Source: a virus
IMG/VR virus record: IMGVR_UViG_3300028820_000059
Coordinates: 1-30,004 of that record
Length of the DNA stretch: 30,004 bases
Strand: one strand, 5' to 3'
Shown here: in pieces, positions 1-30,004 of the stretch
How the letters are laid out: the number at the start of each line of letters is the position of its first letter
How positions within the stretch are numbered: position 1 is the stretch's first letter
The notes under the pieces: generated by a model
Databases searched by the model: none
The model's input: the letters and a program-made list of their open reading frames with translations, nothing else
What the model was told of the DNA's origin: nothing
Position numbers and translations under genes: made by a program

Positions 1-46
1 TACACGTAAGGAGTCGTCGGCAGCGTCAGATGTGTATAAGAGACAG
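1..46 (+). other. Illumina Nextera adapter (assembly artefact)
   Basis: Bases 28-46 are the Tn5 mosaic end AGATGTGTATAAGAGACAG. They are preceded by TCGTCGGCAGCGTC (14-27), an 8-base index GTAAGGAG (6-13) and TACAC, the end of the i5 flow-cell primer. This is the exact order of a Nextera read-1 library end. It is synthetic sequence left on a contig end, so genomic sequence starts at 47 and the left edge is not a natural terminus. Confidence 0.97.
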
Positions 47-421
47 CTATAAACCCCCCTTATACCCCCCTCCAGAACCCTTTTTTTTAGCCCTTTTATA
101 AGCCCTTTTTATACCCCCCTAAAACACTCCTTATAGTTACTATAAAATACCCTTATTTTTTTCAATTTTTACAATAATTTTTTCTTATAATAGGCCTCTA
201 AAATGCATCTTAATAAACGTATATTATGTTAAAATTGTATTAAAAAATGGCATTTATTTCGGATAGAAGGGTCTTTTTTTCAGGTTTAAATGCCCGGAAC
301 CGCCCCAGAAGGCATGGATTTTGGCATAAAAAAGGCCCCTAAATAGCAGAAAATAAAGAATTTACCCTTATCAGGGGCAGTTTAAAAGGGTTTTGAGAAG
401 GATTATTAATGTTTTTGGGGG
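47..421. other. Non-coding, low-complexity leader region
   Basis: No credible gene is seen here. The first 75 bases hold three copies of a short TATA(A)CCCCCCT unit (near 48-59, 61-71 and 110-120) among runs of C and T. The rest is very AT-rich. A weak inverted repeat GCCCCT (335-340) / AGGGGC (373-378) has a 32-nt loop and no following T-run, so I do not call it a terminator. The region ends at the promoter of the first gene. It is close to a contig end, so assembly quality may be poor. Confidence 0.5.
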
Positions 422-450
422 TTGACAAAGGGGGTATTTTTTGATATTCT
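422..450 (+). promoter_or_regulatory. Early promoter P1 (sigma70-type)
   Basis: TTGACA (422-427), 17-bp spacer, TATTCT (445-450). Only a degenerate right half (TTAATG, 406-411) of the upstream palindrome found at most other early promoters is visible, but it sits at the usual 10 bp from the -35 box. The promoter drives the gene at 469. Confidence 0.88.
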
Positions 451-468
451 GAAAAGAAGGAGGTAATA

Positions 469-717
469 ATGACCAAAAAAGAGCTTGATGTTTTGGCTGC
501 CATATATGAATGTGCATACCATAATGGACGTATCCCGGAGAAAAGGATCTGTAATCCGGTCTATATCTGGGCATGTGACCCGTTTGATGTTCCAAAAATG
601 GTATATAAAGTGCTTAAATCATTGAAAAAAAGGGGGTTAGCTGGTATGGACAGCAATGAAGAGTATTGTTGGATCACGGCAAAAGGCTTTAAAGTGCTTC
701 AGGATTCAGATAATTAA
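469..717 (+). CDS. Small winged-helix-like protein, paralogue 1
   Basis: This 82-aa protein is of unknown function. It is closely related to the product of the next gene: both share an ALxAIxECxYHxG start, a P(E)xRIxNxVYxWACxPF middle and a SLxKxGLAxxDxExxCWITxxGFxxL end. The C-terminal half (LKSLKKRGLAG, then a D/E-rich turn, then YCWITAKGFKVLQ) has the look of a recognition helix followed by a two-strand wing ending in a helix, as in small winged-helix DNA-binding domains. This fold assignment is inference from pattern only. The ATG has a strong AGGAGG site at 459-464. It has its own promoter, and the start of the next promoter element overlaps its stop codon. A role as a small early regulator is plausible but unproven. 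Confidence 0.8.
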   Translation: MTKKELDVLAAIYECAYHNGRIPEKRICNPVYIWACDPFDVPKMVYKVLKSLKKRGLAGMDSNEEYCWITAKGFKVLQDSDN

Positions 718-768
718 AGAAATTTAATGTTCTTGGGGATTGACAAAGGGGGCATTTTTTGATATTCT
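712..768 (+). promoter_or_regulatory. Early promoter P2 with upstream palindrome
   Basis: Palindrome AATTAAAGAAATTTAATG (712-729), 10 bp, TTGACA (740-745), 17-bp spacer, TATTCT (763-768). The palindrome contains the TAA stop of the preceding gene. From the -35 box onward it is nearly identical to P1, so promoter and gene seem to have duplicated as one unit. Confidence 0.9.
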
Positions 769-788
769 GAGAATGAAAGGAGATGGAA

Positions 789-1058
789 ATGAACAATAAC
801 AACTTGACGGCAAACGAAATGGAGGCTCTGAAAGCCATTTTTGAGTGCGAATATCACGATGGGTGCGCCCCGGAGCAGAGAATCAATAATGCTGTATACG
901 TCTGGGCGTGCAACCCGTTCCGCTCACAGCGCAGTTTCAGCGGCACAATGGCCTCTTTGTCGAAAAAGGGGCTGGCTAACACTGATGGCGAGTGCTGCTG
1001 GATCACGAGAGCGGGCTTTGAGGCACTCCGGGAGGCCGGGGTTATCCCCCAAAATTAA
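789..1058 (+). CDS. Small winged-helix-like protein, paralogue 2
   Basis: This 89-aa protein is a paralogue of the product of 469-717, with the same conserved blocks (AIFECEYHDG, NAVYVWACNPF, KKGLANTDGECCWIT). I choose the ATG at 789 and not the in-frame ATG at 783. AAAGGAG lies at 776-782, directly against 783 but 6 nt from 789. Its DNA is visibly more GC-rich than that of the first copy, so the duplication is not recent or the two copies came by different routes. The C-terminal half again looks like a helix plus wing. The function is unknown. A DNA-binding regulator is the best guess from shape, not from a database match. Confidence 0.8.
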   Translation: MNNNNLTANEMEALKAIFECEYHDGCAPEQRINNAVYVWACNPFRSQRSFSGTMASLSKKGLANTDGECCWITRAGFEALREAGVIPQN

Positions 1059-1110
1059 AGAAATTTAATGTTCTGGGGGGTTGACAGCCCCCCAGAATTT
1101 CTGATATACT
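1053..1110 (+). promoter_or_regulatory. Early promoter P3 with upstream palindrome
   Basis: Palindrome AATTAAAGAAATTTAATG (1053-1070) includes the previous stop codon. After 10 bp comes TTGACA (1081-1086), then an 18-bp spacer and TATACT (1105-1110). A GGGGGG/CCCCCC pair brackets the -35 box (1075-1080 and 1088-1093), which could form a small stem. Confidence 0.85.
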
Positions 1111-1133
1111 GAAAATAAAAAGGAGACAACATA

Positions 1134-1421
1134 ATGATTGCCAACGCAATTGACCGTCCGAAGGGTTTTCCGTTGATTCACCTGAACGGAACCAGCGCTG
1201 AAACCCTTGCAAATCAGTATGATGCGGCCTATGAGGTCTTGATGGAAGCGCTGGAACGTCTTAATGAAACCGCTCCGAACCAGAGAGATTACTATATGCT
1301 CAGTGAAGAGGAGTGGGAAGCGGCGCTGGATGCGCATTTTGCCCGGATGAAGGCCATCCGGCAAGTGATGCAGGAACTTGGCGAGCTGGCCAGCTACTGC
1401 TGGCTCCAGACTCGCCGTTAG
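1134..1421 (+). CDS. Hypothetical helical early protein
   Basis: This 95-aa protein was not recognised. After a short N-terminal segment it is almost wholly predicted helix: residues about 23-48 (ETLANQYDAAYEVLMEALERL) and 55-90 (a SEEEWEAALDAHFARMKAIR stretch) are rich in Ala, Glu, Leu and Arg with heptad-like spacing, as in a helical hairpin or small coiled coil. There is no membrane segment and no cysteine cluster. The ribosome site AAAGGAG (1118-1124) lies 9 nt before the ATG. It is transcribed from its own promoter, and its TAG stop touches the next promoter palindrome. The base composition is GC-richer than that of the phage late genes. Confidence 0.75.
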   Translation: MIANAIDRPKGFPLIHLNGTSAETLANQYDAAYEVLMEALERLNETAPNQRDYYMLSEEEWEAALDAHFARMKAIRQVMQELGELASYCWLQTRR

Positions 1422-1477
1422 ATTAAAGAAATTTAATCAAAAATCCTATTGACAAGTCCCAGACTTTTTGATATTCT
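1421..1477 (+). promoter_or_regulatory. Early promoter P4 with perfect upstream palindrome
   Basis: GATTAAAGAAATTTAATC (1421-1438) is a perfect 7-bp inverted repeat around GAAA. It is followed by AAAAATCCTA (10 bp), TTGACA (1449-1454), a 17-bp spacer and TATTCT (1472-1477). This is the best-formed copy of the module. Confidence 0.92.
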
Positions 1478-1498
1478 GGAAAAGAAAGGAGATACACC

Positions 1499-1888
1499 AT
1501 GAAGATCTACAATCTGACTCAACACCCTGCAACCCCGGAACAGAAGGCTCAAGGAGTCATTGATCTTCCTGAAGTTGATCGCCGGATGCTTGGCCATCTC
1601 CTGACTTTCGAAGAAATTCCGAATCAGGAAGAGATGGCCGACCGGGCAAAGGCCATTGTTGATCTGCTGGCAGGTGTTGCTCCGGGCGGTCATACGGTCA
1701 TGATCGGGGGTGCCCCGTTTTTCATGAGTACTCTTGAAGGGGTTTTGACCCAAGCAGGACACATTCCGGTCTACGCTTTCTCCAAGCGGGTCTCAATTGA
1801 GGCCCAGAATCCAGACGGTTCTGTTACAAAAACAAATAAATTCATCCACGAGGGGTTTGTTAAGCCCTCAATATTTTCAAATATTTAA
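1499..1888 (+). CDS. Conserved hypothetical protein (NLTQHPATPEQ family)
   Basis: This 129-aa protein begins MKIYNLTQHPATPEQ and has a central VMIGGAPFFM segment (about residues 67-76) and a C-terminal PVYAFSKRVSIE segment (about 90-101), followed by a DGSVTKTNKFIHEGFV tail. I recognise this combination as a recurring family of short hypothetical proteins in bacteria and phages, but I know no established function. The alternation of a glycine-rich strand-turn (GGHTVMIGGAP) with helices suggests a small alpha/beta, Rossmann-like fold. The ATG follows AAAGGAG (1485-1491) by 7 nt. A terminator closes the transcription unit just downstream. Confidence 0.8.
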   Translation: MKIYNLTQHPATPEQKAQGVIDLPEVDRRMLGHLLTFEEIPNQEEMADRAKAIVDLLAGVAPGGHTVMIGGAPFFMSTLEGVLTQAGHIPVYAFSKRVSIEAQNPDGSVTKTNKFIHEGFVKPSIFSNI

Positions 1889-1915
1889 ATTAATTCCACT
1901 TATTTTAAATATCAG

Positions 1916-1950
1916 AACCGGAGGCTCCTCTCCTCCGGTTCCTTTATATT
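1916..1950 (+). terminator. Rho-independent terminator
   Basis: AACCGGAGG (1916-1924) pairs perfectly with CCTCCGGTT (1932-1940) around a 7-nt loop. It is followed by a T-rich tract (CCTTTATATTTT). It ends the transcript of the gene at 1499-1888. Confidence 0.8.
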
Positions 1951-1955
1951 TTATA

Positions 1956-1984
1956 TTGACAAAATGCCGTTTATGTGGTATATT
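1956..1984 (+). promoter_or_regulatory. Early promoter P5
   Basis: TTGACA (1956-1961), 17-bp spacer, TATATT (1979-1984). This is the only early promoter here with no trace of the upstream palindrome; the terminator stem lies in its place. Confidence 0.85.
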
Positions 1985-2004
1985 GAAAATGAGGAGTGAA
2001 GAAT

Positions 2005-2589
2005 ATGGCACGCCGTGATGCTCAGAAACAACGAATTTATGATGCAGAGATTGAATTTGTTCGAAGAGCCAAAGTATTAAGCAAATTGATGATAAACGAA
2101 TCTCCTGTCTTTGATCATGTTGTGCAATTAGTTGAACATATTCGAAAAATTGCACTTGAAAAATTCAGAGTCAAACTCTACAACCGCCCTATCAGAGTTT
2201 TCGCAAACTCTGTATATTCAGAAAGATACAGAAAAAATCTGGATATTACTATTACTGATGCGGCAGGATTGTTTATTTATGATAATTATAGTAATACTCC
2301 TGACTCTGAAACAGTACTAGTATTCCTTGAGGAAGAACCATACCTCAGGAAGGTAATCATTCACGAAATGGCACACTGGATCAATATGTGCATGTACCCC
2401 TCAGGACAGGAGTTTTATGAGATTCAACCGCATGGCGAGGAGTTTGCGGCCATCTATCTCTGGGTCATTAACGAGATACTGGGGAAAGATGATGCATTGA
2501 TTATGTATTTTTGCATGAAAGAAAAGAAAGTGTCAATTGACGAGAGGCTGCTCAGGATCAATGGGTTGAGCGGGTTCCTCTATTACTGA
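2005..2589 (+). CDS. SprT-like zinc metalloprotease, paralogue 1
   Basis: This 194-aa protein carries HEMAHW at residues 120-125 and HGEEF at 143-147. The order HExxH then HGxxF is the zinc-site signature of the SprT/SPRTN family of metalloproteases, where two His of HExxH and the later His bind zinc and Glu is catalytic. The C-terminal zinc ribbon of bacterial SprT is absent. The N-terminal part is helical (VEHIRKIALEKFRVKLYNRP). I start at the ATG at 2005, because GAGGAG (1991-1996) is 8 nt upstream. A GTG at 1996 is in frame but lies inside the ribosome site. SprT-domain proteins in other organisms cleave proteins crosslinked to DNA. In a phage early region the target could be DNA-bound host protein, which is inference. 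A close paralogue follows. Confidence 0.82.
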   Translation: MARRDAQKQRIYDAEIEFVRRAKVLSKLMINESPVFDHVVQLVEHIRKIALEKFRVKLYNRPIRVFANSVYSERYRKNLDITITDAAGLFIYDNYSNTPDSETVLVFLEEEPYLRKVIIHEMAHWINMCMYPSGQEFYEIQPHGEEFAAIYLWVINEILGKDDALIMYFCMKEKKVSIDERLLRINGLSGFLYY

Positions 2590-2592
2590 GAT

Positions 2593-2606
2593 GTTCCACG
2601 TGGAAC
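2593..2606. promoter_or_regulatory. parS-like palindrome, site a
   Basis: Perfect GTTCCACGTGGAAC, flanked by T and G. It lies right after the stop codon of the first SprT-like gene and ends 37 bp before the -35 box of P6. Confidence 0.75.
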
Positions 2607-2615
2607 GTCGGAGAA

Positions 2616-2672
2616 GATTAAGGAATTTTAATCAAAAAAACACTTGACAAGCTCGGGATTTTGTTGTATAAT
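2616..2672 (+). promoter_or_regulatory. Early promoter P6 with upstream palindrome
   Basis: GATTAAGGAATTTTAATC (2616-2633), 10 bp of mostly A, TTGACA (2644-2649), 17-bp spacer, perfect TATAAT (2667-2672). It has the only consensus -10 box among the fourteen early promoters. Confidence 0.93.
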
Positions 2673-2699
2673 GAAATTAAAAGAAAGGAGACGGCGGCA

Positions 2700-3302
2700 A
2701 TGGCTTATAATGTGCAGGATGTTCAGCAGAAAAGGGTATATGAAGCTGAAGCATTATTTCTTGATAAATTGCGTAAGCCCCCCTTGTCGCGGAAAATTTT
2801 GAAATTTGATCAAAATTCAGATTATTCCTGTCAGATTGAGCGGGGCAAGCAGTTTGTTGATCAAATCAGAACCATTGCCCTTGAGCGGTTTAGAGTCAAA
2901 CTTTACAACCGTCCAATTCATCTTCAAACCAATTTTGTGTGTTTTAATAATACAAAAATTGACCTTACTGTTGGATCAGCCTCAGGAGTTTTTCTTTACA
3001 ATGATTTGTTGACTGAAACATCAATCGGCTATTATTCCGATGACCCATTTGTAAAACTGACACTAATTCATGAAATGTCGCACTGGATCAATATGTGCAT
3101 GTATCCGTCGGGGCAGGAATATTCCAGAGTGCCCTTTCATGGTAAGCAGTTTACAGCGATTTATTTGTGGACTATTAATGAAATGTTGGGGAAGGATGTC
3201 GCTGTTATTATGTTCAATTCTATGAAAGAAAGGGAGGTGTCAATTGACGAGGGGCTTCTCAGAATCAACGGTATGGGGTGGATTCTCCCGGAAGAAGATT
3301 AA
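2700..3302 (+). CDS. SprT-like zinc metalloprotease, paralogue 2
   Basis: This 200-aa protein is the paralogue of the product of 2005-2589. It has HEMSHW at residues 124-129 and HGKQF at 147-151, so the zinc ligands and catalytic Glu are all kept. The stretch HWINMCMYPSGQE is identical between the two. The N-terminal halves differ much more than the catalytic halves, which suggests different targets or partners for a common protease core. The start is the ATG at 2700, 9 nt after AAAGGAG (2684-2690). An upstream in-frame TTG at 2661 lies inside the promoter and is rejected. The stop codon lies in the palindrome of the next promoter. No secretion signal is present, so it should act in the cytoplasm. 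Confidence 0.82.
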   Translation: MAYNVQDVQQKRVYEAEALFLDKLRKPPLSRKILKFDQNSDYSCQIERGKQFVDQIRTIALERFRVKLYNRPIHLQTNFVCFNNTKIDLTVGSASGVFLYNDLLTETSIGYYSDDPFVKLTLIHEMSHWINMCMYPSGQEYSRVPFHGKQFTAIYLWTINEMLGKDVAVIMFNSMKEREVSIDEGLLRINGMGWILPEED

Positions 3303-3352
3303 GGAATTTTAATCAAAAAGGTGTTGACAAAGAATCGGAGATAGGATATCAT
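3297..3352 (+). promoter_or_regulatory. Early promoter P7 with upstream palindrome
   Basis: GATTAAGGAATTTTAATC (3297-3314), 9 bp, TTGACA (3324-3329), 17-bp spacer, TATCAT (3347-3352). The palindrome holds the stop codon of the second SprT-like gene and is identical to that of P6. The leader to the next ATG is unusually long, about 47 nt. Confidence 0.88.
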
Positions 3353-3406
3353 AAAATTGTGAAGGGAAAAAATCCCGGACAAAACAAAGACAAAGGAGAT
3401 AAGACA

Positions 3407-3919
3407 ATGATTAAGAGCAAGAAGAACAAGAAGGCCAACAACAAGAAGGTCAACAACAACGATATCATCGCTGCTGCTGCTCTCGCCACTGAGACAGTGG
3501 AGCAGGTGGTTGAGCAGGTGGTTGAGCCTGTGGAGGCTGTGGAGCCTGTGGAGCCTGTGGAGGCTGAGGTGACCGTTGAGGTTCCTGAGACTCCTGAGGT
3601 TCCTGAGATTCCCACTCCCAAGTCTCTGAAGAAGGCGAAGGGAACGGGAAAGAGGGGCCGCCCGGCGATTGACCGGGAACTGATGCGGGAGACCATCATC
3701 AACACTCTTCGTGACCTCTATCCTGATGAGGTGTTTTTCAGCCGGAAGCAGGTGGCGAATTTGGGTTTGCCTCCTTCCTATATCCTTTATTTTGTGAAGG
3801 TTGCGAAGACCCCGATTCGTGGGTTGTATGTCCTGCCCCCGTCTTGGCGCAAGGACTGGGCAGGTTACAGCGAAGCGCTCAAGAGCGCACTGAAGACCAT
3901 CCTGACCGGAAGCAACTGA
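3407..3919 (+). CDS. AT-hook protein with Val/Glu/Pro repeat
   Basis: This 170-aa protein has three clear parts. Residues 1-15 are very basic (KSKKNKKANNKK). Residues 31-70 are an acidic low-complexity repeat (VEQVVEQVVEPVEAVEPVEP and then PETPEVPEIP). Residues 75-90 are basic and contain GKRGRPA (81-87), a canonical AT-hook core that binds the minor groove of AT-rich DNA. Residues 91-165 form a small globular domain; its YPDEVFFSRKQVANLGLPPSYILYF stretch resembles a helix-turn-helix. The start is the ATG at 3407, 7 nt after AAAGGAG (3393-3399). An in-frame upstream start at 3278 would run through the promoter. It is likely a DNA-binding or nucleoid-type protein, possibly acting on the AT-rich promoter palindromes here; that target is inference. 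Confidence 0.8.
   Translation: MIKSKKNKKANNKKVNNNDIIAAAALATETVEQVVEQVVEPVEAVEPVEPVEAEVTVEVPETPEVPEIPTPKSLKKAKGTGKRGRPAIDRELMRETIINTLRDLYPDEVFFSRKQVANLGLPPSYILYFVKVAKTPIRGLYVLPPSWRKDWAGYSEALKSALKTILTGSN
3497..3615 (+). repeat. In-gene tandem repeats (GTGGAGCCT-type)
   Basis: Imperfect tandem 6-, 9- and 15-nt units (GTGGAGCCT, GTTGAGCAGGTG, GTTCCTGAG) encode the Val-Glu-Pro repeat of the AT-hook protein. The repeats keep frame, so copy-number change would lengthen or shorten the linker without breaking the gene. Confidence 0.75.
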
Positions 3920-3937
3920 TCACCTCCCACTGCTACG

Positions 3938-3970
3938 CCCCGGCTGGAACAACCTCCAGCCGGGGTTTTC
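3938..3970 (+). terminator. Rho-independent terminator
   Basis: The perfect 11-bp stem CCCCGGCTGGA (3938-3948) / TCCAGCCGGGG (3955-3965) has a 6-nt loop and is followed by TTTTCTT. It is very stable and ends the AT-hook gene transcript. Confidence 0.93.
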
Positions 3971-3974
3971 TTAT

Positions 3975-3988
3975 GTTCCACGTGGAAC
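3975..3988. promoter_or_regulatory. parS-like palindrome, site b
   Basis: GTTCCACGTGGAAC, extended to an 18-bp perfect palindrome at 3973-3990 (AT on the left, AT on the right). It sits immediately after the terminator and 66 bp from site c. Confidence 0.78.
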
Positions 3989-3995
3989 ATTAACA

Positions 3996-4019
3996 TGGCC
4001 GTGTGAATTCACATGGCCA
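3996..4019. promoter_or_regulatory. 24-bp near-perfect palindrome (operator candidate)
   Basis: A TGTGAATTCACA core (4002-4013) is bracketed by TGGCC and GGCCA, with one mismatched pair in 24 bp. It lies between two parS-like sites, upstream of promoter P8. No known operator is recognised. The TGTGA/TCACA halves are spaced 2 bp, not the 6 bp that CRP needs. Confidence 0.6.
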
Positions 4020-4040
4020 GTTATAATCACAAGATATAAG

Positions 4041-4054
4041 GTTCCACGTGGAAC
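4041..4054. promoter_or_regulatory. parS-like palindrome, site c
   Basis: Perfect GTTCCACGTGGAAC, ending 37 bp before the -35 box of P8. This is the same distance as site a to P6. Confidence 0.78.
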
Positions 4055-4063
4055 ATCAGAAAA

Positions 4064-4120
4064 GATTAAGAAAATTTAATCAAAAAAACTATTGACAAGC
4101 CTCGGACTTTTTGATACACT
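4064..4120 (+). promoter_or_regulatory. Early promoter P8 with upstream palindrome
   Basis: GATTAAGAAAATTTAATC (4064-4081), 10 bp, TTGACA (4092-4097), 17-bp spacer, TACACT (4115-4120). It is followed by the conserved start region GAGAATGAAAGGAGACA. Confidence 0.92.
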
Positions 4121-4142
4121 GAGAATGAAAGGAGACATCGTT

Positions 4143-4511
4143 ATGAAGACCAATGAGATGCCCCAAGTTGTTGGGTATATTCCTGATAACGAGTTTGAGT
4201 TTCAAATTTACAAACTCGTTACGAAAGACGGATTTGTCCGGCGCTCGTATCCGAACAAGCCGCCCAAAGGGGTTGATGAGCGGACTTGGAAGATCGGACG
4301 TTATGTATGGCGTCACGTTGTCTTTTTCGTTTCTCCGGTACGCCAGCATCAATGCATGCCAGTTCTGGATATTTTCTACCTTCCGGCAGATATTAGTTGG
4401 AATGATAAAGAGAAGATTGCCGAACTGGATAAGATTGTCGACAAAATCGTTGATTGCATCCCCAAAACCCAGTGGCATTCTGTTCTGCGTTGGGCAAGGG
4501 TTCTGTTTTAA
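4143..4511 (+). CDS. Hypothetical early protein
   Basis: This 122-aa soluble protein was not recognised. It has a mixed strand/helix look, with an aromatic-basic middle (RTWKIGRYVWRHVVFFV, about residues 46-62) and a charged helix near the end (KEKIAELDKIVDKIVD, about residues 89-104). No cysteine motif or membrane span stands out. The chosen ATG lies 8 nt after AAAGGAG (4128-4134). An in-frame ATG at 4125 overlaps the ribosome site, and an in-frame TTG is the -35 box itself. It is the first gene of a two-gene unit with 4534-4815. Confidence 0.75.
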   Translation: MKTNEMPQVVGYIPDNEFEFQIYKLVTKDGFVRRSYPNKPPKGVDERTWKIGRYVWRHVVFFVSPVRQHQCMPVLDIFYLPADISWNDKEKIAELDKIVDKIVDCIPKTQWHSVLRWARVLF

Positions 4512-4533
4512 TATATAATGAAAGGAAAAGAAA

Positions 4534-4815
4534 ATGGCCAGAACACACAGGAAACTTAGTGTTACTCCGATGACTCGCGAAGAATGGGAGCGGTACTGTG
4601 GTCATAAGGGTGGTACTTATGAACGGTACCTTGCTTCTCTCACTGGGGATCGGCGCAATGGTCGCTGGTACCCGTCCAGCGAGTTCCGGCGCAGCCTCAA
4701 TGCCGAATACCGGGCCAAGATCAAACAGGCACTCAAAGACTGGAAAGCCCGGCATCTGCTTGAAGACATTGAGCTTCCGCCCTTCAAGCGGAATGCGTGG
4801 TGGATCTGGTTCTAG
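4534..4815 (+). CDS. Small basic hypothetical protein
   Basis: This 93-aa protein is rich in Arg, Lys, Trp and Tyr and was not recognised. It has TREEWERYCGHKGGTYERYL near residues 14-32, a basic helix about residues 51-69 (RRSLNAEYRAKIKQALKDWK) and a Trp-rich C-terminus (NAWWIWF). The overall basic charge would suit nucleic acid or anionic surface binding, but that is only charge. It lies 22 nt after the previous gene with its own AAAGGA site (4521-4526) and no convincing promoter, so it is probably co-transcribed from P8. Its TAG stop abuts the palindrome of the next promoter. Confidence 0.75.
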   Translation: MARTHRKLSVTPMTREEWERYCGHKGGTYERYLASLTGDRRNGRWYPSSEFRRSLNAEYRAKIKQALKDWKARHLLEDIELPPFKRNAWWIWF

Positions 4816-4870
4816 ATTAAAAAAATTTAATCAAAAAGTCCTTGACAGGTTCGGGACTTTTTGGTACACT
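4815..4870 (+). promoter_or_regulatory. Early promoter P9 with upstream palindrome
   Basis: GATTAAAAAAATTTAATC (4815-4832), 9 bp, TTGACA (4842-4847), 17-bp spacer, TACACT (4865-4870). The leader holds two AAAGGA-type sites (4878-4883 and 4907-4913), as if the leader had partly duplicated. Confidence 0.9.
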
Positions 4871-4919
4871 GAAAATGAAAGGACGAGAAAAGTCCTCAAG
4901 ACACAGAAAGGAGACAAAC

Positions 4920-5414
4920 ATGAATAAGGTGCGAATTGGAAACAACAACTACTACAGGCTGGACATCTCCAGTTTCAGGTTGATTGACTGTGGAATGGGA
5001 AATCTGTTCTACGTCAACGAGTTTGGGTTCAGCCCCAACACGCCAAAGGAATTGCGGCAGGATCTGGAACTCTATTTCAGGGTTCTCGGCACTTTCGTTC
5101 TTCGTGTTGATAATACTTGGGGATATGATCTCTGGGTGGTTTCTGATAATATCTCCAAGTATTACAAGGATGTTGATGAAGACCCGCCTGCCGAAGTCGT
5201 CAACTGGTTTGGCGTCTGGACGGGCGACAGGTGGGTTCTGGTGGAGATTGCTAACCCGAATCGTCCCTCCAGTTGCACGAACCCGCGCGTCCAGCATCGC
5301 TATGATCTTCCTGCGCCTGCCTTTGTTCGCAAGGATCGGTTCCCCACTGCCCTGTTCGAAGAGCAGGATGGTGAGCTGGTTCTCATTAGCAGCAGAATTG
5401 CAGTGGCCAGCTAA
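4920..5414 (+). CDS. LLDCGDGYFYVN family member A (short, divergent)
   Basis: This 164-aa protein is the most diverged member of a six-gene paralogous family in this window (the others start at 6387, 7111, 11300, 11972 and 13189). It keeps the N-terminal block (FRLIDCGMGNLFYVNEF, about residues 19-35), the LYFRVLGTFV block, the NWFGVWTGDRWVLVEIANP block and the P-R-x-x-x-x-x-x-LPAP segment. It lacks the last 45 or so residues of its relatives, ending where they have FYVVQAF, and a terminator follows at once. The ATG at 4920 follows AAAGGAG (4907-4913) by 6 nt. An in-frame ATG at 4875 would start inside the probable transcription start region. The family's function is unknown. DNA here is GC-richer than in the other members. 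Confidence 0.78.
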   Translation: MNKVRIGNNNYYRLDISSFRLIDCGMGNLFYVNEFGFSPNTPKELRQDLELYFRVLGTFVLRVDNTWGYDLWVVSDNISKYYKDVDEDPPAEVVNWFGVWTGDRWVLVEIANPNRPSSCTNPRVQHRYDLPAPAFVRKDRFPTALFEEQDGELVLISSRIAVAS

Positions 5415-5422
5415 TCTCAGTT

Positions 5423-5462
5423 AGTCCGGGGCGCTTTTCAGAGGTGCCCCGGACTTTTTTTT
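5423..5462 (+). terminator. Rho-independent terminator
   Basis: AGTCCGGGGC (5423-5432) pairs perfectly with GCCCCGGACT (5446-5455). A run of eight T, whose first base belongs to the stem, ends at 5462. It is a strong terminator for family member A. Confidence 0.93.
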
Positions 5463-5485
5463 ATTTCAGGAGAGAAAAAAGTGTA

Positions 5486-5543
5486 GATTAAGAAAATTTA
5501 ATGTGGGAAGGGGCTTGACAGGCCGACTTGATTATGATAAGAT
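5486..5543 (+). promoter_or_regulatory. Early promoter P10 with upstream palindrome
   Basis: GATTAAGAAAATTTAATG (5486-5503), 11 bp, TTGACA (5515-5520), 17-bp spacer, TAAGAT (5538-5543). The -10 box is the weakest of the set. Confidence 0.8.
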
Positions 5544-5566
5544 AGAAAATGAAAGGAGACAACACA

Positions 5567-6085
5567 ATGATCAACAATGAAACCCTCCAACAAGAAACCA
5601 TCACTGCCGCTGCCGAACAGCAGCAGGCTCAACCCGTAGATCCTCAAACTGAAGAATTGATCCGGGCGGCAAGAATCGCCAAGGGTGAGATTCAGCCCGA
5701 GAAGGAACACGAAAATCTCGGCTATCGGTTCATCGCCGCGAAGAAAGACGTCTCGTCCTCCGGCAGAGTCCGGCAACTTTGGTACCGTATGCGGCGCTCT
5801 CCGGGCACCGATACGTGGGAGTACTATGCCGAAGAGCGCCTGCCGCGCGGGAATTTCCGGGCGAGTGAGCGGCAAGCAACTGTCTACGGAACTCTCTACA
5901 TCGGCGATCTGGTTGCGACTCATGATCACGCCAAGCCGATTGACCGGATTTGCCTTGTTTACTTCAACATTGAAGAAAATAAGGCAAAGCTGCATGACTG
6001 CGAATTTAACATTGTCCGGGGCAACATGCTTCAGATTTCTTTGCCGGATGGCAGCAAGATTCAATTGCCGAACCCCCGGAAGTAA
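5567..6085 (+). CDS. Hypothetical early protein
   Basis: This 172-aa protein was not recognised. Residues 1-30 are a low-complexity, Gln/Glu/Ala-rich and probably disordered tail (TAAAEQQQAQPVDPQTEE). The rest looks like a compact beta-rich domain with many Arg and Tyr (RQLWYRMRRSPGTDTWEYY, about residues 69-87) and a C-terminal strand-turn-strand stretch (NMLQISLPDGSKIQLPNP). I choose the ATG at 5567, 7 nt after AAAGGAG (5553-5559); the ATG at 5549 precedes the ribosome site. It is probably co-transcribed with the next two genes, with a strong hairpin in between. The DNA is GC-rich compared with the genes downstream. Confidence 0.77.
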   Translation: MINNETLQQETITAAAEQQQAQPVDPQTEELIRAARIAKGEIQPEKEHENLGYRFIAAKKDVSSSGRVRQLWYRMRRSPGTDTWEYYAEERLPRGNFRASERQATVYGTLYIGDLVATHDHAKPIDRICLVYFNIEENKAKLHDCEFNIVRGNMLQISLPDGSKIQLPNPRK

Positions 6086-6097
6086 GAGTCTTCCAGA

Positions 6098-6142
6098 GTC
6101 CCCTGTTCCACGTGGAACATAAAAGCCCGTGGAACAGGGGAC
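6098..6142 (+). other. Strong 15-bp intercistronic hairpin with alternative parS hairpin
   Basis: The 15-nt arm at 6098-6112 (GTCCCCTGTTCCACG) pairs perfectly with 6128-6142, leaving a 15-nt loop. No T-run follows; the next bases are AAAGAAAAGG, so a simple terminator is unlikely. The 5' arm shares bases with the parS-like palindrome at 6105-6118, so in RNA the two stems cannot form together. The hairpin lies 21 nt before the ATG at 6163. It may serve as a pause, processing or stability element. Confidence 0.7.
6105..6118. promoter_or_regulatory. parS-like palindrome, site d
   Basis: Perfect GTTCCACGTGGAAC within the 16-bp palindrome TGTTCCACGTGGAACA. It is the only intergenic copy not followed by a TTGACA promoter. 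It overlaps the large hairpin. Confidence 0.75.
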
Positions 6143-6162
6143 AAAGAAAAGGAGAAGAGACA

Positions 6163-6384
6163 ATGAACACGCGATACATCAAAGTCAGGAACAGGCACGG
6201 ATTTGTCACAATCGCTTCAACCAGAAGCTCTCTGGATATTTTTCCAGAAGTCCCAAAAAATTGGGAAGTTGCAAACTATGATGTCGATGGTGAACCGTGG
6301 GCGTGGTACCGGGAAGCCTCAGAAGAGGAAGTCGTTGACTGGGAAAATTCCGGCATTCCGTTCGGAAATTGGGTGGAGGGATAA
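6163..6384 (+). CDS. Small hypothetical protein
   Basis: This 73-aa acidic protein was not recognised. It has a basic start (NTRYIKVRNRHGFVT), a DVDGEPWAWYREASEEEVVDW stretch at about residues 41-61 and a FGNWVEG end. The size and single-domain look suit a small inhibitor or adaptor, but no family can be named. The ATG at 6163 follows AAAGGAG (6148-6154) by 8 nt. An in-frame ATG at 6112 lies in the hairpin region and has no ribosome site. It has no promoter of its own and ends 2 nt before the next start, so it is tightly coupled to family member B. Confidence 0.72.
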   Translation: MNTRYIKVRNRHGFVTIASTRSSLDIFPEVPKNWEVANYDVDGEPWAWYREASEEEVVDWENSGIPFGNWVEG

Positions 6385-6386
6385 AC

Positions 6387-7013
6387 ATGAAAACCGAAAA
6401 ATTCAAAGCCATTAACGGTAAAGTCTACCATCTGATTTCAGAGTGTTTCACTTTGCTGGATTGTGGCAACGGGTATTTTTATGTGAATGGAATTAATATT
6501 GCTCGCCGTCATAACGTTCAAAACGTTGACCCCTACTACGAATTTCTTGGAGCATTGGTAAAAAAGGAATCCTACGGCTATCGGGCTGTTACCAGCAACA
6601 TGTGCCCCGAGTCCGACTACAAAGAAAATCTGGAAGGGATGCTGTTTGTTCATGTTCCCGCCAGCATGACCGAATGGCTCGGGTACTGGACTGGCGAGGA
6701 CTGGATTCTGGTTCAGATGCCTCATCCCGATAATATTGCCCCGGGAGAAGCTCCAGAAATTACTCGTACCAAAGAGCTTCCTCCTCCGACAAATGGAGTG
6801 TCTTTCGTTCTGTTTGCGGAAGGCCTGAATAAATTTTATGTAACTCAGGCATTTAATGACAGGGGCACTCCACTGATTATGACACTTCAAGACGTTCCAC
6901 CGGAATTTCCGTTTCCTGTCATGCCCCGGCATCTTGAGGTGCCGGAATCCAAGGAAAAAGGGTTTACTTACGCATTTGGAAACTATGACTGGTTCATGGT
7001 GATCAATCCATAG
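6387..7013 (+). CDS. LLDCGDGYFYVN family member B
   Basis: This 208-aa full-length family member shows the conserved blocks in order: FTLLDCGNGYFYVN (about residues 21-34), DPYYEFLGALVKKES (48-62), HVPASMTEWLGYWTGEDWIL (about 89-108), ELPPP, VSFVLFAEG, FYVTQAF, FPFPVMPR, and a final YAFGNYDWFMVI. The repeating aromatic-strand pattern suggests an all-beta fold, perhaps two related halves. There is no signal peptide and no catalytic motif I can recognise. Its closest relative is the product of 7111-7731. The start codon has GGAGG at 6375-6379 and sits 2 nt after the upstream gene, indicating translational coupling. The function is unknown. Confidence 0.8.
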   Translation: MKTEKFKAINGKVYHLISECFTLLDCGNGYFYVNGINIARRHNVQNVDPYYEFLGALVKKESYGYRAVTSNMCPESDYKENLEGMLFVHVPASMTEWLGYWTGEDWILVQMPHPDNIAPGEAPEITRTKELPPPTNGVSFVLFAEGLNKFYVTQAFNDRGTPLIMTLQDVPPEFPFPVMPRHLEVPESKEKGFTYAFGNYDWFMVINP

Positions 7014-7021
7014 TTTCCAGT

Positions 7022-7035
7022 GTTCCACGTGGAAC
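7022..7035. promoter_or_regulatory. parS-like palindrome, site e
   Basis: Perfect GTTCCACGTGGAAC, in the 16-bp form TGTTCCACGTGGAACA (7021-7036). It overlaps the first bases of the P11 upstream palindrome and ends 26 bp before the -35 box. Confidence 0.78.
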
Positions 7036-7068
7036 ATTAAGAAAGTTTAATAAAAAAACTCTTGACAA
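7022..7068 (+). repeat. 47-bp direct repeat, copy 1
   Basis: It is identical to 7732-7778 except for one base (C at 7025, T at 7735). It spans the parS-like site, the AT palindrome, the A-tract and the -35 box. The two copies are 710 bp apart and enclose exactly one gene. Confidence 0.9.
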
Positions 7069-7090
7069 CTCCTCAGGAATTTGATATCCT
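7035..7090 (+). promoter_or_regulatory. Early promoter P11 with upstream palindrome
   Basis: CATTAAGAAAGTTTAATA (7035-7052), 9 bp, TTGACA (7062-7067), 17-bp spacer, TATCCT (7085-7090). A parS-like site is fused to its upstream edge. Confidence 0.92.
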
Positions 7091-7110
7091 GAGAATGAAA
7101 GGAAATAGTG

Positions 7111-7731
7111 ATGTTCTTTACAAAATTCAAAACGGTTGATGGCAAAACCTATTACCTTAATCAAAATTGTTTCAGTCTTCTGGATTGTGGCGACGGGTAT
7201 TTTTACATTAATGAAATTAAAATCCGTCACCGCAATATCCTGAATATTACTCCATATTATGAATTTTTGGGGACAATTGTCAAACAGGAATCCTGTGGCT
7301 ATCAAGCTGTAACTAACAACATGAATCCTCCTCCCGAATTCAGAGAGAATGCATATGGAATGGTTTTTGTTCATGTACCAAATAATATGAAAGAATGGCT
7401 TGGATACTGGACTGGCAAAGACTGGATCCTTGTAGAGCTTTTGACGCCTGAAGATCAGGAACCCGGCATTCCGCCAAAAATTATTCGTACTACTGAACTT
7501 CCTGCTCTTCCGTTTCCAAGTCCGGTTTCTTTTGCCCTTTTTGCTGAACTTGAAAAAAAGTTTTATGTTGTCCAAGCCTTTGACAAAAAAGGCTTTCCTG
7601 TAATCATGTCTCTGCAAGATATTTCTCATGAGTTTCCTTTTCCGGTTCTTCCGAGAAATGTTCTACCAGTAGAGAGTGGCGGGACTACTTACGCATTTGA
7701 TTATAGCACGTGGTTCATGATTGTGAATTAG
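7111..7731 (+). CDS. LLDCGDGYFYVN family member C
   Basis: This 206-aa protein is the closest paralogue of member B. Shared blocks include FSLLDCGDGYFYIN, TPYYEFLGTIVKQES, HVPNNMKEWLGYWTGKDW, TTELPALP, VSFALFAE, FYVVQAFDKKG, HEFPFPVLPR and a final YAFDYSTWFMIV. It is the member that best represents the family consensus. I start at the ATG at 7111 rather than the adjacent GTG at 7108; AAAGGAAA (7098-7105) is the ribosome site. The gene lies alone between two copies of a 47-bp repeat, each holding a promoter front end, so it looks like a self-contained cassette. The function is unknown; many diverged copies suggest adaptation to variable host targets. Confidence 0.8.
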   Translation: MFFTKFKTVDGKTYYLNQNCFSLLDCGDGYFYINEIKIRHRNILNITPYYEFLGTIVKQESCGYQAVTNNMNPPPEFRENAYGMVFVHVPNNMKEWLGYWTGKDWILVELLTPEDQEPGIPPKIIRTTELPALPFPSPVSFALFAELEKKFYVVQAFDKKGFPVIMSLQDISHEFPFPVLPRNVLPVESGGTTYAFDYSTWFMIVN

Positions 7732-7745
7732 GTTTCACGTGGAAC
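7732..7745. promoter_or_regulatory. parS-like palindrome, site f (one mismatch)
   Basis: GTTTCACGTGGAAC differs from the other sites at one base. It begins 1 bp after the stop codon of member C and ends 26 bp before the -35 box of P12, exactly like site e. Confidence 0.72.
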
Positions 7746-7778
7746 ATTAAGAAAGTTTAATAAAAAAACTCTTGACAA
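7732..7778 (+). repeat. 47-bp direct repeat, copy 2
   Basis: Second copy of the repeat at 7022-7068, with one base different. Recombination between the copies would remove family member C cleanly and leave one hybrid promoter. Confidence 0.9.
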
Positions 7779-7801
7779 GCGGCTTGTGGATGTAGTATAG
7801 T
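7745..7801 (+). promoter_or_regulatory. Early promoter P12 with upstream palindrome
   Basis: CATTAAGAAAGTTTAATA (7745-7762), 9 bp, TTGACA (7772-7777), 18-bp spacer, TATAGT (7796-7801). It differs from P11 only after the -35 box. Confidence 0.88.
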
Positions 7802-7822
7802 AGAAGTGTGAGGACACAAGCA

Positions 7823-8746
7823 ATGACCAAACGCGTTCGTGATGATGTTCATTCACCCAAGAACCTGATTCCTGAAAATTATGAGTTTGTGGGTGTCAGG
7901 CTGTTCCATGATGAAATTCCTGATGATCGCAACTTTATCATGGAACACATGAAGCGTACGGGTGGAAAATTTTCCACCCATGAGCACGGCGGGTTTTGTG
8001 ATGTTTGTGGAAACCCGAACGTTCTGAACTATGCGGTATTTTACCACAAACCAACAAATACCTACATTAAAACCGGGCTTGAATGTGCTGATACCATTTC
8101 CACGTTCGCATCGGCTGCATTGCATAATGCAATTCAGGAAGTGAATCGCAAAAAATATTTGGAAACTCGTCAAAAAAAAGCAGAAGCCCGTCGAAAGTAT
8201 ATTAAAGACGAGTTCTTGATTTCTCTGAAAGGTACGGTTTTGGAACCTTATACGTCTCTTCTTGAGAACCCTCCTTCAAATGAAACTTATGAACAGGCAA
8301 CGTTGCGCAATATTCTGGCTAACGGGGCACGGTATGGCAGCCTGACAAGTCGTCAATGGGCATATGCGGAGAAGATTGTCAAATCTATTGAAGCTTCTAC
8401 TCTTCAGACTGTTCAAGAGGAGTCAAAAACTCCTTCAGCAGAAATTGTTGAAGGAAAATATGAAATCATTGGCAAGATTATTTCAATCAAATACAAAAAT
8501 ATTGAAGAAACTCCCTACCCGGGGTATCGTATGCTGGTAGAAGATGCTGAGGGGCGCAAATATTATGGATCTGTTCCTGCAATTCTTCTTGAATCGGTTG
8601 AAGCCGTGGAATCTTTGATTGATCGGGAAGTAGTTCTTTCTGTTACTGTTACCCGGTCTCCTAAAGATCCTTGCTTTGGATTTTTCAAGCGCCCCCGGCT
8701 GGTTAAAATGTCACATGAGGTTGACAAGAGCACGGAAGAACATTAA
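7823..8746 (+). CDS. Zinc-knuckle hypothetical protein
   Basis: This 307-aa protein has an N-terminal cluster H53, H55, C59, C62 and C88 (HEHGGFCDVCGNP, then GLEC). The pattern C-x2-C, about 25 residues, G-x-x-C is typical of small zinc-binding folds in phage and plasmid proteins that read a metabolite or nucleic acid. A basic helix follows at about residues 107-130 (NRKKYLETRQKKAEARRKY). The next part has a TSRQWAYAEKIV stretch, which in other proteins ends a helical domain. The C-terminal third (about 205-290) looks like a small beta-barrel (KYEIIGKIISIKYKN, YRMLVEDAEGRKYYG). The start is the ATG at 7823, 8 nt after AGGA. The whole architecture suggests nucleic-acid binding, but no named family is certain. 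Confidence 0.77.
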   Translation: MTKRVRDDVHSPKNLIPENYEFVGVRLFHDEIPDDRNFIMEHMKRTGGKFSTHEHGGFCDVCGNPNVLNYAVFYHKPTNTYIKTGLECADTISTFASAALHNAIQEVNRKKYLETRQKKAEARRKYIKDEFLISLKGTVLEPYTSLLENPPSNETYEQATLRNILANGARYGSLTSRQWAYAEKIVKSIEASTLQTVQEESKTPSAEIVEGKYEIIGKIISIKYKNIEETPYPGYRMLVEDAEGRKYYGSVPAILLESVEAVESLIDREVVLSVTVTRSPKDPCFGFFKRPRLVKMSHEVDKSTEEH

Positions 8747-8796
8747 GAAAGTTTAATCAAAAAACTCTTGACAAGCTGGCTGGAGTTTGGTATCCT
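8741..8796 (+). promoter_or_regulatory. Early promoter P13 with upstream palindrome
   Basis: CATTAAGAAAGTTTAATC (8741-8758) includes the stop codon of the zinc-knuckle gene. Then come 9 bp, TTGACA (8768-8773), a 17-bp spacer and TATCCT (8791-8796). At the place where P11 and P12 have a parS-like site, only a half-site GAAC (8738-8741) remains, within coding sequence. It should drive the six genes up to 10512. Confidence 0.92.
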
Positions 8797-8817
8797 GAGA
8801 ATGAAAGGAGACAGACA

Positions 8818-9150
8818 ATGACCAACGAGATGATCAACGCTGAAGCCAAGGCCAAGATCCAAGAGCTTCTGGCCGGGAAACCGGGAAAGAAACTGACAGT
8901 AGTCTACTACTACGAAGAAGGCAATTTTTTTACTCCTACTTATGGCGAGCTTCGGGAATTCACCATATGGCTAGGAGAAGACGGGGAACTTCATTGGAAA
9001 GACAAGATGCTGGATGAGTCTTTTCCTGACATTATCCAGAAAAAGTATGCAGGAAAGTACAGCTTTGTCTCCTACAACAAGCTGTCCTATCTGATGCGGA
9101 ATGAAGTATACAGCCGAGTGCTGGAATTTCTGACTGCTGCCGCCGCCTGA
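8818..9150 (+). CDS. Hypothetical early protein
   Basis: This 110-aa protein was not recognised. An N-terminal helix (MINAEAKAKIQELLAG) is followed by beta-like segments (KKLTVVYYYEEG, YGELREFTIWLGEDGELHW) and a C-terminal helix (SYLMRNEVYSRVLEFLTAAAA). No motif points to a reaction. It has a good AAAGGAG site (8804-8810), 7 nt before the ATG. It is the first gene of the longest early operon in the window, with 9169, 9414, 9820, 10050 and 10252 behind it and no terminator between them. Confidence 0.76.
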   Translation: MTNEMINAEAKAKIQELLAGKPGKKLTVVYYYEEGNFFTPTYGELREFTIWLGEDGELHWKDKMLDESFPDIIQKKYAGKYSFVSYNKLSYLMRNEVYSRVLEFLTAAAA

Positions 9151-9168
9151 CAAGGAGAGAGTGAAAAA

Positions 9169-9372
9169 ATGAATTGTGAAAAATGTGGCCGTAAAATCAC
9201 CGATGAGGAGCGCGAAAAAGACTGGCCGATTCCTGATCGTGAGGAAGGACGGCTCGTTTGTCCATCCTGTTACGGAAATGCGGCCTTTTGTGTTCGGTGT
9301 GGAGAATTGCTTGGAGCTTTCGTAAATTCTCCGCTTTGTCCGGGATGTGATCTTGAAGACTTTTGGATTTAA
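9169..9372 (+). CDS. Double zinc-ribbon small protein
   Basis: This 67-aa protein has four CxxC pairs: CEKC (residues 3-6), CPSC, CVRC and CPGC. The spacing fits two treble-clef or zinc-ribbon units, each with two pairs. The first unit resembles the LIM-like knuckles of many small phage proteins. Such domains bind protein or nucleic acid rather than catalyse. The ATG follows AAGGAGAG (9152-9159) with 9 nt between. It is 18 nt downstream of the previous gene and part of the same transcript. The target is unknown. The loss of any one pair would break the fold, and none is lost here. Confidence 0.82.
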   Translation: MNCEKCGRKITDEEREKDWPIPDREEGRLVCPSCYGNAAFCVRCGELLGAFVNSPLCPGCDLEDFWI

Positions 9373-9385
9373 TTACGTAACGTAA
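9373..9385. promoter_or_regulatory. TTACGTAACGTAA palindrome
   Basis: A 6-bp inverted repeat around one base, directly after a stop codon, followed by a run of ten A (9389-9398). It could be a protein site; no family is recognised, and its stem is too weak for a terminator. Confidence 0.35.
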
Positions 9386-9413
9386 ATTAAAAAAAAAACA
9401 GAAAGGAAATAAT

Positions 9414-9797
9414 ATGCGACATGTAAATAATGGAATCTACGTTCCCCCGCCGGATCATCCAGAAGCCCGGCTTTGGGATCAAAACCTGATCAATGCTGCC
9501 GATAAGGTTCGGCAATTGATCAAACAGAATAATTCCATTTCTCTTTCATTCCCATATCTTTACGCTGTTCCGAAAACCAACTACACTTCGGCTTATAATG
9601 AAATGCACATTCTGAATTTTTCCTTAACTTCCGACAATTGGATTACTTTCAGAGATAGTGTGTTGATGTTCGGGAGTGTGAAGGAATCTGTTCTGGCCGC
9701 ATGCGAGCCACTGAAGCCCAAAATGACTGTTTCGAAAAAATTTCTTCATCTTCCATATGAAGAAATTTTCGAAAAGGGATATGAGGCGCTTCAATAA
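9414..9797 (+). CDS. Hypothetical early protein
   Basis: This 127-aa protein was not recognised. It starts MRHVNNGIYVPPPDHPEARLW and has a helix about residues 24-40 (LINAADKVRQLIKQN), a strand-rich middle (ISLSFPYLYAVPKT, MHILNFSLTSDNWITF) and a mixed C-terminal part (EEIFEKGYEAL). There are no cysteine clusters or membrane segments. The ribosome site GAAAGGAAA (9401-9409) is well placed. It lies in the operon driven by P13, between the double zinc-ribbon gene and the tandem HTH genes. Confidence 0.75.
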   Translation: MRHVNNGIYVPPPDHPEARLWDQNLINAADKVRQLIKQNNSISLSFPYLYAVPKTNYTSAYNEMHILNFSLTSDNWITFRDSVLMFGSVKESVLAACEPLKPKMTVSKKFLHLPYEEIFEKGYEALQ

Positions 9798-9819
9798 ATA
9801 ATCATGAAAGGAGAAAAAA

Positions 9820-10035
9820 ATGAGCGACAATAATCAAAAGGATTTGATCTATATCTGGGATCTCGCGGTAGAAAAAAACATTCCAGAATCTTTGATTAAT
9901 GAACTAATTGATCTAAAAATTCTTACCGCTACTCCAAACAAGCGGTGGATTTATCGCTCATCAGTAAAAACGTTGGATCGTTTTCTGCAAGCAATGGAAA
10001 AATACAGTGCTGCCCAAAAGAAAATAAAAAAGTAA
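9820..10035 (+). CDS. Excisionase-like HTH protein, tandem copy 1
   Basis: This 71-aa protein is built as one small helix-turn-helix with a wing: DLIYIWDLAVEKNIPESLIN (helix-turn-helix), ELIDLKILTATP (second helix and turn), then NKRWIYRSSVKTLDRFLQAM. The order 'A-x-x-x-x-IP-x-x-x-I-x-x-LI, then RWIxRSSVxxLDRFL' matches the layout of MerR/excisionase-type DNA-binding domains (helix-turn-helix, a short wing with RW, and a last helix ending near FL). This is pattern-level recognition. The next gene is a direct duplicate. The ATG has AAAGGAG (9807-9813) 6 nt upstream. A role as a small regulator or architectural DNA-bending protein fits. Confidence 0.78.
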   Translation: MSDNNQKDLIYIWDLAVEKNIPESLINELIDLKILTATPNKRWIYRSSVKTLDRFLQAMEKYSAAQKKIKK

Positions 10036-10049
10036 AAAGGAGAAAAAAA

Positions 10050-10247
10050 ATGAGCAACGAGAATCTGATCTATATCTGGGATCTTGCAGTGGAAAAGAAT
10101 GTCCCTTGTTCGGTAATTGAAGATCTGATTGATAACAAACTCCTCTATGCCACCCCTGATAAGCGATGGATTCATCGCTCATCAGTGGAAGCTCTGGACA
10201 GATTTTTGCAGGCTGTGAAAGAATTCACAACCGCTCAGGAAAAGTGA
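10050..10247 (+). CDS. Excisionase-like HTH protein, tandem copy 2
   Basis: This 65-aa protein is a tandem duplicate of the preceding gene, with IYIWDLAVEKNVP, RWIHRSSVEALDRFLQAV and the same overall length. The N-terminal HTH helix is nearly unchanged, while the recognition area (PCSVIEDLIDNKLLYATPDK) has drifted, so the copies may bind different sites or form heterodimers. The true start is the ATG at 10050, 8 nt after AAAGGAG (10035-10041), which starts right at the end of the first copy. It is co-transcribed with its twin and the next gene. Confidence 0.8.
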   Translation: MSNENLIYIWDLAVEKNVPCSVIEDLIDNKLLYATPDKRWIHRSSVEALDRFLQAVKEFTTAQEK

Positions 10248-10251
10248 AAAA

Positions 10252-10512
10252 ATGGAAAATTTGCAAGAAATTCGGAACCCGTTAATTGAAAAGATTTTCC
10301 GGGTTGGCCCTGTTACAACGATGGATTCTGGATGTGGATTTTCTTCTGCTTATCAAATTAATGATGAGCATTACATCGTTGTTGATGACGGAACTTACAG
10401 ACATTTTTTCTTCTTACCATCAAAAAATAGTGCTATTCAAAACAAGTTTTACTGGTGTTGGAAAGTAACAACTTTACAGCCGCGTTCCACGCGAAACATT
10501 AAGAAACTTTAA
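10252..10512 (+). CDS. Small hypothetical protein
   Basis: This 86-aa protein was not recognised. It is rich in Phe, Tyr and Val and probably beta-stranded (YQINDEHYIVVDDGTYRHFF, about residues 34-53) with a basic tail (PRSTRNIKKL). The ATG is only 4 nt after the upstream stop, and the ribosome site is weak (AGGAAAA at 10237-10243), so translational coupling to the HTH genes is likely. Its last codons carry a degenerate parS-like site and the palindrome of the next promoter, so the C-terminal residues may be dictated by those DNA elements. Confidence 0.68.
   Translation: MENLQEIRNPLIEKIFRVGPVTTMDSGCGFSSAYQINDEHYIVVDDGTYRHFFFLPSKNSAIQNKFYWCWKVTTLQPRSTRNIKKL
10484..10497. promoter_or_regulatory. 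Degenerate parS-like site h (two mismatches)
   Basis: GTTCCACGCGAAAC differs from the perfect site at two bases and lies within the 3' end of a gene. It ends 26 bp before the -35 box of P14, the same distance as sites e and f, which supports it as a true relic or weak site. Confidence 0.55.
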
Positions 10513-10552
10513 TCAAAAACCTGTTGACAAACCCTCAGAAATTTGATATCCT
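10497..10552 (+). promoter_or_regulatory. Early promoter P14 with upstream palindrome
   Basis: CATTAAGAAACTTTAATC (10497-10514) includes the previous stop codon. Then come 9 bp, TTGACA (10524-10529), a 17-bp spacer and TATCCT (10547-10552). It should drive the genes up to the terminator at 13123. Confidence 0.9.
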
Positions 10553-10577
10553 GAAAATGAAGAAAGGAGACAATGAA

Positions 10578-10925
10578 ATGGCACACACACATTATCCGAT
10601 GATTATCGAATGGCAAGGGCCGACGCATCGCCGGGATATCTGCGAATGTGGATATTTTCGGCATGTTGTCCTGCTGCACGGTGTTAAAGTTTTCGAAGAC
10701 TGGTTGCCGGGATATCCGCTTGATCCTGATCAGAAGAAAAAGTCTCGGCATGTGCATAAGCCTGCTGTTGACGTGATGCCATATGATTCAATCCACAAGC
10801 AAATTTGCAAGTGTGGAGCGGTTCGGTATCTTTCCAATAATGACGGGTTATATCCCAACGGTTCCACGTGGAACGAGAATGCAATCTATGAAGAGATGCA
10901 GGAATTGTATCTCTTGAAGAAATAA
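10578..10925 (+). CDS. His/Cys-repeat small protein
   Basis: This 115-aa protein holds two related units: an N-terminal one with HTHYP ... HRRDICECGYFRHV and a second with RHVHKP ... HKQICKCGAVRYL. Each has histidines followed by C-x-C-G, a pattern that could hold one zinc per unit. The units look like an internal duplication. I start at the ATG at 10578, 8 nt after AAAGGAG (10563-10569); the ATG at 10573 is out of frame and a TTG start would be the -35 box. A perfect parS-like site lies inside the gene (10861-10874) and encodes STWNE in part. The function is unknown. Confidence 0.76.
   Translation: MAHTHYPMIIEWQGPTHRRDICECGYFRHVVLLHGVKVFEDWLPGYPLDPDQKKKSRHVHKPAVDVMPYDSIHKQICKCGAVRYLSNNDGLYPNGSTWNENAIYEEMQELYLLKK
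10861..10874. promoter_or_regulatory. parS-like palindrome, site i (inside a gene)
   Basis: Perfect GTTCCACGTGGAAC within the coding sequence of the His/Cys-repeat gene, with no promoter close downstream. A site in coding DNA argues that the motif's role does not depend on an intergenic place. Confidence 0.72.
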
Positions 10926-10946
10926 TTTCAGAAAGGAAAAAATATT

Positions 10947-11297
10947 ATGATGACGCCAACACCATCTCCGTATTCATGGGCGGGTGGAATCATTGAAGCT
11001 TTTGGGCCAGATGTCCAAGAAAAAGACATTGCCGCCGCTTTGTGGTACTATACCAGAGAAGATTTGCAAAAAATTCTCAGGCTGGCTGAAAAAGACATTG
11101 CAGCCGCAACTGATGAACTTCTGGAAGCCCGGCGAGCGGCTGATCAGGAATTTGGCTCTGGCTGGAAAGTCAGAGTGACTTATTACAAAGACAGAAAAAA
11201 AATCAGACCACTTGAAAAACGCGGGTTGATATGCGAAAATGATGGTGTGCTTCTGTATTGGTTCATACCAGCACGAAATCACAGAAAGGAGAATTAG
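10947..11297 (+). CDS. Hypothetical early protein
   Basis: This 116-aa protein was not recognised. After a Pro-rich start (MMTPTPSPYSWAGG) come helices at about residues 24-66, including the DLQKILRLAEKDIAAATDEL stretch with coiled-coil character, then a short strand-rich end (KVRVTYYKDRKKIRPL, GVLLYWFIP). Two ATGs (10947 and 10950) follow each other; the ribosome site GAAAGGAAA (10931-10939) serves either. It lies 21 nt after the previous gene, ends 2 nt before family member D, and belongs to the P14 operon. Confidence 0.73.
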   Translation: MMTPTPSPYSWAGGIIEAFGPDVQEKDIAAALWYYTREDLQKILRLAEKDIAAATDELLEARRAADQEFGSGWKVRVTYYKDRKKIRPLEKRGLICENDGVLLYWFIPARNHRKEN

Positions 11298-11299
11298 TT

Positions 11300-11956
11300 A
11301 TGAATCTCAAACGAATTCAGACTCTGGGTGTTCTCAGCCCTGTGCATCTGATTGACATGGATTGTCTCCGATTGATTGACTGTGGAGACAACACCCATTT
11401 CTATGTGAGTGATTTTGTTGCAAAGGAAAAAAATTCATATCCGGTAAATTTTGCACCGTACTACGAATTGGTCGGCACGGTTATTTCCAAGGAAACGGAA
11501 TCAGATTACATTGATTACCGTGTTGTAACCCGAAGTATCTTCTTGTTTTCCAAACCACTGGATGCAGCTTTGGGTATGCCATCTGTACATATTCCTGCTG
11601 CATGGCGGGAGTGGATGGCATATTTTACCGGAAAGGACTGGATTCTTGTTGAATTTCCTCGTCCGCCGAAGGATGATGATGATTCGGATTATTGGACGAA
11701 TCCGCGAATTCTTCGGAAAACTGGAAAAATTCCTTTTCCTTCATCCAATATTACTTCCATTCATCTTGCCGAAGATGAGAAAGGAACCCTTTTCATTGTG
11801 CAGGCATATGATTACAACGGGCTTCCTGTTCCGGTGAATGAACTGGATGATTATTATTGGTATCCGGTAAAAATTCTTCCCCGGAAGAAACTGGAAGAAG
11901 TCAAAAAGGGCAGGACTTATGCATACAGTGGCCCTTGCTGGTATGTGGTTATTTGA
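11300..11956 (+). CDS. LLDCGDGYFYVN family member D
   Basis: This 218-aa protein is the longest family member. Conserved blocks: CLRLIDCGDNTHFYVSDFV (about residues 19-37), FAPYYELVGTVISKE, HIPAAWREWMAYFTGKDWIL (about 96-115), IPFPSSNITSIHLAE, TLFIVQAYDYNG, YPVKILPRK and a final YAYSGPCWYVVI. It has a small insertion (PPKDDDDSDYWTN) before the NPRILR segment shared with members A and E. The ATG has AAAGGAG (11285-11291) 8 nt upstream and sits 2 nt after the previous gene. It is directly followed by member E, so D and E are a tandem pair in one operon. Confidence 0.8.
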   Translation: MNLKRIQTLGVLSPVHLIDMDCLRLIDCGDNTHFYVSDFVAKEKNSYPVNFAPYYELVGTVISKETESDYIDYRVVTRSIFLFSKPLDAALGMPSVHIPAAWREWMAYFTGKDWILVEFPRPPKDDDDSDYWTNPRILRKTGKIPFPSSNITSIHLAEDEKGTLFIVQAYDYNGLPVPVNELDDYYWYPVKILPRKKLEEVKKGRTYAYSGPCWYVVI

Positions 11957-11971
11957 GAAAGGAGAAAAAAA

Positions 11972-12619
11972 ATGAACCTCAAGCGAGTTTTCATCATTGA
12001 TTATGGTTCCTGCTATCTGGATTTTGACAAGATAGAGCTTCTGGATTGTGGAGATGGATTCTGCTTTGTCAACAGGATCATTGAACCTGAAGACCCTGCA
12101 AATTACCGGGAGAATATGTCCCCCTATTACCTGCTTTTGGGATGCATTCTACAAAAAAATCCGAATGATCACCACGATTACGAAGCTGTTACCATTACTC
12201 CATTTCGAAATGCAGAGCTTCGGGAAACTGTAGCCGAGCGCGATATGGTTACAGTATTTGTTCCTGAAGAAATGACGGAATGGATCGGCTACTGGGTTGA
12301 TACTTTGAAGAAGTGGATTTTTGTGGAATTTCTTCACAATAATTCACGAAATCCACGGATCAAGCACGTGATTGATCTTCCGAAACCGCCTGAAATGATT
12401 CGGTGGATGCATTTTGCTGAAGCCGATGATGGTACCCTGTATGTGGTTCAGGCATTTCATGGTGGAATTCCGTGGTTTACTGAAACCACGGAAGAAGAGG
12501 AAGAATCAGAAAAGAAATTCTTCCCGTTCAGGTTTCTCCCCCGGAAGCGGCTTGATGAACCGGACTATGGAACCACCTATGTTTTTGATAATCTGCGACT
12601 TTATCGGGTGAATATGTGA
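11972..12619 (+). CDS. LLDCGDGYFYVN family member E
   Basis: This 215-aa family member has IELLDCGDGFCFVN (about residues 21-34), MSPYYLLLGCILQKN, FVPEEMTEWIGYWVDTLKKW, NSRNPRIKHVIDLPKPP (shared in style with A and D), MHFAEADDGTLYVVQAFHGG, a TETTEEEEESEKK insertion, FPFRFLPRK and a final YVFDNLRLYRV. The EWIGYW block is interrupted by DTLKK where others have TGKDW, a variation also seen in member F (WDEKHKLW). The ATG follows AAAGGAG (11958-11964) by 7 nt. It is upstream of the M15 peptidase gene in the same transcript. Confidence 0.8.
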   Translation: MNLKRVFIIDYGSCYLDFDKIELLDCGDGFCFVNRIIEPEDPANYRENMSPYYLLLGCILQKNPNDHHDYEAVTITPFRNAELRETVAERDMVTVFVPEEMTEWIGYWVDTLKKWIFVEFLHNNSRNPRIKHVIDLPKPPEMIRWMHFAEADDGTLYVVQAFHGGIPWFTETTEEEEESEKKFFPFRFLPRKRLDEPDYGTTYVFDNLRLYRVNM

Positions 12620-12632
12620 GAAGGAGGTAAAA

Positions 12633-13076
12633 ATGTACATTGAAAATTTTTTGAATTCGAAAAATTTTCTCTGCAAATGTGGATGCGGAAAAGAAGGTAT
12701 GATGTCTCCAGAACTGCTTTCTCTGCTCCAAAAATTCCAGAATTTTATTAATATGCCTATTGTAATTAATTCCGGGTTTCGATGCCCGGAATACAATAAG
12801 CGAATTGATGGCGCTGAAAATTCTCTCCATTTGACTGGAGAAGCTGTTGATATTTCGATTCGTATAAATGGATCGGATTATTGGCTGAGTGGGCCGGAAA
12901 TTCTCAAGCTGTTACACAAATCGGGAGTCCATTTCGGCGGAATTGGTGTGGGTGGCACGTATCTCCATCTGGATATCAGAAAAACCCCGGATCTCTGGTT
13001 TTATGGAGACGTGCTCAAGTGGCCAGATACTTCAGTATATTACAAAAAATCCTATACAGGGCATCAGAATTTTTAG
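12633..13076 (+). CDS. M15-type zinc D-Ala-D-Ala peptidase (probable endolysin)
   Basis: This 147-aa protein has the zinc-site motifs of the M15_3 family of peptidoglycan peptidases: NSLHLTGEAVDI with H66 and D73 (SxHxxGxAxD) and YLHLDI with H112 and D114. The SGFRCPEYNKRIDGA segment (about residues 47-61) is also typical of this family. Such enzymes cut D-Ala-containing cross-links or stem peptides and serve phages as endolysins. An N-terminal CKCGCGKEG cluster (14-22) could bind a further metal, and this start is common in phage M15 proteins. There is no signal peptide, so a holin would be needed; none is seen. The ribosome site AAGGAGG (12621-12627) is strong. It is the last gene before a terminator. 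Confidence 0.9.
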   Translation: MYIENFLNSKNFLCKCGCGKEGMMSPELLSLLQKFQNFINMPIVINSGFRCPEYNKRIDGAENSLHLTGEAVDISIRINGSDYWLSGPEILKLLHKSGVHFGGIGVGGTYLHLDIRKTPDLWFYGDVLKWPDTSVYYKKSYTGHQNF

Positions 13077-13122
13077 GGTTGCCTGCTGCTGCTGTGTGCT
13101 GTCTCCTTTCTGTGCACACTAA

Positions 13123-13160
13123 AGGGTGTGTTGGGTTAGCTCAACACACCCTGTTTTTTT
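13123..13160 (+). terminator. Rho-independent terminator
   Basis: AGGGTGTGTTG (13123-13133) pairs perfectly with CAACACACCCT (13142-13152) around an 8-nt loop; G and seven T follow. It ends the P14 operon after the peptidase gene. Confidence 0.93.
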
Positions 13161-13188
13161 AGTAAATTGAAAACAGGAGAGTGTTCCC

Positions 13189-13809
13189 ATGAAATATGAA
13201 AGATTCAGAACAATTGATGACAAAATTTATTGTCTGGATTTGGACAGTCTGGAACTTCTGGATTGCACTCACGGGTATTTTTATGTGAATTCGTTTCATT
13301 TTGACGAACAAACACCTGCCAGATACAGAAAGAACAAAGACCCTTACTACGAAATTCTTGGAACAATTGTCAGAAAAGACAAGGATGAATGGCAGGCAGT
13401 TACTCATAATCTGGCAAAAAATTCACTAAGCAGAAAAAATGCTGCCGGAAAAATGGCTGTATTCGTTCCTGATGATATGGACGAATGGCTAGGATATTGG
13501 GATGAAAAGCATAAATTATGGATTTACGTTGAATTACTTCGCCCGGAAGATATGATTGATAATGATTTGCCCATTACCGGGTACAGGCCGGGGTTGCCAA
13601 GGCCTTCTATGGATGTTTCTTTTGTTCATTTTGCAGAAAATTTTCAAGGGAATTTTGTCATTCAGGCTTTCAGAGCGGATGGAACGCCTGTATTTTTGTC
13701 ACAAGATGAAAATATAGACTTTCCTTTTCCACTTTTGCCCCGTTTTCAGTTCAAGAATGGAAATATTTACATCTTTGATGAAAATTCATACTCCATGATT
13801 TTGGACTGA
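13189..13809 (+). CDS. LLDCGDGYFYVN family member F
   Basis: This 206-aa family member shows LELLDCTHGYFYVNSF (G replaced by T in the DCG motif; about residues 21-36), KDPYYEILGTIVRKD, FVPDDMDEWLGYWDEKHKLW, SFVHFAENFQGNFVIQAFRADG, FPFPLLPRF and a final YIFDENSYSMIL. It lies after a strong terminator with no TTGACA promoter in the 28 nt before it, so either readthrough or an unrecognised promoter serves it. CAGGAGAG (13174-13181) is the ribosome site. It is the last gene before the structural block and the only family member with no obvious early promoter; it may be expressed later than its relatives. Confidence 0.78.
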   Translation: MKYERFRTIDDKIYCLDLDSLELLDCTHGYFYVNSFHFDEQTPARYRKNKDPYYEILGTIVRKDKDEWQAVTHNLAKNSLSRKNAAGKMAVFVPDDMDEWLGYWDEKHKLWIYVELLRPEDMIDNDLPITGYRPGLPRPSMDVSFVHFAENFQGNFVIQAFRADGTPVFLSQDENIDFPFPLLPRFQFKNGNIYIFDENSYSMILD

Positions 13810-13810
13810 T

Positions 13811-13834
13811 TTACTCACATAAATATGTGAGTAA
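13811..13834 (+). promoter_or_regulatory. 10-bp hairpin over the start of the first structural gene
   Basis: TTACTCACAT (13811-13820) pairs perfectly with ATGTGAGTAA (13825-13834) around AAAT. The 3' arm includes the only weak ribosome-site-like bases (GTGAG) and the first base of the ATG, so the RNA fold would hide the start. A CATAAATA motif (13818-13825) lies inside it. Confidence 0.6.
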
Positions 13835-15090
13835 TGGAAAAATTCCGCCCCGGACAGTACAATCTCAAGAGATTTATTATAATTACAGAAACAAATGTAA
13901 TTGATATCCGCAATGTGTTTCTGGAAATTAATCTCTATGAAGATCTGTTCTCATTCTCCTATTCAGGAAACGTTGCTATCATAGAATCTGATAATCTTCC
14001 GGGTGTTGAAAAAATTCTGGGTGGTGAGCGAATTCTTTTTGATGCAGAATTGTACAATGAGGTGGATGGACAAATTCAGAAACTGGATGTCTCTTTTCTT
14101 GGATTTGTATCAAAAATTTCAACCGAATTCGTTCAGGCTACAGGCACAGCCAAAAAGTACAGCATTGAATTTGTCTCCGAACAACATGTCCAGAATCTGA
14201 AAACAAGAATAAGTAAATCATTTGTCAAAAAACCTCTCCATGAAATTGTCAAATACTGCTTCAATGCTCTCCAGACTGAAGCCCCATTGACTGTTGAAAA
14301 TACACAAACAACACTGGAAAAAGTAATCATCCCTAACTGGACTCCATTCAGGGCGATTAACTGGTGTGCTGAAAAAGCGATTCAAACTGAATCCAGAATC
14401 GGAAGCAGCTTGAGCAGTTTTGTTTTTTTCCAGACTTTAAATGAATCCAGATTCTGGTTCCGGTCATTTGACAATCTCTACAAGCAACCACCAAAGAAGG
14501 AAATTTACTACTTTGTAAAGAAAACACACAGTTTTGATGTTGACATCAGAAAATACTCTACTGCCGATACTTTTGAGGTTCTTAACAATTTTGATTTGAT
14601 CAAGCTCGGAATGGAAGGAGCATATTCTTCCCGTTTGACTGAAATTTCCGTCACAGAAAAACGCTGGAAAAATACGGTATTCAATTACCGTGATGATTTC
14701 CAGAAAAAATTTGATTCACTGAACAAAAATCCGTTTTACAATCAGTATCTCAATCCGTTTCTTGATTCAACCAGCATGGTATTGTACATGAAATCAATGG
14801 AGCTTGGAAGCAACGTTAACATGGCAAAACAGGTCAGGACGTCTCAATTGTCGCTCCTGAATAATCACAGAATCAAGATTCGTATTCCGGCTTCTCCGAA
14901 TTTGTCTGTCGGTGATGTAGTTGATTTCAAGTATCCTGATTTTCGAAAAGATACTTCAAAAACCAGCGGACTTGATATGACTCACTCAGGACTTTATTTG
15001 ATTACCGGAATAAATCATCACTTTACTTCAGAAAAATACATGATGGTAATGGAACTGGTAAAGGAATCTATCGGAGGCGAAGAGCAATGA
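13834..15090 (+). CDS. Baseplate hub protein (gp27-like)
   Basis: This 418-aa protein begins with a strand-rich domain (YNLKRFIIITETNVIDIRNVFLEINLYEDLF region, residues 8-39) and ends GLYLITGINHHFTSEKY (386-402). These features are typical of tail-hub proteins of the T4 gp27 / Mu gpD type, where two beta-barrel domains trimerise to link the tail tube to the spike. An NxLYxxLFSFSYSGNVAIIES stretch is like those in cyanophage and pelagiphage hubs. It directly precedes the gp5-like spike gene with a 4-nt ATGA overlap, the expected partner. T4 gp27 has 391 residues. The start lacks a Shine-Dalgarno site and lies at the edge of a hairpin. The family assignment rests on motif shape and context. Confidence 0.75.
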   Translation: MEKFRPGQYNLKRFIIITETNVIDIRNVFLEINLYEDLFSFSYSGNVAIIESDNLPGVEKILGGERILFDAELYNEVDGQIQKLDVSFLGFVSKISTEFVQATGTAKKYSIEFVSEQHVQNLKTRISKSFVKKPLHEIVKYCFNALQTEAPLTVENTQTTLEKVIIPNWTPFRAINWCAEKAIQTESRIGSSLSSFVFFQTLNESRFWFRSFDNLYKQPPKKEIYYFVKKTHSFDVDIRKYSTADTFEVLNNFDLIKLGMEGAYSSRLTEISVTEKRWKNTVFNYRDDFQKKFDSLNKNPFYNQYLNPFLDSTSMVLYMKSMELGSNVNMAKQVRTSQLSLLNNHRIKIRIPASPNLSVGDVVDFKYPDFRKDTSKTSGLDMTHSGLYLITGINHHFTSEKYMMVMELVKESIGGEEQ

Positions 15091-16313
15091 TTCCGAATTT
15101 TATCGGGCTGGATCAATTTGTATGGTTCATTGGTGTCGTGGAATCGCGGGAAGATCCTGAAAAACTGGGCCGGGTTCAGGTAAGAATATTTGGTCATCAT
15201 ACAGAAAATAAAGAAAACATTCCTACAGAGGATTTGCATTGGGCATGGTGTCTGACTCCTGTGTCTTCAGCCGGAATCAATGGTATTGGTGATTTTTCTC
15301 TGGGGCTTGTGGAAGGTTCTTGGGTAGTTGGATTTTTCAAAGACTCGCTGAATTGTCAGGAACCAGTTATTTTCGGAACTTTTGGAGGCGGGTATTCCAA
15401 AGGAGATTATCCGTATCCAAAGAACAAAAAAACAGGATTTCTTGATCCGGGGAAAAATATTTCTGAACGTCCAAGAAAAGTTGAAGAGCGCATTTACAAG
15501 ACCGATGGACAGGGAATTGAACTGAAAAACGAAAAAAGAACGCCTGAAACTGATCTGTATCCGAGAAAAAAACATCCATATGGATGTGTTATTCAGGAAA
15601 ATGACGTCAACAGACTGGCAAGAAACGAAAAAATTGAAGACACAATTATTTTTATAAAGAGAAATAATCTGGACAAAATGGTAAAAGCTGCTGATGGTTC
15701 TTTCTGGTCTGAACCATCCACTCCATATAATGCTGTCTATCCATATAACAAGGTAAAAGAATCAGAATCCGGGCATATTTTTGAAATTGATGATACAAAA
15801 AAATTTGAACGTCTGCATATCTGGCACAGATCAGGAACATTTATGGAAATTTATCCGGCTGGAACAAAGGTTGAAAAAATCGTTCACTCTTCATTTTCTG
15901 TCATAATGGCAGAAAAATATGAACACGTCATGAACCGCTACAATCTGACTGTTGACGGGCCGTATAATTTGATGGTTTTCAACAATTCCAACATTACTGT
16001 AACCGGATCATGTACTATCAGAGTTGGCGGGCAAGCAAAAATCATTTCCGGCCAGACTCTGGAATTAAATGCAGAAACTGTAAAAATCAACGCGCGTTCA
16101 AATATCACACTTCAATCAGGGATGAATATTCAACTGAAATCCATGAACGTTTCTTCCAATCCTGCAATTAATCAGGCCAAAGAATCACTGAAAGCTGGCG
16201 GTCTTGGCGTTGTGATACCAGTAACGCCAGCGCCGGGACAACCTGATATTTCTGTTGAAACTGAAGTAAAACAAAGATCTTATCCTGTTCCGGTTCCAGA
16301 GTTTGTTGAATAA
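15087..16313 (+). CDS. 5: Baseplate spike/hub protein (gp5-like, no lysozyme domain)
   Basis: This 408-aa protein has an N-terminal OB-fold signature ESREDPEKLGRVQVRIFG (residues 19-36) followed by IPTEDLHWAWCLTP, as in T4 gp5 and its cyanophage relatives. The middle contains YPYNKVKESESGHIFEIDD (about 217-236) and HRSGTFMEIYPAGTKVEKI (about 247-265), standard in the T4-like spike family. Residues about 290-355 are short repeats (NITVTGSCTIRVGGQAKI, LELNAETVKINARSNI) suited to the triple-stranded beta-helix needle. T4 gp5 has 575 residues with a lysozyme domain between the OB fold and the needle; no lysozyme-like segment is visible here. It would trimerise on the gp27-like hub to puncture the outer envelope. 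It overlaps the hub gene by 4 nt. Confidence 0.87.
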   Translation: MIPNFIGLDQFVWFIGVVESREDPEKLGRVQVRIFGHHTENKENIPTEDLHWAWCLTPVSSAGINGIGDFSLGLVEGSWVVGFFKDSLNCQEPVIFGTFGGGYSKGDYPYPKNKKTGFLDPGKNISERPRKVEERIYKTDGQGIELKNEKRTPETDLYPRKKHPYGCVIQENDVNRLARNEKIEDTIIFIKRNNLDKMVKAADGSFWSEPSTPYNAVYPYNKVKESESGHIFEIDDTKKFERLHIWHRSGTFMEIYPAGTKVEKIVHSSFSVIMAEKYEHVMNRYNLTVDGPYNLMVFNNSNITVTGSCTIRVGGQAKIISGQTLELNAETVKINARSNITLQSGMNIQLKSMNVSSNPAINQAKESLKAGGLGVVIPVTPAPGQPDISVETEVKQRSYPVPVPEFVE

Positions 16314-16316
16314 ATA
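16309..16316 (+). promoter_or_regulatory. Late-promoter-like AATAAATA
   Basis: AATAAATA matches seven of eight bases of the T4 late promoter TATAAATA, 6 nt before the ATG at 16323. It overlaps the previous stop codon, so it may be chance. Confidence 0.3.
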
Positions 16317-16322
16317 GGATAT

Positions 16323-16712
16323 ATGGAAAATAATTTCCGGTACAAGGATATTGATCTGTCGATGAAAAGAGACAGCATAAAAGGTGATATTGTACCTCTG
16401 ATTGATGCTGAAGCTGTCAAAAACAGCGTCAAAAATCTGATTCTCATATCCATTTTTGAGCGCAGAATGAATCCTTGGGTTGGTACATTGATTTATACAC
16501 AATTATTTGAAAATTTCACGCCAAAAACCAGTGCAATGATCAGGAAATTCATCAGAGACGTTCTGGCTGTTTACGAGCCGCGCGTGGAATTGCGAAATGT
16601 TACTGTAAACCAGCAAGATGATGAGAATTTTCTGGAAGTTTCTGTTACGTTCTCCATTATCAACTTGCCGGAAATATATTCAGTATCCATTTTCCTTGAG
16701 AGGCTAAGATGA
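16323..16712 (+). CDS. 25: Baseplate wedge protein gp25
   Basis: This 129-aa protein is a clear member of the GPW/gp25 family. The conserved stretch is NLILISIFERRMNPWVGTLI (residues 38-57), including the R-x-x-x-P-W/x-x-G loop (RRMNPWVG here). The family is the small wedge protein that starts sheath assembly and is structurally related to T6SS TssE. T4 gp25 has 132 residues, so the length is normal. The C-terminus holds ITLDIxF-like strands (ENFLEVSVTFSIINLPEIY). It overlaps the gp6 gene by 4 nt (ATGA), the usual partner arrangement in wedge operons. A ribosome site is weak or too close (AGGA 16316-16319). Confidence 0.92.
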   Translation: MENNFRYKDIDLSMKRDSIKGDIVPLIDAEAVKNSVKNLILISIFERRMNPWVGTLIYTQLFENFTPKTSAMIRKFIRDVLAVYEPRVELRNVTVNQQDDENFLEVSVTFSIINLPEIYSVSIFLERLR

Positions 16713-18475
16713 AAGTTTCAGAACTGAATTTTACTGAAATCAAAGAAAATATCAAAAATTATCTGGCCAACAACCCGGATTTTACCGATTACAATTTTGA
16801 AGGATCCGGTCTGAGCCTGTTGCTTGATATTCTTGCATACAACACATATTACAATATGTTCTACATGAACATGGCAATTAACGAAAATTTTCTTGGTACT
16901 GCAATCAAAAGAGGTTCTCTGGCCAGCATTGCCAAGAATTTTGGATACACACCAAAGGGGAGAACTTCAGCAAGGATCAAAACTGTTATCGAAATTACAG
17001 AGCCTGTAAATTCTTTGCAAAATGGAAATAAAATCATTCTGGACAAGCGTACAGCTACATTTACTGTTGGTTCAGACAATCAACAATATACATTTACACC
17101 AGTACAAAGTTATACGCTGGAATCCAAAAATGGAAAATACAATGCTGAAATTGAATTGATTGAAGGCGTATGGGTAACCCAGACGTATCAGGCTGGTTTG
17201 TCGAAGTATATTATTCCTGAATTCAACATTGATCTTTCTACTGTTGAAGTTTACGAAGTTACCCAAAACAATGAATTCATACCCTATACACGCTTCAATA
17301 ACCTGAAAACTCTGAATTCTGATTCCCGGATTTTCTACATTTTCGAAACTCCCTTTCAGACGTATGAAATCCTTTTTGGAGACGGAATTCTGGGTGCAGT
17401 GCCTTCTCCGGGAAGCACAATTCAGATTTATTACAAAACCAGCGCTGGAGAAGCGGCAAATGATCTGTCCAATATTGCATATTCCGGCAATCTGATTGAT
17501 GGACGTTTCGGACAGCAGGATATCAATTATCTGACAATTGTTCCGTCTTATGGAGGTTCTGAACCTGAACCTCTGGACAGCATCAGAAAAAATACGCTGA
17601 ATGCCTATTATGCTCAGGAACGGGCAGTCACTGTCAATGATTACAAATATTTTCTGGAAAAAGAATATCCGCTTGCCCAGTCTGTTTCTGTCTGGGGCGG
17701 ACAGGATAATGATCCGCCAATTTACGGAAAAGTTTTTATTTCAATCAGACCAAAAAAGGGATTCACGCTGAGTGTCAGCGAGAAGCAAAGAATTATCAAC
17801 GAAATTATCAAGCCCAGAAACGTTGTTACTGTAATTCCTGAAATTGTGGATCCTGAGTACACTTTTCTTGTTCTTGATTCAACAATCAAGTATGATACCA
17901 GAAAAACTTCAATGGATGCTGAACAGATGAAATTTTCAATTCTTGAAACAATTGAAGAATTTGCCAACGACGAACTGGGAAAATTTGACACTTATTTCAA
18001 TTATAGCAAGTTCATTACACAAATCAACAACATCAATCCGGCAATTATCGGCAACAATACTTTCATTCTTCTAAAAAAATACGTTACGTTTATTCCGAAC
18101 CTGACCAATACATACAAAGTTAATTTCAAAAATGAAATCAAAGAACGCTCTTTCAAAAATCTGGTTCCCCTGAAAATGGAAACTGATACAACAATCAATT
18201 CAGAACTGGATATTTTTCTGGAAGACGAAAGAGGATATGTTTATGCATATACAGTGAACAACGTTGGAGAAAAAATTCGCCGAAAAGTGGTGGGAACTGT
18301 CAATTATAATACAGGAAATGTTGAATTGATCATGAATGTTTCCGGTGTTACCGGAAGAAATGATTATACAATGTCATTTATTGCAGAACCAAAAGCTTTT
18401 GACGTTCAGATGAAATACAACGATATTTTGATTATTGACCCGACAGATATCAGTATAAGAATTGTAGCACAGTAA
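16709..18475 (+). CDS. 6: Baseplate wedge protein gp6
   Basis: This 588-aa protein has the N-terminal signature GSGLSLLLDILAYNTYY (residues 33-49) followed by MAINENFLGTAIKRGSLASI, which is characteristic of T4 gp6 and related Baseplate_J proteins. The central GDGILGAVPSPGSTIQIYYKTSAG segment (about residues 223-246) and the TVNDYKYFLEKEYP segment are also family hallmarks. gp6 dimers form the inner ring that ties the baseplate wedges around the hub. T4 gp6 is 660 residues; this one is slightly shorter. The ATG follows GAGAGG (16697-16702) and overlaps the gp25 stop by 4 nt. Confidence 0.92.
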   Translation: MKVSELNFTEIKENIKNYLANNPDFTDYNFEGSGLSLLLDILAYNTYYNMFYMNMAINENFLGTAIKRGSLASIAKNFGYTPKGRTSARIKTVIEITEPVNSLQNGNKIILDKRTATFTVGSDNQQYTFTPVQSYTLESKNGKYNAEIELIEGVWVTQTYQAGLSKYIIPEFNIDLSTVEVYEVTQNNEFIPYTRFNNLKTLNSDSRIFYIFETPFQTYEILFGDGILGAVPSPGSTIQIYYKTSAGEAANDLSNIAYSGNLIDGRFGQQDINYLTIVPSYGGSEPEPLDSIRKNTLNAYYAQERAVTVNDYKYFLEKEYPLAQSVSVWGGQDNDPPIYGKVFISIRPKKGFTLSVSEKQRIINEIIKPRNVVTVIPEIVDPEYTFLVLDSTIKYDTRKTSMDAEQMKFSILETIEEFANDELGKFDTYFNYSKFITQINNINPAIIGNNTFILLKKYVTFIPNLTNTYKVNFKNEIKERSFKNLVPLKMETDTTINSELDIFLEDERGYVYAYTVNNVGEKIRRKVVGTVNYNTGNVELIMNVSGVTGRNDYTMSFIAEPKAFDVQMKYNDILIIDPTDISIRIVAQ

Positions 18476-18479
18476 CAAT

Positions 18480-21134
18480 ATGGCAACAGAATACAAATAC
18501 AAAAAAGACATATTTCTGGAAAGCCAGATTCCGCTGTACATCCGCGATAATTACCCTTTATTTGTTTCTTTTGTAAAAAATTATTACGAGTTCCTTTCCC
18601 GCTCGTCCAATGAAATTCTGGCTGTAAAAGTCCTGAACAAAGGGAAAAATTACGTCAATCCTTTTCTGTCAATCAAGGTGATTGATACAATCGTCAATTC
18701 TTCCACTTATGGACAATATATCACTGACTCACGTCCGGTTAATCTGATTCCTGTTGTGAAAAACGGGCGGATTGAAAAAGTTCTTGTCAAAAATTCAAAA
18801 AATGTGAAGTACAGCAAGGAAGAACGTCCTGTTGTTATTGTTTCCGACTCAAAAGGAGAAGGGGCGGAATTTGAACTGGTTATTTTCCATGATATGGGAA
18901 ATGTTTACGATGTTGTTCAGGATTTGCCTTACATCAGGGATGTTGATATACAGAATGAGGTTTTCAAAAAGTATGTTCTGGAAGAACTGATTCCTGCTTT
19001 TCCGTCAAATTTGTACTCTGACGGCAAATATTCTATACAAGTTGAAAAATTTGTCAAGTTCATCCGGCAAATTTACAATTCCAAGGGAATTGAAGCTGTA
19101 TTTTCATTTATTTACAAAATTCTCTACAATACAACAGTCAACATTTATTACCCCAAAACAGATATTTTGCGTGTAAGTGACGGAATCTGGATCAAGAATT
19201 ATTACATTGTGACAGAAGACAATTTGACTGAAAAAATTGGAGAAAAAATTATCAACCAGAATGGCGTTACCGGAATAATAATGTCATGTGAACCGCATCC
19301 AACGTTGACCGGAAAATGGAAGGTATTGATCCATGAACGAACAGGAAATTTCAGCGCTGGTGATGACATTTACCTGTTCAATTTCAAATTTATTAATACA
19401 GGTGAAATAATTGCTACAGTACATTCAGTTGAAGAAGATCCGTACGGATATTTCAAGAATGATAATGGCCAACTATCATCATCCAAAAGAGTTCAGGACA
19501 ACTATTATTATCAGGAATTTTCATATGAAATTCAATCTGAATTCAATATCAAGGAATTTTCACAGATTCTGAATGAGCTTTTGAACCCTGCCGGATTCAA
19601 GTATTTCATCAAAATCATTGTTGATCTTGAAAGCCAGCTTGATTTGGACACAAAACTGTACTACCTGAACATGATTTATCCTGATGTTGAAATTGTTTCC
19701 GGCGAAGATGCCATGCTTTACAAGCGTTCCTTGGGCATGACACTTACCGATTTGTACAAAAATCCGTTTTTTGATGCAACCATTGACGTAACGCCAATTT
19801 ACGATACATTTGACGTTACACCAAATACAGATATTTCAGAACTTGAAATTTATTCAACCAATTTGAACAAAGATCCGCTACTTGAAGCAAATACGATGTA
19901 TGGATATTCTGTATATTTGTACAAAAATTCTTGGTCTGCCAGAAGAACTGTTGTTGAGACAAAAGTTTCAGAAAACAAGATTGTTCTTGATTCTCCATTC
20001 AATACAACAGAAACCAGCGTAAACGTGGAAGTTTGGCCCGGATATTATTTCAAAAATATAGTAAATTCAACAACGTTTGAACTGAGTGATTATGATCCGT
20101 TTAATGTCAAAACAAACAACAATAATCAGTCTGATCCTGAAAAGAGGTTTCTTATAGGATACAGTCTGTATATTTTGAGCGGAAATGTGGCCGGGCAAAG
20201 AAAAAAAATTGTTGCTTATGACGGCGTAAACCGGAGAATTGTTGTTGAATCCGCTTTTACGCAATTGCCAACAAATTGTATTTACCGCATTATAAACGAT
20301 CTGGACGGAACAGAATATTTTGGTGGAGAACTTTCTGCTGTAAATGTAATTAAAGGCGGAAGCGGGTTCACCACAGCAACTTTTGTGACCGACAGTCCTC
20401 CCGGAGGAAGTGCTCCGGTATTCAACGTAACTGTTTCCGGCGGATCTGTTACTGCAATTAACATTACTACGCCCGCAACATCAAAATACTATACCATACC
20501 AAAAGCAACGCTGACAGGAGACGGAGACGGGGTTGTGTATGAAATTGTTGTTGATTTTCCACAAAATTCCCACCTTTCCCAATTTTTGGCTAAAAACAGA
20601 TTTCAGGGAATTTATTTTGAATTACAAAAAGATTCACTTGGAAAGTCCTTGTATTTCGAAAACGCGCGTCTTCGGGTTTATGTACAAAACAACATCATTT
20701 TTTCAGCAATTATAGAAAATGCAGGAAAAGGTTACGTTTTTATCCCCAGAATTTATCAACGTGTTGGAGACGGAACGTTGGGAAAATTTTCGGCCACAAT
20801 TTCTTCTTCCGGTCAGGTATCTTCTTTGACTGTTACCGGATTTGGCATAGATTATAATTATGAACCGGAATTTGTTGCAGAACCTCCAGACCCGTCAATA
20901 TCCATGATTTTTTCCGATTCCGGCGCAGCTTTCATGAAAATGTGCCATTCTTCTGAACGGGATTCATACTGTACTGTTCTTTTGGACGGAAGTCCAAGAC
21001 CTGAATTTTCTTTAGCAAATGTAAATTATTATGGATCTGCTCTAAATATCAACATGAACAGTGTCAGAACGTATTTTACGGGATTTTTCCCGATTAAACA
21101 TAACTACAACACAGAAATAGAGGTGATCAGGTAA
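18480..21134 (+). CDS. Baseplate wedge protein in gp7 position
   Basis: This 884-aa protein has an N-terminal [20 protein letters not shown] stretch (residues 16-35), a recurrent start in large virion proteins of cyanophages and pelagiphages. Many glycine-aromatic turns are found in beta-rich segments: KGKNYVNP near residue 55, [13 protein letters not shown] near 620, [10 protein letters not shown] near 750 and [10 protein letters not shown] near 790, like the G-x-G-Y-x-x-x-P repeats of the gp8-like protein downstream. T4 gp7 is 1032 residues and lies between gp6 and gp8, so position and size suggest a gp7 counterpart, but I cannot show homology from sequence alone. The start has no Shine-Dalgarno site. 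The stop overlaps the next start by one base. Confidence 0.65.
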
Positions 21135-22711
21135 TGCCCAGTATCGTCACAAACAAACTCAAGGAAGCCAATATCCAAAATTTTATCAATTTGATAAAAA
21201 ACGAAAACGTATACGTTTCATTTGGAAGATCTACAAGCTGGATTCCTAATGATAATTCTGTCCCGGTTCCAACAGATAATTTTGATTTATTGAAAAATTT
21301 CTTCAAAGATCAGCTTTACATGAAAAAGGTCACTACAGGAAACGTTATCCGGGTGGCAAAATATTACAAATGGATAGCAAATTCCCGCTATCAAATGTAT
21401 TCACCTTCAGAAAATATTGAAACGCTGTGTGAGCCAAAACTGTATGCAAAAGCTCAGGCAGAAGCTGTTGTAAGCAGTGGAAGTGTAATTTCAATCAAAA
21501 TTATCAATGAAGGTTCAGGATACAGTTCTGCTCCAACAGTAACTATTTCTGGTGGAGGAGGAACCGGAGCTACAGCAACAGCAATCATCAATAACGGAAG
21601 TGTTGTTTCAATTATTGTTACAAATGGTGGATCCGGGTACACTTCTACTCCTGTTGTAACCATTACTGCTCCCAGACCTGATATTTCCGATTCTCCTTTT
21701 TCTGTTAATCCATATTATGTTGTGACAGATGATCTGAACGTATACGTTTGTGTAGATAATAACAATCTGGGCATTTCTACGGTCAAGCCAACTTCAACAA
21801 ACGTCAATGAGGATGATTCCGGCGGTACTGCTTTGGCTGACGGATACAAATGGAAATATCTTTATACAATTCCCCAGACAGATGCAGAGAAATTTCTTAC
21901 AATGAACTGGATTCCGGTCAAGATTTATCAGGAAAATGACGCGTCAAATAACTGGTATATTCAGTATAATGCCACTTCCAATGACAGAATACATGGGTAT
22001 GATGTTCCATTTTCTCTGAATGCAACCACGCTTATGCTGAAAGTCCGTGTAAATGGAGATGAAGGCGGGAAAATTGTGGATACCAATGATTACCGGAAAA
22101 TTTCCCTTATTCTTAACCCTGTTGCAAAAAACAGCGTATACGCTGCCGGAGCGAGTTCATCTGATAATACGATTGTCCTGAATAACTCTCATGATGTAAG
22201 TGATGTTGGTGCTTTGTGGTATCCTACAACAGGAAAAAAGATAAAAATTTTGCGCGGCCCCGGGCGCGGGCAAATCAGAACCATTACCGCATTTAACAGT
22301 ACAACCAAAACAGTAACGCTTGATTCAAACTGGGATGTCCCGATTACAACTTCTTCAGTTTATGGAATTTTGATCAATTCTCAGGTTTCCAATTTATGTA
22401 CAATTTTGAATTTAAGTTCTGTCAGCGGAACGTTCGTTCAAGATGAAGTTGCTACACATACTATTACCGGAACAACTGCAAATATTGTCAAATTTGACAA
22501 TACAGCCAATAAATTGTATGTAACAAACGTTTCCGGTACATATTCTGTTGGCGGAGAAATCAATCAAGGCGCAGCTTCGGGAACTTTGTCTTCCATTATT
22601 TTGCCTGATGCGGAGAATGAATATACAGATGTTCTTTTTACAGAAAATAGAAAAAAAATTACACGGTACAGTGATCAAATCGAAGATGTCAAGATTATCA
22701 TCCAATTCTAG
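21134..22711 (+). CDS. 8: Baseplate wedge protein gp8-like, with inserted glycine-rich repeats
   Basis: This 525-aa protein begins with [11 protein letters not shown] (about residues 26-36) and later has [19 protein letters not shown] (about 191-209) and [11 protein letters not shown] (about 236-246), all typical of T4 gp8. T4 gp8 is 334 residues; the extra length comes partly from an insertion at about 110-185 with two repeats ([20 protein letters not shown] and [16 protein letters not shown]) and partly from a C-terminal extension with short-strand repeats. gp8 in T4 sits on the wedge outside gp7 and gp10. The start overlaps the previous stop (TAATG), and GAGG (21120-21123) and CAGG (21129-21132) lie upstream. 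Base composition is AT-rich like its neighbours. Confidence 0.82.
21463..21675 (+). repeat. In-gene glycine-rich repeat pair
   Basis: Two tandem copies encode a GSV(I/V)SI(K/I)I-x-N-x-G-SGY(S/T)S(A/T)P-x-VTI unit within the gp8-like gene, at about 60% identity by eye. Related units occur in the upstream gp7-position protein. Confidence 0.75.
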
Positions 22712-22719
22712 TATAAATA
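22712..22719 (+). promoter_or_regulatory. T4-type late promoter candidate TATAAATA
   Basis: An exact TATAAATA, the T4 late consensus, directly after the stop codon of the gp8-like gene and 7 nt before the ATG at 22727. If it is used as in T4, transcription would start within a few bases of the ATG and the mRNA would be almost leaderless. Confidence 0.45.
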
Positions 22720-22726
22720 GATACGT

Positions 22727-25700
22727 ATGAGCGTAATCAAAGAGTTAGCAGCAAGTCCTTTTTTTGACGATTATGACGCCCAAAAGGATTTTTTGAGAGT
22801 CCTTTTCCGGCCCGGAAGAGCAGTTCAAGCACGTGAATTAAACCAGTTGCAATCCATCCTTCAAATGCAGGTGGAGCGTTTTGCAAACCACATTTTCAAG
22901 GATGGATCTATTGTCTATGGTGGCGGAACAACTATAGACACAATTTCTGCAAGATATTTGAAAATGGAGGAGCTTGTTCCGGGTTCTCCAAGTGAAGAAT
23001 TCAATCCTGTTTCTCTGATTGGTAAAACAATCAAAGGTGTTACTTCTGGTGCAATTGCTTTGGTAACAACAGCCGCAGACAAGACTTCTACAGATCCCAA
23101 GACATTGATTATAAAGGAATTGAATGGAATTCCTTTTATTGGTGGAGAAACTATCAGGGTTGTTGTTCAGGATTTTTCTGGCAATTACATTAATGACACA
23201 GCTTATCCTAATCCTGTTGCTACAATCAAAAGCAGCAATTTTTATGGTAAATCATCTACTGTCAGCATTTCAGATGGAATTTTTTATACAAAGGGAATGT
23301 TTGTTATTTGCAACAGTCAGACAGTTCCTCTTGATAAATATTCCAACACTCCAAACAAAAAGGCGGGGCTGCTTTCTCAAATTCAGATTGTCAGTGAAGG
23401 AGATGATCCTACACTTCTGGACAATGCAACAGGAACTTACAATTATTCTGCGCCCGGTGCAAGCCGTTTGAAGGTAATTTTGACTCTGGAAAGCAAGGAT
23501 CTGAATTATACTCCTTCGCCTGAAGAGAATTTTATTGAACTTCTGGAAACAAGAGACGGAAAGTTGTACAAACAGATTTCTCGTCCAAATTACAATGAAC
23601 TGATGAAAACCCTTGCCCGCAGAACCTATAATGAATCAGGAAATTATACTGTAAGACCATTTATTTTGAATCTTGATGATCATCCTTCAGATGAAAGCAA
23701 GCTGCGGGCATATTTAAGTCCGGGTTTGGCATACGTTAACGGGTTTGAATTTGAAACTATTGCTACACAATATGTTGATATCAACAAGGCCCGTGATACA
23801 GAAACTACAAACAATTATGGAGTTTCTGTTTATTATGATAATTATTTTCTGATCACTACATCAGGCTCTTCAGGGCTTTTTAATATTGGCACGTTCACCA
23901 AACTTGATATCAAAGATTCTTCAAATAACCAAATTGGAACTTGCTATGTCCGTTCTATTGAAAAAGTAGATAGTTCAAAATTCAAATTATATGTATTCAA
24001 TCTTTCACTTAATACAGGAAAAACAATCAATGATATTGACAAATTTGTTTCGTCTTCTCCTGCCGCAACTCTAAAATTGGCAACCCCAAAAACACTGTAC
24101 AATCCTTTAAATACACCGCTTGTTTACAATACAGGATTTGAAAAAATTTCTTCTGCTACAGATATTTCTCTTTTTTACAAAAAATTCTTTGCAAACCAGA
24201 CTGTATCCAGCAGCACAGTAACTATTTCACTTACCGGAAATGAACAATTTTATTCTGTATCTCCCAATGATTATCTTGTATCTGATGGTAGCGCATATAT
24301 CGCTGTTACCAACGTTGTATTAAGTGGCGGAAACCAGACAGCAACACTGACATTATCAGGATTTTCTACAGGAACTGTAAATATTATTGCAAATATAAGA
24401 AATGTAAATGCTCAGCCAAATATCAAAATTCCTGTAAAAACAAAGACATCTCAGGGTTATTGCACACAGACAACCACAAACAGCAACGTTGTATATCTTC
24501 AATCTTATGAGCCTGATATAAACAACTATTACCAGAATTGTAAAATTCGTTTTCTGTCTGGTACAGGAGCTTCCACAGCGATTTATACTATCAGCTATTA
24601 TAATGAAACACAAAAGTCAGTAACTATAAGCGGAAACGTCATCGTGGATACAAGTACATATTATGAAATTGTTCCTGAATTTACTGTTGGAACCACAGAT
24701 TTAAGCAAGGGATATTTTGTTCACTCTCTTCCCGGTGGTTTGAATGATAATACATTTATAACTCTTTCAGGGGCTTATGATGGAATTGGTTTGATCAAAG
24801 TTTACAAAAATTTGAGCAATAATGATACTGATTGGTTTGAAACAAGCAAGGACATTACTTATATGTTTGAATTTGACGGCGGACAAACTGAAGAAGCTTA
24901 CAGAGAATGTAAAATCAAATTGAGATCAGGTATGTCCTTGCCAAACGGAACAGTTTTGCATATCTTTTTCAACAGATTTACTCATACATTTAATGATGGA
25001 TTTTATAACGTTTCCAGCTATCCAAGCAACGACAAGAATATTTACGTTGCTCAAGATATTGAAGGAAATTATGTAGATTTGAAGAATTGTTTCGATTTCC
25101 GGCCCGTATACGTTACTGGAAGCGAATTTATTTCGCCGAACAAGACTCCAATTCCATATAGTTTGTTAAGTGTTGACCTTTCCTATTATCTTGCAAAAAT
25201 TGTAAAAATTATAGCTACTGCTGATGGAGAATTTGCTGTATTGGAAGGTTCAAGTGCCAGAAATCCAAAGCCTCCGGCAGATGTTGATTATGGCATGACT
25301 TTGTACACAATTTATCTAAGTCCGTATACAAACAACAAGAACAGTACAAAAATTAAATATATTGAAAATAAACGGTATACCATGCGTGATATTGGAAAAC
25401 TGGAAAAGCGTATCGAAAATATCGAATATTATACCAGTTTGTCTCTTGTTGAAAGCTCTACTGTGGCAATGGAAGTAAAAGATACTGCCGGAAATACACG
25501 CTTCAAAAATGGTATTCTTGTTGACTCTTTTGAAGGACACAATATAGGAGAAATTACAAATCCTGATTATAAATGCTCTATTGATATTACAAAGAAAGAA
25601 CTGAGACCACTGTTCAAACAAAGAGCATTTACACTTTATCCTCTTTCATATAACAATATGATTGTGCACAGCAACGGAATTGCTACAAGAACATATACAC

Positions 25701-28141
25701 TCCAGAATTATATTGTCCAGAACAAAGCCAGCCGGAAGGTGAATGTAAACCCATATTCGGTATTCCTTTGGAGAGGTTCTGTTACACTGAATCCATCTTC
25801 TGACATCTGGAAAGATACCAAAATTCGTCCAACAAATATTAATAATACTAATAATTTAAACAATAATATCAGTTTTGGTTCAACGCCTTGGAACACCAAT
25901 TTTAATGACTGGAATACAAACTGGAGCGGAAATTGGGTTATCAATACACAAACACAACAACAGTTTGAAGAAGTTATTGAAGAAAGAGAAACTTGGGAAC
26001 CTGATCTTCTCAGTTTTGGTAATACAGAAATATGGATAAGAAATGGCGGTTCAATGCGTTTGTCTTGGACTGATCCATTCACAGGACAAGCTTTGCAAAC
26101 TCCTGTTTATGTGGCTTGGCAGCGGCAAATGGATGGTTCTGAACGAGCTACAGCAGTAATTCCTGCCCGGCTTCAGAGAACACAACAGGTTGTAAACAGA
26201 CCTACAGGAGCGCTTGTTCAGACCCAAACAGTTGTTCGTCCTACAATTCAGGTACAAAATACTAATCTTGGGGATGTTGTTGTTAATGTAGATTATATAC
26301 CTTATATCAGGCCAAGAACTGTAACCTTTACTGCAAAAGGTCTGAAGCCAAATACAACAGTATATGCATTTTTTGATGATGTTTCTGTTTCCCAATATAT
26401 TACTCCAAGCACTTTGGTTACCAACAGTGCTGGAGAAGTAAGCGGAACGTTCAATATTCCTGCCAACAAATTCCTTACCGGGGAACGTCTGTTTCGGTTG
26501 ACAGATAGTTCTACAAATGACAGATCTCAGGAAACCACTTTTGCTGAAGCAAAATATTTTGCACAGGGACTTGAAGAAGAAAAAGTTACACTCAATATTC
26601 AAACAGCATCCATTGGGTTTGAAACTTCACAAATTCAAACTGTAGTACAACCTGTTGACCCTCTGGCACAAAGCTTTTTTGTTGATCCTGTAATTTATCC
26701 AAACGGGCTTTTTATCAAGGAAATTGATATTTTCTTTGCAAGTAAAGATAATGCCATTCCTGTTATTTTACAAATCAGAGAAAACGTAAATGGATATCCT
26801 TCCAATACTGAAATTCTTGCAGAAGTTCTTAAACCAGCTTCTCAGGTTTCAACAAGCCAAGACGGAAGCGTAGCAACAACATTCAGTTTTCCTTCTCCAG
26901 TATATTTGAAACCCGGAGAATATTCTATTGTTTTGATTTCAAATAGCAACAAATATGAAGTCTGGGTTGCAGAAATTGGTGAAAAGGAAATTTCCACCAA
27001 TACACTAATTTCTGAACAGCCTTATGTTGGAAGCTTTTTCAAGTCACAAAATGCTTCTACATGGACGGCTGAACAGACACAGGATCTGAAATTTACAATC
27101 AAAATGTGTAATTTCACCGGAACAACCTTTAATATGGTTTTGACAGATTTCCTGAATCCTTCAACAGAACCTGATATTTATGTCACAATTCCTGTTCTTG
27201 AAACTGTTTCAAGCGGTATTGATATCAGGGCCGGAAATTTGACTGAACGGAATATTGTTATCGGTTCTATTGTAAGTGGTTCAGGAATTCCTGCCAATAC
27301 AACAATTACAGGAATAAATTATGTTGAAAACAAAATTACCTTGTCTAATTCAGTAACAACAACAATAACACAAGGCTCGCTGCTTGGTGTTTTGAGAAAA
27401 GCCGATATAGAAAATGCTTTAGATGCAAGAAATATTATGAATTTGTTCCGTACAAGTTTGTCTGTATTCAATCCATTCAACAATATAAGACTTTCTTATA
27501 CTTTTAGAGCAAAACAATATGGTTCAGGATCTTTGGGATCAGAAACGCCATTTACTCCCGGTAACAATTATGAATTGCCTACTCCATGTCAAATTGATGT
27601 TGCAAATGAAAGTTTCCGTGTTGGAATTTATGGAACAGCAGATGCACTGGGCCAGTTTGTATCTCCAGTAATCAATCTGCAACGAAATTATTTTGTAGCT
27701 GTAGAAAATATTATTAACAGCCCTGTAATTACTTCCACATTTGAAACAAATGCTACTGGTGGTGAAGCATATGCCCGGTATATTACAAAGAAGGTAACAT
27801 TAACTGACATTTCGAATTATCTGAGAATTTATCTTGATATGTACAGGCCCCAAAATACTGATGTTAAGGTGTTTTACCGGGTTTTGAGAGAATCAGACGC
27901 CGGGACAATTTATGAAAAATCTTGGGAAAAAACTGTTACTACAGACAATATTAATTCAATTTATTCCAACAAAGAATCTGATTTCTTTGAAGTGTGTTTT
28001 GTTCCGGCAGATCCTTCTTCAGGCAATCCATTGATAAATATTGGTGATTTTATTGAATTTCAGGTAAAAATTGTGCTTCTTTCTTCCAACACATGTGTTG
28101 TTCCAAAGGTAAAGCGTTTAAGAATTCTTGCTTTGGAGTAA
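22727..28141 (+). CDS. Giant DUF4815-type baseplate/tail fibre protein
   Basis: This 1804-aa protein opens with FDDYDAQKDFLRVLFRPGRA and VQARELNQLQSILQMQVERF (residues 13-52), the signature of DUF4815 proteins of T4-like cyanophages and pelagiphages. A long beta-rich body follows. At about residues 1035-1090 there is an Asn/Trp-rich linker (NNTNNLNNNISFG, WNTNFNDWNTNWSGNW). Then come YIPYIRPRTVTFTAKGLKPN and TVYAFFDDVSVSQYI (about 1185-1225) and DPLAQSFFVDPVIYPNGLF (from about 1309), both recurrent in this class. It is probably a baseplate-peripheral or fibre-attachment protein playing the part of T4 gp10 and neighbours. The start has no Shine-Dalgarno site but a TATAAATA motif. It is the largest gene in the window. 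Confidence 0.85.
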   Translation: MSVIKELAASPFFDDYDAQKDFLRVLFRPGRAVQARELNQLQSILQMQVERFANHIFKDGSIVYGGGTTIDTISARYLKMEELVPGSPSEEFNPVSLIGKTIKGVTSGAIALVTTAADKTSTDPKTLIIKELNGIPFIGGETIRVVVQDFSGNYINDTAYPNPVATIKSSNFYGKSSTVSISDGIFYTKGMFVICNSQTVPLDKYSNTPNKKAGLLSQIQIVSEGDDPTLLDNATGTYNYSAPGASRLKVILTLESKDLNYTPSPEENFIELLETRDGKLYKQISRPNYNELMKTLARRTYNESGNYTVRPFILNLDDHPSDESKLRAYLSPGLAYVNGFEFETIATQYVDINKARDTETTNNYGVSVYYDNYFLITTSGSSGLFNIGTFTKLDIKDSSNNQIGTCYVRSIEKVDSSKFKLYVFNLSLNTGKTINDIDKFVSSSPAATLKLATPKTLYNPLNTPLVYNTGFEKISSATDISLFYKKFFANQTVSSSTVTISLTGNEQFYSVSPNDYLVSDGSAYIAVTNVVLSGGNQTATLTLSGFSTGTVNIIANIRNVNAQPNIKIPVKTKTSQGYCTQTTTNSNVVYLQSYEPDINNYYQNCKIRFLSGTGASTAIYTISYYNETQKSVTISGNVIVDTSTYYEIVPEFTVGTTDLSKGYFVHSLPGGLNDNTFITLSGAYDGIGLIKVYKNLSNNDTDWFETSKDITYMFEFDGGQTEEAYRECKIKLRSGMSLPNGTVLHIFFNRFTHTFNDGFYNVSSYPSNDKNIYVAQDIEGNYVDLKNCFDFRPVYVTGSEFISPNKTPIPYSLLSVDLSYYLAKIVKIIATADGEFAVLEGSSARNPKPPADVDYGMTLYTIYLSPYTNNKNSTKIKYIENKRYTMRDIGKLEKRIENIEYYTSLSLVESSTVAMEVKDTAGNTRFKNGILVDSFEGHNIGEITNPDYKCSIDITKKELRPLFKQRAFTLYPLSYNNMIVHSNGIATRTYTLQNYIVQNKASRKVNVNPYSVFLWRGSVTLNPSSDIWKDTKIRPTNINNTNNLNNNISFGSTPWNTNFNDWNTNWSGNWVINTQTQQQFEEVIEERETWEPDLLSFGNTEIWIRNGGSMRLSWTDPFTGQALQTPVYVAWQRQMDGSERATAVIPARLQRTQQVVNRPTGALVQTQTVVRPTIQVQNTNLGDVVVNVDYIPYIRPRTVTFTAKGLKPNTTVYAFFDDVSVSQYITPSTLVTNSAGEVSGTFNIPANKFLTGERLFRLTDSSTNDRSQETTFAEAKYFAQGLEEEKVTLNIQTASIGFETSQIQTVVQPVDPLAQSFFVDPVIYPNGLFIKEIDIFFASKDNAIPVILQIRENVNGYPSNTEILAEVLKPASQVSTSQDGSVATTFSFPSPVYLKPGEYSIVLISNSNKYEVWVAEIGEKEISTNTLISEQPYVGSFFKSQNASTWTAEQTQDLKFTIKMCNFTGTTFNMVLTDFLNPSTEPDIYVTIPVLETVSSGIDIRAGNLTERNIVIGSIVSGSGIPANTTITGINYVENKITLSNSVTTTITQGSLLGVLRKADIENALDARNIMNLFRTSLSVFNPFNNIRLSYTFRAKQYGSGSLGSETPFTPGNNYELPTPCQIDVANESFRVGIYGTADALGQFVSPVINLQRNYFVAVENIINSPVITSTFETNATGGEAYARYITKKVTLTDISNYLRIYLDMYRPQNTDVKVFYRVLRESDAGTIYEKSWEKTVTTDNINSIYSNKESDFFEVCFVPADPSSGNPLINIGDFIEFQVKIVLLSSNTCVVPKVKRLRILALE

Positions 28142-28147
28142 TTTCAG

Positions 28148-28312
28148 ATGGATTACATCAAAACAGAAGAAAAGCAAGTTTATAGAGATCCTGAAACAAT
28201 GGCGTTGATTGTTAAAAAAGATGGGGTCATCAAGGAATTGTTAAGAAGGATCAGGGCTTTGGAACGGCGTATTGAACAACTGGAAACCAAATTGTTGTCC
28301 AAGGATAAATAA
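28148..28312 (+). CDS. Small coiled-coil protein
   Basis: This 54-aa protein (MDYIKTEEKQVYRDPETMAL start) has a C-terminal heptad pattern GVIKELLRRIRALERRIEQL (from residue 26) with Ile/Leu at a and d positions, a short parallel coiled coil. The N-terminal half has PETMALIVKKDG. It sits between the giant baseplate protein and the fibre, where small trimerisation or adaptor proteins are found in related phages, so a fibre connector is plausible. GGAG (28135-28138) lies 9 nt before the ATG, and the gene begins 6 nt after the previous stop. Codon use matches the neighbours. Confidence 0.78.
   Translation: MDYIKTEEKQVYRDPETMALIVKKDGVIKELLRRIRALERRIEQLETKLLSKDK
28304..28311 (+). promoter_or_regulatory. 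Late-promoter-like GATAAATA
   Basis: GATAAATA matches seven of eight bases of the T4 late consensus, 6 nt before the ATG of the fibre gene, in a stretch (28305-28317) free of any Shine-Dalgarno site. It overlaps the end of the preceding gene. Confidence 0.33.
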
Positions 28313-28317
28313 AATAT

Positions 28318-30004
28318 ATGGCAAAAACAGTAAAACTGATCCGTTTAAACGCCAGAGACAATCTTTCAGTTTGGGCTGAAAAAACGAATTCTATTATTAA
28401 CGTAGTAGAAGAATTTATTGCAACTTCAGGGTCTATTGTTACACAGGGAACTCCTAACACTTCCCAAATTGTTGTTTGGGATAATAATTATACTAATAAA
28501 ACATTGACAGGCCCCATTACTTTAGGTGCCCAAACTGCAACTACTGTTTCTTTTTCTGTAAATAATGAAATAATTACAGACCTGACAGAAAAGACAATTG
28601 CTTCTTCAAACGACTATGTGATGATTTTTGACAGTACAGGAAATGCTCTTAAAAAGGCAAAAATTTCATCCATTCAAACATCTCAGGCTGCTGCTGGTTC
28701 TAATACTCAGGTTCAATACAACCAGAATGGAGTATTTGGAGCTTCTTCTGGATTAACTTTCAATTATACAACAAATGTTTTGAATGTTGCTGGTGGTTTA
28801 ACGGTTTCTACAGGTCAATTGGTAGTAGATCCAAACACCCAAAATACTGGTATTGGAAAAATAAACCCTTCATATAAACTTGATGTGTGGGGAGATATTA
28901 ATGCGACAGGATCTTACAGAATTAATGGTGTTTCGGTTTTAACATCAACTTCTCTTGGTTCCAGTGTTGTATCAAGCAACCTGCAAAGTCTTGGAACTTT
29001 AACATCATTGACTGTTTCCGGTACAACAAATATTCAGGGTCAAACCACAATTTCCAACACATTGTTTGTAAACAATATTAACTCAACAGGAACAATTTCA
29101 GGAACAACTTTAAGCGCTACCGGAACTGTCAGTGGAAATAGTGTTACAGCAAACACAGCATCATTTTCTTCCAATCTTTCAGTAAAAGTTTCAGAAAATT
29201 TTATAGATACTGGAGGTGTATATATTGAACCTACAAAATTTCATATTTATGCAATATCATCAAACACACTTCCTGCTCAATGTAGTAATATATCATTTAT
29301 AAGAAAGAAAAATACAGGCATTGTTGCCAATGATTTTCTTGCAACAATACATTTTTATGGATATGGAACAACAGCTCTTACAATAGAATCTGCGAAAATT
29401 GTTTGTGCTGCTGACGGAACATTTTCTGATTCAGCATATCCCGGAAAAATCAGCTTTTATACCACACAGACTACATCTAATATTGAAAGAATGACAATTT
29501 TTAGTGATGGTAATGTGTCTATTGGAACTACAGCCAAAAGATCTTTGCTTTATGTTGCAGGAACAATTAATGCAGATAATACAACAATTTCAAGTTCAAC
29601 TATTGCAATTAATACAAATGGTTTTGGTGACAGACAAGCTTCAATTACATTTCACACCAATACAACTTATAATCCCGGTATGAGTATTGTAAGAGAAGCT
29701 GGAGCTAATGGAAATACTGTATTTACTTATAGAGGAACAGGATCTGTATATTTTACCAAGTTGGAAAATGGATGGTTTGTTTTCCAATTTGGATCACAAG
29801 ATCTTGTCCGTTTGAATACATTAGGACAATTTTATGTTGGAAATGCAACATATTCTGTATCATCCACTTTTTATGGTAATGTCATTATTCCAAATAACTT
29901 TCTTGGTATTAAAACCACAAATCCTGCTTATGAGATTGATGTTAATGGAACAATTCGTGCTACAACTTTTATAGGTAATTTTGATTGGAATCAAGTTCGT
30001 ATTC
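28318..30004 (+). CDS. Tail fibre protein (partial, runs off the right edge)
   Basis: The frame stays open from the ATG at 28318 to the last base, giving 562 residues with no stop. The N-terminus (TVKLIRLNARDNLSVWAEKTN) is probably the virion-attachment part. The rest is built of low-complexity Thr/Ser/Asn/Gly repeats (TISGTTLSATGTVSGNSVT). NPSYKLDVWGDINATGSYRI occurs at about residues 184-203 and a second NPAYEIDVNGTI at about 535-546. The 'G-x-x-x-x-NP-x-Y-x-x-DV-x-G-x-I' unit is frequent in phage fibres, often ahead of a C-terminal intramolecular chaperone domain that would lie beyond the window. It should bind the host receptor. Confidence 0.85.
   Translation, partial: MAKTVKLIRLNARDNLSVWAEKTNSIINVVEEFIATSGSIVTQGTPNTSQIVVWDNNYTNKTLTGPITLGAQTATTVSFSVNNEIITDLTEKTIASSNDYVMIFDSTGNALKKAKISSIQTSQAAAGSNTQVQYNQNGVFGASSGLTFNYTTNVLNVAGGLTVSTGQLVVDPNTQNTGIGKINPSYKLDVWGDINATGSYRINGVSVLTSTSLGSSVVSSNLQSLGTLTSLTVSGTTNIQGQTTISNTLFVNNINSTGTISGTTLSATGTVSGNSVTANTASFSSNLSVKVSENFIDTGGVYIEPTKFHIYAISSNTLPAQCSNISFIRKKNTGIVANDFLATIHFYGYGTTALTIESAKIVCAADGTFSDSAYPGKISFYTTQTTSNIERMTIFSDGNVSIGTTAKRSLLYVAGTINADNTTISSSTIAINTNGFGDRQASITFHTNTTYNPGMSIVREAGANGNTVFTYRGTGSVYFTKLENGWFVFQFGSQDLVRLNTLGQFYVGNATYSVSSTFYGNVIIPNNFLGIKTTNPAYEIDVNGTIRATTFIGNFDWNQVRI

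Follow-up and report, generated by a model that had tools for sequence, protein, structure and literature searches.

The region considered here lies at 3937–4142 of the window (the whole 30,004-bp IMG/VR record that was analysed), between two genes on the forward strand. The upstream gene (3407–3919) follows an early sigma-70 promoter at 3324–3352 (TTGACA-17-TATCAT, forward strand) and encodes a protein of 170 aa with a basic and acidic N-terminus, containing an AT-hook-like KRGRP motif; its match to the winged-helix family AbiEi_4 (PF13338, E 0.0031) is weak and under the cut-off. The gene is followed by a strong intrinsic terminator on the same strand (3937–3976), with a 12-bp stem at 3937–3966 and a T-rich tail (−26.6 kcal/mol, z −5.65). 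A first parS site, b, is an exact GTTCCACGTGGAAC at 3975–3988, where the perfect palindrome reaches 18 bp (3973–3990). Next comes a putative operator array (3990–4022), with unit 1, ACATGGCCGTGT, at 3993–4004 and unit 2, ACATGGCCAGTT, at 4011–4022, and it contains a 24-bp near-perfect palindrome at 3996–4019, TGGCCGTGTGAATTCACATGGCCA, with one mismatched pair. A second exact GTTCCACGTGGAAC, site c, occupies 4041–4054 with a −35 box 51 nt downstream, and an AT-rich imperfect palindrome resembling an UP-element lies at about 4064–4081. The series ends with P8, an early sigma-70 promoter on the forward strand at 4092–4120 (TTGACA at 4092–4097, 17 nt, TACACT at 4115–4120), which serves a forward-strand gene of 122 aa (4143–4511) without a family match.

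A sequence-only reading had described 3938–4142 as a dense regulatory island, and all the parts that it named were found in place, including the two parS-like sites 66 bp apart. The AT palindrome and the mere presence of parS are not peculiar to it: parS occurs outside the island as well, and of 14 early promoters, hand-picked from the promoter list with matches within genes left out, 12 have ATTAA-5/6 nt-TTTAAT ahead of their −35 box. The AT palindrome is therefore a common promoter module, presumably best read as an UP-element, and does not make the island special. A scan for parS together with the AT palindrome returned two unrelated contigs, one of which proved to be a terminator hairpin.

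The window is a fragment of a T4-superfamily myovirus. Its genes at 13.8–22.7 kb match T4-type baseplate families (PHROG), with kin of gp5, gp6 and gp25, and the gp6-like protein is, among the matches listed, about 29–36% identical to T4-superfamily counterparts in Pelagibacter, Methylophilales, Sinorhizobium, Synechococcus and Caulobacter phages; the PHROG and Pfam scans covered a subset of the frames. The left 11 kb consists of short genes, mostly without a family, and numerous strong sigma-70 promoters. Viral scans with the baseplate proteins gave one close relative contig, G001, which spans window 10540–29888 only and does not include the island region. A megablast of window 2500–6500 against GenBank phages gave zero matches, and the baseplate gp6 was not found in bacterial genomes. 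Positions 1–45 look like an Illumina Nextera adapter with an i5 index, which makes the contig's left end an artefact of assembly. The early region also holds two tandem SprT-like protease paralogues (1996–2589 and 2661–3302), 49% identical and distant from known families, for which a scan gave one weak relative, and six diverged paralogues of another kind (4920–5414, 6369–7013, 7108–7731, 11258–11956, 11972–12619 and 13189–13809), of which the members at 6369 and 7108 had no convincing match in the PHROGs/Pfam scan.

The parS sites are far in excess of chance. The window contains six exact copies of GTTCCACGTGGAAC and eight sites within two mismatches, a count that averaged 0.08 and never exceeded 2 in 300 dinucleotide shuffles; no other perfect 14-nt palindrome has more than one copy in the window. 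The eight sites are palindromes of the chromosomal parS type, (T)GTTYCACGTGRAAC(A), of 14–16 bp (six exact, one with one mismatch and one with two), and are clustered, as chromosomal parS sites are, in the early region at 2593–10874 (2.6–10.9 kb); no further site within two mismatches was found elsewhere in the 30 kb. Besides sites b and c, exact copies lie at 2593–2606 (3 nt past a stop codon, with a −35 box at 2644, 51 nt downstream), 6105–6118 (intergenic, with no promoter found beside it), 7022–7035 (−35 box at 7062, 40 nt downstream) and 10861–10874 (within a reading frame). The site at 7732–7745 (GTTTCACGTGGAAC) has one mismatch and a −35 box at 7772, and the parS-like site at 10484–10497 has two mismatches and a −35 box at 10524, each 40 nt downstream.

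Five of the eight sites thus start exactly 40 or 51 nt ahead of a −35 box, the two distances differing by about one helical turn, and random placement reached five such sites in none of 200,000 trials. The exceptions are 3975 (after the terminator), 6105 (intergenic and promoterless) and 10861 (in a reading frame). The spacings, however, are not independent events, because promoter modules are copied within the window (repeat family D1), and the regularity may in part result from duplication of these modules. The geometry is also not fixed: at the left end of G001 (forward strand), the promoter that matches window 10524 is without TTGACA, and a 13-nt parS-like sequence, TGTTCCACGGGAACA, lies roughly at the expected place of the −35 box. 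The copy at 10861 is unchanged in G001, where just 4% of the 14-mers in the aligned stretch are kept exactly. Spreading of ParB is a known property of parS sites. Looping between sites b and c, which had been proposed for the island, is not needed, since the modules at 2593, 7022 and 7732 show that there is usually one parS per promoter.

The term parS-like turned out to be an understatement, as several bacteria have this sequence as their native parS. The chromosomal sites of Pseudomonas and Myxococcus have exactly the letters of GTTCCACGTGGAAC, although the parS of the phage's own host may differ. In a ChIP-seq study (PMC5098823), P. aeruginosa ParB occupied TGTTCCACGTGGAACA/C in living cells and showed no significant binding to proposed sites that deviate at two positions; by this rule, the site at 10484 may be inactive. 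Other reports give the M. xanthus consensus as TGTTCCACGTGGAACG, with binding in gel shifts (PMC3899335), the same parS core in P. putida (PMC7022226), Bdellovibrio (PMC10547168) and Xanthomonas (PMC3937727), and repression by P. aeruginosa ParB of promoters adjoining the intergenic parS3 and parS4 (PMC5521831).

Host-type parS sites are found in other phages as well. In a collection of 50,697 phage records, the 16-mer TGTTCCACGTGGAACA turns up in 58, of which 17 are Pseudomonas by name, and TGTTTCACGTGAAACA in 286, mostly from Gram-positive hosts (Listeria 87, Microbacterium 49, Arthrobacter 29, Gordonia 25 and Bacillus 11, with Pseudomonas outside the ten commonest names), so that the type of parS goes with the host group. 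Three control palindromes, with the letters of TGTTCCACGTGGAACA scrambled, were found in 0, 0 and 1 of the 50,697 records; the excess is judged against these three only, and the phage collections contain near-duplicates. Whole-record scans of ten complete Pseudomonas phages gave 1 to 6 parS each, often within about 7 kb, and 0 in each of seven comparison records (T4, FelixO1, phiKZ, HTVC008M, phiN3, Cr30 and Melnitz). The phages with parS are a minority, the Pseudomonas phage phiKZ and the T4-like T4, HTVC008M, phiN3, Cr30 and Melnitz being without it, and the proportion of 12 in 19 is no frequency, as the 12 parS-bearing records were chosen from BLAST hits. When 14 records were searched with the ParB_N profile PF02195, Stenotrophomonas phage BUCTxx99 gave the single match, and the ten complete Pseudomonas phages that carry parS gave none. 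Orphan host-type parS is therefore a recurrent phage trait, if far from universal.

A scan for paired parS gave 13 contigs, all with a layout unlike that of the island. A scan for parS followed by TTGACA gave 108 stretches, with parS sites counted among the matches listed (80 listed, 60 rows). By eye, a like spacing is seen at two sites in unrelated Pseudomonas phages (39 nt in SYP and 37 nt in Amme-3). The bajarodino viruses PQ006099 and PQ006149 (~5.9 kb) carry 5 and 6 TGTTTCACGTGAAACA sites (10 and 12 strand-counted), and a single exact parS is present in records of Gokushovirus and other Microviridae (KT264806, MG945234 and others). In the Pseudomonas phages SYP and phiPsa315 (L128/L147, L133) and in Vibrio phage phi 3 (KP280063), parS is close to the genome ends or inside terminal repeats, and perhaps is part of the first DNA to enter the cell.

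Alternatively, the phage may encode its own regulator (ParB-like, DndB-like, or the AT-hook/winged-helix protein of gene 3407–3919), with the palindromes as its operators; it would shut early promoters later, and the match to parS would be convergence. Such a regulator would account for the five sites at fixed positions before promoters, and the weak AbiEi_4 match of gene 3407–3919 is in its favour. It would also fit the five of five annotated Pseudomonas phages that were opened (OQ183418, MZ605293, MG018930, PP496413 and MZ826350), in which no more than 25 bp separate a parS from the start or the stop of a gene of the DndB family; a ParB-CTPase fold has been reported for the DndB protein group. 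The window and G001, however, have no match to ParB_N or the DndB family, the sites at 6105 and 10861 are promoterless, and neither the exact identity with bacterial parS nor the split of the two parS types by host group is expected under convergence. Both contigs are fragments, and a phage ParB or regulator could lie beyond the 30-kb fragment. On balance, we consider a phage-made regulator rather unlikely.

The 24-bp palindrome is, as had been noted, unique in the window (one copy, with 0 expected). It consists of two tandem ACATGGCCRTGT-like operator units at 18-bp spacing, the second of which is degenerate. A 16-letter scan of viral contigs gave four stretches, and two near-identical ones (L153 and L156) match window 3990–4018 at 29 of 29 nt. 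They belong to G003, another T4-superfamily phage, which has a gp5-like match to window 15.1–16.0 kb and whose frames we take to be gp23-, gp22-, gp21-, gp20- and gp19-like; the 29-mer is the best DNA match of the G003 contig to the window (E 8e-8). In G003 the putative operator lies directly past a stop codon and 52 nt before TTGACA, with an AT-rich palindrome in between. No parS within one mismatch was found in the G003 contig, and parS and the operator are therefore not a fixed pair.

Several other candidates for the palindrome were discarded. A reading as a CRP site was rejected because 2 bp, rather than the 6 of the CRP consensus, separate the half-sites. Palindrome variants with other loops (L160–L163) appear to be plain hairpins, and a BLAST search of the palindrome region against GenBank phages gave four records at chance level.

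The bacterial counterpart of the operator gives a clue to its nature. A 20-letter pattern has four occurrences in a collection of 84,980 bacterial and archaeal genomes, namely in Caballeronia, Paraburkholderia, Trinickia and an Acidobacteria MAG, and by BLAST the Trinickia array is also matched by two plasmid records. All six loci have ACATGGCCRTGT-like units at 18-bp spacing, more degenerate in both plasmid records, and the array adjoins a regulator-like gene followed by a nucleotidyltransferase gene. A homologue of the regulator is present at all six loci and one of the nucleotidyltransferase at five, the sixth being cut by the contig end. The nucleotidyltransferase matches PF12281 (NTP_transf_8) above the cut-off in the three proteins tested and is annotated as 'GSU2403 family'; the helix-turn-helix matches of the regulator are under the cut-off in Trinickia and Paraburkholderia, and the Acidobacteria protein is without a match. 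Only one of 300 Burkholderiales genomes carries the array, and this is the centre genome itself; the array is therefore rare and tied to its operon.

From its gene order, the bacterial layout appears to be of the AbiE-like toxin-antitoxin operon type. In AbiE (type IV) systems, the antitoxin is reported to autoregulate by binding repeated palindromes (PMC7319586, PMC3985639). Homologues of the regulator and the nucleotidyltransferase were found in none of the window, G001 and G003, and the phage has the operator alone. Recurrence both upstream of a promoter in G003 and as an array before the bacterial operon lends support to the proposal that the palindrome is another operator within the island.

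In the three operator-bearing Burkholderiaceae genomes, parS is of the GTTTCACGTGAAAC or mixed type, with 2 sites in each genome of 6–10 Mb, and no parS was found in the operator-bearing Acidobacteria MAG. The phage's type of parS and its operator occur together in none of these four genomes.

The palindromes have also to be considered as RNA. Mobile promoter-stem-loop cassettes (PeSLs) are reported in T4-like phages (PMC4503421), and the elements here may be the stem-loop halves of such cassettes, acting as RNA hairpins or recombination targets rather than as protein sites. In favour of this, the RNA fold of the 24-bp element is a good one (−20.2 kcal/mol, z −6.45), with the pairing preserved in G003 via G-U pairs, and modules of palindrome and early promoter (family D1) are repeated in the window. 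However, since the terminator occupies 3937–3976, the interval 3977–4120 is probably untranscribed, and the palindromes in it would act as DNA. Moreover, the hairpin of parS is weak as RNA (−7.9 kcal/mol) and its letters are those of parS, and the bacterial arrays are direct repeats at 18-bp spacing, which is an operator pattern rather than that of a single hairpin. We regard the reading as PeSL halves that work as RNA hairpins or recombination targets as highly improbable.

In G003 (L153 2881–3050), the operator and promoter are followed by a short frame and a hairpin only, and then by a convergent gp23-like gene; the unit perhaps encodes a small RNA. The same arrangement would suit a decoy function, in which the copies of parS titrate host ParB and the operator titrates the toxin-antitoxin regulator, so as to disturb the host, and the placement near promoters is incidental. 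The density of the sites (8 in 30 kb, compared with 2 in each of the three 6–10 Mb Burkholderiaceae genomes) is consistent with decoys, as is the use by SGI1 of parS copies against its helper plasmid, reported in PMC10954446. But decoys require no set position, whereas five of the eight sites keep a fixed distance from the −35 box, and it is unlikely that a handful of sites could titrate an abundant protein ahead of replication. A decoy function is very unlikely in our estimate.

The interpretation that we favour, with somewhat more confidence than doubt, is that the island is a control region of the early gene at 4143–4511, with predicted binding sites for host ParB and for a regulator of the toxin-antitoxin type. 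The combination of parS and palindrome suggests a docking of host proteins on early phage DNA. What was read directly is the sequences themselves, with their placement, excess over chance and recurrence in other phages, and the operon context of the operator; the binding, the host and the effect on P8 are predicted.

Under this interpretation, the terminator would end the upstream transcription unit, and the eight parS copies of the early region would load host chromosomal ParB, which would clamp the DNA and spread. The 24-bp palindrome would be a two-unit operator for the regulator that is encoded beside the GSU2403/NTP_transf_8 nucleotidyltransferase, and P8 would be an ordinary sigma-70 early promoter. 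The main effect would be that early DNA is held in the host centromere complex. Early transcription may then be damped, delayed or timed in cells with free ParB (and free regulator, where there is one), much as Spo0J and Spo0A hold back phi29 during sporulation. The centre of parS is about 33–45 bp before the −35 box, by the UP-element, and ParB bound there could block or contact the alpha subunits of RNA polymerase; the regulator site would provide a second input on the early gene.

To our knowledge, host centromere sites on virulent phages have been described for phi29 only. A partial survey of the literature on parS and phages, mostly without subscription papers, found no report of host-type parS occurring naturally in lytic phages of Pseudomonas or in T4-like phages; what it did find concerns SGI1, the phi29 precedent, ParB folds encoded by phages and tagging experiments with engineered parS.

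A bolder, joint proposal, which is possible but doubtful as a whole, is that the island is a host-sensing module in which gene 4143–4511 is held or released by ParB together with the regulator of a toxin-antitoxin-type nucleotidyltransferase system, and also that carriage of the host's own type of parS without ParB has evolved independently and is general among virulent phages (those of Pseudomonas, Listeria and actinobacteria, and even microviruses). If the island is such a module, the phage would read both the state of chromosome segregation in its host and the state of a defence-like operon. Whether host ParB coats incoming phage DNA, and helps or hinders the phage, is a question that can be tested in laboratory strains. 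The second palindrome would tie the early control of the phage to a toxin-antitoxin-type operon, and it offers a DNA probe for the regulator of that operon.

Several known systems resemble parts of this arrangement. AbiE type IV systems (PMC7319586, PMC3985639) are like the bacterial operons described here in having regulator and nucleotidyltransferase genes behind a multi-repeat operator; in contrast, these operons are of the GSU2403/NTP_transf_8 type, and the phage has the operator alone. SGI1, which hijacks the ParABS of IncC plasmids (PMC10954446), is likewise a parasite that has the parS of another replicon without the proteins, but it is integrative and gains partition, whereas partition is of no obvious use to a lytic phage.

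The parS1–4 of P. aeruginosa ParABS (PMC5098823, PMC5521831) are the identical 14- to 16-bp site, in several copies over some kb, with intergenic copies next to ParB-repressed promoters. The present sites differ in being on phage DNA and upstream of early sigma-70 promoters, and neither ParA nor ParB was seen in the fragment (with a profile search for ParB). In alphaproteobacterial phages, CtrA boxes place sites for a host cell-cycle protein at the promoters of unrelated phages ('lytic deferment', PMC9437464); the protein is a different one, and CtrA binding was measured, whereas ParB binding is predicted here from sequence.

The closest parallel is phi29, which is entrapped in the spore via Spo0A boxes and Spo0J (ParB) (Meijer et al. 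2005, as described in PMC9437464). The present case differs from it in that the phage belongs to the T4 superfamily, has eight parS sites and, in place of Spo0A boxes, a putative operator of the toxin-antitoxin type, and is known from sequence alone. It is like phi29 in that a virulent phage would exploit host ParB and a host regulator at its early promoters, by binding that is here predicted.
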